Source: an uncultured Clostridia bacterium
Lineage (GTDB): Bacteria; Bacillota; Clostridia; Christensenellales; Pumilibacteraceae
Length of the DNA stretch: 64,000 nucleotides
Direction of reading: 5' to 3'
Assembly: GCA_944372345.1 (NCBI GenBank)
Contig: CALVYT010000038.1
Location: forward strand, 1-64,000
Positions 1 through 64,000 of this stretch are shown here, piece after piece; within the stretch, counting starts at the first letter, position 1, and each line of letters opens with the position of its first letter. A program made the translations under genes and the position numbers. The notes under the pieces are model-generated. The model saw nothing but the letters and a program-made list of their open reading frames with translations. It was not told the DNA's origin and did no database searches.

Positions 1-38
1 GGTGGATGTCGCGAGTTCGAGTCTCGTCTTCCGCTCCA
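1..38 (+). tRNA. tRNA-Gly, 3' part
   Basis: The window opens inside a tRNA. The T-arm and an acceptor strand ending in an encoded CCA are visible. The acceptor strand cttccgc plus T and CCA matches bacterial tRNA-Gly. The anticodon lies outside the window, so the isotype is inferred from the acceptor and T-arm only. Confidence 0.8.
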
Positions 39-41
39 TTC

Positions 42-117
42 GCACCATTAGCTCAGTTGGTAGAGCACCTGACTCTTAATCAGGGTGTCCGGGGTTCGAG
101 CCCCCGATGGTGTACCA
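42..117 (+). tRNA. tRNA-Lys (anticodon CTT)
   Basis: A complete cloverleaf. The acceptor gcaccat pairs with atggtgt, including one G-T pair. The anticodon stem is cctga/tcagg with loop ctcttaa, giving anticodon CTT. The T-arm is canonical and CCA is encoded. It lies 3 nt after tRNA-Gly, so the two are probably co-transcribed. Confidence 0.96.
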
Positions 118-147
118 ATATCCCCCCGAAGCGGGGGATATTTGTTT
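118..147 (+). terminator. Terminator after tRNA-Lys
   Basis: A stem of nine pairs (ATATCCCCC with its complement) around a short GAAG-centred loop, followed by TTTGTTTT. It starts directly after the encoded CCA. Confidence 0.9.
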
Positions 148-278
148 TATCATCGGGGTTTACGAGCCCTTTATGCGCGTGCGCATAAATTGTCGGGTTC
201 GCTCAGCCGAGCAATGCGCAGCATTGCGAACGCCACAAGGGCGCGCAGCGCCCGCAGTAACCCCCGATGGTGTACCAC

Positions 279-309
279 AATGCTCTTCCCGCAAGGGGAG
301 AGCATTTGT
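279..309 (+). terminator. Terminator after the copied tRNA tail
   Basis: A 12-pair stem (279-290 with 295-306, loop GCAA) followed by a short T-rich run. It stands in the same place after the copied tail as the first terminator does after tRNA-Lys, but its sequence is unrelated. Confidence 0.8.
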
Positions 310-459
310 CATATCACCGGTGCAAACGGGATCCTTTGCGCCGTCCGGCGCAAACAGGGGGCGCTCGGCAGAGCATTGCGCGGCATTGCGAACGCCGCAA
401 GGGCGCCTCGCGGCGGGTATGCTTTCGTTTATTTTTGCAAAAAATTTTCCGCATACATA

Positions 460-488
460 TTTACAAACGGAAAAAAGTGTGATAGAAT
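460..488 (+). promoter_or_regulatory. Promoter of the aconitase X pair
   Basis: TTTACA (460-465), a 17-bp spacer and TAGAAT (483-488), 28 bp before the start codon. Confidence 0.7.
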
Positions 489-515
489 GGTGATAACGTC
501 AAAAAGGAGGGCAAA

Positions 516-1808
516 ATGGAATATAAAATGAAACTGACGGACGAGCAGAAAGCCGTGCTCGACGGAGCGAAGGGCGAGGTCATGGCGAAAGTTATGAAGA
601 CCGTCGTTATGTTCGGCGATATTTTCGGTGCGGAAAAGCTCGTCCCCGTGACGCATAAGGACGGGCATCTCGTGACGAGCTTCGGCATTGCGCTGATGAA
701 GCCGCTGTTCTCGACGATGGACAAGCTGATAGACGCGGGAATAACGACGGAGGGCAAATTCACCGTTGATCCGCGCCCGCTCGATTATGCGAACGTAAAG
801 TGCAACCTGCTCGAAAAGATAGCGTTCCACGTTATGTATAAAAAGCAGAAGGACTACGAGGAGCAGCTTGCGAAAGTGGGTCTGCGCGACTCCGATTCGT
901 TTACCTGCACCTGCTATCTCGACGAGGTGGGGAATATTCCCGGCAAGGGGGACGTGCTCAGCTGGGCGGAGAGCAGCGCGGTAGTATACGCGAACTCCGT
1001 GCTCGGCGCGCGCTGCAACCGCAACAGCGGTATGCTCGACCTGTTCGGTTCGATAGTGGGCTGGGTGCCTTACTTCGGGCTGGTCACCGACGAGGGGCGC
1101 AAAGCGAAGTGGAAGGTGATCGTCAAAACGACGAAAAAGCCGGAGGCGCAGGTGCTCGGCAGCGCGATAGGGATGAAAGTGATGGAGGACGTGCCTTACG
1201 TCGTCGGACTGGATAAATTCATCGGAACGCAGCTGACGGACGACGCTAAAGCGTATCTCAAAGATTTCGGCGCGGCGACGGCGAGCAACGGCGCGGTCGG
1301 GCTGTATCACATAGACAACCTGACCCCCGAAGCCAAGGAACAGGGCGAGAGCCTCATACTTCCGGACGCGAAGGAATATGTGATAGACGACGAGGAGCTC
1401 GAACGGGTATACGCGTCTTACCCCGTGATGTGGAAGAACAAGGACGCAAAGCCGGGGCTGTGCTTTATAGGCTGCCCGCATCTGAGTTACAAACAGCTCT
1501 GCGATTGGACGGACGCTCTCGACGCCGCGCTCGGCAAGGCGGGCAGGAAGAAAGTCGCCGTGCGCACGATAATGACGACGAGCCCGCAGGTGAAGAAGAA
1601 GTTTGCGGAAACGGGATATTACACGCGGCTCATTCGGATGGGAGTCAAACTCACGAGTATATGCCCGCTGATGTATACGAACAATCCGATGACCAAGGGC
1701 AGGGCGATCGTGACGAACAGCAACAAGCTGCGTACGTATTCCGTGGCGCGCTATTATAAGGACAAAGAGATACTGGACGTGCTCGCGGGAAAGGAGGTCG
1801 GAAAATGA
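516..1808 (+). CDS. Aconitase X catalytic (large) subunit
   Basis: A 430-residue protein of the aconitase X large-subunit family (formerly DUF521), an iron-sulphur dehydratase. The N-terminal LTDEQKAVLDGAKGEV and the segment AESSAVVYANSVLGAR (151-166) are family hallmarks. Candidate Fe-S cysteines are C131/C133, C316/C320 and C383. AAGGAGG lies just before the ATG and sets the start. Its stop overlaps the start of the small-subunit gene, so the two are probably translated together. Characterised members are archaeal mevalonate-5-phosphate dehydratase and bacterial cis-3-hydroxyproline dehydratase. No hydroxyproline or mevalonate gene is nearby, so the substrate is open. Confidence 0.88.
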   Translation: MEYKMKLTDEQKAVLDGAKGEVMAKVMKTVVMFGDIFGAEKLVPVTHKDGHLVTSFGIALMKPLFSTMDKLIDAGITTEGKFTVDPRPLDYANVKCNLLEKIAFHVMYKKQKDYEEQLAKVGLRDSDSFTCTCYLDEVGNIPGKGDVLSWAESSAVVYANSVLGARCNRNSGMLDLFGSIVGWVPYFGLVTDEGRKAKWKVIVKTTKKPEAQVLGSAIGMKVMEDVPYVVGLDKFIGTQLTDDAKAYLKDFGAATASNGAVGLYHIDNLTPEAKEQGESLILPDAKEYVIDDEELERVYASYPVMWKNKDAKPGLCFIGCPHLSYKQLCDWTDALDAALGKAGRKKVAVRTIMTTSPQVKKKFAETGYYTRLIRMGVKLTSICPLMYTNNPMTKGRAIVTNSNKLRTYSVARYYKDKEILDVLAGKEVGK

Positions 1809-2245
1809 AAGAGTTCAAAGGCAGAGTGATCGCGGGCGGCGAATGGAAGGGCGAAGCGGTTGTTTCGCGGCAGGGCGTGAACACGCTCGCGACGTTCCAG
1901 AAGAGCGCGCTCAAAAACGCGAAGAGGGTGATAGTGTCCGACCAGAACAACGCGGATATCTACGGCAAGGACATAACGGGCAAGGCGCTTTGTCTGCCGA
2001 TAACGATAGGCTCGACGACCGGCGGGCTCGTCATACAGACGGTATGCGCGATGAAGATCGCGCCCGCGGCGTTCCTGTTCTCCGAGCACATAGACAGCCT
2101 TGCGGCGAGCGGGATAGTGCTCGCGCGCATATGGGAAGACAGCGACGTCATAGCGATAGATATGCTCGGCGAAGATTTCCTTTCCTCCGTAAACACGGGC
2201 GACAGGATAGAGATCCGCTCCGACGGCACGGTCGTCGTGGAGTAA
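1805..2245 (+). CDS. Aconitase X swivel (small) subunit
   Basis: A 146-residue protein of the DUF126 family, the swivelling domain that completes the aconitase X active site. LPITIGSTTGGLVIQTVC (about 60-77) is the family's glycine/serine segment and includes the usual catalytic serine region. The ATG overlaps the large-subunit stop as ATGA. Separate genes for the two parts fit the split type II architecture rather than the fused bacterial type I. A terminator follows at 2266, so these two genes form a closed operon. The family is clear; the reaction is not. Confidence 0.87.
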   Translation: MKEFKGRVIAGGEWKGEAVVSRQGVNTLATFQKSALKNAKRVIVSDQNNADIYGKDITGKALCLPITIGSTTGGLVIQTVCAMKIAPAAFLFSEHIDSLAASGIVLARIWEDSDVIAIDMLGEDFLSSVNTGDRIEIRSDGTVVVE

Positions 2246-2265
2246 CGAACAGCTGAAAAACGGAG

Positions 2266-2291
2266 ACCCGCGTTCGGACGACGCGGGTTTT
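2266..2291 (+). terminator. Terminator of the aconitase X operon
   Basis: ACCCGCGT (2266-2273) pairs with ACGCGGGT (2281-2288) around a 7-nt loop, followed by TTTTCG. Confidence 0.85.
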
Positions 2292-2303
2292 CGCATATCC
2301 GTG

Positions 2304-2332
2304 TATAATTCGTATGCGCGGCAAGCTATACT
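2304..2332 (+). promoter_or_regulatory. Possible -10 elements before the nucleotidyltransferase
   Basis: TATAAT at 2304-2309 and TATACT at 2327-2332, neither with a clear -35. If the second is used, transcription would start at or next to the GTG at 2339 and give a leaderless mRNA. There is no Shine-Dalgarno sequence before that GTG. Confidence 0.35.
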
Positions 2333-2338
2333 ACCGAC

Positions 2339-3340
2339 GTGAAAGCCATAGTTCTTGCGGGCGGATACGGGCGGAGAATAATGCCGCTGACGTATTATAA
2401 GTGCAAACCAATGCTGCCGGTGGCGAACCGCCCGGCGGTGGACTATACCGTCGCGCGGCTGTATGCGGCGGGAGTGCGCGACGTCACGTTCGCGCTCGGA
2501 TACCGCCCCTGCGACGTGGCGGAATTCGTTTCGGGATATACGGACGTGCGCGCCGAACTCGTCACGGAGGACGAGCCGCTGGGGACGGCGGGCGCGGTCA
2601 AGGCTGCGGCGGGCGGGTGCGACGACGACATACTCGTGTGCAGCGCGGATACGCTGTCGGACGCCGATCTCGGCGGGCTTATGGAGGCGCACGAGCGCGG
2701 CGGCGGGATCGTAACGATTGAAACGGCGGAAACGGACGATCTCGGTGCATACGGGGAAGTGATCTCCGACGGCGGCACGGTGCGCGGGATCAGGGAAAAA
2801 CTGCCGGAAAACCGCGGACGCCGCGGGATCGCGAGCACGGGGACGTATATTATGTCGCCGCGCGCTCTCGGCTATGTCCCGAGCGGCGTGCCGTTCGACT
2901 TCGCGCGCGATCTGTTTCCGTATCTGCTCCGCCTCGGCAGGCGGATATGCGAGCACCGCACGTCGGGGCGGTGGCGTGACATCGGCAGTCTGCGCGACTA
3001 TTACGCCGCGAACTTCGAGATGAAAAAGGGCGCGCCCTTTCCCGCGCCGCGGCATATTTACAGACCTTACTGCGAGAGCGTCGGCGGCAATCTGATCGCG
3101 GCGGGAGCGCGCGTGTGCGGTACGGCGACAAACTGCATAATAGGCGAGGGCGCGGTCGTCGCGAGTTCGGCGCGCCTGGATTCGTGCATAGTGCTGCCCG
3201 GCGAGTACGTCGCGGAGAGCCGCAGCGGCTGCGTCATAGGCAGAGATTTCGCGGCGGATCCGCTGCTTTCCGGCGTAAATCTGCGGAATACGGATAATTC
3301 GTCAAATATTTTCCGCCTTTTCGCGTCAATAAACTTGTAA
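2339..3340 (+). CDS. Sugar nucleotidyltransferase (NDP-sugar pyrophosphorylase type)
   Basis: A 333-residue protein that should couple a sugar-1-phosphate to a nucleoside triphosphate. The N-terminus has the nucleotide-binding motif KAIVLAGGYGRRIMPLT followed by KPMLPVANRP. EDEPLGTAGAVKAA and the sugar-binding segment around residues 150-210 also fit the family. The C-terminal ~90 residues (RVCGTATNCIIGEGAVV) look like a short left-handed beta-helix. The GTG start is forced, because the motif begins at once and an in-frame stop lies at 2306. No ribosome site is visible. It stands alone between two terminator/promoter boundaries, so its sugar cannot be told. Confidence 0.8.
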   Translation: MKAIVLAGGYGRRIMPLTYYKCKPMLPVANRPAVDYTVARLYAAGVRDVTFALGYRPCDVAEFVSGYTDVRAELVTEDEPLGTAGAVKAAAGGCDDDILVCSADTLSDADLGGLMEAHERGGGIVTIETAETDDLGAYGEVISDGGTVRGIREKLPENRGRRGIASTGTYIMSPRALGYVPSGVPFDFARDLFPYLLRLGRRICEHRTSGRWRDIGSLRDYYAANFEMKKGAPFPAPRHIYRPYCESVGGNLIAAGARVCGTATNCIIGEGAVVASSARLDSCIVLPGEYVAESRSGCVIGRDFAADPLLSGVNLRNTDNSSNIFRLFASINL

Positions 3341-3363
3341 TATGGCGCAAGTTGTTGTATAAT
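3335..3363 (+). promoter_or_regulatory. Promoter of the RNase J operon
   Basis: TTGTAA (3335-3340), a 17-bp spacer and TATAAT (3358-3363), leaving a leader of about 77 nt. Confidence 0.75.
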
Positions 3364-3389
3364 AACTGTCGTAAACGATACGAATGAAG

Positions 3390-3410
3390 GGGCGGCGGGA
3401 CCCGCCGCCC
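3390..3410 (+). promoter_or_regulatory. Perfect GC-only palindrome in the RNase J leader
   Basis: GGGCGGCGGG and CCCGCCGCCC are separated by a single A. No T-run follows, so this is not a normal terminator. It sits in the untranslated leader 25 nt before the ribosome site and may protect or control the message. Confidence 0.7.
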
Positions 3411-3447
3411 GCAAACGATAAATAATTTCATACAGCGGAGGATAACT

Positions 3448-5121
3448 TTGCACAGATCCAAGACCGATTCGCCTGCACTCAAGGTGATTTTTTTGGGCGG
3501 CGTCGGGGAGATCGGGAAGAATATGACCGCGCTCGAATTTGCCGGCGACATCATCGTCATCGACTGCGGCTCGTCTTTTCCCAATGTCGATATGCCGGGA
3601 GTGGACCTCGTCATTCCCGACACCTCTTATCTGCTTGCCAACAAGGACCGCGTGCGCGGGATCGTGCTTACGCACGGGCATGAAGATCATATCGGCGCTC
3701 TCCCTTACGTTCTCAAAGAGCTCAACGTACCCGTATACGGGACGAAAATAACCCTCACTCTCGTCGACGCGAAGCTGCGCGAGCAGAAAGTGGAGAACGT
3801 CAGACTGAACATCATCAAGCCGGGCAGCACGGTGCAGTTCGGCTGTTTCAAGGTGGAGTTCGTAAACGTATCGCACTCGATAGCGGGCAGTTGCGCGCTG
3901 TCGATAACCACGCCGGTCGGAACGGTTTTCCACACGGGTGATTTCAAGGTGGATTTCACGCCGATAGACGGGAATATCATCGACTTGCAGCGGATCGCCG
4001 AAATAGGCAACCGCGGCGTTTTGCTGTTGCTCTGCGAAAGCACGAACATAGAGCGCAAGGGCTCGTCGATGAGCGAAGCGACGGTAGGCGCGTCCTTCAA
4101 CGGCATATTCGCGGACAATCCCGAGCGGCGCATAATCATCGCGACGTTTGCGTCCAACATACACCGTTTGCAGCAGATCATCGATCTTGCCGTCAAATAC
4201 AAGCGCAAAGTGGCGTTCTGCGGACGCAGTATGGTGAATATCGCGGCAGCCGCCGCGAAGATAGGCGAACTGCGCTATTCGGACGACACAGTCGTAGACA
4301 TAGACAGGATAAAGAATATAGACGATAAAAATCTCGTCATCATTTCGACGGGCAGCCAGGGCGAGCCGATGAGCGCGCTCACGCGTATGGCAAGCGACGA
4401 AATGAGCAAGGTGCGCCTCGGTTACAACGACACCGTCATAATCTCCGCGTCGCCCATCCCGGGGAACGAGCGGATGGTCTATAACGTCATAAACAATCTC
4501 TACCGCCACGGCTGCAAGGTAATTTACGAGTCGCTCGCGGAAGTGCACGTTTCGGGACACGCGTACCAGGAAGAGCTCAAACTTATGCATTCGCTCTTGA
4601 AACCCCGCTTCTTTATGCCTGTGCACGGCGAGCACCGTCACCAGAAAAAGCACGCGGAACTCGCTATGCGCATCGGCACGCCGTCGTCCAATATCATCGT
4701 TCCCGACATAGGCAACCAGGTGCTCGTCACTCGCCGCGCGATGAAACTGGCGGACAACGTCCCCGCGGGAGCCGTCCTTGTGGACGGACTGGGCGTGGGC
4801 GACGTGGGCAGCACCGTACTGCGCGACCGCAAACACCTCGCCGAAGAGGGATTGTTCGTAATCGTTATAGGGATCGACAGAGAAGAGGGCAGAGTCACAG
4901 GCGTGGACGTCATAAGCCGCGGATTCGTTTACGCGGAGAACGCGGAAGAACTGCTCGAAGAGGCGAAAAAGCTTGTGCTGCGCGTAAGCGCAAAGGCGGA
5001 CCTCAAAGAGATGGAGGACCCCGCGGTCTATAAAAACGTCATACGCCGCGAGATGAAAGCCTTCCTTTACAAGGAAACTCGGCGCAGCCCGATGATACTT
5101 CCGATAGTCACGGAGGGCTGA
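3448..5121 (+). CDS. rnj: Ribonuclease J
   Basis: A 557-residue metallo-beta-lactamase/beta-CASP ribonuclease with 5'-to-3' exonuclease and endonuclease activity in mRNA decay. The metal motif is H76-G-H-E-D-H81, followed by the VSHSIAGS and HTGDFKVD segments. ISTGSQGEP and VHVSGHA are beta-CASP motifs, and the C-terminal domain begins near residue 450. The usual DSTN motif reads CESTN here. The start is TTG, chosen because CGGAGG lies 7-8 nt upstream and the conserved KVIFLGGVGEIGKN begins at residue 12. It heads an operon with trmR, trhP and an AEC transporter. Confidence 0.95.
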   Translation: MHRSKTDSPALKVIFLGGVGEIGKNMTALEFAGDIIVIDCGSSFPNVDMPGVDLVIPDTSYLLANKDRVRGIVLTHGHEDHIGALPYVLKELNVPVYGTKITLTLVDAKLREQKVENVRLNIIKPGSTVQFGCFKVEFVNVSHSIAGSCALSITTPVGTVFHTGDFKVDFTPIDGNIIDLQRIAEIGNRGVLLLLCESTNIERKGSSMSEATVGASFNGIFADNPERRIIIATFASNIHRLQQIIDLAVKYKRKVAFCGRSMVNIAAAAAKIGELRYSDDTVVDIDRIKNIDDKNLVIISTGSQGEPMSALTRMASDEMSKVRLGYNDTVIISASPIPGNERMVYNVINNLYRHGCKVIYESLAEVHVSGHAYQEELKLMHSLLKPRFFMPVHGEHRHQKKHAELAMRIGTPSSNIIVPDIGNQVLVTRRAMKLADNVPAGAVLVDGLGVGDVGSTVLRDRKHLAEEGLFVIVIGIDREEGRVTGVDVISRGFVYAENAEELLEEAKKLVLRVSAKADLKEMEDPAVYKNVIRREMKAFLYKETRRSPMILPIVTEG

Positions 5122-5131
5122 CAAGCGCGCG

Positions 5132-5776
5132 ATGAGTTATTACGAATACGGCAAAACGGAAGAATATCTGCTTTCCCTGCTGCCCGCGTCCGTCGCGCCC
5201 GGACTCGAAGCTGTGCGGCGCGAGGCGGAGGAAGCGGGAGTGCCCGTGATAAGCGAAACGGGCGCGCAGCTGTTGCGGCTCGTCACATTGATGGTCCGTC
5301 CAAGGCGTATTCTCGAAATAGGTACGGGAACGGGATACAGCGGACTTATAATGCTGGAAAACTCGCGCGCGAGATTATATACGATAGATTTCGACGCCGT
5401 CGCGGTGGACGCCGCGGCGCGTAACTTCCGCGACTTCGGTATGTCGCGCCGCGCGGAGATATTCGAGGGCGACGCCACGGACGTGCTGCCTATGATAGAG
5501 GGAAGTTTCGACCTGATATTCCTCGACGGTCCCAAGGGCAGGTATCACGAATTTTTGCCGTATCTTATCGGCCTTATGCCGTCGGGCGGGACGCTGCTGT
5601 GCGACAACGTGCTGTATTCGGGGCGTATGAGCGGCGAGCGTCCCGTGCCGAGGAGCAAACGGACGATCGCGGACAGGCTGGATCTGTTTATGAAAGCGGT
5701 GACGACCGATCCGCGTCTGGTCACGTCGGTGCTGCCCGTCGGCGACGGGATGAGCCTTTCGGTGAGGATAAAATGA
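5132..5776 (+). CDS. trmR: TrmR-type SAM methyltransferase (tRNA 5-hydroxyuridine methyltransferase)
   Basis: A 214-residue class I methyltransferase of the O-methyltransferase family 3. The SAM-binding segment is ILEIGTGTGYSGLIML (residues 56-71), and FDLIFLDGPKGRY carries the metal/acid residues. In Bacillus, TrmR methylates 5-hydroxyuridine at tRNA position 34, and its gene sits beside the U32-peptidase-like hydroxylation genes. Here the next gene is such a protein and its ATG overlaps the trmR stop. That linkage, rather than any motif, makes TrmR more likely than a catechol-type O-methyltransferase. Confidence 0.8.
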   Translation: MSYYEYGKTEEYLLSLLPASVAPGLEAVRREAEEAGVPVISETGAQLLRLVTLMVRPRRILEIGTGTGYSGLIMLENSRARLYTIDFDAVAVDAAARNFRDFGMSRRAEIFEGDATDVLPMIEGSFDLIFLDGPKGRYHEFLPYLIGLMPSGGTLLCDNVLYSGRMSGERPVPRSKRTIADRLDLFMKAVTTDPRLVTSVLPVGDGMSLSVRIK

Positions 5777-6978
5777 CGAAGACACCCGAGTTGCTCGCTC
5801 CGGCGGGCGATATGAATAAACTGCGCACCGCGCTGCGTTTCGGCGCGGACGCCGTGTATGCGGCGGCGGACTCTTTCGGTCTGCGCGCGTATGCGGGCAA
5901 TTTCACGTTCGACGGGCTGGAAAGCGCGGCGGCTCTGCTGCATGCGGCGGGGAAAAAGCTGTACGTCACCGTCAATATCTATGCGGATTCGGACGATATA
6001 AAGCGGCTGCCGGCTTTCGCCGAGCGGCTGGCGGAAACGGGAGCGGACGGCGCGCTCGTGTCCGACCTCGGAGTGTTCTCCGTAATGCGCGCCCGCGCGC
6101 CCGCGCTGCCTCTGCATGTCAGCACGCAGGCGAACGTCACCAACGCCGAAGCGGCGAAAGTATGGGCGGATCTCGGCGCGTCGCGGATAGTGCTCGCGCG
6201 CGAAACGCGGCTGGACGAGATCGCGGAGATAAAAAAAGCGGCGGGCGTGGAGATCGAGGCGTTCGTGCACGGGGCTATGTGCGTGGCTTATTCGGGGCGG
6301 TGTCTGCTGTCGGCGTATTATACGGGCAGGTCGGGCAACCGCGGAGAGTGCGCGCAGAGTTGCCGCTGGGAATACGGACTGACCGAACTGTCACGCGGGG
6401 ACGAACTCCGCGCCGAAGAGGACGGCAGAGGCACTTACATACTTTCTTCCAAAGACCTCCGTATGATCGACAGGCTGAAAGAGCTGACGGACGCGGGCGT
6501 GGATTCGTTCAAGATCGAAGGGCGGATGAAGAGCGAATATTACGTCGCCGGGATCGTGAACGCATACCGCAGAGCGATAGACGATATGGTTGCGGGGAAG
6601 TCGTTCGATCCCGCGCTTCTCGCGGAAACGGAAAAGGTATCCCACCGCGAGTATACTACGGGGTTTTATTACGGCGGAGCGGTTGCGGAAACGGGCGCGC
6701 GTAAGCCGGAGACGGACTACGATTTCGTCGCCGTCGTCACGGACGCGGGGGACGGGTACGCAGACGTCGAAATGCGCAACCGTTTCGCGGTCGGCGACGT
6801 GCTCGAAGCGCTTTCGCCGTCGCTGCCGACGGACGCGCACTTTACCGTCACGGACATAACGGGAGCGGACGGTGCGGTCGCCGTGGCGGATAAGGTGCAG
6901 GCTAAGCTGCGGCTGAGCTGCCCTCTGCGTCTGGGAAAAGCGGATATACTGAGGCGGAAACGCGCGCCGCGCGGATGA
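5773..6978 (+). CDS. trhP: U32-family protein, probable TrhP prephenate-dependent tRNA hydroxylation protein
   Basis: A 401-residue U32 'peptidase' family protein. ELLAPAGDMNKLRTALRFGA opens the TIM-barrel-like domain. EAFVHGAMCVAYSGRCLLS is the U32 signature, with cysteines that may hold an Fe-S cluster. The C-terminal region after residue 300 is the usual accessory domain. The ATG overlaps the trmR stop as ATGA; longer upstream starts would run deep into trmR. TrhP installs the 5-hydroxyl on wobble uridine that TrmR then methylates, so the two genes form a pathway. Bacillus has two such proteins, and only one is seen here. Confidence 0.82.
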   Translation: MTKTPELLAPAGDMNKLRTALRFGADAVYAAADSFGLRAYAGNFTFDGLESAAALLHAAGKKLYVTVNIYADSDDIKRLPAFAERLAETGADGALVSDLGVFSVMRARAPALPLHVSTQANVTNAEAAKVWADLGASRIVLARETRLDEIAEIKKAAGVEIEAFVHGAMCVAYSGRCLLSAYYTGRSGNRGECAQSCRWEYGLTELSRGDELRAEEDGRGTYILSSKDLRMIDRLKELTDAGVDSFKIEGRMKSEYYVAGIVNAYRRAIDDMVAGKSFDPALLAETEKVSHREYTTGFYYGGAVAETGARKPETDYDFVAVVTDAGDGYADVEMRNRFAVGDVLEALSPSLPTDAHFTVTDITGADGAVAVADKVQAKLRLSCPLRLGKADILRRKRAPRG

Positions 6979-7006
6979 TGGGAGTAAACCGAAGAGGAAA
7001 CGTGAA

Positions 7007-8017
7007 ATGTACTTTCTGTCTGTGTTTTTAAGTGTGGCGGTGCTGCTCGCGCTGCTCGTGCCGGGTTACGTTCTCCGCAAGACGCGCATAGTCGGAGATA
7101 CGGCGGCAAAGGATCTGTCCGGCGTGCTGATATACGTCGGCATGCCCGCGCTCATTTTTTATTGTATGATGGGCGTGGATAAAACGCACGTTAAGTGGCA
7201 GGACGTAGTCATATGTCTGCTGCTCGCCGTCATCGTGCATCTCGTCGGGTACATAGCGATAAAGCTGGTCCTGATGAAATGCGGAGACCGCGGGGCGAAA
7301 GCCGCCGCGTCCTTTTCCGCAATGTTTTCCAACTGCGGATTTCTCGGCATACCGCTGTCCGAGATCGCGATAAAGTACTGCGATGCGTTCACGGCAACGC
7401 CGGACGACTCAATGAGCCGTATGCGGCTGTATGCGACGCTGTTCAATGTCGTGTTCAATCTGCTCAACTGGACGCTCGGGGTCGCGCTGTTCGGCGGCGC
7501 GGAGAAAAAGAGCGGTATGCTGAGAAAAGCACTGTTCAATCCCTGCACGATCGCGCTCGTAGCGGCTTTGCCGTTTACCCTGACCGGGCTTTCGCTGCTC
7601 GAACCGATAAATATCGGGGGAACGGAAATAACCCAGATAGCCGATCTCATCACTTATCTTTACAATATCTGCGTACCTGTTTCAATGTGTATACTCGGTA
7701 TTCGCCTTGCTGACATCAAAGCGGGCGCGATATTCAGAAACGGGTATGTTTACGCCTCTCTCGGCGTGAAAATGCTGGTCGTTCCCGCGCTCGTGTGCGC
7801 GTTCTGCCTGCTTTTGTATTCGTTCGGCGGCATAGGCGGGGAAATGGTCGTCTGTATGGTCGTCATGGCGGCGACGCCGACGGCTACGACGGCGTTAGCG
7901 TTTGCCGAGCGTTTCGGCGGAGATACGACGGTGGCGGGTTCGTGTATCGTATCGTCTACGGTATCGTCTCTCGTCGTCGTGCCGCTGTTTCTGATGCTGA
8001 CGGCGAATTTCCTGTAA
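7007..8017 (+). CDS. AEC-family transporter (auxin efflux carrier type)
   Basis: A 336-residue integral membrane protein with about ten hydrophobic helices in two halves. The family features are the N-terminal FLSVAVLLALLVPGYVLRK, the PALIFYCMMG helix and the C-terminal MAATPTATTALAFAERFGGD. AEC members export organic anions such as malate; the substrate cannot be read from sequence. AGAGGA precedes the ATG. It lies 28 nt after trhP and probably ends the RNase J operon, since a promoter for the next gene begins right after it. Confidence 0.85.
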   Translation: MYFLSVFLSVAVLLALLVPGYVLRKTRIVGDTAAKDLSGVLIYVGMPALIFYCMMGVDKTHVKWQDVVICLLLAVIVHLVGYIAIKLVLMKCGDRGAKAAASFSAMFSNCGFLGIPLSEIAIKYCDAFTATPDDSMSRMRLYATLFNVVFNLLNWTLGVALFGGAEKKSGMLRKALFNPCTIALVAALPFTLTGLSLLEPINIGGTEITQIADLITYLYNICVPVSMCILGIRLADIKAGAIFRNGYVYASLGVKMLVVPALVCAFCLLLYSFGGIGGEMVVCMVVMAATPTATTALAFAERFGGDTTVAGSCIVSSTVSSLVVVPLFLMLTANFL

Positions 8018-8033
8018 CGCTCGTAAAAAACGG

Positions 8034-8062
8034 TTTACAAACGGGGGAGCGTCTGCTATAAT
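8034..8062 (+). promoter_or_regulatory. Promoter of the DUF368 gene
   Basis: TTTACA (8034-8039), a 17-bp spacer and consensus TATAAT (8057-8062). Confidence 0.8.
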
Positions 8063-8142
8063 CGTATGGTAGCGCATAGCCGCCTTTGCAGCGGAATATG
8101 ATTTATCGCGGATTTTTTCGCGGCGGGAGCACGGTCTAGCGA

Positions 8143-9078
8143 ATGGAAAAGAACTCTGTCAAAAACTTTTTTCTGAATATACTTCGCGGAGTGCTGATGG
8201 GCATAGCTCTCATCATTCCGGGCTTTTCGGGCGGGACGGTCGCCGTCGTGCTCGGGGTGTATTACGGGCTGGTCAGCGCGGTGTCCGGGCTGTTCAGGCA
8301 TTTCGTGAAGAATTTTCTCTATCTTCTGCCTTTCGCGATAGGTATGGCGGCTGCGGTCGCGTCGCTGATATTCCCCATACAGGCGGCGTTTGAATACCTG
8401 CCTCTGCCCACGATATGCCTGTTCGTCGGGCTGATGCTCGGCGGGGTGCCGCCGATAGCGCGCGAAGCGGGCAAGCCGAATAAATTCGCGTATATCCTTT
8501 CGTTCGCGATAGCGTGCGCGGCTGCGGTCGCGCTGTGTTTCGTGCCGCGTCTGGAAGCGGTGTCGTCCGACGTCGCGCCCGACGTCGGGACGTATTTTGC
8601 CCTCGTCGGCGTGGGATTCGTCGGAGCGTGCGGATTCGTGGTTCCCGGAATATCCGGGTCGATGATACTGATGGTGCTCGGTTACTACGATTATGTGCTG
8701 GGCGCGGGCGCGGGACTGCTGTCGCTGAACGAGGTCGGCGATAACCTGCTCATACTCCTCGTGTTCGCGGTCGGCGTCATCGCCGGATTTTTCGCGCTCT
8801 CCTTTTTGATGAAGTTCCTGCTCACGCGGTTCAAGCGCGGCACATACTACGCGATACTCGGGTTCATAGCCGGCTCTGTGTTCACTCTGTTCTGGAACAG
8901 GGCGCACGACGAGGACGTCGGGATGTTCAATCCGGATATGTCCGTGCCGCTCCAGATCGTGTTCGCCGCGCTGCTGCTCGCGATCGGGTTTACCGCGGCG
9001 TATATGTTCTGCCGATATGCCGAGGGAAAGGACCGCGCCGTGGAAGTGAAAGAGTCCGCGGACGGAGATAAAAAATAG
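8143..9078 (+). CDS. DUF368 membrane protein, PopT-type undecaprenyl-phosphate translocase
   Basis: A 311-residue polytopic membrane protein of the DUF368 family. ILRGVLMGIALIIPGFSGGT (residues 13-32) and its second-half counterpart FVVPGISGSMILMVLGYYD form the inverted-repeat hallmark. DUF368 proteins (PopT) recycle the lipid carrier undecaprenyl phosphate across the membrane for wall synthesis. The ATG is preceded only weakly by CGGGAG. It has its own promoter and no partner gene, because plsC starts from another promoter. Confidence 0.87.
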   Translation: MEKNSVKNFFLNILRGVLMGIALIIPGFSGGTVAVVLGVYYGLVSAVSGLFRHFVKNFLYLLPFAIGMAAAVASLIFPIQAAFEYLPLPTICLFVGLMLGGVPPIAREAGKPNKFAYILSFAIACAAAVALCFVPRLEAVSSDVAPDVGTYFALVGVGFVGACGFVVPGISGSMILMVLGYYDYVLGAGAGLLSLNEVGDNLLILLVFAVGVIAGFFALSFLMKFLLTRFKRGTYYAILGFIAGSVFTLFWNRAHDEDVGMFNPDMSVPLQIVFAALLLAIGFTAAYMFCRYAEGKDRAVEVKESADGDKK

Positions 9079-9109
9079 ATATTGAACGCCGTAAATACGA
9101 CGTTTAATC

Positions 9110-9139
9110 TTGACTAACGCGTCCGTTTTGTGGTAAACT
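9110..9139 (+). promoter_or_regulatory. Promoter of plsC-plsX
   Basis: TTGACT (9110-9115), an 18-bp spacer and TAAACT (9134-9139). It places the transcript start near 9146, which favours the plsC start at 9205 over a TTG at 9160. Confidence 0.65.
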
Positions 9140-9204
9140 GATATTATCGTTATCTGCATTTGCGAAAAAAGGCGCTTTTTGCGGATAAAGGGCTTGGAAG
9201 CACA

Positions 9205-9927
9205 ATGGGAAAACCTTTCTATTATTTCAGTAAATTTCTCTACGGTCTCGGTCGTCCGTTTTATCCGACCAAGGTGATCGGCAGGGAGAATATAATAAAG
9301 GACGGGAAGTGCATTTACGCCTGCAACCATTTGTCCGCGATAGACATACCGCTGACGCAGGTGCATATCCCGGGATACAGAAGATATATAGGCAAGGTGG
9401 ATTTCACCGAAAAGAAGCTCTCGAAATTTCTGCTCGGGAAGTTCGGCGTGATATTCATCGACCGCGACAAGCCCGCGCTGTCCACTATGCGCGAGATATT
9501 CAAAGTGCTCGAGGACGGGCAGATAATGATATTCCCCGAGGGCACGCGCAACAAGAGCGACGACTGCACTATGCGGGAGATCAAAACGGGACTCGCGCTG
9601 TTTGCGGCGAAGAGCGGCGCGCCCGTCGTGCCCGTGCTGATATACCGCCGCCCGAAGATATTCCGCAAGAACTATATGTATATAGGCAGTCCGCTGGACG
9701 TCGTGGCAGTCAAAGGCCGTCTGCCGTCCGCGGCGGAAGCGGAGGCGATCACGGCGAGATACGCTTACGAATTTGCGCGGCTGCGCGTCATTCTCTGCGA
9801 CTGGGTGGAGAACAAACGCTGGAAAAAGAAGAACAGACTCAAAGAGGGAGAGGTGCCGCCGACCCTCGCGGCGTTCGACGCGGAGCATCCCGTCCCGCCC
9901 GTCGGCGAAGCGGCGGAACGATCATGA
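9205..9927 (+). CDS. plsC: 1-acyl-glycerol-3-phosphate acyltransferase (PlsC type)
   Basis: A 240-residue membrane-associated acyltransferase that adds the second acyl chain in phosphatidic acid synthesis. The catalytic HX4D motif is in CNHLSAIDIPL, and the glycerol-phosphate motif is IFPEGTRNKSDD. The start was set at ATG 9205, which has GGAAG upstream. A TTG at 9160 would add 15 residues but lies only ~14 nt from the likely transcript start. The C-terminal 35 residues are basic and unusual for the core enzyme. It overlaps plsX by 4 nt, so the two acylation steps are encoded together. Confidence 0.88.
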   Translation: MGKPFYYFSKFLYGLGRPFYPTKVIGRENIIKDGKCIYACNHLSAIDIPLTQVHIPGYRRYIGKVDFTEKKLSKFLLGKFGVIFIDRDKPALSTMREIFKVLEDGQIMIFPEGTRNKSDDCTMREIKTGLALFAAKSGAPVVPVLIYRRPKIFRKNYMYIGSPLDVVAVKGRLPSAAEAEAITARYAYEFARLRVILCDWVENKRWKKKNRLKEGEVPPTLAAFDAEHPVPPVGEAAERS

Positions 9928-10931
9928 TAAAGATCATAATAGACGTATTCAGCGGCGACGATCCGAAAGCCCTGATAAGGGGAACGGCTGCCGCCGTCAA
10001 CGTATATCCCGACGTGAAAGTCATCATGCCGGGCGATCCGACGTATCTCGAAAGGGAGCTGGCGCTCTGCGATTACGACGCGAAGCGGCTGGAAATACTG
10101 CCCGCGAGCGAGGTCATCGGCAACGACGAGTCGCCGACGACGGCGATCAGGCAGAAAAAGGATTCGTCGCTCGTCCGCGGCGCGACGCTGCTCCGCACCG
10201 ACCCTGAAGTGGGCGGTATGATAAGCGCGGGCAGCACTGGCGCGATACTCTGTTGCGGCATATTCGTCGTGGGCAGGCTGCGCGGCATAGACCGTCCCGC
10301 GCTCGCTCCCGTCCTCCCGACGGTGGACGGCGGGAATATGTGCCTTATCGACTGCGGCGCGAACGCCGACTGCCGCAGCGAATATCTCGCGCAGTTCGCT
10401 CTGCTCGGCACGGGACTTATGCGCAGTCTGTGCGGAGTGAAAGAACCGAGAGTGGCTCTCGTCAACGTCGGAGCGGAGGACCATAAAGGCAATATGCTGA
10501 CTGCGCAGACGGCGAAACTGCTCGCGGAGATGCCCGTCAATTTCGTGGGCAATATGGAGGCGAGGGAAGCGCTGTCGGGCAAATACGACGTGCTCGTGTG
10601 CGACGGTTTCGTCGGCAACGTGCTGCTCAAAAGCATAGAGGGCACGGCGGCTTACGCCGTATCCGAAATGGCGGAAACACTGCGCCGCAAACTGCCGGGC
10701 GAGGAGAACGCTCAGCTCATCGACGCCGCCGCGCGGGAAGTTATGCGCCGCTACGACTACAACTCCTACGGCGGGGCGTACCTGCTCGGCTGCCGTAAGC
10801 CGATAGAGAAGATCCACGGCGCGGCGAACGAACGGACGATACCTTACGCGGTGGGGCTGATGCGCTCGATGATACTTTCGGGAATGACGGATAAGATCTC
10901 CGAGCAGCTCGACGCTATGTCGCGCGCGTGA
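9924..10931 (+). CDS. plsX: Phosphate acyltransferase PlsX
   Basis: A 335-residue protein that makes acyl-phosphate from acyl-ACP, the first step of membrane phospholipid synthesis. IDVFSGDDPKALIRG replaces the common 'DAMGGD.P' opening. AGSTGAILCCGIFVVGRL, DCGANADC and VCDGFVGNVLLKSIEG are strong family segments. The ATG overlaps the plsC stop. In many Bacillota plsX sits with fatty-acid synthesis genes; here it is paired with plsC instead. Confidence 0.9.
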   Translation: MIKIIIDVFSGDDPKALIRGTAAAVNVYPDVKVIMPGDPTYLERELALCDYDAKRLEILPASEVIGNDESPTTAIRQKKDSSLVRGATLLRTDPEVGGMISAGSTGAILCCGIFVVGRLRGIDRPALAPVLPTVDGGNMCLIDCGANADCRSEYLAQFALLGTGLMRSLCGVKEPRVALVNVGAEDHKGNMLTAQTAKLLAEMPVNFVGNMEAREALSGKYDVLVCDGFVGNVLLKSIEGTAAYAVSEMAETLRRKLPGEENAQLIDAAAREVMRRYDYNSYGGAYLLGCRKPIEKIHGAANERTIPYAVGLMRSMILSGMTDKISEQLDAMSRA

Positions 10932-10963
10932 CGGAAAACGACAAGAAAACGACATAATAGTGT

Positions 10964-11016
10964 TTGAACTTTATCGAGATAGTGAGTATACTGAAATTCG
11001 TTAGTAAACTCACTAT
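10964..11016 (+). promoter_or_regulatory. MarR operon promoter with palindromic operator
   Basis: TTGAAC (10964-10969), a 17-bp spacer and TATACT (10987-10992). The inverted repeat ATAGTGAGTATACT (10979-10992) and AGTAAACTCACTAT (11003-11016) matches at 13 of 14 positions. The left arm covers the -10. This fits autorepression by the MarR protein encoded just downstream. Confidence 0.75.
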
Positions 11017-11108
11017 TTTTAATTGCCGTTTAACCTTGTCGGAATAGATTTTGTATGACGGCGGCGCGGAGGAATAGCCGCGCGCGGTTAGCGGCGGAGT
11101 CGGACATT

Positions 11109-11555
11109 ATGGAAAAACAGGTTTTATTCGAAGAAAGGCGGCTGCACAATCTGATATTCAGGAAAATGGGCTGCGTGCGCGAAGGCGAAGGCAAGGGCGA
11201 GAAGCGCAGCTTTCGTCTTGCGGGCATGATAGTGTCCTATCTGTGCGAGCACGCGGGCGAGCGTATCTGCCAGAAGGATCTCGAAGCGGAATTTTTCGTC
11301 AGGGGTTCGACGATGGCGGCGGCGCTCAACAGGCTGGAAAGCGAGGGGTTCATCTGCCGCCGCGCGGACGAGGCGGACAAACGTCTGAAAGTCGTCACGG
11401 CGACGCCCAAGGCGGAGGAGGCTTACGCGCGGCTGTCGTCGCACGTCAGGGCGATGGAGAAGTCGCTCGTCGTCGGGATAACTCCCGAGCAGCTGTCGGT
11501 GTATTTTGAGGTGGTAGACAAAATTTGCAATAATCTGGAGGCGGTAAATCAATGA
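11109..11555 (+). CDS. MarR-family transcriptional regulator
   Basis: A 148-residue winged-helix regulator. The recognition region is QKDLEAEFFVRGSTMAAALNRLESEGFI, with the wing at RRADEADKRLKVVTATPKAEE. ATG 11109 was chosen because GGAG lies about 9 nt upstream and the length is normal; an ATG at 11055 would add 18 residues without a good ribosome site. Its stop overlaps the first ABC exporter gene, and a palindrome overlaps its promoter. It probably senses an exported compound and represses this operon. Confidence 0.85.
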   Translation: MEKQVLFEERRLHNLIFRKMGCVREGEGKGEKRSFRLAGMIVSYLCEHAGERICQKDLEAEFFVRGSTMAAALNRLESEGFICRRADEADKRLKVVTATPKAEEAYARLSSHVRAMEKSLVVGITPEQLSVYFEVVDKICNNLEAVNQ

Positions 11556-13456
11556 TAGGCAAACTGGCGAAAAGCGTCAGGGAATATAAGCTCCCGAGCA
11601 TACTCTCCGTCGTGTTCGTCGCGCTCGAAGTGGTGCTCGAAGTCTTTATCCCTCTCGTCTGTTCGGACCTGATAAATTTCATCGAGGGAACGAAAACGGC
11701 GGGCGCGGAAGCGACTGTCGGAACGATCCATCATTTCACTCTGATAGGGATAGATACCGGAGTGCAGTTTGACGCGCTCGGCGGCGACAGTATAGGATAT
11801 ATATTCATATACGCGGGCATGCTGCTCGTAATGGCGGGACTGTCGCTGACGTTCGGTATGCTTTCGGGCATGGTCTGCGCGAAGGCTTCGGCGGGCTTTG
11901 CGAAGAACCTGCGCAAGGATCTTTATTATAAGATACAGGATTTCTCGTTCGAGAATATCGATTCGTTCTCCACATCCTCTCTCGTGACCCGTCTGACGAC
12001 GGACGTCACCAACGTGCAGAACGCGTATATGATGATAATCAGGATAGCCGTGCGCAGCCCGCTGATGTTCGTCGCGGCGCTCATCATGGCGTTTACGAAG
12101 AACTGGTTCATCGCGCTGATATTCCTCGCCGCGGCGCTGCTCCTCGTCGGAGCCATGGCGCTCATTCCCAAAAAGGCGATGCCGATATTCGACCGCGTGT
12201 TCAAGAAGTACGACAATATGAACCTGCGCATACAGGAGAACGTCCACGCGGCGCGCGCCGTCAAGGCGTTCGTGCGCGAGGACTACGAGATAAAGAAGTT
12301 CGACGACGCGGCGACGGACGTGCGCAAGGATTTCACGAAAGCGGAAACTCTGCTCGCGCTCAGCAACCCGATAGTCTATTTCATAATGTTCGTGCTCATC
12401 CTCACGACGTGCACGCTCTGCACCGTGTTCATAGTCAGGGGCAATACGGAGCCTGAGTTTCACCCGATAGGCGGCGACCTCAACCTCGGCGACCTGTCCG
12501 CGCTCGTGCAGTACGCGATAATGATCCTTATGAGTATGATAATGCTCATAATGGTATTCGTGATGATCGTCATGGCGGCGGAGTCCGCGCGGCGCATAGT
12601 CACGGTGCTCGGAACGGAAAGCACGCTGCGCTCTCCCGAAAACGGAGTCACCGAAGTGGCGGACGGCTCGATAGAGTTCGACAACGTCGATTTCTCGTAT
12701 GCGGGCGACGACGACAAGTGCGCGCTCAAAGGCGTGGATCTGAAAATTAAGTCGGGAGAAACGATAGGCATACTCGGCGGCACGGGTTCGAGCAAGACCA
12801 CTCTCGTCCAGCTCATACCGCGCCTTTACGACGCTACGGTCGGCACCGTCAAGGTGGGCGGCGTGGACGTGCGCGACTACGACCTCGAATCGCTGCGCAG
12901 GAACGTCGCGATGGTGTTGCAGAAGAACGTGCTGTTCTCGGGAACGATAAAGGAGAACATACGCTGGGGCAAGCAGGACGCAACGGACGAGGAGATCGTC
13001 GCGGCGTGCAAGCTCGCGCAGGCTGACGAATTTATTTCGCAGATGCCCGACGGCTACGACACCTATATCGAGCAGGGCGGCACCAACGTCTCGGGCGGTC
13101 AGCGCCAGAGACTGTGTATAGCGCGCGCTCTCATAGCCAGCCCCAAGATAATCATATTCGACGACTCGACGAGCGCGGTCGACACCAAGACGGACGCGCT
13201 GATACGCAAAGCCATGGCGGAAACTCTGCCCGACGCGACGAAGATAGTCATCGCGCAGCGCGTATCCAGCTTCGAGGACGCGGACAGGATACTCGTTATG
13301 GACGGCGGTAAGATAGTCGCGGCGGGAACGCACGACGAACTTATGGAGAGCTGCTCCATATACAGGGAAGCGTATACGATACAGAACAAGAAGTCGGACG
13401 AGGACTTCGACGACATAGACGAGCCGACTAAACAGACCGGCGGGAGGGACGAATAA
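11552..13456 (+). CDS. ABC exporter half, degenerate-site subunit
   Basis: A 634-residue fused permease-ATPase. Six transmembrane segments lie within residues 1-340 and the ATPase follows. The Walker A is GGTGSSKTT, with serine for the usual glycine. The signature is SGGQRQR. Walker B ends in FDDSTSA, with aspartate where the catalytic glutamate should be. That pattern marks the impaired half of a heterodimeric exporter of the BmrCD/LmrCD kind. It overlaps the MarR stop and meets the partner gene by 1 nt. The substrate is unknown; drugs or peptides are typical. Confidence 0.9.
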   Translation: MIGKLAKSVREYKLPSILSVVFVALEVVLEVFIPLVCSDLINFIEGTKTAGAEATVGTIHHFTLIGIDTGVQFDALGGDSIGYIFIYAGMLLVMAGLSLTFGMLSGMVCAKASAGFAKNLRKDLYYKIQDFSFENIDSFSTSSLVTRLTTDVTNVQNAYMMIIRIAVRSPLMFVAALIMAFTKNWFIALIFLAAALLLVGAMALIPKKAMPIFDRVFKKYDNMNLRIQENVHAARAVKAFVREDYEIKKFDDAATDVRKDFTKAETLLALSNPIVYFIMFVLILTTCTLCTVFIVRGNTEPEFHPIGGDLNLGDLSALVQYAIMILMSMIMLIMVFVMIVMAAESARRIVTVLGTESTLRSPENGVTEVADGSIEFDNVDFSYAGDDDKCALKGVDLKIKSGETIGILGGTGSSKTTLVQLIPRLYDATVGTVKVGGVDVRDYDLESLRRNVAMVLQKNVLFSGTIKENIRWGKQDATDEEIVAACKLAQADEFISQMPDGYDTYIEQGGTNVSGGQRQRLCIARALIASPKIIIFDDSTSAVDTKTDALIRKAMAETLPDATKIVIAQRVSSFEDADRILVMDGGKIVAAGTHDELMESCSIYREAYTIQNKKSDEDFDDIDEPTKQTGGRDE

Positions 13457-15486
13457 TGCCTTCTTTCAATAACAAGCAGACGGGCGTTGTGCCCGACGGG
13501 TTCGATCCTGCGGGGATAAACGACCACAAGGAGCTCAAAAGACTGCTGCGCGAGCATAAGAAGCAGCATAAGTCGGAGCCTAAGACCAAGGTGTTCCGCC
13601 GCATACTCGGCTATATCTTCAAATACTACAAGGCGAGATTTATCCTCGTGATATGCTCGATAATCATCGGCTCGGTCGGTACGGCGATGATACCCGTCAT
13701 ACTGATGATGCTGACGAACACCTATATCGAGCCTGCGGTCGGAGGGTCCACTCTCGGCGGCGCGGGAACGGGCGTGATGTCGCTGTGGACGTTCCTCGTG
13801 CTTGCCGCGGCGCTGTATATGGTCGCGGTCGCGTTCTCGACGACGTATAACGTGCTGATGGCGCGGATAGGTCAGGGCGTGCTCTACCGGATCCGCCGCG
13901 ATATGTTCGTAAAAATGCAGTCGCTGCCGATCAGTTATTTCGACAGACACCTGTCCGGCGACATAATGAGCGTATACACCAACGACGTCGACGCGCTCCG
14001 CCAGTTCATCTGCCAGACGCTGCCGCAGCTGATAATCTCCGCGGTGACGCTGACGGCTCTGCTCGTCATAATGCTCGTATACAGCTTATGGTTGCTGCTG
14101 ATAGTGCTCGGCGTGGTCGGGATAATGATACTCGTCGTGACCAAGGTGGGCGGCGCGTCCTCGCGCTATTTCATCCTTCAGCAGACGGCTCTCGGCAACG
14201 TGGACGGTTATATAGAAGAATCTATGCACGGGCAGAAGGTCATCAAGGTGTTCTGCCACGAAGAAGAGGCAAAAAAGGACTTTGACGCGAAGAACGAAAC
14301 GCTCTGCCGTCACGCCACGGCGGCTAACAAGTATGCGAACATACTTATGCCCGTGCTGCAAAATATCGGCAATATACTCTATGTAGTCATAGCCATAGTC
14401 GGTTCGCTGATGATAGTGCTCGGCGGAAGCAACGTAGGGTTAGGTTATGCCATTCCGGGATTCGATATGGGACTTATAGCCGTGGTCGTCGGTTTCCTGT
14501 CCATAGCCAAGTCGTTCACGCAGCAGATAGGCGCGATCTCGCAGCAGATCAATTTCGTCGCCATGGCGAAAGCGGGCGGCAACCGCATATTCGCTATAAT
14601 GGACGAAGCGCCCGAGGAGGATAACGGATACGTCGAACTCGTCTGGGCGAAGCGCACTGCGGACGGCGGCGTGGAGCCCAGCGACGTCTACACGGGACTT
14701 TGGGCGTGGAAGCATCCGCATAAGGCGGAAGGCACGGTGACGTACGCGGAGCTTAAAGGCGACATCGAAATGCACGACGTGGATTTCGCTTACGTCCCGG
14801 GAAAAACGGTGCTCCACGATATAACGCTGTACGCAAAACCCGGTCAGAAAGTGGCGTTCGTCGGCGCGACGGGCGCGGGCAAGACGACGATAACCAATCT
14901 TATAAACCGTTTCTACGACATAGAGGACGGTAAGATCCGTTACGACGGTATCAATATCAACAAGATAAAGAAGCCGGATCTCCGCCGCTCGCTCGGCATA
15001 GTGTTGCAGGACACCAACCTGTTCACGGGCACGATAAAGGACAATATCCGCTACGGCAAGCTGGACGCGACGGACGAAGAGGTGATAGAGGCGGCGAAGC
15101 TCGCGAACGCGCACGACTTCATCATGCGTCTGCCCGACGGTTACGACACCATGCTCGAATCGGACGGCGTGAACCTGTCGCAGGGTCAGCGTCAGCTGCT
15201 GTCCATAGCGCGCACGGCGTGCGAAAACGCGCCCGTCATAATCCTCGACGAGGCGACGAGCTCGATAGATACCCGCACCGAGCGGCTCGTGCAGAACGGT
15301 ATGGATAAACTGATGGCGGGACGCACGGTGTTCGTCATCGCGCACAGGCTGTCCACCGTCCGCAATTCGGACGTCATAATGGTCCTCGACCACGGACGCA
15401 TCATAGAGCGCGGCACCCACGAACAGCTGCTCGAACAGCAGGGAACGTATTACAGGTTGTATACGGGAGCGTTCGAACTCGAATAA
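13456..15486 (+). CDS. ABC exporter half, catalytic subunit
   Basis: A 676-residue partner of the preceding gene. A ~50-residue basic N-terminal extension precedes six transmembrane segments. The ATPase has canonical Walker A GATGAGKTT and Walker B ILDEATSS with the glutamate, but its signature reads LSQGQRQ instead of LSGGQ. Paired with the other half this leaves one competent and one degenerate ATP site, as known for heterodimeric exporters. A linker at about 395-430 before the ATPase is longer than usual. A strong terminator follows. Confidence 0.9.
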   Translation: MPSFNNKQTGVVPDGFDPAGINDHKELKRLLREHKKQHKSEPKTKVFRRILGYIFKYYKARFILVICSIIIGSVGTAMIPVILMMLTNTYIEPAVGGSTLGGAGTGVMSLWTFLVLAAALYMVAVAFSTTYNVLMARIGQGVLYRIRRDMFVKMQSLPISYFDRHLSGDIMSVYTNDVDALRQFICQTLPQLIISAVTLTALLVIMLVYSLWLLLIVLGVVGIMILVVTKVGGASSRYFILQQTALGNVDGYIEESMHGQKVIKVFCHEEEAKKDFDAKNETLCRHATAANKYANILMPVLQNIGNILYVVIAIVGSLMIVLGGSNVGLGYAIPGFDMGLIAVVVGFLSIAKSFTQQIGAISQQINFVAMAKAGGNRIFAIMDEAPEEDNGYVELVWAKRTADGGVEPSDVYTGLWAWKHPHKAEGTVTYAELKGDIEMHDVDFAYVPGKTVLHDITLYAKPGQKVAFVGATGAGKTTITNLINRFYDIEDGKIRYDGININKIKKPDLRRSLGIVLQDTNLFTGTIKDNIRYGKLDATDEEVIEAAKLANAHDFIMRLPDGYDTMLESDGVNLSQGQRQLLSIARTACENAPVIILDEATSSIDTRTERLVQNGMDKLMAGRTVFVIAHRLSTVRNSDVIMVLDHGRIIERGTHEQLLEQQGTYYRLYTGAFELE

Positions 15487-15497
15487 ACCGCGATATG

Positions 15498-15544
15498 CGC
15501 GTTAAAAGGGGCTTGCTTCGGCAAGTCCCTTTTAACGCGTTTTT
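15498..15544. terminator. Bidirectional terminator between the ABC operon and an antisense small gene
   Basis: A 13-bp arm pair (15498-15510 with 15527-15539), extended inwards by CTTGC/GCAAG around TTCG, with TTTTT on the plus side. On the minus strand it follows the small gene at 15561-15665. Confidence 0.9.
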
Positions 15545-15560
15545 CGCCTTACGGCGTTTT

Positions 15561-15665
15561 TCAGAGGTCGTCTGCGTCCTGTTCGGGCGCGCCCCATTCC
15601 GAATTGCCTGTATACGAGCCGCCTGGGTCGTTCTTCGCCGTGCGGCTGCCGTGCTTTTTCTTCAT
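15561..15665 (-). CDS. 34-residue conserved-looking small protein
   Basis: An antisense 35-codon frame starting MKKKHGSRTAKNDPGGSYTG and ending APEQDADDL. The NDP.GSYTG core with a QDADDL end matches a pattern I recall from very short hypothetical proteins in Clostridia. It ends against a bidirectional terminator and is divergent from yqfC, so it has a proper gene setting. The ribosome site is weak (acgga before ATG). A possible -10 (TATTATA-like) lies within the shared upstream region. No function is known to me. Confidence 0.65.
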   Translation of the reverse strand: MKKKHGSRTAKNDPGGSYTGNSEWGAPEQDADDL

Positions 15666-15745
15666 ATCCGTTGTATGCGCATCTTTCGCGCGTCTTATAC
15701 GCCGCCGTATAATAAAATCCGCGCCGCCGGCATAAATTGATAACG

Positions 15746-16000
15746 ATGAGTTTTTTCGACGACATCAGGCGGAGCGTGGCGACGGGCGTCAGGTACGGCT
15801 ACTCTATCGTGCTGTTCGGCGGCGGATCCGCATATATCTCGGGGATAACCCGCGTGCTCGGGATAGACCCGCGCCGTATGGAGTTCGCGTCCGAAAGGCG
15901 GGTGATCGCTGTGGAGGGCGAGGAACTTAAAATGGAAAGCCTCGAAGGCGGCTGCGCGATCGTCCGCGGGCGGATAATGCGGGCGGGGGAAGAATGGTAA
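15746..16000 (+). CDS. yqfC: Sporulation protein YqfC
   Basis: An 84-residue protein of the YabP/YqfC family, which is expressed during sporulation. VLFGGGSAYISGITRVLGID (about 22-41) is the family core. ATG 15746 was chosen; a TTG three codons earlier is also possible, and no clear ribosome site is visible for either. It heads the operon and overlaps yqfD. Its presence supports a spore-forming host. Confidence 0.83.
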   Translation: MSFFDDIRRSVATGVRYGYSIVLFGGGSAYISGITRVLGIDPRRMEFASERRVIAVEGEELKMESLEGGCAIVRGRIMRAGEEW

Positions 16001-17061
16001 CGCTGCATATCGACCGCCCCGCCGCGAACGTGCTTTCTGCTTTGCGCGAAGTTGGGATATGCGGAGCGGAAGAAACAGACGGGTGCACGAAAGTGTGCAT
16101 AAAGCAAAAAGAATTGCAAAAAGCTATTGCAATTTGCGGCGAAAGGTGTTATAATTATAAAATTACCGATATAAGCTCGCGTTCGGCGGCGCGGCGATTG
16201 CTCGCAAAACTGCCGCTCGCGCTCTCCGTCGTTGCGCTTGCCGCGATGATGTTCGCGTCCAACGCGTTCGTGTGGAAAGTGGAGATCACGGGGCTGGACG
16301 GTTCCGCTCGGCTGCTTGCGGAGCGGGTGCTGGCGGAGGAGGGAGCACGCGCGGGCGCAGTCAAGTCGTCGATAGACCTGCGGGAAACCGAACGCGCGCT
16401 GACGGCTCTCGGCTGCATATCCGCCGCGAGCGTGACGGTGCGCGGCAACACGCTGTCCGCAGACTGCCTTGCGTCGGACGGCGGAGCGGCTATCCGTCCG
16501 GGCGGCGAAAACCTCATAAGCAGGTACGACTGCGTCGTGACGCGCGTAGTCGCGGAGAGCGGGACTCCCGTCGTTTCCGCGGGCGACGTCGTGGCAAAAG
16601 GGGACGTGCTCATCGAGGGGCGGGAATACCGCACGGCGGACGGTACGGACGCGGGCGCGGTGGCGGCTCGCGGCAGGGCTTACGGCAGGGTGACGTTCGC
16701 GTATCCCTGTCCGCTCGGCGGCGGCGGACTGCGCCGCACGGGCGAAAGCATGACGACGACGGGCGTCGGACTGGCAGGCGCGGAGCTTGCGGGAGCGGAC
16801 TGCCCGTATGAGTTCTATGAAAGCGAAACGGAGCGGAAGCGGCTGTATCCTCTGCCCGTCGAGATCGTGCAGACGACGTACTACGAGCTTGAGGAGGAGA
16901 GTTTCGACGGCGAAGCGGAGCGTTTCGCGGAAGAAAAAGAAGAGGAACTGCGCGCGCTTTACGGCGCCGGATTTGAAAGAAGGGCGTCCGTTACTGAAAG
17001 CGGCGGCGCGAAAACGGTGACGATATACTTTACGGCGGAGATCTGCATAGGAGAAGTATGA
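15994..17061 (+). CDS. yqfD: Sporulation protein YqfD
   Basis: A 355-residue membrane protein required for normal sporulation in relatives. A soluble N-terminal domain of ~65 residues is followed by one membrane helix (LPLALSVVALAAMMFASNAFV, about 71-91) and a large outer domain. DVVAKGDVLIEGRE is a recognisable family segment. The ATG lies inside the last codons of yqfC, and its own stop overlaps phoH. Mid-protein similarity to the family is clear even though the sequence is divergent. Confidence 0.82.
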   Translation: MVTLHIDRPAANVLSALREVGICGAEETDGCTKVCIKQKELQKAIAICGERCYNYKITDISSRSAARRLLAKLPLALSVVALAAMMFASNAFVWKVEITGLDGSARLLAERVLAEEGARAGAVKSSIDLRETERALTALGCISAASVTVRGNTLSADCLASDGGAAIRPGGENLISRYDCVVTRVVAESGTPVVSAGDVVAKGDVLIEGREYRTADGTDAGAVAARGRAYGRVTFAYPCPLGGGGLRRTGESMTTTGVGLAGAELAGADCPYEFYESETERKRLYPLPVEIVQTTYYELEEESFDGEAERFAEEKEEELRALYGAGFERRASVTESGGAKTVTIYFTAEICIGEV

Positions 17062-18023
17062 CGGAAGAAAGGGAAATACGGCTCGGCGGCGGCGTGTTCG
17101 CACGGCTGACGGGAGCGATGGACGGCAATCTCGAACTTATGGAGAAGCGTTTCGGCGTGCGCATAACGGCGACGGACGAGGGTCTGCGGATAACGGGCGA
17201 GGGAGCGGGCGTGGATGCCTGCGCCGAACTGACGGACGCTTTGAGCGAACTGATAAGCCGCGGAGTGAACGTGGACAAGGTAACGGTCGAACGCTGCGCG
17301 GATATGGCGGAGCGCGGCGACGCGGGCGAGATAACCGAACTGTTCAGAGAGCCGGTGGCGGTCACCGCGCACGGGAAGAAGATATATTGCAAGACGTTCA
17401 ATCAGCGCGAATACTGCCGCGCGATAAAGAAGAACACGCTGACGTTCGGCATAGGTCCGGCGGGAACGGGCAAGACGTATCTCGCGGTCGCGCTCGCGGT
17501 CTCCGCGTTCAGGCGCGGCGACGCGGACAGGATCATCCTCACCCGTCCGGCGATAGAAGCGGGGGAAAAACTCGGTTTTCTCCCGGGCGATCTGCAAATG
17601 AAAGTGGATCCTTATCTTCGTCCGCTCTACGACGCGCTCGAAGAGCTGTTCGGCGTGGAAAATTACAACCGTCTGATAGAAAGGGGCATAATAGAGATAG
17701 CGCCGCTCGCGTATATGCGCGGCAGGACGCTGTCGCGCGCGTTCATCATTCTCGACGAAGCGCAGAACACCACCGAAGAACAGATGAAGATGTTCCTCAC
17801 CCGTATGGGCGAGGGCAGCAAGGTCGTGGTCACGGGGGACGTCACGCAGATCGATCTCCCGCAAGGCGGCAGGAGCGGACTTAAACAGGCGGCGGCGATA
17901 CTTTCGGGCATAGACGGGATAGCCGTCTGCCGTCTGACGGACAGGGACGTCGTCCGCCACGAACTCGTACAGAAGATAATTCGTGCATACGAAACGCGAG
18001 GTAAAAATGAAACCGATGCTTAA
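17058..18023 (+). CDS. phoH: PhoH-like ATPase
   Basis: A 321-residue PhoH family protein: an N-terminal KH-like region, then a P-loop ATPase. Walker A is GPAGTGKTYLA (about 135-145), ILTRPAIEAGEKLGFLPG is the family signature, and Walker B is FIILDEAQN. GDVTQIDLP completes the helicase-like core. PhoH and YbeY are functionally linked in RNA processing, and ybeY is two genes downstream. The ATG overlaps yqfD by 4 nt. Confidence 0.93.
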   Translation: MTEEREIRLGGGVFARLTGAMDGNLELMEKRFGVRITATDEGLRITGEGAGVDACAELTDALSELISRGVNVDKVTVERCADMAERGDAGEITELFREPVAVTAHGKKIYCKTFNQREYCRAIKKNTLTFGIGPAGTGKTYLAVALAVSAFRRGDADRIILTRPAIEAGEKLGFLPGDLQMKVDPYLRPLYDALEELFGVENYNRLIERGIIEIAPLAYMRGRTLSRAFIILDEAQNTTEEQMKMFLTRMGEGSKVVVTGDVTQIDLPQGGRSGLKQAAAILSGIDGIAVCRLTDRDVVRHELVQKIIRAYETRGKNETDA

Positions 18024-19488
18024 AACGCGCAAATATACCCGCAGGCAGCTGCTGTTCGCCGTGCTCGACACGGTGATATGCGCCGCCGTCGCGGTATTCG
18101 CTTCGATGATAAAGTTTTATCTGACGGGCTCCGCGATAACCGCGGAATTTGCGCTGTGCGTGATCTACGCGCTTATACTTGCCGCGGGCTTTTACGGCGG
18201 ACTGCTGATGTTCGTTATGATCTCGCGGTCGTTCGTGATAAAAAACAACAGATATTACAGGGCGTTCATCGTAGCGATGACGTTCGCGTTCGTATATCAT
18301 CTGTTCATAAGCATAATTTCTCCGCTTCTGATTGCTCCCGGACTTACTGCGATGATGATAGTTATGATCTCGCGTAAGAAGCAGGATGCGTTCGTGTTCA
18401 ATTTCGTGGAAACGGGAATGACGCTCTGCGTGCTGCTGTACGAGTCGATAATGACGGAGGGCGGAGTGTCTATGCTGATAGACGGCGGGGCGGACGCGCA
18501 GTCCAATCTCTATCTCTGGCTGCTTATCGTCATATCCGTCATAAACGTGGGAGTGGGCGCGTTCATGCCGGTGGCGCTGCGCGACAAGACGGGAAGACTT
18601 TACACCGTGCTTATGGGGCTGATCGTGACGGCGGCTTCCGTCGTGCTGTATGTTCTGATGTCGCTCGCGTATTCTGACATCCCGCTCGTGCTCTCGCTGT
18701 TCTGGCTCGTGGTGATCTCCGGCGTGACTCCGATAGTCATCTCGCAGTTCGCCGTGCCGCTGCTCGAAAAGATATTCAATCTCGTGACGGACAGCCGTCT
18801 TATGGAGCTGGCGGACGCGCGCCGGCCGCTTATGCGCAGACTGGCTTCCGAAGCTCCGGGAACGTATAACCACAGCCTTGCGGTGGCGAACTTTGCGGAG
18901 ATGTGCGCGAACGCCATAGGCGAGGATCCGTATCTCGCGCGCGCCGCGGCGTATTACCACGACGTAGGCAAGCTGTCCAATCCGTTCTATTTCGCCGAGA
19001 ACCAGGCGGGGTACAATCCCCATGACGACATACTTCCCGAAGTCAGCGCGGAGATAGTGCGCAAGCATACGACGGAAGGGTATAAGCTGTGCAAGGAGTA
19101 CGGCGTTCCCGAAGAGGTCGCGTGCGTGACTGTGCAGCACCATGGCACGCTGCCGATGGCGGTGTTCTACGAGCGCGCCAAACGCCTGACGGACGGCGAG
19201 GTGGATATCCGCGATTACAGCTATCACGGCACCTGCCCGACGAATAAGATCGCGGCGATAATAATGATATGCGACAGCAGCGAAGCGGCGATCCGAGCGA
19301 TGGATCACCCCGATGGGGAACGCGTCGACAGGCTGCTGCGCGGGATAATAGCGGACAGGATCGCGCGCGGACAGTTCGATAACTGCTCCATATCCCTTAT
19401 GGATCTCGACGCGATCCGCCGCACGATCATAGGCGCATACGGCGGGCTGTTCCATTCGCGCATAAAATATCCGGGCGGTGAAAGATAA
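18007..19488 (+). CDS. Short PgpH-type HD-domain cyclic-di-AMP phosphodiesterase (YqfF)
   Basis: A 493-residue protein: seven hydrophobic helices in residues ~15-265 and a cytoplasmic HD domain with TYNHSLAVANFAEMC and YYHDVGKLSNP. PgpH homologues degrade c-di-AMP. They normally exceed 700 residues because an extracellular 7TMR-HDED domain precedes the helices, and that domain is missing here. ATG 18007 is used because GAGG lies 5 nt upstream; it overlaps the phoH end by 17 nt. The position between phoH and ybeY is the normal place of yqfF. Confidence 0.87.
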   Translation: MKPMLKTRKYTRRQLLFAVLDTVICAAVAVFASMIKFYLTGSAITAEFALCVIYALILAAGFYGGLLMFVMISRSFVIKNNRYYRAFIVAMTFAFVYHLFISIISPLLIAPGLTAMMIVMISRKKQDAFVFNFVETGMTLCVLLYESIMTEGGVSMLIDGGADAQSNLYLWLLIVISVINVGVGAFMPVALRDKTGRLYTVLMGLIVTAASVVLYVLMSLAYSDIPLVLSLFWLVVISGVTPIVISQFAVPLLEKIFNLVTDSRLMELADARRPLMRRLASEAPGTYNHSLAVANFAEMCANAIGEDPYLARAAAYYHDVGKLSNPFYFAENQAGYNPHDDILPEVSAEIVRKHTTEGYKLCKEYGVPEEVACVTVQHHGTLPMAVFYERAKRLTDGEVDIRDYSYHGTCPTNKIAAIIMICDSSEAAIRAMDHPDGERVDRLLRGIIADRIARGQFDNCSISLMDLDAIRRTIIGAYGGLFHSRIKYPGGER

Positions 19489-19946
19489 TGATAAAACTCA
19501 TAGGCGAAGCTACGGAAGAGATGAAGGCGGCGGCGGAAGCCGCGTTCGGACTGCTCGCGCTCGAAGGCGAGTGCGTGGCGGAAGTGGAATATCTCGACGG
19601 AGAGGAAATGCGTGCGCTCAATGCGCGTTCGCGCGGCGTCGACGCGGTGACGGACGTGCTCAGCTTTCCGGCGCTCGACGAAGTGATGCCGCTGACGTAC
19701 GAGAATTATCCGTTCGAATACGACGACTATAACGGCGGAGTCACTCTCGGCTCGATAGTCATATGCCCGGAAAGGGCGGCGGAGCAGGCGGAGGAATACG
19801 GGCATTCGGTAACGCGCGAAACGACGTATCTGTTCGTGCACGGACTGTTGCACCTGTTCGGCTACGACCACGAGCGGGACGAGGACAGAAAGGCAATGCG
19901 CGAAGCGGAAGAAAAGATACTCGGCGCGATAGGGGTGAACAGATGA
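19488..19946 (+). CDS. ybeY: Endoribonuclease YbeY
   Basis: A 152-residue single-domain metalloprotein for 16S rRNA 3'-end maturation and ribosome quality control. The zinc site is the H-G-L-L-H-L-F-G-Y-D-H pattern at about residues 115-125. LNARSRGVDAVTDVLSFP is the other conserved block. Its ATG shares a base with the yqfF stop, and its own stop overlaps era. The dgkA and cdd genes that often sit between ybeY and era are absent. Confidence 0.95.
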   Translation: MIKLIGEATEEMKAAAEAAFGLLALEGECVAEVEYLDGEEMRALNARSRGVDAVTDVLSFPALDEVMPLTYENYPFEYDDYNGGVTLGSIVICPERAAEQAEEYGHSVTRETTYLFVHGLLHLFGYDHERDEDRKAMREAEEKILGAIGVNR

Positions 19947-20842
19947 GATCGGGATTCATAGCGATAATAGGACGGCCGAACGCGGGCAAGAGCAGCCTGA
20001 CGAACAGGCTGATAGGCGAAAAGATCTCCATAGTTTCCCCAAAACCGCAGACGACGCGCGACGCCGTCCGCGGGATACTCACGACGGACGAATATCAGAT
20101 GATATTCGTAGACACGCCGGGTCTGCTGCGCCCGCGCACCGAGCTCGGCAGGTATATGAGCCGCGAAACGGATATGTCGTCCCGCGACGCGGACGCCCTT
20201 GTCATCGTCATAGACGCGAGCCGTCCGTTCACCGCAAAGGACGTCGAACTGGTAGAGAGCAGGCTCAAAGGGAATATGCCTGTTTACGTCGTCGTCAACA
20301 AGACGGATCTTGCGGGCTATGAAAAGACGTACCCCATACTTGCCGCGCTGTCGCCGCTGACAGCGGAAGCGGAGGGCAGGCATGCGATAAAGGAGATCGT
20401 TCCCGTGTCCTGCGAAACGGGCGACAATATCGGCGTGCTCCGCGATCTGCTCGCGCGCGAACTGCACGACGAAGTGATGTATTACCCCGAGGGCGACGTG
20501 ACGGACAGACCGGCGAGATACGTCGCGGGGGAGATCATACGCGAAAAAGCGCTGCTGCTGCTCCGGGACGAAGTACCGCACGGAGTGGGTATCGTCGTCA
20601 ATCTCTATGAGGAGAAAAAGGACGCGGTGTATATAGAAGCGGACGTCGTATGCGAAAAAGAGAGCCATAAGCGCATCGTCATCGGCGACGGCGGCTCGAT
20701 GATAAAGCGCATAGGCGAGAGCGCGCGCAAGGGCATAAGCGGTATGACGGGCAAAAGCGTATATCTTAAACTGTTCGTCAAGGTGCGCGAGGGCTGGCGC
20801 AACAGGCGCAACTATATGCGCGATCTCGGTTACGGCGACTGA
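19943..20842 (+). CDS. era: GTPase Era
   Basis: A 299-residue GTPase that assists 16S rRNA maturation and small-subunit assembly. G1 is GRPNAGKSS, the effector region is PKPQTTRDAVRG, G3 is DTPG and G4 is NKTD. The C-terminal KH domain has the RIVIGDGGSMIKRIGESARK segment. The start overlaps the ybeY stop as ATGA. It is full length for the family and directly precedes recO. Confidence 0.97.
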   Translation: MRSGFIAIIGRPNAGKSSLTNRLIGEKISIVSPKPQTTRDAVRGILTTDEYQMIFVDTPGLLRPRTELGRYMSRETDMSSRDADALVIVIDASRPFTAKDVELVESRLKGNMPVYVVVNKTDLAGYEKTYPILAALSPLTAEAEGRHAIKEIVPVSCETGDNIGVLRDLLARELHDEVMYYPEGDVTDRPARYVAGEIIREKALLLLRDEVPHGVGIVVNLYEEKKDAVYIEADVVCEKESHKRIVIGDGGSMIKRIGESARKGISGMTGKSVYLKLFVKVREGWRNRRNYMRDLGYGD

Positions 20843-20843
20843 T

Positions 20844-21437
20844 ATGGATGAACTGACGGTAAACGGGATAGTCGTGGGCGGCGAGGACGTCGGCGAGGCG
20901 GACAGGCTCGTGCGGCTGCTCACGCCCGAACTCGGCGTGATCGCGGCGAAAATGCGCGGCGTGAAAAAGGAAAAGGCAAAGCTGAAATTCGCGGCTATGC
21001 CCTTTTCTTTCTGCGAATACGTCCTGATAAAGCGCGGCGCGTACTATTCGGTCAAGACCGCATCGCAGACGGAGAGCCTGTTCGGTGTGACTTCTTCGCC
21101 GGACAGATATGTGATAGGCTCGGTCATGCTCGAAGCCGCGGCGGCTGCCGCGGGGACGGACTCTGCCGAGATATTCGTGGAACTGCTGACCGCGCTGAAA
21201 ACGCTGATATATTCTGATACGGACGCGTATTCCGTAGGTCTGAATTTCGTTTATCGGCTGCTTGTTCTCGGCGGGCATATCGCGGCGGGTCGGAGCGACG
21301 GCGATTATAACGTTCCCGTTTCCGAACAGAAAAGTCTGCCGCGCGGGCGGTCGGAACGTTTGCTGAAAGCGTATCTCGGATTGTTTTCGGACAAGTTCTG
21401 CCGTCGTTTGCTTTCGGCGGAATTGATAGGAAAGTGA
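20844..21437 (+). CDS. recO: DNA repair protein RecO, short form without zinc finger
   Basis: A 197-residue protein. The N-terminal OB-fold (VNGIVVGGEDVGEADRLVRLLTPELGVI) and helical core are recognisable as RecO, which loads RecA with RecR. Typical members have ~240-250 residues and a C-terminal four-cysteine zinc site. That site is absent here: only single cysteines occur and the protein ends at ELIGK. It begins 1 nt after era and ends the operon. The call depends on fold-like similarity plus the strong era-recO order. Confidence 0.78.
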   Translation: MDELTVNGIVVGGEDVGEADRLVRLLTPELGVIAAKMRGVKKEKAKLKFAAMPFSFCEYVLIKRGAYYSVKTASQTESLFGVTSSPDRYVIGSVMLEAAAAAAGTDSAEIFVELLTALKTLIYSDTDAYSVGLNFVYRLLVLGGHIAAGRSDGDYNVPVSEQKSLPRGRSERLLKAYLGLFSDKFCRRLLSAELIGK

Positions 21438-21495
21438 CGATGTGAAAAAACGCCGTCATTTTACGAAAAAAATCGTCAAAACGGAAACAAACGTC

Positions 21496-21524
21496 TTGAT
21501 TTACGGACGGATATGTGGTATAAT
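21496..21524 (+). promoter_or_regulatory. Promoter of ppdK
   Basis: TTGATT (21496-21501), a 17-bp spacer and TATAAT (21519-21524). Confidence 0.8.
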
Positions 21525-21568
21525 GAAAAGGTCTTGAAGAGGACGAAACTATGATAAAGGAGAAAAAC

Positions 21569-24193
21569 GTGAAAAAGTTTGTTTACAAGTTCGAAGAAGG
21601 CAACGGAAAAATGCGCGAACTTCTCGGCGGAAAAGGTGCGAACCTCGCGGAAATGACCGTGCTCGGTCTGCCGGTTCCTCCCGGATTCACCGTCACGACG
21701 GAAGCGTGCACTCAGTATTATGCCGACGGCAGAGCGATCAACAAAGAGATTCAGAAACAGATTTTCGATGCGCTTTCGCAGCTCGAAGCGAGAATGGGCA
21801 AAAAGCTCGGGGACGAGAAAGACCCTCTGCTCGTTTCGGTCAGGAGCGGTTCGCGCGCGTCCATGCCGGGAATGATGGATACCATCCTCAACCTCGGTCT
21901 GAACGACAAGTCCGTCGAAGGACTTGCGGCAAAGACGCACAATCCCCGTTTCGCTTACGACTCTTACCGCCGCTTCATACAGATGTTCTCGGACGTCGTT
22001 ATGGAGCAGGACAAGACGGTCTACGAGCGTATTCTCGATACGATCAAAAAGGAAAAGGGATATTCTTCCGATCCCGAACTGACGGCGGACGACCTCAAAG
22101 AGATAGTCAAGCTGTTCAAGGACAACTATAAGAAGAACCAGGGCGTGGAGTTCCCGCAGGATCCCAAACAGCAGCTCATCGAAGCGGCGAAAGCGGTTTT
22201 CCGCAGCTGGGACAACCCTCGCGCGAACGTATACCGCCGTATGAACGACATTCCTTACGACTGGGGCACGGCGGTCAACATACAGTGCATGGTGTTCGGC
22301 AACAAGGGCGAAACGTCGGGAACGGGCGTCGCGTTCACGCGCAACCCCGCGACGGGCGAGAAAGGTCTGTTCGGCGAATATCTGATGAACGCGCAGGGCG
22401 AGGACGTCGTCGCGGGCATACGCACGCCCAAGCACATAGACGAACTCAAAGCGCAGAACCCCAAGCTGTACGACGAGTTCGAGAAGATCACGCAGAAGCT
22501 GGAAAAGCACTACAAGGATATGCAGGATATGGAGTTCACCATCGAAGAGGGCAAACTCTATATGCTGCAAACGCGTAACGGCAAGCGCACCGCGCAGGCT
22601 GCGCTCAAAATAGCCGTCGACCTTGTTTCCGAGGGACTTATCACGGAAAAGGAAGCGGTGTGCATGATCGAGCCCAAACAGCTCGACACGCTGCTCCATC
22701 CGCAGTTCAATCCCGCCGCGCTCAAAGCGGCGAAACCCGTCAGCGCGGCTCTGCCCGCGTCGCCCGGAGCGGCTTGCGGCAAGATCGCGTTCAGCGCCGA
22801 CGAAGCCGTCGAGCGCGCGGCGAACGGCGAAAAGGTCGTGCTCGTCCGTCTGGAAACCAGCCCCGAGGACATCGAGGGAATGAACGCGTCCGAAGGCATC
22901 CTGACGGCGCGCGGCGGTATGACGAGCCACGCGGCCGTCGTCGCGAGAGGTATGGGCGTCTGCTGCGTATCCGGCTGCGCCAACCTCAAAGTGGACGAGG
23001 AAAACAAGACGATAACCCTTGCGGGCAAGACCTACGGTCCCGACGACTGGCTCAGCCTCGACGGTTCCACGGGCAATATTTATGCGGAGAAGATCCCCAC
23101 GCAGCCCGCTGACGTGGGCGGCGATTTCGGCACGCTGATGAACTGGGCGGATAAATACCGCGCTCTGCACGTCCGTACCAACGCCGATACGCCGAGGGAC
23201 GCCGCGCAGGCGGTCGTGTTCGGCGCGGAAGGCATAGGGCTGTGCCGCACGGAGCATATGTTCTTCGATCCCGAGAGGATCCCCGCGATACGCGAGATGA
23301 TCGTGTCCAAGACGCAGGGCGAACGCGAGCGCGCGCTTGCGAAGTTGCTGCCTATGCAGAAGAGCGACTTCAAGGCGATGTACATAGCTCTCGAAGGCCG
23401 ACCGATGACGATTCGCTTCCTTGATCCGCCTCTGCACGAATTCGTGCCGCACGAGGACGAGGAGATCGAAGCGCTCGCCAAGGAAATGGGACTGACGTTC
23501 GACGAACTCAAAGCGACGGTCATCGGTCTGCACGAAGCCAACCCGATGATGGGACACCGCGGCTACCGTCTTTCGATAACCTATCCCGAGATAGCGAAGA
23601 TGCAGACGCGCGCGGTCATCGAAGCCGCTCTCGAAGTCAGGGAAGAGAAAGGCTGGGATATAGTTCCCGAGATAATGGTGCCGCTCGTAGGCGACGTCAA
23701 GGAACTTAAATATGTCAAGAATATTATCTGCGCGACGGCGGAGGAGATCATCAAGGCGAAGAATTCGGATATGAATTATCTCGTCGGCACGATGATCGAG
23801 ATACCGCGCGCCGCGGTCACCGCGGACAAGATCGCGACGGAGGCGGAGTTCTTCTCTTTCGGCACGAACGACCTGACGCAGATGACGTTCGGCTTCTCCC
23901 GTGACGACGCGGGCAAGTTCCTTCCCGAATATTACAATAAAAAGATATACGAATTCGATCCGTTCGCCCGCGTGGACGTGGACGGCGTGGGTCAGCTGAT
24001 AAAAATGGCTGCGGAAAAGGGCAAAGAGACCCGTCCGAACATCAAACTCGGAGTTTGCGGCGAACACGGCGGAGATCCGTTCAGCGTGGAATTCTTCCAC
24101 CGCGCGGGACTTACGTACGTGTCCTGCTCGCCCTTCCGCGTACCCATAGCGCGTCTCGCCGCCGCCCAGGCGAACATACGGTATCCGAGGTAA
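21569..24193 (+). CDS. ppdK: Pyruvate, phosphate dikinase
   Basis: An 874-residue enzyme that interconverts pyruvate, ATP and phosphate with PEP, AMP and PPi, common in anaerobes. The N-terminal ATP-grasp begins YKFEEGNGKMRELLGGKGAN. The swivelling phospho-histidine is in GGMTSHAAVVARGMG, and the C-terminal barrel has GVCGEHGGDP with the catalytic cysteine. GTG 21569 was chosen because AAAGGAG lies 6-7 nt upstream; an ATG six codons earlier would contain that ribosome site inside the gene. It is monocistronic, with its own promoter and a palindrome after it. Confidence 0.96.
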   Translation: MKKFVYKFEEGNGKMRELLGGKGANLAEMTVLGLPVPPGFTVTTEACTQYYADGRAINKEIQKQIFDALSQLEARMGKKLGDEKDPLLVSVRSGSRASMPGMMDTILNLGLNDKSVEGLAAKTHNPRFAYDSYRRFIQMFSDVVMEQDKTVYERILDTIKKEKGYSSDPELTADDLKEIVKLFKDNYKKNQGVEFPQDPKQQLIEAAKAVFRSWDNPRANVYRRMNDIPYDWGTAVNIQCMVFGNKGETSGTGVAFTRNPATGEKGLFGEYLMNAQGEDVVAGIRTPKHIDELKAQNPKLYDEFEKITQKLEKHYKDMQDMEFTIEEGKLYMLQTRNGKRTAQAALKIAVDLVSEGLITEKEAVCMIEPKQLDTLLHPQFNPAALKAAKPVSAALPASPGAACGKIAFSADEAVERAANGEKVVLVRLETSPEDIEGMNASEGILTARGGMTSHAAVVARGMGVCCVSGCANLKVDEENKTITLAGKTYGPDDWLSLDGSTGNIYAEKIPTQPADVGGDFGTLMNWADKYRALHVRTNADTPRDAAQAVVFGAEGIGLCRTEHMFFDPERIPAIREMIVSKTQGERERALAKLLPMQKSDFKAMYIALEGRPMTIRFLDPPLHEFVPHEDEEIEALAKEMGLTFDELKATVIGLHEANPMMGHRGYRLSITYPEIAKMQTRAVIEAALEVREEKGWDIVPEIMVPLVGDVKELKYVKNIICATAEEIIKAKNSDMNYLVGTMIEIPRAAVTADKIATEAEFFSFGTNDLTQMTFGFSRDDAGKFLPEYYNKKIYEFDPFARVDVDGVGQLIKMAAEKGKETRPNIKLGVCGEHGGDPFSVEFFHRAGLTYVSCSPFRVPIARLAAAQANIRYPR

Positions 24194-24209
24194 TACAGAC
24201 ATTATTTTG

Positions 24210-24239
24210 CGAAGGCTTATCCCGCGGGATAAGCCTTCG
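24210..24239. terminator. Perfect 30-bp palindrome after ppdK
   Basis: Two 15-bp arms meet at CCCGCGGG with no mismatch. No T-run follows on the plus strand, so it may act as an mRNA end stabiliser or a terminator without a U-tract. Confidence 0.55.
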
Positions 24240-24291
24240 TGCGTAATGCCGTGCTCGGTTACGGCGTGCGGAAAAGCGCAGAGGAAAAACA

Positions 24292-24879
24292 ATGTATACC
24301 ATCATAGACGGAACGGAACTGAACGACAAACGATTGCGGCAGGCATTGGAACTCGATCGTTCGGTATATCCCGAAAATTATCTGCTCGACGAAGCCGTCG
24401 TTTTCGGTTATTGGCGAGAGCACCCCGAGATATACATATGTGCCTGCGACGGCGACGATCTCGTCGCATATCTGAATGTAAGCTGCATTGACGAGCGGTC
24501 GTACCGTAAGTTATGCAGCGGAACGGAAAACGATCTGTGCATCAGAGCGGAGAATATCCGTGTGCCGGACGCAAACGGCGTGAATTATATGTATTTGTCG
24601 TCTGTCGTGGTCCGTCGGGATCGCAGAAAGATCGGCATTGCCGAAAAGCTGCTCAGGGTATTCGCCGACAGATTGGAGGATCTGCGCGACCGCGGAATAT
24701 ATTTTTCGGATATGATAGCCGACGCGATAAGCGAACACGGAAAGCGGATTTGCCGATCTTTGGGAATGGCGGAGGATATATCGACTTCGTGCGGAGGCAG
24801 ATTGTTCCGTTACCCGATGAAAGTCGGGGAACCGAATGAAAAACTGGATATGCTTTTGTTGAAATTGAGGAGACGATGA
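24292..24879 (+). CDS. GNAT-family acetyltransferase, partner of the TIR-GNAT gene
   Basis: A 195-residue protein with a GNAT fold. The acetyl-CoA loop is in SSVVVRRDRRKIGIAEKLLRV (about 103-123), with the RxxGxA pattern intact. The N-terminal substrate side (LDRSVYPENYLLDEAV) is not one I can name. GAGG precedes the ATG by 7 nt. It ends 1 nt before the TIR-GNAT gene, so the two are almost surely co-translated. The substrate is unknown. Base composition is somewhat lower in GC than the housekeeping genes around it. Confidence 0.8.
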   Translation: MYTIIDGTELNDKRLRQALELDRSVYPENYLLDEAVVFGYWREHPEIYICACDGDDLVAYLNVSCIDERSYRKLCSGTENDLCIRAENIRVPDANGVNYMYLSSVVVRRDRRKIGIAEKLLRVFADRLEDLRDRGIYFSDMIADAISEHGKRICRSLGMAEDISTSCGGRLFRYPMKVGEPNEKLDMLLLKLRRR

Positions 24880-24880
24880 T

Positions 24881-25948
24881 ATGGACAACTTGTACAGATA
24901 CGATCTGTTTATTTCTTATGCGACGGAAAATGCGGATATAGCGTCGTATATAGTCGAACGGATAGAACGGCGCGGGCGGTATTGCTTTATCGCTCCGCGG
25001 GATATTCATACCGGTGCCGATTATGCTTCGGAAATAGTTAAGGGCATAAGTAATTCGAGAGCGGTACTGCTGATCTTTTCGAGCGATTCGGATAGATCGG
25101 CGTATGTCCTTCGCGAGATAAATTCCGCGGTTTCGCGCAATAAGACTGTTATACCGCTTCGTATACAGAATTTCCTTCCGTCGGAAGCAATGGAATTTTA
25201 CTTGGGACCGACGCATTGGCTGGATGCGTTCCCTCGGGTGCTCGACAGTCATTTGGAAAGTATATTCGCGATTCTCGACAGCCTTGCCGCTCCTGTCGCG
25301 AAAGACGATGCTCCGTTCAGGTTCCCGGGGCTGCAAATAGCGGGCATAGCGGATCTGTTGGATGCGGGCTGGACAAAAAAGCAAATAACTTTGCGCGAGA
25401 TCGAATTGGATTATCTCTGTGTTTCTCCCGATAAATATGAGATGAACGATATGACGGAAGGGACGTTGGACGACTGGGTCGACAGCGTCGGTGAGACCGC
25501 AGACGTATCCTGCGCTCTTATGAAAGATGACGAAATGATAGGCTATTGCGATTTTTATCCGGTAGACTGCGATTCATTCGACGTTTTGCGCTCCGGCAGC
25601 GTTATGATAAAGGAAAATATGACGGCGCTTTACGCGTTCGGCGGCGATTTTGACGCATATATAGCTATGCTTGCCGTAGATCCCGCGTACGCTTCGCAAA
25701 AAACATATATGATGTTGTTCGACTGGGTGACGGACCGTCTTGCGCAATGGGAAAAAGAGGATATTTGTATCGACCGTATCGGTATTTCCGTTTATCTGCC
25801 TATCGTGGAGAAGTTTGTATGCGCGCTGGGTTTCGTTTTTTCCGCATACAATCCGGCAAAAGGAAAAGTATACGTTACGACGTATTCCGAATTGCGGGAA
25901 AACAGTCTGTTCCGGAAGCGTCGGCAGGCGAAAACCGAAAGAGAGTAA
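24881..25948 (+). CDS. TIR domain protein with C-terminal GNAT-like domain
   Basis: A 355-residue fusion. Residues 1-145 form a TIR domain: YDLFISYATENADIA, then IAPRDIHTGADYASEI, then a helix with E79 (YVLREI) at the usual NADase glutamate position. THWLDA (111-116) is typical of a large gut-bacterial TIR subfamily. Residues ~150-345 resemble a GNAT fold (MLAVDPAYASQKTYMMLFDW and FVCALGFVFSAYN), but the acetyl-CoA loop lacks the usual RxxGxG/A. TIR domains make or cleave NAD-derived signals in immunity. Whether this one is catalytic, or is a sensor paired with the upstream GNAT, is open. Confidence 0.8.
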   Translation: MDNLYRYDLFISYATENADIASYIVERIERRGRYCFIAPRDIHTGADYASEIVKGISNSRAVLLIFSSDSDRSAYVLREINSAVSRNKTVIPLRIQNFLPSEAMEFYLGPTHWLDAFPRVLDSHLESIFAILDSLAAPVAKDDAPFRFPGLQIAGIADLLDAGWTKKQITLREIELDYLCVSPDKYEMNDMTEGTLDDWVDSVGETADVSCALMKDDEMIGYCDFYPVDCDSFDVLRSGSVMIKENMTALYAFGGDFDAYIAMLAVDPAYASQKTYMMLFDWVTDRLAQWEKEDICIDRIGISVYLPIVEKFVCALGFVFSAYNPAKGKVYVTTYSELRENSLFRKRRQAKTERE

Positions 25949-26100
25949 AAGCGGAAGCGTTATATGCGGCTGACGAATATCCGTTCATACGCGTAAAATA
26001 AATGCGGTTTCCGCATCGGACGGGCGGGTGCGCTTGTCCGTATACGTTCATCGGCGCGGCGACAGGATGCCGTCCGAGCGGTTTTCGACTGCAAATTCGC

Positions 26101-26129
26101 TTGACACGGCGGGCTGCGTTTGATATTAT
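26101..26129 (+). promoter_or_regulatory. Promoter of the dgt-dnaG-rpoD operon
   Basis: Consensus TTGACA (26101-26106), a 17-bp spacer and TATTAT (26124-26129). Confidence 0.85.
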
Positions 26130-26175
26130 ATATACAACAAAAATTGTCCGACGAAAATAGCGGATAGCGGGGGAT

Positions 26176-27168
26176 ATGGATCACAGAAAGGTCGTATACG
26201 AAATAGAGGACAAATACCTTTCGCCTTATGCGTGCAAGTCCGCGCAGACGAAAGGCAGACGTTTTCCGATAACGCCCTGTCTGATCAGGACGGATTTTCA
26301 GCGTGACCGCGACCGTATCATCCACTCCAAGGCGTTCCGCCGCTTAAAGCATAAGACGCAGGTGTTCCTCGCTCCCGAGGGCGACCACTACCGCACTCGC
26401 CTGACGCATACTCTCGAAGTGAGTCAGATCGCGCGGACGATAGCGCGAGCGCTGCGGATGAACGAAGATCTGACCGAAGCGATAAGCCTGGGGCACGACC
26501 TCGGTCATACGCCGTTCGGTCATGCGGGCGAGCGCGCTCTCGACAGGCGCATGCGCGAGTTCGACGGGTTCCGCCACGAAGCGCAGTCGCTGCGCGTCGC
26601 GGACGTGCTTGAAAGAATGAACCTGACCGAAGAGGTGCGCGACGGCATAGCCAATCACAGCCGCCGCGGAGATCCTTTGACGATAGAGGGAAAGATAGTC
26701 AGGATCAGCGACCAGATAGCGTATCTGAACCACGACGTGGACGACGCGATACGCGCGGGCGTGCTTTCGGCGGACGAACTGCCGGAGTCGGTGAAAAAAG
26801 GATTCGGCGACACGCACGGAAAGCGGATAGACTCTATGATCTCGGATATAATCGATAACAGCTACGGCAAGCCTGACGTCGCTCCGAGTGAGCGCGCTCG
26901 TCTGCTCACCGAAGAATTCCGCGATTTTATGTTCGAGAAAGTCTACGTTTCGCCGATAGCCAAAGCCGAAGAGGGAAAGGTAGACAACATAATATTCTTT
27001 ATGTTCGATTACTATCTTGCCCACGGCTCGGAAATACCGGAATACATACGCGACGCGTCGGAAAGCCCCGAACGCCGCGTGTGCGACTACATAGCCACGA
27101 TGACGGATAACTATCTCGTGCGGATGTTCGAGAAGATATATGTGCCGAAGGGCTGGGCGCTCATCTGA
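26176..27168 (+). CDS. dGTPase-like HD-domain triphosphohydrolase
   Basis: A 330-residue HD protein that should hydrolyse dNTPs to nucleoside and triphosphate. RDRIIHSKAFRRLKHKTQVF is the family entry motif. The HD metal residues lie in RLTHTLEVSQIAR and SLGHDLGHTPFGHAGE, and DQIAYLNHDVDD carries the last aspartate. GGGGG sits just before the ATG. It is 11 nt ahead of dnaG, an order common in Clostridia, and shares the strong promoter at 26101. Confidence 0.92.
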   Translation: MDHRKVVYEIEDKYLSPYACKSAQTKGRRFPITPCLIRTDFQRDRDRIIHSKAFRRLKHKTQVFLAPEGDHYRTRLTHTLEVSQIARTIARALRMNEDLTEAISLGHDLGHTPFGHAGERALDRRMREFDGFRHEAQSLRVADVLERMNLTEEVRDGIANHSRRGDPLTIEGKIVRISDQIAYLNHDVDDAIRAGVLSADELPESVKKGFGDTHGKRIDSMISDIIDNSYGKPDVAPSERARLLTEEFRDFMFEKVYVSPIAKAEEGKVDNIIFFMFDYYLAHGSEIPEYIRDASESPERRVCDYIATMTDNYLVRMFEKIYVPKGWALI

Positions 27169-27179
27169 AGAGGCGGAGA

Positions 27180-28922
27180 ATGGATTTCAGGGAATTTTGC
27201 AGTCGGCTGCTCGACAACACCGACATAGTCAAGTTGATATCCGGGTATGTGCCGCTCAAGCGCGCGGGCAATTCTTATAAGGCGTGCTGTCCGTTCCATA
27301 ACGAGCGCACGCCGTCGTTCAGCGTTGATCCGTCCAAACAGCTGTATCACTGTTTCGGCTGCGGCAAGGGCGGGAACGCCATCACGTTCCTTCGGGACAT
27401 AGAGAATATCGAAACGATAGACGCGGTGCGTATGCTCGCGGACGCGGCGCATATGGAGCTGCCGGCGTTTTCGGGGGATCGGCATTCGGGAATAAGCAAG
27501 GACAAGCGTCTGCGGCTTTACGGACTGATGCGGGAAGCCGCGCGGCACTACAACGCCAATCTGTCGCTGCCGGGTGCGCAGGTCGCCCGCGATTATATCG
27601 GGAAGCGCAAGCTGCCCCCGAACATAGTGACGCGTTTCGGGCTGGGCTATTCGCTGGGTTATACGGAAGTCCTGACCTATCTGAAAAGCAAGGGCTACAC
27701 CGAAGCGGAGATGAAGGAAGCGGGACTTGCGGATCTGTCCGGCGCGAGGTGGTACGACGTGTTTCACGGCAGACTGATCTTCCCGATAATAAGCAATACG
27801 GGAGAGGTCGTCGCGTTCGGCGGGCGCGCGCTGCAAAAGGACGTGCCCGCGAAATACCGCAACTCCACGCAGACGGCGATATTCGACAAGAGCAGGACGG
27901 TATACGCGCTCAACCTGCTGAAAAAGAAACGCCGCTCGGGTCCGCTGCCTTACGTCATTATGTGCGAGGGGTATATGGACGTTATTGCCCTGCACAAAGC
28001 GGGGTTTGACACCGCGGTGGCGAGCATGGGTACGGCGCTCACGGCGCAGCAGGCGCGGCAACTCAAAAACTATTCGGATAAAGTCATCATAAGCTACGAC
28101 GGCGATTCCGCCGGGCAGAAAGCGACTATGCGCGGACTGGACATACTGCGCGACAGCGGACTGACCGTCAAGGTTGCGCGGATGCCCGACGGGCTGGATC
28201 CGGACGAAGTGGTGAACAATATGGGCAGGGAAGCGTATGAACGGATATTGGAAGAAGCCGTACCGCTGACCGCCTACAAACTGGAAAATCTACGCGCGAA
28301 GTACGACCTTTCCGACAGGGACGACAAGACCAGATACGCGGCGGAAGCCGTAAGGTGCATAAAGCAGCTGGAAAATCCCGTCGAGCGGGAAGAGTATCTG
28401 CTCTCGGTCTCCGCGGAAACGGGGTACGACATAGGCGTGTTGCGCGCGCAGGCAAATGTGTTCGCGGGGGACGAGGAAAAGCGCGTCGAGCCGCCGCCGC
28501 TGCCCGAGGAGAAGCGGGACATAAGCGAAACGTATCTTCTCGCGGCGTATGTGGACGGCAGACCGTACGTCGATCCGGCGGATCTTACGGAGATATTCCC
28601 CGACGGATTCGAGCGCAATCTCGTGGATTCGGTCACGGACAGCAGACTGCGCGGCGTAAAAGACACTGCGGCGATGCTGTATACCGATCTTCCGGAGGGA
28701 CTGCACGGCAAACTGTCCGAAATACTGGAATTCGAACTGCCGTCGGTCGACGACGAAAAGATATACCGGTCGTGCGTGAAAAAACTCAAAATAGCGCGGC
28801 TGGAAAAGAAATGCAACGAACTCGCCGCGGAATACGACAGAACGAACGACGTCGAATTTCTGCGGATGAGCGGCGAATACAGACGGCGGATCAACGATCT
28901 GAGAGAAAACGGAGGCAACTGA
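27180..28922 (+). CDS. dnaG: DNA primase
   Basis: A 580-residue replicative primase. The CHC2 zinc finger is C37-P-F-H40 with C58-F-G-C61. The TOPRIM core has CEGYMDVIAL and ISYDGDSAG. The C-terminal ~170 residues, predicted helical, match the helicase-binding region in position. GGCGGAG precedes the ATG. The order dgt-dnaG-rpoD is the macromolecular-synthesis layout of many Clostridia. Nothing is missing from the catalytic core. Confidence 0.97.
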   Translation: MDFREFCSRLLDNTDIVKLISGYVPLKRAGNSYKACCPFHNERTPSFSVDPSKQLYHCFGCGKGGNAITFLRDIENIETIDAVRMLADAAHMELPAFSGDRHSGISKDKRLRLYGLMREAARHYNANLSLPGAQVARDYIGKRKLPPNIVTRFGLGYSLGYTEVLTYLKSKGYTEAEMKEAGLADLSGARWYDVFHGRLIFPIISNTGEVVAFGGRALQKDVPAKYRNSTQTAIFDKSRTVYALNLLKKKRRSGPLPYVIMCEGYMDVIALHKAGFDTAVASMGTALTAQQARQLKNYSDKVIISYDGDSAGQKATMRGLDILRDSGLTVKVARMPDGLDPDEVVNNMGREAYERILEEAVPLTAYKLENLRAKYDLSDRDDKTRYAAEAVRCIKQLENPVEREEYLLSVSAETGYDIGVLRAQANVFAGDEEKRVEPPPLPEEKRDISETYLLAAYVDGRPYVDPADLTEIFPDGFERNLVDSVTDSRLRGVKDTAAMLYTDLPEGLHGKLSEILEFELPSVDDEKIYRSCVKKLKIARLEKKCNELAAEYDRTNDVEFLRMSGEYRRRINDLRENGGN

Positions 28923-30050
28923 ATGAGCGAAAGCGAAAAAGAAACGACGCAGTCCGGCGTCGCGGCGAGAGAGCCGGTGCAGCTTAACGAAAAGATACAG
29001 AAAGAAGTGGCGAAGCTGATTTCCGTAGGCAAGCACCGCGGTAGCGTGACGTACGACGAAGTCGGCGAAAAGATAGCGATAGGGTGCGACGCGTCGGTAG
29101 ACGAGATAGAGGAAGTTCTCCGCATACTCGAAGAGAATCACATAGAAGTCAAGGACACGAAGATAGACATCGTCAAGGACGATTCCATCGACAAGCTGAT
29201 AAGCGACGCGACGATCTCCTCCGACGACCCTGTGAAGGTGTACCTCAAAGACATAGGCAGAGTGCCGCTTTTAACGGGCAACGAGGAAGTGGAGCTTGCG
29301 CAGAAAATGGCGGAGGGCGACGACGCGGCGAAAGCGCGCCTGTCCGAAGCCAACCTGCGTCTTGTCGTATCAATCGCAAAACGGTACGTCGGCAGAGGTA
29401 TGCTGTTCCTCGACCTCATCCAGGAAGGTAACCTCGGACTGATGAAAGCGGTGGAAAAATTCGACTACACCAAGGGATTCAGATTTTCGACGTATGCGAC
29501 GTGGTGGATACGCCAGGCGATAACGCGCGCGATAGCCGACCAGGCTCGCACGATACGCATACCCGTGCATATGGTGGAAACCATCAATAAGCTGACGCGC
29601 ACGACGAGGATACTGTTGCAGGAGCTGGGGCGCGATCCTACGCCGACGGAGATCGCCCGCGAAATGGGTATCAGCGAGGACAAGGTGCGCGAGATACAGA
29701 AGATCGCGCAGGATCCTGTTTCGCTTGAAACTCCGATAGGCGAGGAAGAGGACAGCCATCTCGGCGATTTCCTCGAAGACAACCACGTCACCAGCCCGCA
29801 GGACGAAGCGACGCATACCATGCTCAAAGAGGAGCTTATGAGTGTGCTCGAAACGCTGACCCCCCGCGAGCAGGCGGTCATCCGTCTGCGCTACGGTATC
29901 GACGGCTCCCACCCGAGAACGCTCGAAGAAGTGGGCAAGCGTTTCGGAGTCACCCGCGAGCGCATAAGGCAGATCGAAGCCAAGGCGCTCCGCAAGCTCC
30001 GCAATCCCGCGCGCAGCAAGCGGCTCAAAAGTTTCTATTCGGAAAGTTGA
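28923..30050 (+). CDS. rpoD: Primary sigma factor RpoD (SigA)
   Basis: A 375-residue housekeeping sigma-70 factor. [17 protein letters not shown] marks region 1.2. Region 2 has [36 protein letters not shown] and [13 protein letters not shown]. Region 4.2 is [20 protein letters not shown]. The promoters seen across this window (TTGACA/TATAAT with 17-bp spacers) fit this factor. GGAGG lies 10 nt before the ATG, which directly follows the dnaG stop. The N-terminal region 1.1 is short. Confidence 0.97.
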
Positions 30051-30664
30051 GATCGGAAACGATAATAAGCGCGGTCGGAAAAGCGGACGTTCTCGCCGAA
30101 GTGGGCTGCGACCACGCGAAGCTGACGGAGCTTGCGCTCGAACGCGGGCTTTGCGGCAGAGCCGTGGTGTCCGACATAAGCGCGAAGTGCTTGGAAAAGG
30201 CTGAAAAGACGCTGCGACGGTTCGGCGCGCGCGTGACTTACGTCGTTTTCGACGGAGTGCCGCCCGAAGCGGAACGCGCAGACGTCATCCTGATCTGCGG
30301 GATGGGCGGCAACGTAATGAGCGGCATTTTGTCGCGCTACCGCGGCGAAGCGCGGCTCGTGCTGTCGCCGCAAGGGCGGGCGGACCTCGTGAGGCGGGCG
30401 CTCGCCGATAACGGATATGCAATAGACCGCGACGAGTGTTTCGAAGCGGACGGTAAGTTTTACGACCTCATCGCGGCGGGAAAAGGCGCGTTCAGCCCCG
30501 ACCCGATGCAGGCGGAATTCGGTACGTTCTGGCAAAAGCCGACGGACGCGCTCGTAAAACGGCTGACGGTGCGGCTGAACAAGCTGCGCGGCGGCGGAGA
30601 ACGGACGGCGGAGGAAGCGGAACGGATCGCGGAGGTGCTGAAATGGCGGACAGATCGGACATAA
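30047..30664 (+). CDS. trmK: tRNA (adenine-22 N1)-methyltransferase TrmK
   Basis: A 205-residue SAM methyltransferase of the TrmK family, which makes m1A22 in t[20 protein letters not shown] is the SAM motif, [13 protein letters not shown] the catalytic-face motif, and [16 protein letters not shown] the downstream block. The start is a TTG that overlaps the rpoD stop as TTGA, with GGAAAG upstream. The order rpoD-trmK-nif3 is widespread in Bacillota. Confidence 0.9.
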
Positions 30665-31458
30665 TAGCGCTTATGCGCCGTTTTGCGCCCGAAAGCGCGA
30701 CTGAGCCGGGCTTTTCCGACAACGTGGGACTGCTCGTCGGCAGCGCGCGCGGCGTGTGCGGGCGCGTATTGCTCTGCCTTGACTGCACCGAGCGCGCGGT
30801 TGAAGAAGCTGCGGCAAAAGGCTGCTCGCTCATCGTGGCGCACCATCCGCTCATATTCCGTTCGGTCTCGCGCGTTACCGACGAAACGCCGACGGGAAGA
30901 GCTGTGCTCGCGGCGGCGCGGCTGAACGTGTCCGTATATTGCGCGCATACCAACCTCGATTTCTGCGACGGCGGACTTAACGACTTTGCGGCGGAGACCG
31001 CGGGATTGAAAAACGTGCGTCCGATGACGACGGACGGCGGGATAAAAGTGGGGAGAACGGGCGACCTGCCCGCGCCGACGACGGCGGCGCGGCTTGCCGC
31101 GAAGTGCGCGGAAGCGTTCGGCGATCCGCGGGCGGCGGTCGCGGGTGACGGAAGCAAGACCGTGCGCGCCGCCGCGATAGTGAACGGCGGAGGCGGCGAC
31201 ATAGAATTTCTGAAACTCGCAGCGGAGTCGGGCGCGGACTGTTACATAACGGGCGACGTGCCTCATCACGTCGCGCTGTATGCGGCTGAGAGCGGTATGC
31301 CCGTAATCATCGTGCAGCATTACGCGACGGAAAGAATATATATAAGCAGGCTTAAAGACATATTGACGGAAGCTGCCCGCGCCTGCGGGCTGGATGCGGA
31401 GTTCATCGTGAGCGAGAGCGAGCGCGATCCCGTAACGACCGTAACGGAGGAACTATGA
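30643..31458 (+). CDS. Nif3-like dinuclear metal-centre protein
   Basis: A 271-residue Nif3/YqfO family protein. GFSDNVGLLVGS, IVAHHPLIFRSVSRV and CAHTNLDF supply the first metal ligands, and DVPHHVALYAAESGMPVIIVQHYATE the last. The fold is sure but the cellular role is not settled for the family. A role with the neighbouring tRNA methyltransferase has been suggested by this conserved gene order. It lacks the long insert domain found in some YqfO proteins. The start lies inside trmK by 22 nt. Confidence 0.9.
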   Translation: MADRSDIIALMRRFAPESATEPGFSDNVGLLVGSARGVCGRVLLCLDCTERAVEEAAAKGCSLIVAHHPLIFRSVSRVTDETPTGRAVLAAARLNVSVYCAHTNLDFCDGGLNDFAAETAGLKNVRPMTTDGGIKVGRTGDLPAPTTAARLAAKCAEAFGDPRAAVAGDGSKTVRAAAIVNGGGGDIEFLKLAAESGADCYITGDVPHHVALYAAESGMPVIIVQHYATERIYISRLKDILTEAARACGLDAEFIVSESERDPVTTVTEEL

Positions 31459-32168
31459 AAGATCTGAGTAAGATATTGGAATACCAGAAGCTGGACATTG
31501 AACTGAAAAAGACGGACAGCGAATTCAACGCCAACGCAGACAAAAAGAAGCTGGATTCGGCTAAAAACGAATTCAACGCGGTGCAGAAAGGCTTTAACGC
31601 GGACGTAGCCGAAGCGGAGCGTCTTGCGGCGGAAACGGAGCGCGCGTACGCCGACGCCACGGCTGCGGGAAAGCGCGTCGAGGAACTGGAAAAGGCGTTC
31701 GCTGCGGCTGCGGACGACGCGGCGAAAGCCGCGCTCCTGCCGTCTATGGAAACGGAGAAATCACGGCTGGACAGTCTGAAAAACAAAGTCACGAACAACA
31801 TAGAGCGCATAAAGAAGCTGCTTGCGACGATAACGCAGAAGCAGCACGAGAAGAAGAATATCAAAACGGAGTTTGACCGGATCAAGGCTTTGCTCGAAAA
31901 GCAGCTCGCGGAGATCCGTCCGCGCCGCGAAGAGATAAAGAAGCGTATGCGCGAACTGCGTGAAAGTACGGACAAGGAACTTATGGAAACGTATGTTCTC
32001 TGCCGCAAGGACGGAGTGCCGCTGCCGGTGTTCGTCGAAGCGCAGAGCAGCGGGAACGGATACGCCTGCCGCTGCGGAATGACGTTCTCGCCGAGCGGCG
32101 CGAGCAAGTTGAAAAACGACGGTTTCTGCAGGTGCGAGACCTGCCGCCGTATAGTCTATATCAAGTAA
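31455..32168 (+). CDS. Coiled-coil protein with C4 zinc ribbon
   Basis: A 237-residue protein. Residues 1-175 form a long alanine- and charge-rich coiled coil. The C-terminus has a zinc ribbon with CRCG and CRCETCRR (about 203-233). Such proteins follow nif3 in many bacteria. They resemble RNase-HI-associated or flagellar-type zinc-ribbon proteins, and their role is poorly defined. The ATG overlaps the nif3-like stop. Confidence 0.8.
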   Translation: MKDLSKILEYQKLDIELKKTDSEFNANADKKKLDSAKNEFNAVQKGFNADVAEAERLAAETERAYADATAAGKRVEELEKAFAAAADDAAKAALLPSMETEKSRLDSLKNKVTNNIERIKKLLATITQKQHEKKNIKTEFDRIKALLEKQLAEIRPRREEIKKRMRELRESTDKELMETYVLCRKDGVPLPVFVEAQSSGNGYACRCGMTFSPSGASKLKNDGFCRCETCRRIVYIK

Positions 32169-32182
32169 TAAGGGGGAAAGCT

Positions 32183-33055
32183 ATGGTAAGGAAAGGAGTA
32201 ATTCTTTGCGGCGGACAGGGCACGCGCTTTCTTCCCGCGACGAAAGCGCTGCCGAAGGAAATGCTGCCCGTCGTGGATACGCCCGTACTGCAATACATAG
32301 TCGACGAAATGATCGACAGCGGCATATCCGACATCTGTATCGTCATTTCTCCGGGAAAAGAGGAGATAGTCAGGTATTTCTCGCCCAAAGGCAAACTGGA
32401 AAAGACGCTGCGCAAAAAGGGCGACGAGCGGGGCATAGCCGCGCTCCACAGCATAAACAAGGGCGCGCGGTTCATATTCGCGGTGCAGAAATACCCCAAA
32501 GGCATGGCGGACGCGCTGCTCAAAGCGCGCGAGTTCATCGGCAACGAGCCGTTCGTGCTTTCGACGGGCGACGACCTCGTGCGGGCGGACGTACCCGTTT
32601 CCGCACAGCTCATCGAGGCGTTCGACAAGGGCTGCGACGCCGTCATCGGCGGGCAGATGGTAACGCCCGACAAAATACACCTTTACGGCAGCGCGGAGCT
32701 CGGCGGGCATATGTTCGGCGACGAGCGGGCTTACGAGTGCAAGCGGCTCGTGGAAAAGCCGAAGAGCGCGGAGGACGCGCCCAGCCTTTTCGCCGCCCTC
32801 GGCAGGTATGTGCTCGGACCGCGCATATTCGACAAGATAGGAATGATAACGCCGGACAAAAAGGGCGAGTTGCAGATCACCGACGCGCTCGGGCTTATGT
32901 GCGGCGACGGCAGAGTGTGCGCGTATGACTTCGAGGGCTACCGCTACGATATGGGCAGTAAGGCGGGAGCGGTGCAGGCGACGATCAGCTTCGCGCTCCG
33001 CCACCCAGAAACGAAAGACGAAACGCTGGCGTTTCTGCGCTCTCTCGAATTATGA
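32183..33055 (+). CDS. galU: UTP-glucose-1-phosphate uridylyltransferase
   Basis: A 290-residue enzyme making UDP-glucose for wall and surface polymers. GVILCGGQGTRFLPATKALPKEMLPV is the nucleotide-binding signature. VEKPKS and GKGELQITDAL-like segments (here DKKGELQITDALG) complete the family pattern. ATG 32183 follows AGGGGGAAAG; a longer frame upstream would run into the zinc-ribbon gene. It overlaps the next gene by 4 nt. Confidence 0.93.
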   Translation: MVRKGVILCGGQGTRFLPATKALPKEMLPVVDTPVLQYIVDEMIDSGISDICIVISPGKEEIVRYFSPKGKLEKTLRKKGDERGIAALHSINKGARFIFAVQKYPKGMADALLKAREFIGNEPFVLSTGDDLVRADVPVSAQLIEAFDKGCDAVIGGQMVTPDKIHLYGSAELGGHMFGDERAYECKRLVEKPKSAEDAPSLFAALGRYVLGPRIFDKIGMITPDKKGELQITDALGLMCGDGRVCAYDFEGYRYDMGSKAGAVQATISFALRHPETKDETLAFLRSLEL

Positions 33056-33690
33056 CGGTAAACGCGCTCACATTCGATGAAAACATACTTTCCGCAAGCG
33101 GCTCCGCGCCCTGCGGAAAGATATTTTATGCAGGAAGCGGCAGGCTTTTTGACGAACGGGTCGTACATTTCGTGACCGCGGGCAGCGGCGCAAAGTACGA
33201 ACTCGGCGACGGGGTATATCTGCCGTCCGTTATGGACGACGCCGCCGCGGACGAGGCGATAGAGCGCGCCGCGGAGGGCAGGAGGATAATAATATCCGCC
33301 TGCGTCACGCTGGACGAGGTAGGGACGTGCGACAAGAAATACGGCGCGACGCCCGTCGGGCTCGCCCATAAGCTGGGTCTGCTCGGCGAGTCGACGTATA
33401 TCGCGGGCGGGGTGTATCTCGACAAGGATGACATAGACCTCATCGTGCAGTCGGGCGCGAAAGTGATCCTCACGCCGTCGGACAGTATGGGCTTCGGCTG
33501 CGGCATACCGCCGCTGCGTATGCTCGAAACTCTCGGCGCGCGCGTCCTGCTCGGCACGGGCAGCGGAAGATTCAACGCCGAAGCCGACCTCGGCTTCGAG
33601 CGCAGACTGATGCTCCTCGCCGCGTCGGGCATGCTATGCACTCCCGACCCGGTGAGCGCAGATTTTCTGGTGCGTATGACGGAGGAGTGA
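33052..33690 (+). CDS. Metal-less amidohydrolase-like protein
   Basis: A 212-residue protein resembling only the C-terminal half of the TrzN/deaminase branch of amidohydrolases. TPVGLAHKLGLLGESTYIAGGVYLDKDDIDL mirrors the usual '..GLL...laH.vhld..di.l' block, and ILTPSDSMGFGCGIPPLRMLE mirrors '.cP.SN..l..G..P...l'. The expected metal histidine is replaced by glycine (IAGG) and the catalytic aspartate in GTD by GTG. No N-terminal HxH site exists. It looks like an inactive relative or a small divergent protein. It is coupled to galU and to the acetyltransferase after it. Confidence 0.55.
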   Translation: MTVNALTFDENILSASGSAPCGKIFYAGSGRLFDERVVHFVTAGSGAKYELGDGVYLPSVMDDAAADEAIERAAEGRRIIISACVTLDEVGTCDKKYGATPVGLAHKLGLLGESTYIAGGVYLDKDDIDLIVQSGAKVILTPSDSMGFGCGIPPLRMLETLGARVLLGTGSGRFNAEADLGFERRLMLLAASGMLCTPDPVSADFLVRMTEE

Positions 33691-33692
33691 CG

Positions 33693-34319
33693 ATGCCCGA
33701 CCCGAACGTACTGATACCCAACGAAAAGATAAAAAGCCTGCGTTTCATCAGGAACGAGATCACCCGTCCGAACATAATCGCGGGGGATTACACATACTAC
33801 GACGATCCCGATCCGACGGTCACGTTCGAGAGCCGCGTCACTCATCACTATCCGTTTATCGGCGATAAGCTGATCATAGGCAAATTCTGCGCGATAGCCA
33901 AAGGCGTGGAGTTCGTGATGAACGGAGCGAACCACCGTATGAACGGCGCGACTACCTATCCGTTCAATATCATCGGCGGAGAATGGGAGCGTTTCGCGCC
34001 CGCCCTTTCCGACCTGCCGATAAAAGGCGACACGGTGGTGGGCAACGATGTGTGGATAGGGCAGAACGTGACGATCCTTCCCGGAGTGCATATCGGCGAC
34101 GGAGCGGTGATAGGCGCCAATTCCGTGGTAGCCTCCGACGTGCCGGCATACGCCGTCGCGGCGGGCGATCCGTGCAGGGTCGTGCGTATGCGTTTCGACG
34201 GCGAAAAGATCGCGCTGCTGCTCGCTCTTAAATGGTGGGACTGGAGCGAAGAGAAGATAACGGCAAATCTCGGCGCGCTCTGTTCGGGAGATTTCGACGC
34301 GCTCGGTAAACTTTTGTGA
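33693..34319 (+). CDS. CatB/Vat-type hexapeptide O-acetyltransferase
   Basis: A 208-residue left-handed beta-helix acetyltransferase. GKFCAIAKGVEFVMNGANHRM and GDTVVGNDVWIGQNVTILPGVHIG are the hexapeptide repeats, and NHRM carries the catalytic histidine. KWWDWSEEKI near the C-terminus is typical of the CatB/Vat antibiotic-acetyltransferase group. Many chromosomal members act on sugars instead. GGAGGAG lies 5 nt before the ATG, which decides the start. It is the last gene before two tandem terminators. Confidence 0.87.
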   Translation: MPDPNVLIPNEKIKSLRFIRNEITRPNIIAGDYTYYDDPDPTVTFESRVTHHYPFIGDKLIIGKFCAIAKGVEFVMNGANHRMNGATTYPFNIIGGEWERFAPALSDLPIKGDTVVGNDVWIGQNVTILPGVHIGDGAVIGANSVVASDVPAYAVAAGDPCRVVRMRFDGEKIALLLALKWWDWSEEKITANLGALCSGDFDALGKLL

Positions 34320-34350
34320 AATTTGAAGTCAGCCCTTTCGGGGCGTAAGA

Positions 34351-34389
34351 GGCGGCGCGTCCGATATTCGGGCGCGCCGCCCGCTTTTT
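34351..34389 (+). terminator. Terminator of the dnaG-galU-acetyltransferase operon
   Basis: A 13-pair GC-rich stem (34351-34363 with 34369-34381, one G-T pair) followed by CGCTTTTTG. Confidence 0.92.
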
Positions 34390-34425
34390 GTCTGTTCGTT
34401 ATCTGTTTTTGATAATATATCCCTC

Positions 34426-34450
34426 CGCTGTCATTTTTGACAGCGTTTTT
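34426..34450 (+). terminator. Second tandem terminator
   Basis: CGCTGTCA (34426-34433) pairs with TGACAGCG (34438-34445), followed by TTTTT. It insulates the surface-protein operon from read-through. Confidence 0.85.
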
Positions 34451-34503
34451 CGTATGCGCGGAATAAGAAACGGGAGAAAACGACATAATACGACAAAAAT
34501 GAG

Positions 34504-34532
34504 TTGACAATATAGTGTAAATATGCTACATT
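34504..34532 (+). promoter_or_regulatory. Promoter of the SipW surface-protein operon
   Basis: TTGACA (34504-34509), a 17-bp spacer and TACATT (34527-34532). It places the transcript start near 34540, ahead of the GTG at 34582. Confidence 0.75.
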
Positions 34533-34581
34533 GAGGCGTAAAGCCCTATGCGGGAAATGCGTCGGGCGGTCGGAGGGCGAA

Positions 34582-35379
34582 GTGGGCGAAACGACGGCGA
34601 AAAGAAAAAGAACGAAAGGCGAGATAGCGAGCATAGTCGTTCTCATAGTTCTCGCCGTGCTGCTCGTTCCCGTGCTGGCGATAAATCTGACGCTCATCAT
34701 CAAAGGCGCGGCATATCCCGATACGCCGCCTTCGGTGTTCGGCGTCGCGCCCATGGCGGTGACGAGCGGCTCTATGGACGGCGACAAAGAGGATAGTTTC
34801 GCCAAAGGCTCGCTGATATTCGTCGACCTGCTTTCGGACGAGGAGAAACAGGAGCTTGCCGTCGGGGACGTAGTGACGTTCCGCGCGTCGGGCACGTTCG
34901 TCACTCATCGCGTGATCTCGCTCGTAAGAGAGGACGGCGACGGCTCTCCCGTGGTGTCCGTCATAACGCAGGGCGACGCCAACGACGCGGCGGACTCCGC
35001 GACTCCGATAGAGAACGTCGTCGGCAGGTGCACGGGCAGTATCGGCGGGCTGGGCGCGTTCTCCGTGTTTTTGCAGACCCCCGTGGGCATAATAGTGGTG
35101 ATAGGCGTGCCGGTAGCCGCATATATCGTATATGACGTTGTCAGGATAACGCTCGCCCGCAGAAAGGAAAAAGCGGAGGAAGCCGCGTCGGCTGCGTCCG
35201 CCGAAAGCGACAAGGACGAGGAGATCCGCCGCCTGCGCGCAATGCTCGCGGAAAAGAACGGCGGCAGCGAAAACGTCGGAAACTCCGACGCGGGCGATAC
35301 GGAAAGCCGGGACGAAAACGAAAATACGGAAAGCTCCGAAAAGAGCGGAACGGAAGATAACAAAGAAGATAATAAATAA
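34582..35379 (+). CDS. sipW: SipW-type signal peptidase I, first copy
   Basis: A 265-residue ER/archaeal-type signal peptidase (S26B). One N-terminal membrane helix (IASIVVLIVLAVLLVPVLAIN) precedes the catalytic serine in VTSGSMDGDKED, the histidine in FVTHRVISL and the aspartate region QGDANDAADS. A second helix (VGIIVVIGVPVAAYIVYDVV) and an acidic cytoplasmic tail follow. The tail (EEIRRLRAMLAEK, then E/S/D/N-rich) is longer than in Bacillus SipW. GTG 34582 was chosen for its GGAGG site; an in-frame TTG at 34531 lies inside the promoter. It should process the exported proteins encoded next. Confidence 0.87.
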   Translation: MGETTAKRKRTKGEIASIVVLIVLAVLLVPVLAINLTLIIKGAAYPDTPPSVFGVAPMAVTSGSMDGDKEDSFAKGSLIFVDLLSDEEKQELAVGDVVTFRASGTFVTHRVISLVREDGDGSPVVSVITQGDANDAADSATPIENVVGRCTGSIGGLGAFSVFLQTPVGIIVVIGVPVAAYIVYDVVRITLARRKEKAEEAASAASAESDKDEEIRRLRAMLAEKNGGSENVGNSDAGDTESRDENENTESSEKSGTEDNKEDNK

Positions 35380-35407
35380 TATACGGGTATTATACGGGTG
35401 TTTTTCG

Positions 35408-35443
35408 GCGGACGCGCGTCCGCGTGCCGCATATGCGTGCCGC
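35408..35443 (+). promoter_or_regulatory. Intercistronic palindrome before the major exported protein
   Basis: A perfect 16-bp palindrome GCGGACGCGCGTCCGC (35408-35423) is followed by two copies of GCGTGCCGC (35422-35430, 35435-35443). They lie in the 110-nt gap ahead of a very strong ribosome site and may stabilise the downstream message. Confidence 0.5.
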
Positions 35444-35489
35444 GCGCCGTCGGGATACATAAATAATCGATCCTTACAGGAGGAATGCT

Positions 35490-36173
35490 ATGGAAAAGAA
35501 AAAGAGGATAGTATCCAAACTCGTGCTCGCGCTCGTGCTCGTCGCCGTCGTCAGTATGTGCTTCGTCGGCGTCACGCTTGCACGTTACGTCAGCGGTACG
35601 AACGGATCGTCGACGGCTAACGTCGCCAAGTGGGACGTTTCCTTCGGCGACGAAGAAACGATCTCCGTCACGTTCGGAGCGTTTTCGCCGAGAGACGCCG
35701 AATATTCTTCGGATACCGGCGCTGCAACGCCCAGAACCAACGAGTCCGTGAGAACGCAGGCGGTAGTCATCACCAACAACGGCGATGTCGAAGCGGACGT
35801 GACTCTCACTCTCGGAAAAAATATGACGGTTACGGAAGCGGCGGGCGCGGAGGAGTTCGGTACGACGGGTTACACCGAAACGTCCATCGACGACAACCCC
35901 ACCGAAAATCAGGTCAAGGGGCTGTTCACGTTCAAGTTCTACGACGCGCCAAGCGATGGCAAAGAGATCAAGAGCGGCGTGGCGTTCACGCTTGCGCCGG
36001 AAGCGAGCAAAACGATCTACGCTACGATCGTATGGACTTCCGCGGACGCGAGTCTGAAAACCAACGCGGACGCTCTCGACACCTGGGTGGGCGAGAACAT
36101 AGAGTCCGTCGGAATTGAGTTCACCGTATCCGCGGTGCAGGGTTCCGTCGCAGACGGTTCTGCGGGAGCCTGA
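35490..36173 (+). CDS. TasA/camelysin-like exported protein with SipW-type leader
   Basis: A 227-residue secreted protein. The leader KLVLALVLVAVVSMCFVGVTLARYVSG (about 10-36) with the VTLARY exit is the signal class cut by SipW. The body is a beta-rich domain with NNGDVEADVTLTLG and a C-terminal WTSADASLKTNADALDTWVG, like TasA or camelysin. There is no cell-wall anchor motif. AGGAGG before the ATG is the strongest ribosome site of the operon, and hairpins flank the gene, so it may be the abundant subunit. Fibre formation is inferred by family, not shown. Confidence 0.8.
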   Translation: MEKKKRIVSKLVLALVLVAVVSMCFVGVTLARYVSGTNGSSTANVAKWDVSFGDEETISVTFGAFSPRDAEYSSDTGAATPRTNESVRTQAVVITNNGDVEADVTLTLGKNMTVTEAAGAEEFGTTGYTETSIDDNPTENQVKGLFTFKFYDAPSDGKEIKSGVAFTLAPEASKTIYATIVWTSADASLKTNADALDTWVGENIESVGIEFTVSAVQGSVADGSAGA

Positions 36174-36196
36174 GGGCGGCATTTCTTTCGCATTAT

Positions 36197-36229
36197 GACG
36201 CGGACCTGCTTTTAATGCGGGTCTGCGTC
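36197..36229 (+). promoter_or_regulatory. Intercistronic stem-loop after the major exported protein
   Basis: A 13-pair stem (36197-36209 with 36217-36229, two G-T pairs) and a T-rich loop, without a following T-run. It may act as an mRNA stabiliser or partial terminator, giving more of the upstream gene than of the downstream ones. Confidence 0.6.
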
Positions 36230-36255
36230 GGAAGCGAAAAAGAGGACATATCGGA

Positions 36256-37707
36256 GTGATGGCTGAAATACCCGAAAACGAAGATACGATCGCGTCCCGC
36301 GGCGACGAAAGCGGAACGCCCGCGGCAGATGTTAATTCTGCCCCTGCGGGCAGGTTTACCACTGTCGGAAAATGCGGCTTTCCGACCAGGATGCGGGAAG
36401 CGGGGTATCTCGCCGGCAGGCGTTACGACACCGTGAAGAACGCGCTGATGAGTTACGTCCGGGCGGACGGAAAGCGCGTGCGTTCTCACGTTTCCGCGTC
36501 GGGGGAGAAGTTCTCCGTCGGGCGCGGCGCGGTGGCGATGATAGGCGTTTCGGGGGAGACGGTGCGGCTTTTTCTCGCGCTCGATCCCTCCGCTTATCCC
36601 GAGGGGAAATACCACCACAAGGATATGTCGGGCAAGGCGAAGTATGCGCGCTGCCCGATGATGCTACGTCTGTCGTCCGACAGGCAGGTCGGTCACGCAT
36701 TGTCGTTGATCGCGGAACTTATGGAAAAGCTCGGGATGTCGCTCGATCCCGAATACGTTCCGCAGGATATGGCGGCGGCGTTCTCCAAGGCTAAAAAGCG
36801 CCGCCCCGCGCCCCGCGCGCAGTCTGGCGACTTCGGCGAGATCGCCGCGGCGACGGCGGACGCGCCGGCGTCCGACAAGGAAGAAGCCGACGGGGACGGC
36901 GATGAGGACGACGAGGAGGAAAGCGCGGCAGCCGGGTTTATATCGGCGTCGCTTCCCGTCCGCGCGACGGTGTATGCCGCCGACGGCAGAAAGACGGGCA
37001 AGGTGCGCCGCGGAGTGTGGCGCGACGACGAGGGGGAATTGCAGGGCAGCTTCGGCAGGGACGACGGGCGCGTCGTGTATTACGGCGCGGACGGCGACGA
37101 AAAGGGGTATGTCGACAAGCACGGCAACGTGCTCCGCACGGACGGGCGGTATGTCGCCACTCTCGGGCGGGTGCGCGCGTATCCTTTCATCATCATCGCG
37201 CTCTGTCTTGTCGCGATAGTCGTGCTTTCGGTGCTGCTCGCCACCTGCGGACTGGGCGTTTCGCAGGATATGTACGCTCCCGTAATATTCATTGCGGACG
37301 AAGACGGCGTATCGTGGGAGGAAAGAGAGGAGCTCGGCGTGTTCGAAAACGATACGTTCGGGGATTCCGTCATTGCGCCCGGACTGTCGGGCAGCTATGC
37401 GTTTGTGTTCGAGAACCGCAACGAGCATACCGTCGTATATTCGCTGACGTTCTCCGAGATCAACGAGCACGGGATCGATATGGGCTATCGTCTGGTGCGC
37501 GACGGAGCGCACGTCGCGGGGCACGCGGACTACGTTTCCGCGGCGGAGCTGGGAGTGAGCGGACTTACGCTGTCGTCCGGTTCGAGCGCGAAGTTCGAAC
37601 TGCAATGGCTGTGGCGGCACGACGACGCCGCCGATACGAGCGCGGGCGAAAGCGGCGCGACGTATACGCTCGTCATCGATATGTCGGCGGAGGTCGTGCT
37701 CGATTGA
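36256..37707 (+). CDS. Membrane protein with clostridial cytoplasmic domain and TasA-like outer domain
   Basis: A 483-residue protein in three parts. Residues ~35-165 (GRRYDTVKNALMSYVRADGK, then KYARCPMMLRLSSDRQVGHA) form a cytoplasmic domain recurring in clostridial hypothetical proteins, which I cannot name. A linker with an acidic run (DGDGDEDDEEES) and hairpin-repeat tokens (GRVVYYGADGDEKGYVDKHG) follows. One membrane helix (FIIIALCLVAIVVLSVLLATC) leads to an outer domain with IAPGLSGSYAFVFENRNEHTVVYSL, as in TasA/camelysin proteins. GAGGA lies 9 nt before GTG 36256; ATG 36259 is the alternative. It may anchor or sense the exported material. Confidence 0.7.
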   Translation: MMAEIPENEDTIASRGDESGTPAADVNSAPAGRFTTVGKCGFPTRMREAGYLAGRRYDTVKNALMSYVRADGKRVRSHVSASGEKFSVGRGAVAMIGVSGETVRLFLALDPSAYPEGKYHHKDMSGKAKYARCPMMLRLSSDRQVGHALSLIAELMEKLGMSLDPEYVPQDMAAAFSKAKKRRPAPRAQSGDFGEIAAATADAPASDKEEADGDGDEDDEEESAAAGFISASLPVRATVYAADGRKTGKVRRGVWRDDEGELQGSFGRDDGRVVYYGADGDEKGYVDKHGNVLRTDGRYVATLGRVRAYPFIIIALCLVAIVVLSVLLATCGLGVSQDMYAPVIFIADEDGVSWEEREELGVFENDTFGDSVIAPGLSGSYAFVFENRNEHTVVYSLTFSEINEHGIDMGYRLVRDGAHVAGHADYVSAAELGVSGLTLSSGSSAKFELQWLWRHDDAADTSAGESGATYTLVIDMSAEVVLD

Positions 37708-38348
37708 CGCGGAAAGCGGAAAACGGGCGCAGCGGCGCGCGGCGCGCGCTTGCCGTCGTCGGGATCGTCGTCAAAGTCGTGCTCTGCGCGGCGGCGGCGA
37801 TACTGCTCGTATACAACGTATATGTGATGATCGCGCGCCTGGCAGGCAACGGTATGCCCAAAGTGTTCGGCACGGCGTTCGCGTCGGTAACGACGGGCAG
37901 TATGTCGCCGGAGATAAACGCGGGGGATTTTATCGTCGTGTGCGGTCAGGACGATTACGAAGAGGGTGACGTTATCACGTTCTTCGACGAAAGGAGCGGC
38001 GTTTATGTAACGCACCGTATAGCGGAAAAGCGTGCGGACGGGAGCGGTTTTGTCACCAAGGGCGACGCTAACTCCTCGCCCGATCCGTATATAGTCGCAA
38101 GCGACGATATAGTGGGCGAAGTGGTCGCCGTGGCGCGCGGGCTCGGCTCGTTCGTCACGTTCGTGCAAAGTCCCGTCGGTACGGTGACGGCAGTAGCCGT
38201 TATCGCGCTGATATGGGCGGCGTCGGTATCTATCCCGAAGATAGTCCGCGCGGTAAAGGCGAAAAAGACCTCCGCGGACGAAGAACAAGGCGGTAAGAGC
38301 GAAGAACAAGGCAGTGAGAGCGAAACGGACAGTGAAAAGAAAGGCTGA
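37704..38348 (+). CDS. SipW-type signal peptidase I, second copy
   Basis: A 214-residue S26B peptidase. A helix (VVLCAAAAILLVYNVYVMIA) is followed by SVTTGSMSPEINAGDFIVV with the catalytic serine, YVTHRIAEK with the histidine and KGDANSSPDP with the aspartate region. A second helix and a short charged tail end the protein. GSMSP is the canonical form, whereas the first copy has GSMDG. The TTG start overlaps the stop of the preceding gene (TTGA), with GGAGG 11 nt upstream. Its tail overlaps the next gene by 35 nt. Two different SipW copies in one operon suggest different substrates. Confidence 0.85.
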   Translation: MTRKAENGRSGARRALAVVGIVVKVVLCAAAAILLVYNVYVMIARLAGNGMPKVFGTAFASVTTGSMSPEINAGDFIVVCGQDDYEEGDVITFFDERSGVYVTHRIAEKRADGSGFVTKGDANSSPDPYIVASDDIVGEVVAVARGLGSFVTFVQSPVGTVTAVAVIALIWAASVSIPKIVRAVKAKKTSADEEQGGKSEEQGSESETDSEKKG

Positions 38349-39780
38349 AAAATACCATATATTCGCATACCTGTGCGCGCTTGTCCTCGTCGGAATACTC
38401 GTGACGGGGGTGAGTTTGGCGCGCTATGCCGCGTCCACCACGGGCGAGATAGGCGCGGGCATAAGCAGCTTTGCCTGTTCTTACTCGATCTCCGACGCGT
38501 CATCTCTGACTTTTTCCGACTCCGATTACTGGCTGAAAACGGACGACGGCAAGTTCAGCGCGATGAATACGGCGCGCTCCGTTCGTTTCGACATACGCAA
38601 TTACACGCAGAGCGGCGGAGAGGTCGACAGGATAAGCGCGGTGGACGTGGCGGCTTCCGTGCGCTTTTACGCGCCCTCGGAATTTGTCCGTTCGCTCGCC
38701 GTGCAGGTGGTCATGGCGGACAGCTCGGCTTCGGGTTACACCAACACGGCGGTGACCCCGCAGTACGTCCTCGCCGATCTTATCGCGGCGGCTCCCGGTA
38801 ACGGCGGTGCGGCGGAGTTCGACACCTCGACTTCCGTCGATTATGACGACAGGAGCGACGGACTGACGGAAGCACCCGAGGAAACGCTTTCCGTTTCCGG
38901 CGGGATGACGGGGACGGGCGATAGCGAAACGGGCAGGATCGTGGCGACATCCGCGGCGGGCGACGTGATCTCGATCTCGGCGGAGACCTCGACGGCTTCG
39001 TATTCGGTGGGCTTTATGCGGACGAACGCCGACGACAGCGCGGTGATCGGCGACGGCTCGTTGATGAAGATCGCGCCCGCGATCTATATAGACTGCGAAA
39101 AATACACGTCGTTTATGACGGTGGATATATCTCTGCCCGAAATGCGCTTCGAGCACGGCAAGGCGGAAACCAAGACGTTCGTACTTTATATCACGTCCGT
39201 AACGGAGTCCTCGTCGTCCGATCTCGATCTTGCGTGGGACGCGTCGACGGACGATCTGCTCGTCGCGCCGAAAGCGGGTGACGCATATAAGACGCTCGGC
39301 GGCGCGCGCGTGGTCGGCTATCATTTCGACCGCGAACTGCCCGTCTGCGGCGCGGACGGCGCTGTAACGGGCGACACGGACGTCCGTGTGAGCAAAACTT
39401 ACGACTACGAGAGCGGCGGCGCGTCGCTTTCCTACGACCATATCGCTCCGCCGGGAGAGGGCGCGGCGTCCGTAGCCCATGCGATAAACGATTTTTTCAC
39501 GTTCTCCGGCAGTGATTACGCTCCAGTCGGCAGCGTGGATTTTTCTTCCGTCGTCGGCGTGCAGGAGCTGTACGGAACGTGCTCCAACGGCGGCACGAGC
39601 GGGTATATCGATTTCAGCGGACTGTCCGACGATCCGTATTACGATACTTATGCCGAACAGACCGCCGCGGGCGAGCGGGTATACGAATTTTCCGAAGCGA
39701 TCAGCAAGGGGTATTCCACGTTGCTGAACGTGCTTTTCATCCAGGCTTCGGAAGCAGGAGGCGGCAATGAAAACGCTTAA
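38314..39780 (+). CDS. Exported protein with SipW-type leader, unknown body
   Basis: A 488-residue secreted protein. A basic start and LCALVLVGILVTGVSLARYAAS form a SipW-class leader (about 20-41). The body is Ser/Thr/Asp-rich and beta-predicted, with no family I can name. GTG 38314 is used; GTG 38332, giving MKRKAEKYHIF, is a good alternative, and neither has a strong ribosome site. The gene overlaps the peptidase by 35 nt and the beta-helix gene by 14 nt, so all three should be made together. It may be a minor subunit or tip protein. Confidence 0.75.
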   Translation: MRAKRTVKRKAEKYHIFAYLCALVLVGILVTGVSLARYAASTTGEIGAGISSFACSYSISDASSLTFSDSDYWLKTDDGKFSAMNTARSVRFDIRNYTQSGGEVDRISAVDVAASVRFYAPSEFVRSLAVQVVMADSSASGYTNTAVTPQYVLADLIAAAPGNGGAAEFDTSTSVDYDDRSDGLTEAPEETLSVSGGMTGTGDSETGRIVATSAAGDVISISAETSTASYSVGFMRTNADDSAVIGDGSLMKIAPAIYIDCEKYTSFMTVDISLPEMRFEHGKAETKTFVLYITSVTESSSSDLDLAWDASTDDLLVAPKAGDAYKTLGGARVVGYHFDRELPVCGADGAVTGDTDVRVSKTYDYESGGASLSYDHIAPPGEGAASVAHAINDFFTFSGSDYAPVGSVDFSSVVGVQELYGTCSNGGTSGYIDFSGLSDDPYYDTYAEQTAAGERVYEFSEAISKGYSTLLNVLFIQASEAGGGNENA

Positions 39781-42700
39781 AGACAAACGCGGATTTTTCG
39801 TTTTCCTGTTTCTGCTTTCCGTACTCGCAACGATGCTCGGCGTGTTTTTCACGCAGGGGCGGTACTCTGAAGAGATAAGCTCCGATTCGGGCATATACGG
39901 CGGCGATTTCGAATATATCGTCGCGGAGAAAGTAGAGGTCGAATCCGTCGAAGAGCTTATCGCGGCGGTGGAGAACGGTTATTCAAATATCACGATATCC
40001 GACAGCGTGGAGGATCCGCTCATCATAACGTCGGGCGTTACCGACGTCGGCAGCGATCTCATCCTTGATCTCAACGGTCACGAGATTCAGCGCAACAACC
40101 GCAATCCGATGCTCAACATAACCGACGGCGTGCGTATGACGGTCATCGATTCGTCGTCGGCGCAGACGGGCTCGTTCTACAATCCCGTCGGCAGCGTGCT
40201 CGAAATAAGCGGCGGGACGCTGACGGTCACGGGCGGTGATTTCGTCAGCGGACCCAAAAAGTCGGAATACGCCAATGCCGGAAACGGATTCGATTCGGAT
40301 TCCGGCGGCGCGCTCGGCGGGAGCGCAAACGGCTTACTCCGCACGCTCGATACGGCAACGGGCGAGTATACGGAAGCAAAGGAAACGACCGTTCCGCGCA
40401 TAGAACCCACCGTCACTCCGACGGCAGCGGCGGTGTTCGTCAGCGGCAATATGTATCTCGAAGAAGCGCCGACGAACGACTTCGGCGGACTGCTCGAAAG
40501 CGACGCTTATCTGTATTACGTCACCGACGAAGCGGGCGTGACCGGCAACCGTATCGCGGCGAACGGCAGCGCGGATTTCATATATTCATACGCCGACGAC
40601 GGCAGCGAGATAACGGTCTACGGCTATTATTCGGTCAAGGACAGCGCGACCGCGGAAACGAACTACGCGACCATCCGTATGAGCGCGGGCAATATGTATG
40701 CGCGCGGCGGGGATTACTATTCGTATTTCGGAAAGAGCGACGCGTACGGGATATATGCGCAGGGCGGTTATATGGCTGTCGGCGCGGGCAGTTCGTTCGA
40801 AGCCGTCGAAGCGGGAACGTGCGTCGCGTGCAACTATTCGGGCAATTCCGTCGAGGAATATCTGCGTATCGGCGGCGGCAGTTTCGTCTCCGATTACGGC
40901 GATACCGTCCGCGTTTCGGGCGGCAGAACGGTGGTCTCCGGCGGCTCGTTTGAAAAGGTCACTACGGGCGCGGGCGACGGAAACAAGGGCAGCGCGGCGA
41001 TACGCGTAACGGGCGGCGAGCTGGACGCGTCGTCGTCCGCACGGCTTTCGTTCGACGTCGTCGGTTCGGACGCATACGGCATTTACGTTTCGGGCGGCTC
41101 TGCGGCGGTAACGCATTCGGATTTCACGTTTAAGCCTTCCGACGGCGGCAGTCTGCTGGAAAACGTCACGGGCATATATGCCGAAAGCGGAGCTTCCTCG
41201 GGGTCGGTATCAGTCTCGGATACTTCGCTCGTGTTCGGCGACGAGAACGAAACGTATATGCTGAAAGGTGCGACGGGCATAGGCGCGGCGGGCGGCAAGG
41301 TGGAAGCGGAAAACGTCGACGTGCATATTCACAGCGCGTCCGACGATAACGCGGATGACCGCGGCGGCAACGGCAACCGCGGCATACTCGCGACGAACGG
41401 CAGCGTTTCGCTCAAAGGCGATTGCAACGTGACGGTGGACGGCTCGTATTCCGTCGGCATCTATGCGTCCGTCACGGCGCATTCTGCGGGCGGCGAGGGA
41501 AGCGGCATATCCTATTCCGAACCGGGTGAAAGCGGGCTTAAAGTGGAAATGAACGGCTCCGTCGCGCAAAAAACAGGTTCGTCCGATAATGCCCTCACGT
41601 CGACGGCGGTCAGCACGGACGGCGGAAATATTTCCTTCGACGGTGACGTGGAGATAACGTCTGACGGACTGGGCATAACCGCGCAGAGCACGGGCAGCGG
41701 CGGCAATATCACGTTCGGCGCAAGCGACACGGAATACGTTTATAACGTAAAAACAATTAACGGCACGGCTGTATACGTCAACGGCGGGAAAATAAACTTC
41801 GCGTCGGGAACGGTGAACATAGTTTCCGCGATACACAGCGAGGACGGCACGGCAGCAGGCGCGTATAAGTGGAACGGTGCGACCGCGTTCTACGACGGCA
41901 TATGCGTGCAGGGCGGCTCTCTCGACGCCCGCGGCGCGATGCTCAACGTCACGCATAAGGGAATAGATAATGACTATTCGGGCGCGTATAACGAGCTTAT
42001 CGTAAACAGCTATGCGGTGCGCGTTATGTCGCCCGACAGCGGCTCGGCGACCGTATCGGAGTCCAAAGTGTATATCACTAAGGGCGAGTTGACCAACACC
42101 GTCGGCGGCGGACTGTACGTCGGTACGGGCAGCAGCGGGCTGAACGCAACCGTGACGCTCGGCAATGAGAACGACGGCAACGACGACAACGAGAATATTA
42201 AAATATCCGCTGCCTACTCTCTCGACAAAAACGGCAACATTATTGAAAGCGGAGAAGATAAAGTCGCGGCAGGAGACCATACGCCAATAGAGATAGGCGG
42301 CGCGAACAGTAACTGGGCTTACAAGAAGAATATCAAAGGCGGTCATGCGGTCGAAGTCGTCGGCGGCACGCTGACTGTTCATTCGGGAACTTACGACGCC
42401 GTGCAAGGCAACGGCATACTTGTCAGCGGCGGTGAGGCGAATATTTCGGGCGGTAAATTCACTGGCGCGGACGTATACAAAAACAACGAAGGCGGGTCTA
42501 TGCCGGGTGCGGCTGCGTCCTATGCGCTCAAAATGTACGGCGGCATCCTGACGGTAACGGGCGGCGAGTTCGGCTCCGCCAAAGCGGACGGCAGCGGCGA
42601 GTTCGGCTCCGCCGAAGCGGACGGCAGCGGCGCGTTCATTATGGGCACAATCGGAGCGCGCGCCTCGGCGAATATCTACGGCGGCTCGTTCAACGTCGGC

Positions 42701-43342
42701 GGTACGGCGGGGCTTTCCGTCTATGCCTATGCGGATATCACGCTCGGCAAGAACGCTCCGAATTCTACGGCGGACTCTACGGCGGTGGACGTGAGTATGT
42801 CGGGTACGTCGGCGGGCATTACTATCGAGAGCGGCGCGACGGACGCGGAAGTGAACATATTCAGCGGCGAATATTTCTGCAATATGGCGTCCGCCAATCA
42901 TAACAGCGACGGTATCTGGTACAGCGAAGACAGCGCGACGCTGAATATTTACGGCGGCACGTTCGTCGGCGGGCGATACATCGAAGGTTCGCGAGCAAGC
43001 AGCGCCGCCGAGCTTATAAACAGAGGCACGATAGTGCAAGCAAGTGGGCACGACGCCGCGGGACTGTTCTTCGATAAAGACCCGGGCACGAACGTAAAGG
43101 TGTACGCCGGCGACTTCTACGGCGGCAATGCAAGGGTAGATAGGGGGTGGGTTGGTGTTTCCGTATACGTCCTCGGCGGCGCATTCGGTGTCAAAGGCAG
43201 CGCGAATTGGGGATCCTATAACGGCGTGGAAGTGAACGTGGACGACATTATTTCTGCTGACAGCAACTACGATCATAAACAGAACAACGTCAGCCTGCAC
43301 AGTTCATTTTCTCAATATAACGAGATCCACGTCTGGAAATGA
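39767..43342 (+). CDS. Large exported parallel beta-helix protein
   Basis: A 1191-residue protein with an N-terminal hydrophobic leader (FFVFLFLLSVLATMLGVFF) and an exit resembling the SipW class (TQGRYSEEIS). The rest is many ~22-25-residue turns rich in G, S, T and V, such as VLEISGGTLTVTGGDF and VSGGRTVVSGGSFEKV. This is the look of a right-handed parallel beta-helix, as in adhesins and polysaccharide-binding proteins. There is no LPXTG or choline-binding end, and no catalytic site I can name. AGGAGG lies just before the ATG. It ends the operon, with a terminator at 43440. Confidence 0.82.
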   Translation: MKTLKDKRGFFVFLFLLSVLATMLGVFFTQGRYSEEISSDSGIYGGDFEYIVAEKVEVESVEELIAAVENGYSNITISDSVEDPLIITSGVTDVGSDLILDLNGHEIQRNNRNPMLNITDGVRMTVIDSSSAQTGSFYNPVGSVLEISGGTLTVTGGDFVSGPKKSEYANAGNGFDSDSGGALGGSANGLLRTLDTATGEYTEAKETTVPRIEPTVTPTAAAVFVSGNMYLEEAPTNDFGGLLESDAYLYYVTDEAGVTGNRIAANGSADFIYSYADDGSEITVYGYYSVKDSATAETNYATIRMSAGNMYARGGDYYSYFGKSDAYGIYAQGGYMAVGAGSSFEAVEAGTCVACNYSGNSVEEYLRIGGGSFVSDYGDTVRVSGGRTVVSGGSFEKVTTGAGDGNKGSAAIRVTGGELDASSSARLSFDVVGSDAYGIYVSGGSAAVTHSDFTFKPSDGGSLLENVTGIYAESGASSGSVSVSDTSLVFGDENETYMLKGATGIGAAGGKVEAENVDVHIHSASDDNADDRGGNGNRGILATNGSVSLKGDCNVTVDGSYSVGIYASVTAHSAGGEGSGISYSEPGESGLKVEMNGSVAQKTGSSDNALTSTAVSTDGGNISFDGDVEITSDGLGITAQSTGSGGNITFGASDTEYVYNVKTINGTAVYVNGGKINFASGTVNIVSAIHSEDGTAAGAYKWNGATAFYDGICVQGGSLDARGAMLNVTHKGIDNDYSGAYNELIVNSYAVRVMSPDSGSATVSESKVYITKGELTNTVGGGLYVGTGSSGLNATVTLGNENDGNDDNENIKISAAYSLDKNGNIIESGEDKVAAGDHTPIEIGGANSNWAYKKNIKGGHAVEVVGGTLTVHSGTYDAVQGNGILVSGGEANISGGKFTGADVYKNNEGGSMPGAAASYALKMYGGILTVTGGEFGSAKADGSGEFGSAEADGSGAFIMGTIGARASANIYGGSFNVGGTAGLSVYAYADITLGKNAPNSTADSTAVDVSMSGTSAGITIESGATDAEVNIFSGEYFCNMASANHNSDGIWYSEDSATLNIYGGTFVGGRYIEGSRASSAAELINRGTIVQASGHDAAGLFFDKDPGTNVKVYAGDFYGGNARVDRGWVGVSVYVLGGAFGVKGSANWGSYNGVEVNVDDIISADSNYDHKQNNVSLHSSFSQYNEIHVWK
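42564..42629 (+). repeat. 33-bp tandem duplication inside the beta-helix gene
   Basis: Two back-to-back 33-bp units encode EFGSAKADGSG and EFGSAEADGSG and differ at one codon. The frame is kept, so the repeat adds 11 residues between turns. Confidence 0.9.
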
Positions 43343-43439
43343 CCCGCGCCCCCGCGCGATTCCGTCTCTAAGCATAACGCGATCCGTGTTCACAGCGATC
43401 CGTAACGACCCGCATCGTTTTTTCGCAGTAAGTAACCGC

Positions 43440-43472
43440 AAAAAGGAGCGTCCATATTGCACGCTCCTTTTT
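43440..43472 (+). terminator. Terminator of the surface-protein operon
   Basis: AAAAAGGAGCGT (43440-43451) pairs with ACGCTCCTTTTT (43461-43472). Confidence 0.9.
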
Positions 43473-43479
43473 CCTCTAT

Positions 43480-43606
43480 TCTGTTGCACTTAATTATAAT
43501 TCACAGATCTCCTCTTGTGTAAATTTTGTTTTGCAACTCTATTTTACCACAGATTTGTATGAACTCCTTTTTTCTCTCAACTGTTGCACTTAATAGTATA
43601 ATTCAC
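43480..43606. repeat. Imperfect direct repeats flanking a 76-bp AT-rich spacer
   Basis: CTGTTGCACTTAAT followed by TATAATTCAC occurs at 43480-43504 and again, with two extra bases, at 43581-43606. No gene is seen between 43343 and 43644. The terminal GTTGCACTTAAT resembles insertion-sequence ends, possibly IS30-like, but no transposase is present. It may be an IS scar. Confidence 0.6.
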
Positions 43607-43615
43607 CCGCAACAG

Positions 43616-43646
43616 AAAAACGGGCGCCCTTATCGGACACCCGTTT
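43616..43646 (-). terminator. Original tRNA-Leu terminator, now beyond the element
   Basis: On the minus strand AAACGGGTG pairs with CGCCCGTTT and is followed by TTCTG. It directly follows the copied tRNA-Leu tail, so it was probably the tRNA-Leu terminator before insertion. Confidence 0.75.
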
Positions 43647-43663
43647 GGTGCGGTTGACAGGAG
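43645..43663 (-). other. Attachment repeat, distal copy (att)
   Basis: A copy of the tRNA-Leu 3' tail (T-stem 3' half, acceptor 3' half and CCA), identical over 19 bp to 47089-47107. Confidence 0.85.
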
Positions 43664-43688
43664 AGCGGTTTTGCCGAGCAAACCCGCC

Positions 43689-43711
43689 GGCTTCGCAATC
43701 GCAGATTGCTC
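43689..43711 (-). repeat. Hairpin motif related to the tRNA-Lys repeat unit
   Basis: On the minus strand it reads GAGCAATCTGCGATTGCGAA then GCC, with a perfect GCAATC/GATTGC stem. It matches the GAGCAAT..ATTGCGAA..GCC block at 209-243. As there, a copied tRNA tail followed by a terminator comes next. Confidence 0.6.
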
Positions 43712-43723
43712 GCCCGCTCGCTG

Positions 43724-43749
43724 AAAACAGGACGCTGAAGTCCTGTTTT
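43724..43749 (-). terminator. Terminator of the recombinase gene
   Basis: A perfect 10-bp stem AAAACAGGAC/GTCCTGTTTT with a 6-nt loop, 27 nt past the recombinase stop on the minus strand. Confidence 0.8.
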
Positions 43750-43771
43750 CTTAACGCTTCGCGCCTTCTTA

Positions 43772-43791
43772 AGGTTCAACTCCTGTCAACC
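43772..43791 (+). repeat. Inverted copy of the tRNA-Leu T-arm at the recombinase 3' end
   Basis: AGGTTCAACTCCTGTCAACC repeats the tRNA-Leu T-arm, in inverted orientation relative to the tRNA and to the att copy at 43645. The recombinase stop codon lies inside it. Confidence 0.85.
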
Positions 43792-45290
43792 ATAATTAGC
43801 AAAAGGGGTACCCCGATGGGATACCCCTTTGGTGCGCCAAGCAATTTAATATCCGAACCGCAAGTTGCTTCAAATTCTGCAAGGCTTACGGTTTGCGTTC
43901 CGTCTTTGTAGTTGAAAATAAATGTAATTTTGTCGTCATAGAGATAGATTGCGTTTATAAAACTGTCTATCAAGCATTGTTTACCTTCTTTCGTGGAATA
44001 GTCAAGACTTTTGAACTTATCTATTCCGAAACGGATTTGTTCTTTTGTAAGGAACGGCTTTTTGATTTGCTCTTGCAAAATCGTTACTTCAATCTCGCTT
44101 TTGCGTTGCTCTAATTCCGACAATCTTGCTTTCGTAGATTCAAGAATTATTCCTTGCTCGATTGCCGTTACCATATTCTTGATACGCTTTTCTATATCGG
44201 CAAGCTGTTCTTTCAATCTCGGCAAACGCGGATTTTCTTCGCCTTGCAACGAGTAAATCTTATCTATAAGATACTCTATTATTCGCTCGTCGTCAAGGAT
44301 TTCAAGGGCTTTTCTTACTGCTAAATCTTCAATCCATTCTTTCTTGACCGTTTTCTTATCGCAAGTATGCTTTTTCGCGTGGACGCATTTATAATAGCGG
44401 TGTACTTCTTTGCTTCGTCCCGTGCCGCTTTCTCCGACCATATACGCGCCGCACTTTCCGCAAAACAGGCGTGTAGTGAGTAAATAATCATCTTCGGCTT
44501 TGTGCCGTGCAGGTGCTTTCTTATTCTTTTTGAGTAGCTCTTGCACTTGCTCGAATAGTCTTTCGTCCACAATCGCAGGCGCACCGTGCGGAATGATTAT
44601 ATCGCGGTAGCGGTATTCGCCTATGTACTTGCGATTAGACAGCATATACTGAACGATATTGATTGACATAGGTTTATCGAACTTCGTACGAATATTCTTT
44701 GCGTTTAGATAGTCCACGATTTGCTTGACCGTCTTTCCATCGTTGTACATACGGAAGATTTCTTCCACAATAGGGGCGGTAGTCGGTTCAGGCTCTAATT
44801 TTTGCTCGGCATTAATAAAATATCCGAAAGGAACTTGACCGCCGTTTACCTTGCATTTTAAGGCGTTTTCGGTTAATCCGCGAATAACTTTCTCGGCAAG
44901 CTCAGCGGAATAGTATTCAGCCATTCCTTCCAAAACCGATTCAAGGAGTATGCCTTCCGAGCCTTCGGCAATCGTTTCCTTTGCCGATACAACTTTTACG
45001 CCGTTCTTTTTGAGTATGCTTTTGTAATGCGCGCTGTCGTAACGGTTACGGGCAAATCGGTCTAATTTCCACACGATAATCATATCGAAACAATGCTTGT
45101 AGCTGTCCTTTATCATTCGTTGAAATTCGGGGCGATTGTCCGTCTTTGCCGACATAGCGCGGTCTATGTAATTGCTGACAACCGTAACGCCCGTATGATT
45201 GGCAAACTCCATACATTCACGGAGTTGTCCTTCGATACTTTCTTCGCGTTGACTGTCGCTTGAATAGCGAGCATAAATAACGGCTCTCAT
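43776..45290 (-). CDS. Large serine recombinase (site-specific integrase)
   Basis: A 504-residue serine integrase. The catalytic domain starts RAVIYARYSSDSQREESIEGQ with the nucleophile at S10 or S11, and KLDRFARNRYDS is the second core motif. The recombinase domain (VPFGYFINAEQKLEP) is followed by a zinc domain (FCGKCGAYM, HTCDKK) and a coiled coil (residues ~340-420). AAGGAG lies 12 nt before the ATG. The last ~20 codons run through a terminator-like hairpin (43802-43830) and an inverted copy of the tRNA-Leu T-arm. It should integrate and excise this element. Serine integrases rarely use tRNA genes. Confidence 0.93.
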   Translation of the reverse strand: MRAVIYARYSSDSQREESIEGQLRECMEFANHTGVTVVSNYIDRAMSAKTDNRPEFQRMIKDSYKHCFDMIIVWKLDRFARNRYDSAHYKSILKKNGVKVVSAKETIAEGSEGILLESVLEGMAEYYSAELAEKVIRGLTENALKCKVNGGQVPFGYFINAEQKLEPEPTTAPIVEEIFRMYNDGKTVKQIVDYLNAKNIRTKFDKPMSINIVQYMLSNRKYIGEYRYRDIIIPHGAPAIVDERLFEQVQELLKKNKKAPARHKAEDDYLLTTRLFCGKCGAYMVGESGTGRSKEVHRYYKCVHAKKHTCDKKTVKKEWIEDLAVRKALEILDDERIIEYLIDKIYSLQGEENPRLPRLKEQLADIEKRIKNMVTAIEQGIILESTKARLSELEQRKSEIEVTILQEQIKKPFLTKEQIRFGIDKFKSLDYSTKEGKQCLIDSFINAIYLYDDKITFIFNYKDGTQTVSLAEFEATCGSDIKLLGAPKGYPIGVPLLLIMVDRS

Positions 45291-45367
45291 TGTGCTTTAA
45301 TCTCCTTGTGTTGGTATGGCGAGGTACGCAAGTGGCAAGCCATTTGCACGAACTTCGTTCGTCCTCG

Positions 45368-45466
45368 TTAGGGGAATGCTTCCCCTAAAACCCTTTGTTC
45401 TTGCGTGGACGTAAACCCCGTAGGGCGAACGCAACTTAGCTTGCTAAGTGTAGTGAGCTACACTTA
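45368..45466. other. Hairpin-rich gap between cargo and recombinase
   Basis: Perfect stems occur at 45368-45388 (9 bp, TTAGGGGAA) and 45445-45466 (9 bp, TAAGTGTAG with loop TGAG), with a 7-bp ACTTAGC/GCTAAGT stem just before the latter. No reading frame of note lies in 45291-45480. Confidence 0.6.
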
Positions 45467-45480
45467 CTGCTTAAATTATT

Positions 45481-46026
45481 TTACTGTTTGATTTTTGTTT
45501 CGTCAAGAATAAGCAAGTGCGGGTCGCAAGTGCCTACACTCAAATTGTCTTTGTTGACTTCGCCACAGTTTAATATTTGCACGGTATTTCCTTTTACTTT
45601 ACCGCTGAAAGTAAATTCGCATCTGAATTCCGAATGGCAATGCGCACATAGAAAACGATACGCCGCCCCGTCTTGTTTTACATACAAATCTTGCGGATTG
45701 CCGCAAAAAACACAGTCGGGAGTAGTCTTTTGGAAAAATTTGATATATACGGAATTTAATCCGGAATTCTTATATCCTTGATACGGCAAGTCTTGTAAAT
45801 ATTTGTCTTTATCGGCTACACCACCGTCGTATTCGTGAGAAAATCCGCATTTAGCGCATTGATATGTAGTTTTTTGCTTACCGGAAAAACCTGCGGCTAA
45901 ACCAATACCGCCTAAAAAAACGCCGCCGATGACAGCGTGCTTAGCATTAAATCCCTTTTTCGTTGTATCAATCAATTTCCAACCGTCGCTTTCTCCGCAC
46001 ATAGGACACAAATTCGGTGCTTTCAT
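45481..46026 (-). CDS. Double zinc-ribbon protein of the element
   Basis: A 181-residue protein with four CxxC pairs: CPMC near residue 7, CAKC near 57, CVFC near 105 and CAHC near 128. This suggests two zinc ribbons. A glycine-rich stretch (HAVIGGVFLGGIGLAAGF, about 30-47) could span or touch the membrane. No named family is recognised. It is the third cargo gene, 3 nt after its neighbour, and shares the promoter at 46899. Confidence 0.65.
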   Translation of the reverse strand: MKAPNLCPMCGESDGWKLIDTTKKGFNAKHAVIGGVFLGGIGLAAGFSGKQKTTYQCAKCGFSHEYDGGVADKDKYLQDLPYQGYKNSGLNSVYIKFFQKTTPDCVFCGNPQDLYVKQDGAAYRFLCAHCHSEFRCEFTFSGKVKGNTVQILNCGEVNKDNLSVGTCDPHLLILDETKIKQ

Positions 46027-46029
46027 AAA

Positions 46030-46473
46030 TCAATCCTCGCTCATATATTCTTTTTTAACGGTAATATAACCGCCCCAATGATTAGTTACAAATCCCGCCC
46101 AATCAAGAATAGCGGCATAATAGGTGGAACGACGCATAGTTTTATCTCCAATCTTTTTATTGTAAAACTCTATGGAAATAAATCCGTCGATTGTATCAAC
46201 AGGCAAATCGTCGCTACCAATTCTTTTGCCATTGTTAGCGGCACTAGCACCGAGATACATTTTACCACCAAGTGAAACAGCCATTTCATAAATTGCATAT
46301 AAAATTTTGAACTTGCAGTTAAGCGTATAATGGTCATTTTTAATACCGTCGTTTTTCTTAGACAGCGAAAAATTCATAACGCAACCTTTAAGCATAGGGA
46401 ATTGTGATTGCCCATTTTCACGCTCCAATTTGTCGCGTATGGTCTTTTCGAAATCCGAATAAGTGATTTTCAT
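46030..46473 (-). CDS. Hypothetical protein of the element
   Basis: A 147-residue protein starting MKITYSDFEKTIRDKLEREN. No family is recognised. Features are a mixed alpha/beta pattern and a C-terminal WAGFVTNHWGGYITVKKEYM. ATG 46473 is used because GAGG lies 7 nt upstream; GTG 46479 would add two residues. It sits between the coiled-coil DUF7662-like gene and the zinc-ribbon gene in one cargo operon. Confidence 0.6.
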   Translation of the reverse strand: MKITYSDFEKTIRDKLERENGQSQFPMLKGCVMNFSLSKKNDGIKNDHYTLNCKFKILYAIYEMAVSLGGKMYLGASAANNGKRIGSDDLPVDTIDGFISIEFYNKKIGDKTMRRSTYYAAILDWAGFVTNHWGGYITVKKEYMSED

Positions 46474-46486
46474 AGTCACACCTCAA

Positions 46487-46867
46487 TTAAATTAAGTTTT
46501 TGACGAAAGTAACGGTATCGTTATCTACATCTACGCGCGTTTTATAGCCCACAGCCATCCAACTCGAAGCATAAGAGTGTGTTTCCGTATTCGCCCAATA
46601 TGATTGCTTGAACTTTCTTGCGGTATCGGGTAAAGCAAAACCCAATATTTCTTCTATTTGAGAATAGGTAAGCGTAACTCTTGTTTCGTTTGACGATAAC
46701 AAGTATTCCGCCAAACCTCTATATTTTGCGCTAACCTTGCCAAGTTGTATAGCCGTTTGCGATTGAGCGGTAGATGTGCTTTCGATTTTTTCTTCCAATA
46801 CTTTTACTTTGTTTTCCAGCACCTTAATGCGTTCCAACATTTCTAACATTACTTGACTGTACTCCAT
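46487..46867 (-). CDS. Coiled-coil plus DUF7662-like domain protein of the element
   Basis: A 126-residue protein. Residues 1-45 form a coiled coil (MLERIKVLENKVKVLEEKIE). Residues 48-126 resemble the DUF7662 domain: YRGLAEYLLSSNETRVTLTY, QIEEILGFALPDTARK, WANTETHSYASSWMAVGYKT. That domain is of unknown function and recurs in mobile or defence-rich regions. It is the first cargo gene, with a consensus promoter and AGGAT before the ATG, so it could regulate the operon. Confidence 0.65.
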   Translation of the reverse strand: MEYSQVMLEMLERIKVLENKVKVLEEKIESTSTAQSQTAIQLGKVSAKYRGLAEYLLSSNETRVTLTYSQIEEILGFALPDTARKFKQSYWANTETHSYASSWMAVGYKTRVDVDNDTVTFVKNLI

Positions 46868-46898
46868 TTAATGGTCATCCTGTTTGAATTTTGAGATA

Positions 46899-46927
46899 AT
46901 TGTAGCAAATAGTTTTAGGTTTGTCAA
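46899..46927 (-). promoter_or_regulatory. Consensus promoter of the element's cargo operon
   Basis: On the minus strand TTGACA (46922-46927), a 17-bp spacer and TACAAT (46899-46904). Confidence 0.88.
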
Positions 46928-46942
46928 GCACTTTTCGCAAAT

Positions 46943-47023
46943 AAATACTAATTTCTACTATAAAATACTAATTTGTCATTATTTTTGGCTTTTGAACGGC
47001 ATTATAATAGGTTAAACGGCATT
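46943..47023. repeat. Two pairs of 20-bp-spaced direct repeats behind the cargo promoter
   Basis: AAATACTAATTT occurs at 46943-46954 and 46963-46974. AACGGCATT occurs at 46995-47003 and 47015-47023. Both pairs have a 20-bp period, about two helical turns, and lie between the promoter and the att core. They could bind a regulator or act as recombination arm sites. Confidence 0.7.
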
Positions 47024-47030
47024 TTTAAGA

Positions 47031-47081
47031 TAAAAAATAAATCCGAACCAATCACTTGTTACAAGTATTTGGTTCGGATTT
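47031..47081 (-). terminator. New terminator behind tRNA-Leu, supplied by the element
   Basis: On the minus strand AAATCCGAACCAA pairs with TTGGTTCGGATTT (47039-47051, 47069-47081), with an inner CTTGT/ACAAG stem, followed by a T-rich run. Confidence 0.88.
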
Positions 47082-47088
47082 AATTGAC

Positions 47089-47107
47089 TTGGTGCGGTTG
47101 ACAGGAG
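47089..47107 (-). other. Attachment repeat, proximal copy (att, part of tRNA-Leu)
   Basis: The 19-bp repeat at the tRNA end, shared with the functional tRNA-Leu. Confidence 0.85.
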
Positions 47108-47172
47108 TTGAACCTGCACGGTCGCCCACAAGATCCTTAGTCTTGCGCGTCTGCCAATTCCGCCACAACCGC
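47090..47172 (-). tRNA. tRNA-Leu with anticodon AAG
   Basis: A complete class II tRNA with acceptor GCGGTTG/CAACCGC, a long variable arm and encoded CCA. The anticodon stem CAAGA/TCTTG encloses loop CTAAGGA, giving anticodon AAG. An A at position 34 outside tRNA-Arg is unusual in bacteria and would normally need conversion to inosine. Confidence 0.95.
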
Positions 47173-47195
47173 ACGCGCTTATTCAAAGCCTTGTT

Positions 47196-47224
47196 ATAAT
47201 ACTACATTTGCGCGCGATTGTCAA
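47196..47224 (-). promoter_or_regulatory. Promoter of tRNA-Leu
   Basis: On the minus strand TTGACA (47219-47224), a 17-bp spacer and TATTAT (47196-47201). Confidence 0.88.
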
Positions 47225-47341
47225 CCGTATTCGGGCGAAATCCGATAATTTTTTTACGCTTTGCTCTCCTTATCGCGGGCATTTTATTCTCTTTCGATCG
47301 GCGTGTATATTTTCGCGCAAGGGCGGCAATAATATGCGGAT

Positions 47342-48847
47342 ATGAGAGGGTATTCCGTCTGGCAGAAAAACAATCCGTGCGGCAAGCGTTATCCGCGGCT
47401 GACGGGAGATATATCGGCGAACGCGCTCGTAATCGGCGGCGGCATAGCGGGTTATCTTACGGCGTATATGCTGGCCCGTTCGGGGAGAAAAGTCGCGCTC
47501 GTCGAGGGGTATCGGCTGTTCTCGGGAACGACGGGCGGCACGACGGCGAAGATAACTTATCATCAGGGAGGCATTTATCCGCGGCTTGTCAAAAGCAGCG
47601 GCATATCCGCCGCGCGGAGATATTACGAAGCGCAGCGGGCGGGTATGGACGAACTGATCTCACTGGCGACGGAGCATAATATCGACTGTTCGCTGTCGCC
47701 GATCGACGGTTATATATTTTCCGCGGACGGCGACGAGGCGCAGCGAATTTATGCCGCAATGTCCGACATAGGAGTCAGAACGGAGCTCGTGCGGGCGGAT
47801 ACGCCCGTCGGGAGCGCGCTTGCCGTCCGCGCGGAGGATCAGTTCATATTCGATCCGCTGCGTTTTCTGCGCGCTCTGCCCGTCGGCTTCGAAATATACG
47901 AAAACACGCGCGTCAGCCGCGTGGACGTGGAGAAAAAGACGGCGTATACGGAGGAGGGCAGCGTGCACGCCGATATGATAGTGGTAGCGACGCGCTTTCC
48001 GATCATCGATTCCCATGGGTCGTATATCTTCCGTATTCGCCCGTCCGAATCGTATACGATAGCCGTCGAGGGTGCGACGCTGGATGCGACGTATCTCGAC
48101 GCGCGCGAGGACGGGCTTTCTCTGCGTCCTTACGACGGCGGCGTGACGGTGGGCGGGCTGGACCGCAGAACGGGCACGGGCGACGGTCACGCGTTTTTCG
48201 CGCTGCGCGCCGCGGCGGCGCGTATGTTCGGCGAGCGGCGTATCGCCGCGGAATGGTCGGCGCAGGACTGCGTTACGTTCGACGGCGTGCCGTACGTCGG
48301 GTATTATTCGCCCGAACTGCGCGACGTTTACGTCATAACGGGCTTCGGTAAATGGGGAATGGCAAATTCCGCCGTTGCCGCAAGACTGGTGACCGATCTC
48401 GCCGACGGCAGGGATAATCCGTTCGAGCGGCTGTATTCGCCCGCGCGCAGGCGCAAGGGCACGTTCGGAGCCTTCCTGCGCAACGCGGCGCGCAGCGCGG
48501 CGTATCTGATAGGCGGCAGACTGCATTTTCCGCTGCGCGGCGCAAGGTCGATAGAACCGGGCGGGGGAAAGGTCGTCCGGCTGCACGGCAAAAAGCGCGC
48601 CGTCTATAAAGAACCCGACGGACGGCTGTATGCGATAGACGCGATGTGCCCGCACCTGCGCGCGGAACTGCGCTGGAACGCCGACAGCAAAACGTGGGAC
48701 TGCCCCTGTCACGGCTCGCGGTTTGACAGATACGGCAATCTGCTTTCCGCGCCGAGCGTGCATTCGTGTAAGACTCACGCGCGGTTGGCGGCGGAGGAAG
48801 AACGGAATAAGAAGAAAAAAACGGATACTTCCGAAGCCGACGTCTGA
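47342..48847 (+). CDS. FAD-dependent oxidoreductase with C-terminal Rieske domain
   Basis: A 501-residue protein. ALVIGGGIAGYLTAYMLARSGRKVALVE (about 29-56) is the FAD-binding Rossmann motif of the DAO family. The C-terminal ~90 residues form a Rieske [2Fe-2S] domain with CPHLRAELRW and CPCHGSRFD. Such proteins resemble the YhfW/glycine-oxidase-with-Rieske group, whose substrates are not settled. The start ATG is weakly supported by an upstream CGGAT. It faces a convergent gene across a shared hairpin. Confidence 0.88.
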   Translation: MRGYSVWQKNNPCGKRYPRLTGDISANALVIGGGIAGYLTAYMLARSGRKVALVEGYRLFSGTTGGTTAKITYHQGGIYPRLVKSSGISAARRYYEAQRAGMDELISLATEHNIDCSLSPIDGYIFSADGDEAQRIYAAMSDIGVRTELVRADTPVGSALAVRAEDQFIFDPLRFLRALPVGFEIYENTRVSRVDVEKKTAYTEEGSVHADMIVVATRFPIIDSHGSYIFRIRPSESYTIAVEGATLDATYLDAREDGLSLRPYDGGVTVGGLDRRTGTGDGHAFFALRAAAARMFGERRIAAEWSAQDCVTFDGVPYVGYYSPELRDVYVITGFGKWGMANSAVAARLVTDLADGRDNPFERLYSPARRRKGTFGAFLRNAARSAAYLIGGRLHFPLRGARSIEPGGGKVVRLHGKKRAVYKEPDGRLYAIDAMCPHLRAELRWNADSKTWDCPCHGSRFDRYGNLLSAPSVHSCKTHARLAAEEERNKKKKTDTSEADV

Positions 48848-48862
48848 CGGTCGGTAAAGCAA

Positions 48863-48896
48863 CCGCCCCGTGTCCGAAAGGACGAGGGGCGGAAAA
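48863..48896. terminator. Shared hairpin between convergent genes
   Basis: CCGCCCC (48863-48869) and GTCC pair with GGAC and GGGGCGG (48886-48892) around GAAA. It lies between the ends of the two convergent genes. Confidence 0.75.
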
Positions 48897-48897
48897 G

Positions 48898-49698
48898 TCA
48901 TTCATAATTTTCGGCGTTTCGTCTGCGCGCGACTTTTTCGTTTGCGCGTTTCGCCTGTAACAGCCTCGTTACGGCGATATATAGGAAGGCGATGCCCATT
49001 ATCCCGCAGAATATGAGAGTAGCGACAAAGAACGGACTTATAATGCACATCATAACGATCGAAGCTATGGCAATGCCGATAGAAATGACCGTAAGAACGA
49101 TCCAGGGCGCGCTCACCGCGCTCAGTTTGCGGGCTACCGTTTCGTCGTAATCCGCCATGATTTTTTCCGCTCTGCGGAGGACTTCTCCGTATTCGGCTTC
49201 ATACTCGGCATTGCCTTTCACCAGGCGGGCGAGCGGCTCGTAAAAGCGGTGCATCGGGAGAGTGAATTCCTTTGCGAACGGGTGGAAGTGCAGCGCGGTC
49301 ACGCAGCGGTTGTTCAGCATTTCTTCATACCGATCCGTGCCGAAAGCGCGGTATTCCGCGAAAGCCATTACGGCGTAGGCGTACCCGACGGGCGACTCGG
49401 GACGGTCAGCCGTCAGTTCCGTCGCCGTATCGAGGCATTCCTGTAACATATCCGCGGCGAGCAGTTTTCTGCATTTTTCTTTCGCTTCGGACAGCTTCGC
49501 CGCCTGCGCCAGACCGAACGCTTCGTCAGCGTTTTTGCCGTCGACGGTGATGTGCGCGGTGACGTAAGTGTTGTAATTGTTGATCGCTTTCTGAGTGACG
49601 AACGCCGTGCCGCAATAGGGGCATACGCCTGCGTCGGCGCCGTCGTCGATCTCGATATTTGCGCCGCATTGCGTGCATTTTGCGGGTACTTTTGCCAT
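48898..49698 (-). CDS. Zinc-ribbon membrane protein
   Basis: A 266-residue protein. The N-terminus has a zinc ribbon (CTQCGANIEI and CPYCGTAF, residues 8-33). The middle ~150 residues are helical and repeat-like. Two membrane helices end it (IVLTVISIGIAIASIVMMCI and ATLIFCGIMGIAFLYIAV). The family is unnamed, but zinc-ribbon plus helices is frequent in clostridial sensors. ATG 49698 follows AAGGAG and a good promoter; longer frames upstream cross that promoter. Confidence 0.72.
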   Translation of the reverse strand: MAKVPAKCTQCGANIEIDDGADAGVCPYCGTAFVTQKAINNYNTYVTAHITVDGKNADEAFGLAQAAKLSEAKEKCRKLLAADMLQECLDTATELTADRPESPVGYAYAVMAFAEYRAFGTDRYEEMLNNRCVTALHFHPFAKEFTLPMHRFYEPLARLVKGNAEYEAEYGEVLRRAEKIMADYDETVARKLSAVSAPWIVLTVISIGIAIASIVMMCIISPFFVATLIFCGIMGIAFLYIAVTRLLQAKRANEKVARRRNAENYE

Positions 49699-49720
49699 AT
49701 CCGTTGTTCTCCTTACGGCA

Positions 49721-49749
49721 ATTATATCACGCCGCCGTTCGTTTGTAAA
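49721..49749 (-). promoter_or_regulatory. Promoter of the zinc-ribbon membrane protein
   Basis: On the minus strand TTTACA (49744-49749), a 17-bp spacer and TATAAT (49721-49726). Confidence 0.8.
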
Positions 49750-49812
49750 GCGAAACCGAGCGCGGCGAATGCGCTCTTCGCGCGGTTTTTTTGTTTGACC
49801 GCCCGCGAACGC

Positions 49813-49841
49813 TTGACAAAGCCGCGCAAAAAGAATATACC
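49813..49841 (+). promoter_or_regulatory. Promoter of the MATE transporter
   Basis: TTGACA (49813-49818), a 17-bp spacer and TATACC (49836-49841). Confidence 0.8.
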
Positions 49842-49870
49842 GATAAGCGGGGAAAACCGGAGGTTTTTCG

Positions 49871-51256
49871 TTGGTCAAGGATCTTTCCGTAGGCAATCCG
49901 TTCAAAGTGCTGTGGCTGTATTCTCTGCCGCTGATAGGCAGCGTCGTCTTTCAGCAGATGTATAATATGGCGGATACGGTCATCGCGGGCAGGGCGATAG
50001 ACGATTACGCGCTCGCGGCGGTGGGCGCGTCGTACCCGATCACAATGATATTTATGGCGGTCGCGCTCGGTTGCAATCTCGGCTGCTCGGTCATCGTGTC
50101 GCGCTTTTTCGGGCAGAAACATATGACGGAAGTGCGCGAGAGCGTTTCTACGATACTCATCGCCGTAGCCGTGCTCGGCGCGGTGATGACGGGCGCGGGC
50201 ATAGGACTGGGCGACGCGCTGATGCGGCTCGTCGATACGCCGGAAACGGTGTTTGCCGACGCCCTCGCTTATCTTTACATTTACATAGGCGGCTTTCTGT
50301 TCGTGCTGATATACAACGTCTGTACGGGCATTTATACCGCGCTCGGCGACTCGATGACGCCGTTCTGGTTTCTCGTTGCTTCCAGCCTCGGAAACATAGG
50401 GCTGGATTTACTGTTTGTGCTCGCGTTCGGTATGGGCGTGGCGGGGCTTGCGTGGGCGACGTTCATCTGCCAGGGCATAGCCGCCGCGTTGTGTCTGCTC
50501 GCGCTTATGCTGCGCCTGCGCAGGCTCGGCGGAGAACGCAAACCGAAAGCGTTTTCGTTCGCGCTGCTCAAAAGTATGTGCGCCGTCGCCGTGCCGAGCA
50601 TCTTGCAGCAGAGTTTCATTTCCGTCGGAAATCTGTTCATTCAGGCGCTCGTGAACGGTCACGGCGAACTCGTGCTCGCGGGGTATACCGCGGCAGTGAA
50701 GCTGAATACCTTTCTGCTCACGACGCTTACGACGGTGACGGGTGCGCTTTCGAGCTATACGGCGCAGAACCTCGGCGCGCAGAAGCCCGAACGCGTCAGA
50801 ACGGGACTGCTTGCGTGCTGTTCGATCTGCGGCGCGCTGCTCGTGCCGTTCAGCGTGTTCTATCTCGCGTTCCCGCAGGCAGCGCTGCTGCTGTTCACGC
50901 AGGACGTTACGGGCGGAGCCATGGCGACGGGCGTTCGCTTTCTGCATATGGTCGCGCCGTTCTACGCCGTGGTCGCCGTCAAGCTGCTGTTCGACTCTGT
51001 ACTGCGCGGCAGCGAACGTATGGTGCCGTTTATGATAACCACGCTGTCCGACCTTGTCATACGCGTCGCGCTCTGTTTCGTGTTCGATCCTCTGCTCGGT
51101 ATGGGCGAAACGGGCTTGTGGCTCTCCTGGCCGATAGGCTGGACGGCGGCGACGATCCTCTCCGCGGTCCTCTGCCTGTTCGTCGGCAAAAAACGATTGA
51201 TAACGCTGTCGGCGGGAAAGAAAAAAGCGCAGGACGGGCAGCGCAAACAAATATGA
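49871..51256 (+). CDS. MATE-family efflux transporter
   Basis: A 461-residue membrane protein with twelve predicted helices in two halves. PFKVLWLYSLPLIGSVVFQQMYNMADTVIAG and its second-half counterpart PSILQQSFISVGNLFIQALVNG are the MATE hallmarks. It should export cationic drugs or metabolites by H+ or Na+ exchange. The TTG start is supported by GGAGG 8 nt upstream and by the conserved opening. It is monocistronic between a promoter and a terminator. Confidence 0.92.
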   Translation: MVKDLSVGNPFKVLWLYSLPLIGSVVFQQMYNMADTVIAGRAIDDYALAAVGASYPITMIFMAVALGCNLGCSVIVSRFFGQKHMTEVRESVSTILIAVAVLGAVMTGAGIGLGDALMRLVDTPETVFADALAYLYIYIGGFLFVLIYNVCTGIYTALGDSMTPFWFLVASSLGNIGLDLLFVLAFGMGVAGLAWATFICQGIAAALCLLALMLRLRRLGGERKPKAFSFALLKSMCAVAVPSILQQSFISVGNLFIQALVNGHGELVLAGYTAAVKLNTFLLTTLTTVTGALSSYTAQNLGAQKPERVRTGLLACCSICGALLVPFSVFYLAFPQAALLLFTQDVTGGAMATGVRFLHMVAPFYAVVAVKLLFDSVLRGSERMVPFMITTLSDLVIRVALCFVFDPLLGMGETGLWLSWPIGWTAATILSAVLCLFVGKKRLITLSAGKKKAQDGQRKQI

Positions 51257-51265
51257 TCCGTCTTG

Positions 51266-51291
51266 AAAGCGGCGCAAAACGCGCCGCTTTT
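51266..51291 (+). terminator. Terminator of the MATE gene
   Basis: AAAGCGGCGC/GCGCCGCTTT with loop AAAAC, ending in TTTTCG. Confidence 0.85.
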
Positions 51292-51308
51292 CGTATATTC
51301 CGCCGCAA

Positions 51309-51815
51309 GTGACGAAAACTACCGTTATGAAGCACTATGATTATATGTGCGTGAGGTATGAGCGCGCGGGGGAGTGTATCGGGCGATACCGTCCGTTCGG
51401 CTGGCGGTATGTGCGCGACGCGAGCGAGCGCGGTGGCAGGCTGTCTTTCAGGCGCGACAGGGAAACGCCGGAAAAGCGTGCTCTGGACGCTTTGCAGAAG
51501 GTCTGCGACGAAGCAGCGGCGGAAGCGGACGGAGTGCGGATGAAATGCCGCGCGGCGGGGCATATAGCCACGCTGCCCGTGTGGCTCGTCGGGCTTGCAG
51601 TCATCTGCTCGGGGCTTAACGGCGCGCTGCGCGGGGCAACGGCATATGCCGCCGCGGCGTGCGCTCTCGGCGTGTGCATAGTGTTCGCGTCGGTCGCCGT
51701 GCGCCGCGCAGCGGCGGCTCTCGGACTGCGCGTGACGCGGAAACGCCGCGCCGCTCTCGGGGAAAAAATGTCGGCGGCGGAGCGGGAGGCGCGGAAGATC
51801 CGTGACGCTGTTTGA
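51309..51815 (+). CDS. Hypothetical two-helix membrane protein
   Basis: A 168-residue protein. Residues 1-75 are charged (RPFGWRYVRDASERGGRLSF). Two membrane helices follow (HIATLPVWLVGLAVICSGLN and AYAAAACALGVCIVFASVAV), and the tail is arginine-rich. No family is recognised. GTG 51309 is used; ATG 51327 is possible, and neither has a ribosome site. It overlaps the next gene by 14 nt, and a terminator lies just upstream, so its promoter is not identified. Confidence 0.5.
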   Translation: MTKTTVMKHYDYMCVRYERAGECIGRYRPFGWRYVRDASERGGRLSFRRDRETPEKRALDALQKVCDEAAAEADGVRMKCRAAGHIATLPVWLVGLAVICSGLNGALRGATAYAAAACALGVCIVFASVAVRRAAAALGLRVTRKRRAALGEKMSAAEREARKIRDAV

Positions 51816-52467
51816 GTATTACGGCGAGCTGTCCCCGTATGAACGCGCCAAACTCACGTCTACGCCGTCGATGCTGTTTAATTTCGCCGCCGCGGCGTTC
51901 AAGTTCGCGCTGGGGCTGTCGTCGTCCGTCGCCGCGCTGTGCATAAGCGGGCTGTATTCGTTTTTCTGCGGCGCATCCAAGCGGATATATTTCAGGGGAA
52001 TGACCGCGAGCATGGGGGACGAGAGCCGCGAGTGCGGATATTATCTGCTCATCGGCGTCGTGCTGACCGTATCGTCCGCGGTATATTGCATATATATGTA
52101 TTTCTGGTCGGAGGGCGCGTCGGGCAGTCCGGGCGCGTATGCGACGGCGGCGGCTTGCGGGATCGCGTTGTTCGAGCTTGTCGCGTCCGTTTCCGGGCTG
52201 GTGCGGGCGCGCAGGGACGGAGATCTTTTGATGGAAGGATTGCGCTTCGTCAATCTGGCCGCAGCATTCGCGGCGATAGTGACGGCAGCGACGGCGGTAT
52301 GCGCTTCCGTCGGGTTTGAAGATCCGCGTTTCCCCGTATACGGCGGCAGGTTCGGAGTCATAATGGGAGGAGTGAGCGTGCTGACGGGGATATATATGAT
52401 CGTCAAGGGCTCGTGCCTCGTCCGCAGATACGCTGCGCGGGAAAGAGTCAGGATAATAGAGCGATAG
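51802..52467 (+). CDS. Hypothetical polytopic membrane protein
   Basis: A 221-residue protein with about five hydrophobic helices: AAALCISGLYSFFCG-like, YYLLIGVVLTVSSAVYCIYM, AACGIALFELVASVSGLV, LAAAFAAIVTAATAVCASVG and FGVIMGGVSVLTGIYMIVKG. No family is recognised. The GTG start lies inside the preceding gene, so the two may form a complex or a shared stress unit. This is a length- and codon-use-based call. Confidence 0.55.
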   Translation: MTLFEYYGELSPYERAKLTSTPSMLFNFAAAAFKFALGLSSSVAALCISGLYSFFCGASKRIYFRGMTASMGDESRECGYYLLIGVVLTVSSAVYCIYMYFWSEGASGSPGAYATAAACGIALFELVASVSGLVRARRDGDLLMEGLRFVNLAAAFAAIVTAATAVCASVGFEDPRFPVYGGRFGVIMGGVSVLTGIYMIVKGSCLVRRYAARERVRIIER

Positions 52468-52500
52468 CAGATGAAAATGGCGGTTATCTGCTCCGTTTCC

Positions 52501-52529
52501 TTGACTTTTTATGTGCTCGTTTGTATAAT
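52501..52529 (+). promoter_or_regulatory. Promoter of the amino-acid cluster
   Basis: TTGACT (52501-52506), a 17-bp spacer and TATAAT (52524-52529). The leader is short and shows no T-box. Confidence 0.88.
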
Positions 52530-52559
52530 GTTTTATAAAGAGCGACAAAGGATGTACTG

Positions 52560-53750
52560 ATGGATTACACGTTTTCCGAAAGAATGAAAAATATGAACGG
52601 CACCGCGACCCGCGAGATATTCAAACTGCTCGGCGATCCCTCGATAATCAGCTTCGCCGGCGGCAACCCCGCGATCGAGTGCCTTCCGACCGAAAGAGTG
52701 AAAGAGATCACGGGCGACATATGCGCCGCGCCCGATTTTGCGCGCGTGCTGCAATACGGACTGACGGCGGGCTTTCCCGAACTGCGCGAACTGCTTTGCA
52801 AATACGTCGAGTCCGCGGGTATTACCGGCGCGAAAACGGAAAACGTCCTCGTTATAAGCGGAGGACAGCAGGGCATAGACCTCGCGCTCAAAGCGTTCAT
52901 AAACCCCGGCGACGTCATCCTCGTCGAAGACCCGACTTATCTCGCGTTTTTGCAGCTCGCCAATTCCTACGAGGGAGTGTGCGTGGGAGTCAGGGCGAAC
53001 GACGACGGGCTCGACCTTGCCGACCTTGAAGAGAAAATAAAGAAGCACAGCCCCAAAATGCTCTATTGCGTACCGACGTTCTCCAATCCGACGGGCAAGA
53101 CGTATTCGGCGGAAAACCGCAAAGCTATCGCGGAGATGACCGCGAAGTACGGCGTGATCGTGATTGAGGACGACCCTTACAGCAAACTGCGTTTCAAAGG
53201 AGAATATGTCCCGTCGCTGAAAAGCTATGACACGGCGGGCAACGTGATATTCATATCCTCGTTCTCCAAGATAATCTCGCCCGGCAACCGCACCGGCGTC
53301 GCCGTTGCCGATCCCGCGGTCATACGAAAAATGGAGATAGGCAAGCAGGGCACGGATCTTCATACGCCCAATCTTTCGCAAATGATAACTTACGAATATC
53401 TGCGCCGCGGCTACCTCGCTCCCGACCTTGAAAAAGCCGTGAAAATATACGGCGAAAAGAAAGGCGCGATGAGCGAAGCGATAAGAAAATATATGCCCGA
53501 AGAGTTTGAATGCACCGATCCCGACGGCGGACTGTTCATCTGGGGCAGACTGCCCGAGCGCATAGACGCGGCGAAGCTGCTCCCCGAAGCGGTCGCGCGC
53601 AAAAAGGTGGCGTACATACAGGGCAGCGTGTTCTTCGCCGACGGCGGCGGCACGAACTATATCCGTCTTAACTATTCCTACGCGAACGTCGCGCAGATAG
53701 AAGAAGGCATAAAGCGGCTTGCGGAGCTGTTCAAAGAAAAACTCGCTTGA
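52560..53750 (+). CDS. PLP-dependent class I/II aminotransferase
   Basis: A 396-residue fold-type I aminotransferase related to 2-aminoadipate/aromatic transaminases. SGGQQGIDLALKAFINPGD binds the PLP phosphate, VPTFSNPTGKTYS carries the PLP-ring residue, and SSFSKIISPGNRTG the Schiff-base lysine. It lacks the GntR regulator half of MocR proteins. AAAGGA lies 7 nt before the ATG. It is followed at once by tyrS. The substrate is unresolved; the neighbouring tyrosine and branched-chain genes fit an aromatic or general amino-acid donor. Confidence 0.88.
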   Translation: MDYTFSERMKNMNGTATREIFKLLGDPSIISFAGGNPAIECLPTERVKEITGDICAAPDFARVLQYGLTAGFPELRELLCKYVESAGITGAKTENVLVISGGQQGIDLALKAFINPGDVILVEDPTYLAFLQLANSYEGVCVGVRANDDGLDLADLEEKIKKHSPKMLYCVPTFSNPTGKTYSAENRKAIAEMTAKYGVIVIEDDPYSKLRFKGEYVPSLKSYDTAGNVIFISSFSKIISPGNRTGVAVADPAVIRKMEIGKQGTDLHTPNLSQMITYEYLRRGYLAPDLEKAVKIYGEKKGAMSEAIRKYMPEEFECTDPDGGLFIWGRLPERIDAAKLLPEAVARKKVAYIQGSVFFADGGGTNYIRLNYSYANVAQIEEGIKRLAELFKEKLA

Positions 53751-53767
53751 TAATTACGGAGACATCG

Positions 53768-54979
53768 ATGACAAACGCACTCGACATATTGAGAGAAAGA
53801 GGATACGTCGGACAGACGGTATACGAAGAAGACCTTTACAAAGTGCTCGGCAGCGAAAAAGTGCCGTTCTACGTCGGTTTCGACCCGACGGCGGACAGCC
53901 TGCATATTGGGCATTACATACCCATTATGGCTATGGCGCATATGCAGCGCTGCGGTCACAAGCCCATCGTTCTCGTGGGCGGCGGTACGGGCATGATAGG
54001 CGACCCGTCGGGCAGGAGCGACCTGCGCAGCATGCTGACGAAAGAACAGGTGGAGCACAACGTCGCTTCGATAAAGAAGCAGATGGAGCGTTTCCTGTCT
54101 TTCGAGGGCGAGAACGCCGCGGTCATCGTCAATAACGCCGACTGGCTGCTCGATCTGAATTATATAGAATTCCTGCGCGATGTGGGAGTGTATTTCTCCG
54201 TCAATAAAATGCTTACGGCGGAATGCTTCAAAATACGTCTCGAAAAGGGACTGACGTTCCTCGAATTCAACTATATGCTGATGCAGGCGTATGACTTTTT
54301 GATGCTCTATAAGAAGTTCGGCTGCCTGCTTGAAATGGGCGGCAACGACCAGTGGAGCAATATCCTCGCGGGCGCGGATCTGATCCGCCGCAAGGAGAGG
54401 AAGGACGCGTTCGCGATAACCTGTCCGCTCCTGCTCAATTCTGACGGCACGAAGATGGGCAAGACCGCGAAGGGCGCATTGTGGCTGAGCGCGGACAGAA
54501 CGACGCCTTACGAGTTCTATCAGTACTTCCGCAACGTAGAGGACGTCAAGACGGAGGAGTGCCTGCGCCTGCTGACGTTCGTTCCGCTGGATGAGATAAA
54601 GGAACTGACCAAATACGGTGACGAGCGCATAAACGCAGCCAAAGAACGCCTTGCGTACGAGGTGACGAAACTCGTCCACGGCGAAGAGGCGGCGGACAAG
54701 GCGCGTGCGCAGGCGAAAGCCGCATTCGGCGGCAACGCCGAAGATATGCCGACCGTGACGGTCGCCGCGGACGGTTCGACCCCCGTGACGGATATTCTCG
54801 TCGCGGCGGGAGCGTGCGGCTCCAAGAGCGAGGCGCGCAGACTCATAGAGGGCGGCGGCGTGAAGATAGGCGAGGACAAGGTCGCGGGAGTGACGGACGC
54901 GCTTTCGGCATATACGTCGGAGCGTGAGTTCGTACTGCACAAGGGCAAGAAATTCCACGTCCGCGTGCTTCTCGGATGA
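53768..54979 (+). CDS. tyrS: Tyrosyl-tRNA synthetase
   Basis: A 403-residue class I synthetase. The HIGH motif is H46-I-G-H49, the tyrosine pocket lies in VGFDPTADSLHIGHY, and the KMSKS loop reads KMGKT in NSDGTKMGKTAKG. A C-terminal S4-type RNA-binding domain (SKSEARRLIEGGGVKIGEDKV) completes it. ATG 53768 is used because GGAG lies 7 nt upstream. No T-box leader is present because it is read from the aminotransferase promoter. The stop overlaps the YigZ gene. Confidence 0.96.
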   Translation: MTNALDILRERGYVGQTVYEEDLYKVLGSEKVPFYVGFDPTADSLHIGHYIPIMAMAHMQRCGHKPIVLVGGGTGMIGDPSGRSDLRSMLTKEQVEHNVASIKKQMERFLSFEGENAAVIVNNADWLLDLNYIEFLRDVGVYFSVNKMLTAECFKIRLEKGLTFLEFNYMLMQAYDFLMLYKKFGCLLEMGGNDQWSNILAGADLIRRKERKDAFAITCPLLLNSDGTKMGKTAKGALWLSADRTTPYEFYQYFRNVEDVKTEECLRLLTFVPLDEIKELTKYGDERINAAKERLAYEVTKLVHGEEAADKARAQAKAAFGGNAEDMPTVTVAADGSTPVTDILVAAGACGSKSEARRLIEGGGVKIGEDKVAGVTDALSAYTSEREFVLHKGKKFHVRVLLG

Positions 54980-55593
54980 CGGAGAGTTACGTCACTCTTT
55001 CGGACGCCTTCGCCGAGATCGTCATACAGCGTTCCCGTTTTCTCGCATACGTCTTTCATTGCGAGAGCGAGGAAGAGTGCGCGGAGAAACTCGCCGCGCT
55101 GCGCAAAAAACACTACGACGCGACGCACGTCTGCTACGCGTACTGCGCGGATACGGACGGACGGACGGTGAAGTTCTCCGACGACGGAGAGCCTTCGTCC
55201 ACGGCGGGCGCGCCAATACTTTCCGTCATAACGAAGGGCGGATACCGACAGACGCTCATAGCCGTCGTCAGATATTTCGGCGGCACGAAGCTGGGCGCGG
55301 GCGGGCTCGTCAGAGCGTATACCGACGCCGCGGCGGCGGGAGCCGCCAATGCGGAGAAAAGGCATATGCGGCTCTGCACGGTGCGGAGCGCGATTGCCGA
55401 CTACAACACGTTCGCGCGGATAAGCGCGGCGGTTCCCGGACTGGGAGGGAAGATAACGTCCGTAAATTACGGCGAGAGCGTCGAGTTCGAGCTGGCTCTG
55501 CCGTCGGGGAGCGGCTTTCCTGCGGCGCTGACCGATCTGACGGGCGGTAAAATCGAATTTATCGTAAGAGGCGAAAGATATGAAATTTATTAA
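54976..55593 (+). CDS. YigZ/IMPACT-family protein
   Basis: A 205-residue two-domain protein. The N-terminal IMPACT domain has KKHYDATHVCYAYCA, DDGEPSSTAG and the signature VVRYFGGTKLGAGGLVRAY. The C-terminal ferredoxin-like part is shorter. The family is linked to translation and amino-acid starvation in eukaryotes, but its bacterial role is unclear. Overlaps with tyrS and ilvE on both sides show that it belongs to this operon. Confidence 0.88.
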   Translation: MTESYVTLSDAFAEIVIQRSRFLAYVFHCESEEECAEKLAALRKKHYDATHVCYAYCADTDGRTVKFSDDGEPSSTAGAPILSVITKGGYRQTLIAVVRYFGGTKLGAGGLVRAYTDAAAAGAANAEKRHMRLCTVRSAIADYNTFARISAAVPGLGGKITSVNYGESVEFELALPSGSGFPAALTDLTGGKIEFIVRGERYEIY

Positions 55594-56635
55594 GCGTACA
55601 CAGCTCAAAGAAAGACCTTCCGATCTTCAATTCGGAAAACATTTCACGGACTATATGTTCATGATGAAGTATCACGACGGCGGCTGGGATTACGACAACG
55701 CGTGCATAAAGCCGTACGAGCCGTTCGTACTCGATCCGTCCACGTCCGTGTTTCACTACGGACAGGCGGTGTTCGAGGGGCTCAAAGCGTACAGGAACGA
55801 CAAGGGCGAAGTGCGTCTGTTCCGTCCGATGGACAATATGAACAGAATGAACGAGTCCTGCTGGCGGCTGTGCATCCCGCAGTTCGACGCTGAGTTCGTC
55901 CACGACGCGCTCGTCGAGCTGGTGAAGATCGAAAAGGACTGGATCCCGACGGCTCCCGGCACGTCGCTGTATATCCGCCCGTTCGTCATCGCGACGGACG
56001 AAACGCTGGGAGTGCATTCGTCGAAGAACTACATAATGGCGATCATTCTTTCGCCCGTCGGAGCGTATTACGCGCACGGTTTCGATCCCGTCAGACTGTA
56101 CGTCGAAGAACACTACAAGCGCGCGTGCAAGGGCGGCACGGGTCACCACAAGGTGGCGGGCAACTATGCGGCTTCCATACTCGCGGCTGACGAGGCGGAA
56201 AAGCGCGGTTACGATCAGACTCTCTGGCTGGACGCTGCGGAAAACAAGTATATGGAAGAAGTCGGTTCGATGAACATCTTTTTCGTGATAAACGGCAAGG
56301 TGGTGACCCCTATGCTCGGCGGTTCCATACTTCCGGGCATCACGAGAAAGAGCACGATAGAATTGCTCAAAGCGCGCGGTTACGACGTCGAGGAACGGCT
56401 CGTCAGCGTCGGGGAAGTAGTCGGTGCCGCCAAGGACGGCTCTCTCGACGAGATATTCGGCACGGGTACGGCGGCGGTCGTTTCCCCCGTAGGAGCGTTC
56501 GGATACGAAGGCAAAGATTACACGGTTGGCGACGGTAAGCTCGGCAAGATAACCAAATACGTCTACGACGAACTGACGGGCATCCAGACGGGCGCGAAAC
56601 CCGACGAATTCGGCTGGGTCGAGCGCATAATCTGA
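55580..56635 (+). CDS. ilvE: Branched-chain amino-acid aminotransferase
   Basis: A 351-residue fold-type IV PLP enzyme that transfers amino groups to and from valine, leucine and isoleucine. GQAVFEGLKAYR and RMNESCWRLCIP open the family pattern. HKVAGNYAASILAADEAEKRG carries the PLP lysine, MEEVGSMNIFFVING the pocket, and EIFGTGTAAVVSPVG the phosphate site. The ATG lies 14 nt inside the YigZ gene. Length and motifs are normal. Confidence 0.94.
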   Translation: MKFIKRTQLKERPSDLQFGKHFTDYMFMMKYHDGGWDYDNACIKPYEPFVLDPSTSVFHYGQAVFEGLKAYRNDKGEVRLFRPMDNMNRMNESCWRLCIPQFDAEFVHDALVELVKIEKDWIPTAPGTSLYIRPFVIATDETLGVHSSKNYIMAIILSPVGAYYAHGFDPVRLYVEEHYKRACKGGTGHHKVAGNYAASILAADEAEKRGYDQTLWLDAAENKYMEEVGSMNIFFVINGKVVTPMLGGSILPGITRKSTIELLKARGYDVEERLVSVGEVVGAAKDGSLDEIFGTGTAAVVSPVGAFGYEGKDYTVGDGKLGKITKYVYDELTGIQTGAKPDEFGWVERII

Positions 56636-56674
56636 TCCGCGCCGTCATATGCCACACATAACACAAGGAGCTAT

Positions 56675-57952
56675 ATGAAAAAAGATACCCAATGCGTGCG
56701 CGCCGGATACGTTCCGGGTAACGGCGAGCCGCGTCAGATACCCATAGTGCAGTCGACTACGTTCCGCTATACGACGAGCGAGGAAATGGGCGCACTGTTC
56801 GATCTTGAAAAGTCGGGATATTTCTATACCCGTCTGCAAAACCCCACGAACGATTCCGTGGCGGCTCGTATAACCGAGCTCGAAGGCGGCGTCGCCGGTA
56901 TGCTCACGAGTTCGGGGCAGGCTGCAAATTTTTTCGCGGTGTTCAATATCTGCGAAGCGGGAGACCATTTCGTAGCGTCGTCCACGATATACGGCGGTAC
57001 GTTCAACCTGTTCTGCGTGACGATGAAGAAAATGGGCATAGAATGCACGTTCGTCGATCAGGACGCGAGCGAGGAGGAGATCGCGAAAGCGTTCCGCCCG
57101 AATACCAAGTGTATGTTCGGCGAAACGGTGTCCAATCCCGGCGTCAAGGTGCTTGACATAGAGAAGTTCGCGAGGATAGCGCATTCTCACGGAGTGCCTC
57201 TCATCGTGGACAATACGTTCCCGACGCCCGTCGGCTGCCGTCCGTTCGAGTGGGGAGCGGACATCGTGACCCATTCCACGACCAAATATATGGACGGGCA
57301 CGGCGTCGCGGTCGGCGGCTGCATAGTGGACAGCGGCAATTTCGATTTCGCGAAGTATGCGGATAAATTCCCGGGACTGAACACTCCCGACGAGTCGTAT
57401 CACGGCATAGTCTATACGAAGAAGTTCGGCAAGGGCGCGTATATCACGAAAGCCACGGCGCAGCTGATGCGCGACCTCGGCTCCATACAGTCGCCGCAGA
57501 ATGCGTTTTATCTCGGGCTCGGACTGGAATCGCTGCACCTGCGTATGCCGCGCCATTGCGCCAACGCGCTTGCCGTGGCGGAGTTTCTCGAAAGCTGCCC
57601 CGCGGTCGAGTGGGTGACTTATCCGGGACTGAAGTCGGACAAGTATTACGAACTCGGCAAGAAATACTGTCCTAACGGCGCCTGCGGCGTGCTCTGCTTC
57701 GGTCTTAAAGGCGGCAGAGCGGCTGCGGAGAAGTTTATGGACAGCCTGAAACTCGTGCGCATTTACACCCACGTCGCCGATTCGCAGTCGTGCATGCTCC
57801 ATCCCGCGAGCCATACGCACCGTCAGCTGACGGACGAACAGCTCGCCGCGGCGGGTATAGATCCGTCGCTGATCCGCTTCTCCGTCGGGATAGAGGACGT
57901 GGACGACATCATCGGCGACATCAGACAGGCTCTCGCTGCCGCAGGTCTTTGA
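56675..57952 (+). CDS. O-acetylhomoserine sulfhydrylase / Cys-Met PLP enzyme
   Basis: A 425-residue Cys/Met-metabolism PLP enzyme. TRLQNPTNDSVAARITELEGG and TSSGQAANFFAVFNICEAGD are the N-terminal signatures, and THSTTKYMDGHG carries the Schiff-base lysine. The long form with MHPASHTHRQL (written here LHPASHTHRQL) favours O-acetylhomoserine sulfhydrylase over cystathionine gamma-synthase. AAGGAG precedes the ATG. It is the last gene of the amino-acid cluster, before a terminator. Confidence 0.88.
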   Translation: MKKDTQCVRAGYVPGNGEPRQIPIVQSTTFRYTTSEEMGALFDLEKSGYFYTRLQNPTNDSVAARITELEGGVAGMLTSSGQAANFFAVFNICEAGDHFVASSTIYGGTFNLFCVTMKKMGIECTFVDQDASEEEIAKAFRPNTKCMFGETVSNPGVKVLDIEKFARIAHSHGVPLIVDNTFPTPVGCRPFEWGADIVTHSTTKYMDGHGVAVGGCIVDSGNFDFAKYADKFPGLNTPDESYHGIVYTKKFGKGAYITKATAQLMRDLGSIQSPQNAFYLGLGLESLHLRMPRHCANALAVAEFLESCPAVEWVTYPGLKSDKYYELGKKYCPNGACGVLCFGLKGGRAAAEKFMDSLKLVRIYTHVADSQSCMLHPASHTHRQLTDEQLAAAGIDPSLIRFSVGIEDVDDIIGDIRQALAAAGL

Positions 57953-58039
57953 CCTGTATAACGTTCTCCCGCCCGCACTGAGACGGATCGAACATAAACC
58001 GCTTGTTCGCGCGGCGGAACGATGAAAACGCAAAACAAA

Positions 58040-58073
58040 CGCCCCGAAAGTCCGATCGGCTTTCGGGGCGTTT
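58040..58073 (+). terminator. Terminator of the amino-acid cluster
   Basis: CGCCCCGAAAG/CTTTCGGGGCG with a 9-nt loop, ending in TTTCG. Confidence 0.88.
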
Positions 58074-58106
58074 CGCCGTATATCGTGAAAATTTTACATT
58101 GCCGTA

Positions 58107-58135
58107 TTGACAAAGCGTGAAGTATACGCTATAAT
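58107..58135 (+). promoter_or_regulatory. Promoter of the LytTR two-component operon
   Basis: Consensus TTGACA (58107-58112), a 17-bp spacer and TATAAT (58130-58135), followed by GGGAGGGG before the ATG. Confidence 0.92.
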
Positions 58136-58156
58136 TAAGTTCAAAGGGAGGGGTTT

Positions 58157-59038
58157 ATGCTTCGTATTGCCATAGTTGAAGACGATGAGCGGGATGCGCG
58201 CACGCTTGCGGAATATTGTCGAAAAGCGGCTCATGAACTGGGGGATCATGTAGATACAAAGATATATTCCGATCCGGTCGTGTTTCTTGAAAAATACAGA
58301 GCGGACTGCGATATTGTTTTTATGGATATTGAACTTCCGGGTATGGACGGATTGGAAACGGCGCGTAGATTGCGCAGAAAGGATGGCGGCGTCGTTCTCA
58401 TCTTTGTGACTAATATGGCACAGTTCGCACTCGAAGGCTATACTGTGGACGCGATGGATTTCATTGTCAAACCCGTTGTATACGAAACCTTACGCGTCAG
58501 GTTTGACCGGGCGGTCAAGCGGGTAGATCTCCGTAGAGGTGAACGCATAATCGTTGCGGGAAGGAATCAGACCCGCGTCGTGTCCGTACCCGATATCAGA
58601 TACGTCGAAGTGATGAACCACAAACTCACGTTTTATACGACGGACGGCGAAGTGGAGGGGATAGGTTCGCTTGCTTCGCTGGAAGAAAAACTTAAAAAGT
58701 ACGATTTTTCGCGCTGCAACGCCTGCTATCTCGTCAATCTCGATTTTGTGGATAAAATAGAAGACGGTCATGCCGTCGTGGGCGGGAGCCGCCTGTCGAT
58801 AAGCCGCAGCCGCCGCACGGGATTCATCCGCGATCTCGCCGACCACCTCGGCGGAGGGGGGGGGGGTCTGAATGCCGTCCGTAATGCTTTCAAGGCTGTT
58901 CTTTATGGCGGAACTTGCGGTGGCGGAGTCGCTGCTCGTGTATCGCTTCCGCCCGCGCAGGCTGTTTTTGCTCCGCCTGCTCTTTTGCGTAGTCGTTCTT
59001 GCGGGCGCAGCCGTGCTTTCCGCACTGCTTCCGGATAA
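58157..59038 (+). CDS. LytTR-family response regulator with frame-shifted tail
   Basis: A receiver domain (1-120, phospho-acceptor D57, VTNMAQFALEGYTVDAMDFIVKP) is joined to a LytTR DNA-binding domain (~130-225). As sequenced, an 11-G tract at residues 233-237 keeps the frame open and adds ~56 residues read out of frame from the kinase gene (293 in all). With 10 Gs the protein would stop as ...GGGV at the TGA next to the kinase ATG (about 236 residues), the normal size. With 12 it would stop a few codons later. AgrA-like regulators of this class control surface or signalling genes. Confidence 0.88.
   Translation: MLRIAIVEDDERDARTLAEYCRKAAHELGDHVDTKIYSDPVVFLEKYRADCDIVFMDIELPGMDGLETARRLRRKDGGVVLIFVTNMAQFALEGYTVDAMDFIVKPVVYETLRVRFDRAVKRVDLRRGERIIVAGRNQTRVVSVPDIRYVEVMNHKLTFYTTDGEVEGIGSLASLEEKLKKYDFSRCNACYLVNLDFVDKIEDGHAVVGGSRLSISRSRRTGFIRDLADHLGGGGGGLNAVRNAFKAVLYGGTCGGGVAARVSLPPAQAVFAPPALLRSRSCGRSRAFRTASG
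58856..58866 (+). repeat. 11-G homopolymer at the regulator-kinase junction
   Basis: Eleven consecutive Gs close the LytTR regulator gene and form the ribosome site of the kinase gene 5 nt later. Length changes would alter both the regulator's C-terminus and the kinase ribosome-site spacing. Confidence 0.9.
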
Positions 59039-60221
59039 TGTTTTTGCCGCAATAGCGGCATATATATTATTATTCCTGCTAACGTTCCTTGCAATAGCTT
59101 TTTGCTTCAAGGAGCGTTTTTTAACTGTGTTGTTTTATGCCGTCGCTGCGTATACGGTGCAGCATATATCGAGCGAGTTGTTCGGGCTGTGTTCGCTTGC
59201 AATGCGGTTTGACGGTAATTATCCCGTAGCGTCCAGTCCCGGCAGAGAGGACATATTCATATTGTTTTCCAACAGTTCCAACGTCGTCGGAGCCAATCCG
59301 TTTACGCTGATAGTTTATTTCTTCGTCTACGGCGTAACGTATTTCTTCGGATATTATTTCGTCAAGCGTCGCGTTGCCGGCGGATATGAAATAGAAATGA
59401 AGAACGTAAAAGTGCTTACGCTTGCCGCTGTGATATTGCTTTTCGACGTGCTTGCGAGTTCGTTCGTTTCGCATTATGCGGGTATGGATTTCAATCGAAC
59501 GTATCTTATAATGATTTCAGCGTTCAATGTGACATGTTGCGTGTTTTCATTTGCGTTTCAGTTTTTCGTCGAGCGGCACGATAAACTCGCCGACGAGCTT
59601 AAATTTACGGAAAAAATGTATAAAGAAAAACTTGCGCAATACGCCATGACGAAAGAAAATATAAATTTGATGAATCAAAAATGTCACGATATGAAGCATC
59701 AGATCCGTATGATAGGCAGTACGAGCGCGGTGGACCGCAGCGTGGTCGTGGAAATGGAAAAGCTCATTTCCGTGTTCGACGCGCCCGTGCGCACGGGGAA
59801 CGAGGCGCTCGACGTGATACTTACGGAAAAGAGTCTGCTTTGCAGCAGCAAAAACATCAAACTGTGCTGTATAATAGACGGCAAATGCCTGGATTTCATC
59901 ACTCCGGCGGATACTTACGCGCTTTTCGGCAATATGCTCGATAACGCTATAGAGGCGGTTTCGTCGCTGGACGAAAAATATCGTACGATCAGTTTGTCCG
60001 TGATGAATAAAAAATCGTTCGTCGTCGTGAATACGTATAATCGCTGTGCCGTCCGTCCGGAGTTTGACGGCGCGCTTCCTTTAACGACGAAAGCGGACAA
60101 GTCCATGCATGGTTACGGAATGAGATCCATGCGGATGATATGCGAGAAATACGGCGGAGAAATGTCCGTTTCCGTGAGCAGCGATCTTTTTACTCTTAAT
60201 ATCCTGTTCGGCGTCGGTTAG
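58872..60221 (+). CDS. GHKL sensor histidine kinase, AgrC-like
   Basis: A 449-residue membrane kinase. Six or so helices fill residues 1-230. The phospho-histidine lies in NQKCHDMKHQI (H272, with H276), the N box in GNMLDNAIEAV and the G box in HGYGMRSMRM. The fold and partner match AgrC-type kinases that sense peptides, but no agrB/agrD gene is in the window. The ATG lies 5 nt after the G-tract, which doubles as its ribosome site. It should phosphorylate the regulator upstream. Confidence 0.9.
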   Translation: MPSVMLSRLFFMAELAVAESLLVYRFRPRRLFLLRLLFCVVVLAGAAVLSALLPDNVFAAIAAYILLFLLTFLAIAFCFKERFLTVLFYAVAAYTVQHISSELFGLCSLAMRFDGNYPVASSPGREDIFILFSNSSNVVGANPFTLIVYFFVYGVTYFFGYYFVKRRVAGGYEIEMKNVKVLTLAAVILLFDVLASSFVSHYAGMDFNRTYLIMISAFNVTCCVFSFAFQFFVERHDKLADELKFTEKMYKEKLAQYAMTKENINLMNQKCHDMKHQIRMIGSTSAVDRSVVVEMEKLISVFDAPVRTGNEALDVILTEKSLLCSSKNIKLCCIIDGKCLDFITPADTYALFGNMLDNAIEAVSSLDEKYRTISLSVMNKKSFVVVNTYNRCAVRPEFDGALPLTTKADKSMHGYGMRSMRMICEKYGGEMSVSVSSDLFTLNILFGVG

Positions 60222-60255
60222 TTACGCACGAAAGATACCTTTTACGAAATAAATC

Positions 60256-60284
60256 TTGTTTTTGTCTGCCTTGCGCCGTATTAT
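60256..60284 (+). promoter_or_regulatory. Promoter of the GH3 gene
   Basis: TTGTTT (60256-60261), a 17-bp spacer and TATTAT (60279-60284). Confidence 0.6.
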
Positions 60285-60340
60285 GTTCATACGTAGCGCG
60301 GAGATTTTTTGCGTTGCGAAAATCGAAAAGGAGAAAAGAT

Positions 60341-63300
60341 GTGAAAAAGGAAAAAGAGTACAGACCGACAACGACGCGGCAGCTTATCATCCGCATAGTA
60401 ACGGTAGCGTTTCTGCTTATCGTCGCGGTCGCGCTCATCGTCGGAGACGTGTTCGCGCGGCGTTACGCCACGGTCATATCCAACTTCCTCGGAGTCGGGG
60501 AACAGATAGAAGGGGATAAGACGAAAGTGGACGAGGCGGCAAAGACGAGCGACGAACTTGTGCGCAAGATTGCGGACGAGGGCATTGTTCTGGTTAAAAA
60601 TGAGGATGAAGATGGCATTCCCGTATTGCCTCTTGCAAAGGATAACGCAACGGTTAATCTGTTCGGGTTCGGCGCGACCGATGCCGGAATTTTGCTTTCC
60701 GGAGACGGTTCCGGCAGATCAAATCCGCACGAGGACCTTATAGTCACTCTTACGGAGGCGTTTACCGATTGCGGCGTTATGTATAACCAGGAGATCATAA
60801 ATATCTACAAAGGCTACCGCACGACGCAGGATGCGGACTGGGGGCTCAGCGCGGCGTTTGCAAACCGTTATTCGACCACTTTGAAAGAGCCGGTAACGGA
60901 CAGGTATTTCACGGATGACGTTATGGAACGGGCAAAGGCATTCTCCGATACCGCGGTCATAGTGCTTTCGCGTTACAGCGGCGAGTTCCTCGGAGACAAC
61001 ACGCAGAAACAGCAGAAGAAGTATAACCTTCCGACGGATACGAGCCGCGAGTACGGACAGATCTCTACGGAAGAGCAAAGTCTGATAAAACTTTGCAATG
61101 AAACTTTCAACAATGTGGTAATCGTATTCAACTGCGGTTCGATGATGGATATGACGTTCCTCGAAACGGGACGCGCTCCCGACGGCGAGGAGATCGGCAG
61201 ACCTGACGCGGCGCTTGTCGCCGGCTATCTCGGTCAGTCCGGTGCGTCGGCGATCCCCCGTATAATTTACGGCGACGTGAATCCGTCGGCAAAACTTGCG
61301 GATACTGTAGTCTATAACCCGCGCGAAAACGAACTTACGCGCTATAATTTCACGGAGAACGAAGCGGACTGCGTTTACACCGAGGGTGTGTACGTCGGCT
61401 ACAAATTCTACGAAACCGCCGCCGCGGAAGGATATTACAACGAACGGACACTCGACGGGACGGATAAAACGGGTTACGACGCTGTCGTGCAGTATCCGTT
61501 CGGCTATGGTTTATCGTACACCGACTTTTCGTGGAGCGTGAAAGAAACGAGTCTTACCGACGGTTCCGTCCTCGAAAAAGACGATACAGTTACTATTACC
61601 GTCACTGTGACGAATACGGGCGACGTTGCCGGGAAAGACGTCGTTCAGCTTTATTATGCTCCTCCGTACGTGGACGGCGAGATAGAAAAACCCGCAATCT
61701 CTCTCGTGGATTTCGCAAAAACGCCGACCCTCGAGCCAGAAATGTCTGCGGATGTGACGCTCTCGTTCTCCGCATACGATCTTGCGTCTTACGACTGCTA
61801 TGATATGAACAAAAACGGTTATGCGGCATGGGAACTGGATGAGTCTGCGGCTCATACGCTTAAATTCATGAGTGACGCGCATACACCGAAAGCGGATATG
61901 GACAGAGATGCGAACGCTCCGGGCGGCGAACTTACTTACACCGTTACCAAGGATATTGTCTGGACGACCGATCCTGTTTCCGGCAACGAGGTAGTGAATC
62001 GCTTTACGGGCGATACGGCATATCTCGGCGTGCCTCTTGACGGGAGTACGCTCGGTCAGGACTGGACGTATCTTACCCGCGCTGCCTGGGCGGACAGCGT
62101 GTGCGCTTCCGAGTATCCGAATCTGAGCGTTAATGTCGACGATAAAGCGGTTGCGTATTCAGGTTACGATTCGGTATTTACGGAAATGCCGCTGTTCGGA
62201 GTCGACGCAGGCGCGGAATATAAACTTGTGCTGCGCGCGGACGGTACCGTGGCGCAGAACGGAGATTTCACAAATGCCGGAGTGGAACTCAAATACAATG
62301 ACGACCTTATGTTCTACCTTGCCGACCCCGAACATTACAACGATCCGGACGACGCGAAATGGAAGACGTTCCTTGACCAGCTTACGAAAGAGGAAATACG
62401 TCTGATAGTCGAAGATGCCGGATACGGTTCCAAAGAAGCGTACGGCATAGGTAAAAATATTTGGACGGATCAGGACGGTCCGGGCGGATTCAATACATCC
62501 AATTTCAACCCCAACAACGATTCCAAGCTCACGGCATTCCCGACGGAAAATATGGTCGGACAGACGTGGAATAAAGATTTGCTGTTTCAGATGGGACAGG
62601 TTATCGGCGTGGATGCCGAAAACTTCAATATGTCGGGCATATATGCTCCCGGAGTAAATCTGCATAAAAATTCGTTTGGAGCGCGTAACTACGAGTATTA
62701 CAGCGAGGACTCCATACTCTCCGGAATTTACGCTGCGCAGTTTTCTCTCGGAGCAAAGTCCAACGGTGCTATGGTATACGTCAAGCATCTCGTTTGCTAC
62801 GATTATCAGACGATCGGTCGCGTATGGCTGGACGAACAGACTTTCCGCGAAACGTATCTTCGCCCCTTTGAGATAGCGATCAAAGAGGGCGGCGCGACGG
62901 GACTTATGTCGTCGTTCAATAAAGTGGGACCCGAATGGACAGGCGGCAACCACGCTATGATAAACGACGTCATTCGCGGCGAGTGGGGCTTCCGCGGAGT
63001 GGTCATAACCGACTATCAGGACGGCAGCACCGAGAGAATGGCAATGCCTCATTCGCTCCGCGCCCGCGCGGGACTGCAGCTTAATCCCAACAGGGGTACG
63101 GCAGGACGATATGGCAGGATAGATACGGACAGCCCTGTTGAAATGAATCTTGCCCGTCTGACGGTAAAGGACATCGTATACGCTAAGTGCAATGTATATT
63201 ATGCGGCAAAGAACAACACGATACAGAATGAATTCACGATCGAAATATCCGGACCGCGCGCCGTCACTTATGGCTTTGCATGGTGGATAATGCTGCTCGT

Positions 63301-63928
63301 GTTCATCAACGTCATCGTGTTCGGGTTGCTGATATGGAGGGGTATAGCGCTCGCGCTGCCGCTTGTCAGGGATGTTCGTATGCGTAAGAAAGCGACTGCG
63401 GGCGGACCGGACGACGATCCGTTCGGCGGGCCTCGTAAGCGTGATGCGACGGAAGTAAAAACCGATCTTTCCGTATTTCCCGCGCAGAGCGAAACCGATA
63501 CAGACGGGGAGCATGCGTCGGACGGCAAGGAAGAAAATAATAAATCTGAGTTTACCGTGGCCGTCGCCGAAAGTGCTGCGACAGCGGAAGAAAGCGTTGC
63601 TGCATACGCCGCTTTGCCGGAAGTTTCCGTATCTTCCGAAGTGCGCGCCGAGATTGATGCCATACGCGGTCGGATCGACGGAATGGATAAAAAGTTGGAA
63701 GAACTTGCTGCTGCGGTTGCGGCGATAAGCGCGAATCAGGCGGCTAAAAAATCTGCTTCCGGCGGGAAAAGCTCGTCGGCGAAACGCAGACCGACATCGC
63801 AGACGGCGGAACTGCGCAGCGGTATGGAGCAAATGGATAAAAAACTTACCGCAATGAATGAAATGCTTGCCGCATTGACGGAAATGCGTGCCGGCGGAGA
63901 CGATAGAACGGACGATTCGTCCGAATAA
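60341..63928 (+). CDS. Membrane-anchored, circularly permuted GH3 glycoside hydrolase
   Basis: A 1195-residue protein. An N-terminal helix (LIIRIVTVAFLLIVAVALIVG) is followed by the GH3 C-terminal alpha/beta domain (~60-400, with QYPFGYGLSYTDFSW), an FnIII-like domain and then the GH3 catalytic barrel (~600-950). The nucleophile is probably D891 in GVVITDYQDG. The domain order is reversed from standard GH3 enzymes. A second helix (~985-1010, WWIMLLVFINVIVFGLLIW) leads to a cytoplasmic tail with a coiled coil. GTG 60341 has GGAG 8 nt upstream. Its substrate is likely a beta-glucoside or related glycan; the tail is unusual. Confidence 0.85.
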   Translation: MKKEKEYRPTTTRQLIIRIVTVAFLLIVAVALIVGDVFARRYATVISNFLGVGEQIEGDKTKVDEAAKTSDELVRKIADEGIVLVKNEDEDGIPVLPLAKDNATVNLFGFGATDAGILLSGDGSGRSNPHEDLIVTLTEAFTDCGVMYNQEIINIYKGYRTTQDADWGLSAAFANRYSTTLKEPVTDRYFTDDVMERAKAFSDTAVIVLSRYSGEFLGDNTQKQQKKYNLPTDTSREYGQISTEEQSLIKLCNETFNNVVIVFNCGSMMDMTFLETGRAPDGEEIGRPDAALVAGYLGQSGASAIPRIIYGDVNPSAKLADTVVYNPRENELTRYNFTENEADCVYTEGVYVGYKFYETAAAEGYYNERTLDGTDKTGYDAVVQYPFGYGLSYTDFSWSVKETSLTDGSVLEKDDTVTITVTVTNTGDVAGKDVVQLYYAPPYVDGEIEKPAISLVDFAKTPTLEPEMSADVTLSFSAYDLASYDCYDMNKNGYAAWELDESAAHTLKFMSDAHTPKADMDRDANAPGGELTYTVTKDIVWTTDPVSGNEVVNRFTGDTAYLGVPLDGSTLGQDWTYLTRAAWADSVCASEYPNLSVNVDDKAVAYSGYDSVFTEMPLFGVDAGAEYKLVLRADGTVAQNGDFTNAGVELKYNDDLMFYLADPEHYNDPDDAKWKTFLDQLTKEEIRLIVEDAGYGSKEAYGIGKNIWTDQDGPGGFNTSNFNPNNDSKLTAFPTENMVGQTWNKDLLFQMGQVIGVDAENFNMSGIYAPGVNLHKNSFGARNYEYYSEDSILSGIYAAQFSLGAKSNGAMVYVKHLVCYDYQTIGRVWLDEQTFRETYLRPFEIAIKEGGATGLMSSFNKVGPEWTGGNHAMINDVIRGEWGFRGVVITDYQDGSTERMAMPHSLRARAGLQLNPNRGTAGRYGRIDTDSPVEMNLARLTVKDIVYAKCNVYYAAKNNTIQNEFTIEISGPRAVTYGFAWWIMLLVFINVIVFGLLIWRGIALALPLVRDVRMRKKATAGGPDDDPFGGPRKRDATEVKTDLSVFPAQSETDTDGEHASDGKEENNKSEFTVAVAESAATAEESVAAYAALPEVSVSSEVRAEIDAIRGRIDGMDKKLEELAAAVAAISANQAAKKSASGGKSSSAKRRPTSQTAELRSGMEQMDKKLTAMNEMLAALTEMRAGGDDRTDDSSE

Positions 63929-63946
63929 TAAAAGGAGGATAATGAA

Positions 63947-64000
63947 ATGAAAAGAACGGTAAATCGCTTTGCGGCAATATTGCTTGCCGTCCTGATGACG
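63947..64000 (+). CDS. Start of an exported protein, cut by the window end
   Basis: Eighteen codons are visible (MKRTVNRFAAILLAVLMT), a basic start plus hydrophobic run typical of a signal peptide. AGGAGG lies 9 nt before the ATG. It follows the GH3 gene by 18 nt and is probably co-transcribed with it; a substrate-binding protein or another exported enzyme would fit. Confidence 0.7.
   Translation, partial: MKRTVNRFAAILLAVLMT

Follow-up and report, generated by a model that had tools for sequence, protein, structure and literature searches.

Surface fibres built from SipW-processed subunits have so far been known mainly from Bacillus and Clostridium perfringens, with one peptidase in each. 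For TasA, both processing by SipW and assembly by donor-strand exchange are established (PMC9674648, PMC10151520), and SinR represses the tapA-sipW-tasA operon (PMC9674648, PMC13082335). In C. perfringens, secretion and polymerisation of BsaA need SipW, and a terminator after bsaA gives rise to a sipW-bsaA mRNA beside a long readthrough transcript (PMC7395162). The published operons that we found carry one sipW (PMC7395162, PMC9674648, PMC10151520, PMC13082335). The locus described here is related to the biofilm-fibre genes of Bacillus, and its arrangement with two dedicated processing enzymes appears to be undescribed: searches of the open-access literature, including for SipW together with a beta-helix, returned no account of the gene set, in support of an earlier sequence-only reading that had not recognised it; subscription papers lay mostly outside their scope, and novelty remains unproven. 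The interpretation we favour, at a probability of about 0.55, is that of a self-contained, sortase-free operon for the export and assembly of a SipW-processed surface fibre, in which g2 would be the main subunit, g3 the membrane root, g5 a minor adaptor and g6 a beta-helix adhesin.

The window (the whole 64,000-nt stretch of DNA analysed) belongs to a 1.69-Mb assembly that is 95% complete. From 34504 to 43472 it holds a single sigma-70-type promoter, six co-directional genes on the plus strand in the order sipWa, g2, g3, sipWb, g5, g6 (34582-43342) and a terminator at the end (Table 1). The intergenic gaps from sipWa to g6 are 110, 82, -4, -35 and -14 nt, with overlaps joining g3 to g6. Coordinates and gaps thus uphold the sequence-only reading in its claim of a six-gene block with the last four genes overlapping and, because promoter and terminator lie at its reported ends, the limits it gave are those of the transcription unit. 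Co-transcription itself is an inference that rests on layout, promoter and terminator. An Rfam search between 34 and 44 kb of the window recovered no RNA family. The operon was also considered as cargo of a mobile element, there being a recombinase downstream, and this was rejected: the genes flanking it in the window do not lie beside the operons of its relatives.

Table 1. Features of the operon, with positions in the window.
Feature	Position	Strand	Basis or remark
Promoter with embedded operator TTGACAATATAGTGTAAATATGCTACATT	34504..34532	+	TTGACA-17-TACATT, 10/12 matches
g1/sipWa, SipW/archaeal-type signal peptidase, 265 aa	34582..35379	+	GTG start after GGAGGG; TIGR02228
g2, small leader protein, 227 aa, probable main fibre subunit	35490..36173	+	Alignment, AF2, PDB fold
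14-bp hairpin without U-run in g2-g3 gap; probable 3' stabiliser or partial terminator	36195..36229	+	
g3, membrane protein, 483 aa	36256..37707	+	Alignments; C-terminal motif common to g2
g4/sipWb, SipW/archaeal-type signal peptidase, 214 aa	37704..38348	+	TTG start overlaps g3 stop; TIGR02228
g5, leader protein, 488 aa, probable minor subunit or adaptor	38314..39780	+	Leader homologous to g2
g6, leader protein with predicted giant beta-helix, 1191 aa, probable adhesin	39767..43342	+	AF2, PDB folds
Intrinsic terminator closing the operon	43440..43472	+	Hairpin AAAAAGGAGCGT...ACGCTCCUUUUU, -16.7 kcal/mol, z -6.2

Relatives were gathered with a profile of the g6 N-terminus, which yielded 33 loci in named assemblies; a contig search of genomes that used the g3 protein alone gave none. 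Comparison of gene order with other Clostridia genomes, a check that the sequence-only reading had proposed, shows the complete order in 27 of these loci, and the remaining loci agree with it over the stretch they cover, contig ends accounting for most of the shorter ones. Recurrence in so many complete loci puts the block above chance. Named carriers include Ca. Protoclostridium stercorigallinarum and gallicola, Ca. Borkfalkia faecipullorum, Ca. Coproplasma avicola and excrementipullorum, and ruminant Clostridia. An order-wide sample gave matches in 17 of 396 genomes (13 of 142 genera); a class-wide sample of 391 genomes held no carrier besides the window's own genome, and the operon therefore seems likely to be restricted to this order. 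Two variants are informative. Firstly, in the ruminant branch g3 and sipWb are separated by one or two additional leader proteins, and g3 has a second C-terminal transmembrane segment instead of the long cytoplasmic part. Secondly, other genera of the same family hold a rearranged version with a single SipW, g5-g6-g2-g3-sipW (L079-L081; L085, partly cut), and that the core genes are kept together through this rearrangement argues for a joint action. Within the genus itself, g5 is absent from 8 of 14 genomes; the genus-mates that lack it have no SipW match above 135 bits, carriers exceeding 250 bits, which argues that the module is gained and lost as a unit.

Both peptidases belong to the SipW/archaeal-ER type of signal peptidase I. 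Against TIGR02228, for which the curated cut-off is 51.85 bits, sipWa scores 70.1 bits (E 1.8e-19) and sipWb 98 bits (E 4.9e-28), and the same model is matched by all 15 proteins of the SipW alignment, in which the catalytic Ser-Met and Thr-His boxes (instead of Ser-Lys) are invariant; these motifs are kept in 27/27 relatives of sipWa and 31/31 of sipWb. Neither is an equivalog of Bacillus SipW by the NF046067 model, their scores of 73.1 and 92.2 bits falling far under its cut-off of 190 bits. The two are 35% identical to each other in the window and form distinct clades in the SipW tree, the exceptions being badly cut rows and the b proteins of the ruminant branch, which group apart; the L080 and L081 rows, from single-SipW loci, are badly cut fragments on long branches and were ignored. 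As sipWa and sipWb are old, separate lineages, the claim of two distinct SipW-type peptidases stands; so does that of three proteins with SipW-class leaders (g2, g5 and g6), borne out by a leader profile of the genome.

These leaders have a common build: a basic start, a hydrophobic helix, then T/S-x-[ASG]-[RK]-Y. At position -3, T is found in 29/29 g2, 21/31 g5 (S in a further 9) and 30/32 g6 proteins; A, S or G occupies position -1, with R or K and then Y after it. Such leaders fit the -3/-1 rule of signal peptidase I, and from sequence alone the cut would be expected before R-Y, in g2 after ...VTLA and before RYVSG. A hydrophobic, strand-like segment follows some 12 residues past the cleavage site in all three protein types. 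Run against the whole genome, the leader profile finds only three proteins, all in the operon (E 1e-23, 2e-19 and 5e-17), the next best match being at E 0.02, and the only two SipW peptidases of the genome are sipWa and sipWb. Peptidases and substrates accordingly constitute a closed set, since both SipWs and all three leader proteins are confined to the operon. By adjacency and confinement this is likely to be a SipW-dependent secretion operon, with the cutting of the leaders itself remaining an inference. The standard SipW-cognate leader model, TIGR04088, had no match in the genome even at E 10, control genomes being positive; it was consequently dropped, and the leaders are regarded as a related type of their own. 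Sortase (PF04203) is likewise absent from the 95%-complete genome, with positive controls, which speaks against sortase-assembled pili.

Relationships among the exported proteins are harder to establish by profile. Pfam and NCBIfam hold no family for g2, g3, g5 or g6 of the window, and PDB profile searches with these four returned nothing useful. No TasA or camelysin profile in Pfam or NCBIfam matches g2, g3, g5 or any of 29 g2 members, all of which thus fail the profile tests for membership of that family; the TapA model TIGR04087 matched one of the 29 (E 0.02), leaving no convincing TapA homologue. The AlphaFold2 (AF2) model of g2 (pLDDT 85, pTM 0.70) places a leader helix at residues 5-33 and a beta-sandwich at 57-217, with a low-confidence segment between them, as expected for a free donor strand after the cleavage site. 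In a PDB fold search with this model the best match is the pilin FimG (prob 1.00, E 9.7e-3), which fills ranks 1, 2, 4 and 5 with TM scores by target of 0.48-0.51 (best match TM 0.49, rmsd 9.5); TasA itself (5of1) is a weak match at rank 24 (prob 0.38, TMt 0.30). On this prediction g2 resembles donor-strand pilins, the match being modest and not proof. A fold search with g2 among viral proteins returned only generic beta-sandwich and tail proteins and gave no lead to a phage origin. The build of g3 comprises an N-terminal cytoplasmic domain with a KYHHKD motif, an acidic linker, a small beta domain, a single transmembrane segment at about residues 308-330 and an outer domain of about 150 aa, without a cleavable leader. 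It has in common with g2 the C-terminal motif D-T-x-x-G-E-N (hhalign E 1.8e-4, probability 49%), and the similarity of the two is limited to this short motif. The label TasA/camelysin-like, which the sequence-only reading had given to the outer domain of g3, holds only in part: across the exported proteins the likeness is one of leader, C-terminal motif and partly fold, with no profile match. The leader of g5 is homologous to that of g2 (hhalign prob 96.6%, E 6.8e-10) and its C-terminal VQASE-type strand (V-Q-A-S-E) also occurs in g2; it is mainly by their leaders that g5 and g6 are tied to g2.

The 1191-residue beta-helix product proposed for g6 is upheld as a structure prediction, run for the gene at 39767 as had been suggested, with no solved structure behind it. 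The AF2 model (pLDDT 78, pTM 0.72) is nearly all beta, and its top PDB folds are nearly all right-handed beta-helices, enzymes and adhesins alike: GH110, polysaccharide lyases, tailspikes, Vag8, UpaB, Ag43 and Fap2. By target, TM scores are 0.12-0.28 for the enzymes and 0.49 for Vag8. No Pfam beta-helix model matches g6 of the window, and its glycine periodicity is weak, so that the beta-helix claim rests on structure prediction. The protein lacks a C-terminal anchor, and its most conserved part is the N-terminal cap, with 36-62% identity to orthologues over the first 250 aa.

Expression signals recur in relatives. Of 29 loci, 18 have a promoter scoring at least 10 ahead of the operon, against none of the coding controls. 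The gap between g2 and g3 has a z of -4.9, and structure (z < -2) is found in the 80 nt downstream of g2 in 19/31 loci vs 2/33 coding controls (Mann-Whitney p 6e-6). By analogy with the bsaA terminator of C. perfringens, the hairpin after the gene may mark g2 as the abundant subunit. The operon promoter contains the operator pattern TTGACAWTATAGTN9CTAYAWT, roughly palindromic in several relatives. A genome scan allowing up to two mismatches found it exactly at 34504 and, with two mismatches, at one further site on contig 18 (reversed-pattern control 0; window shuffles expect 0). The site on contig 18 precedes by 62 bp a divergent gene for a 106-aa Cro/CI-type protein, homologues of which stand divergently beside the operon in seven loci, four of them 64-72% identical (L043, L046, L047, L066) and three more distant at 35-41% (L053, L058, L063); the exact operator is also present at L046, L047 and L066. 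The link between operator and regulator is thus seen in the sequence, and a dedicated Cro/CI repressor of the operon is its natural reading, inferred without binding data. The sequence-only reading did not contain this link.

How the parts might work together can be set out as follows. Sec would move g2, g5 and g6 across the membrane, their leader helices remaining within it. SipWa and SipWb would then cleave at T-x-[ASG]|R-Y. This would set the subunits free, each with a flexible N-terminal stretch of some 12 residues ahead of a beta-strand. The g2 protein, favoured by the hairpin after its gene, would polymerise by inserting its N-terminal strand into the beta-sandwich of the next subunit, as in TasA and the Fim/Pap subunits. 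Having a transmembrane segment and no cleavable leader, g3 would stay membrane-bound and root the fibre via its g2-like outer domain, its cytoplasmic domain linking the fibre to the cell interior. Coupled to the fibre by g5, g6 would present its beta-helix, some 1150 residues long, to serve as an adhesin or a spacer, and the Cro/CI-type repressor would act on the promoter palindrome. The fibre reading is supported by synteny across genera, the closed set, the pilin-like model of g2 and the beta-helix model of g6; to this extent the suggestion that the locus may build a surface fibre, matrix or adhesion structure is supported, with no fibre shown. It is worth noting that the reading has no experimental support and that the g2 fold match is modest (E ~0.01). 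Donor-strand polymerisation, rooting by g3 and a tip position for g6 are all inferred, and the beta-helix of g6 would fit an enzyme acting on polysaccharides, or a matrix protein in its own right, just as well.

One rival is that of a biofilm matrix without an anchored fibre, in which SipWa and SipWb would release g2, g5 and g6, g2 forming loose TasA- or BsaA-like polymers, with g6 a separate matrix protein and g3 a sensor or assembly chaperone. This remains possible: TasA and BsaA occur as polymers in the extracellular matrix (PMC9674648, PMC7395162), g6 lacks a C-terminal anchor, sortase is missing from the genome, and the second C-terminal transmembrane segment of g3 in the ruminant branch would suit any kind of membrane partner. 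Against it, g3 retains its g2-like outer motif and stands throughout between g2 and sipWb, which suggests physical contact with the subunits. Of about equal weight is the possibility that the two SipWs are redundant copies, and that having two peptidases carries no functional meaning. In its favour, the close relative L043 lacks sipWa, with a single SipW match in its genome (91% complete), yet keeps the other operon genes and has a TTGACA-type promoter with a TATAAT box upstream of g2, from which it follows that SipWa is not strictly needed; the one-SipW version in the same family points the same way. However, the two are old lineages that have diverged widely in the window, and both have intact active sites in 27 loci, whereas one would expect more frequent loss of recent redundant copies. 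A division of labour in which SipWa serves g2 and SipWb serves g5 and g6 is conceivable, inferred only from position. That g6 is instead a glycan-degrading enzyme delivered to the surface, with the other genes as display apparatus, is unlikely: GH110 galactosidases and polysaccharide lyases are among its best folds and the carriers inhabit glycan-rich animal guts, but the same list includes non-enzymatic adhesins (Vag8, UpaB, Ag43, Fap2), the enzymes score low beside Vag8, no Pfam glycosidase or lyase model matches, and it is the N-terminal cap that is most conserved.

The favoured fibre reading admits a bolder form, which we think more doubtful than credible at present: a surface organelle of a new class in monoderms, namely a sortase-free pilus built by donor-strand exchange and served by two specialised peptidases, of which SipWa would release the shaft subunit g2, and SipWb the cap and adhesin, g5 and g6. 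The root would be an uncut pilin-domain membrane protein, g3, with a cytoplasmic domain; the cap a beta-helix adhesin of 1.1-1.5 thousand residues; and the switch a dedicated Cro/CI repressor. Poultry, ruminants and other animals are the hosts of the carriers, uncultured gut Clostridia that belong to several genera. Since gene order is preserved from genus to genus, the product is probably among the principal surface structures of a gut group about which little is known and which, in the window's genome, has no sortase. The parts list is now defined, with one operator and one regulator besides the two peptidases, their three substrates and the proposed root, and it allows direct tests of SipW substrate choice and of fibre capping in Gram-positive bacteria.

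Compared with known systems, the likenesses are partial and differ from gene to gene. The type 1 pilus subunits FimG and FimF, of the chaperone-usher class, offer the best fold match to g2 and the donor-strand principle, but differ in secretion and processing, and no sequence relation was found; neither usher nor chaperone is among the conserved operon genes, and the organism is placed in Bacillota. Autotransporter adhesins (Vag8, UpaB, Ag43, Fap2) resemble g6 in its predicted fold, whereas g6 has a SipW-type leader and no autotransporter barrel. At the sipW-tasA (calY1)/capP (BC_1280)/calY locus of B. cereus (PMC13082335, PMC10151520), several SipW substrates are likewise encoded together, two camelysins and an accessory protein that controls polymerisation, but there is one sipW, capP is transcribed separately and no beta-helix protein is present. 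In tapA-sipW-tasA of B. subtilis, SipW cuts the leaders of a beta-sandwich fibre subunit and an accessory protein, assembly is by an N-terminal donor strand, and repression by SinR resembles the Cro/CI regulator here; in contrast, that operon has one sipW, g2 lies outside the TasA profile families, and g3, g5 and g6 are extra to the present locus. The sipW-bsaABCRSD operon of C. perfringens (PMC7395162) differs in its one sipW, its own two-component system bsaRS, the lack of a second peptidase among the secreted proteins and the lack of a reported beta-helix protein, but is alike in belonging to Clostridia, in placing sipW first and the main subunit gene second, in the structured element after that gene (a terminator there, a hairpin here) and in encoding more secreted proteins downstream. 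We infer that the operon works like a SipW-TasA system, with subunits of its own outside the TasA and camelysin profiles.

The two-SipW arrangement occurs independently of the beta-helix protein, as is seen in a mini-operon of genome G029 (contig C20, locus L090) that runs sipWa-like, g2-like, g2-like, sipWb-like and in which the membrane partner g3, the leader protein g5 and the predicted beta-helix protein g6 have no matches. Subunit number is itself variable, since in the ruminant branch the stretch from g3 to sipWb, the second peptidase gene, holds up to two additional leader proteins, 230-273 aa in length. Within the genome containing the window, the N-terminal (KYHHKD) domain of g3 is found in two copies inside a single very long open frame, which could encode a giant protein with a domain common to it and the membrane partner.

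Features of the operon's surroundings, relatives and own genome
Feature	Location	Strand	Remark
Large serine recombinase	window 43776-45290	-	directly downstream of operon
tRNA-Leu gene	window 47090-47172	-	
Cro/CI-type regulator	L094:1118-1438, own-genome contig 18	-	preceded by the operon's operator
Additional leader proteins, ruminant branch	L016:6172-7874 / L072:6175-7805		between g3 and sipWb
Open frame, 5224 codons	own-genome contig C27, about 16695-17624, L087/L088	-	g3 N-terminal domain copies

Small ORFs accompany the recombinase. An inverted repeat of 20 nt from the tRNA-Leu 3' end, at 43772-43791, suggests an integrated element adjoining the operon (43772-47172), a possibility inferred from sequence alone. 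Beyond it, in an assembly assigned to Clostridia, 47342-48847 encodes a Rieske iron-sulfur domain fused to an FAD-dependent oxidoreductase. Seven relatives carry homologues of the Cro/CI-type regulator adjacent to the operon.
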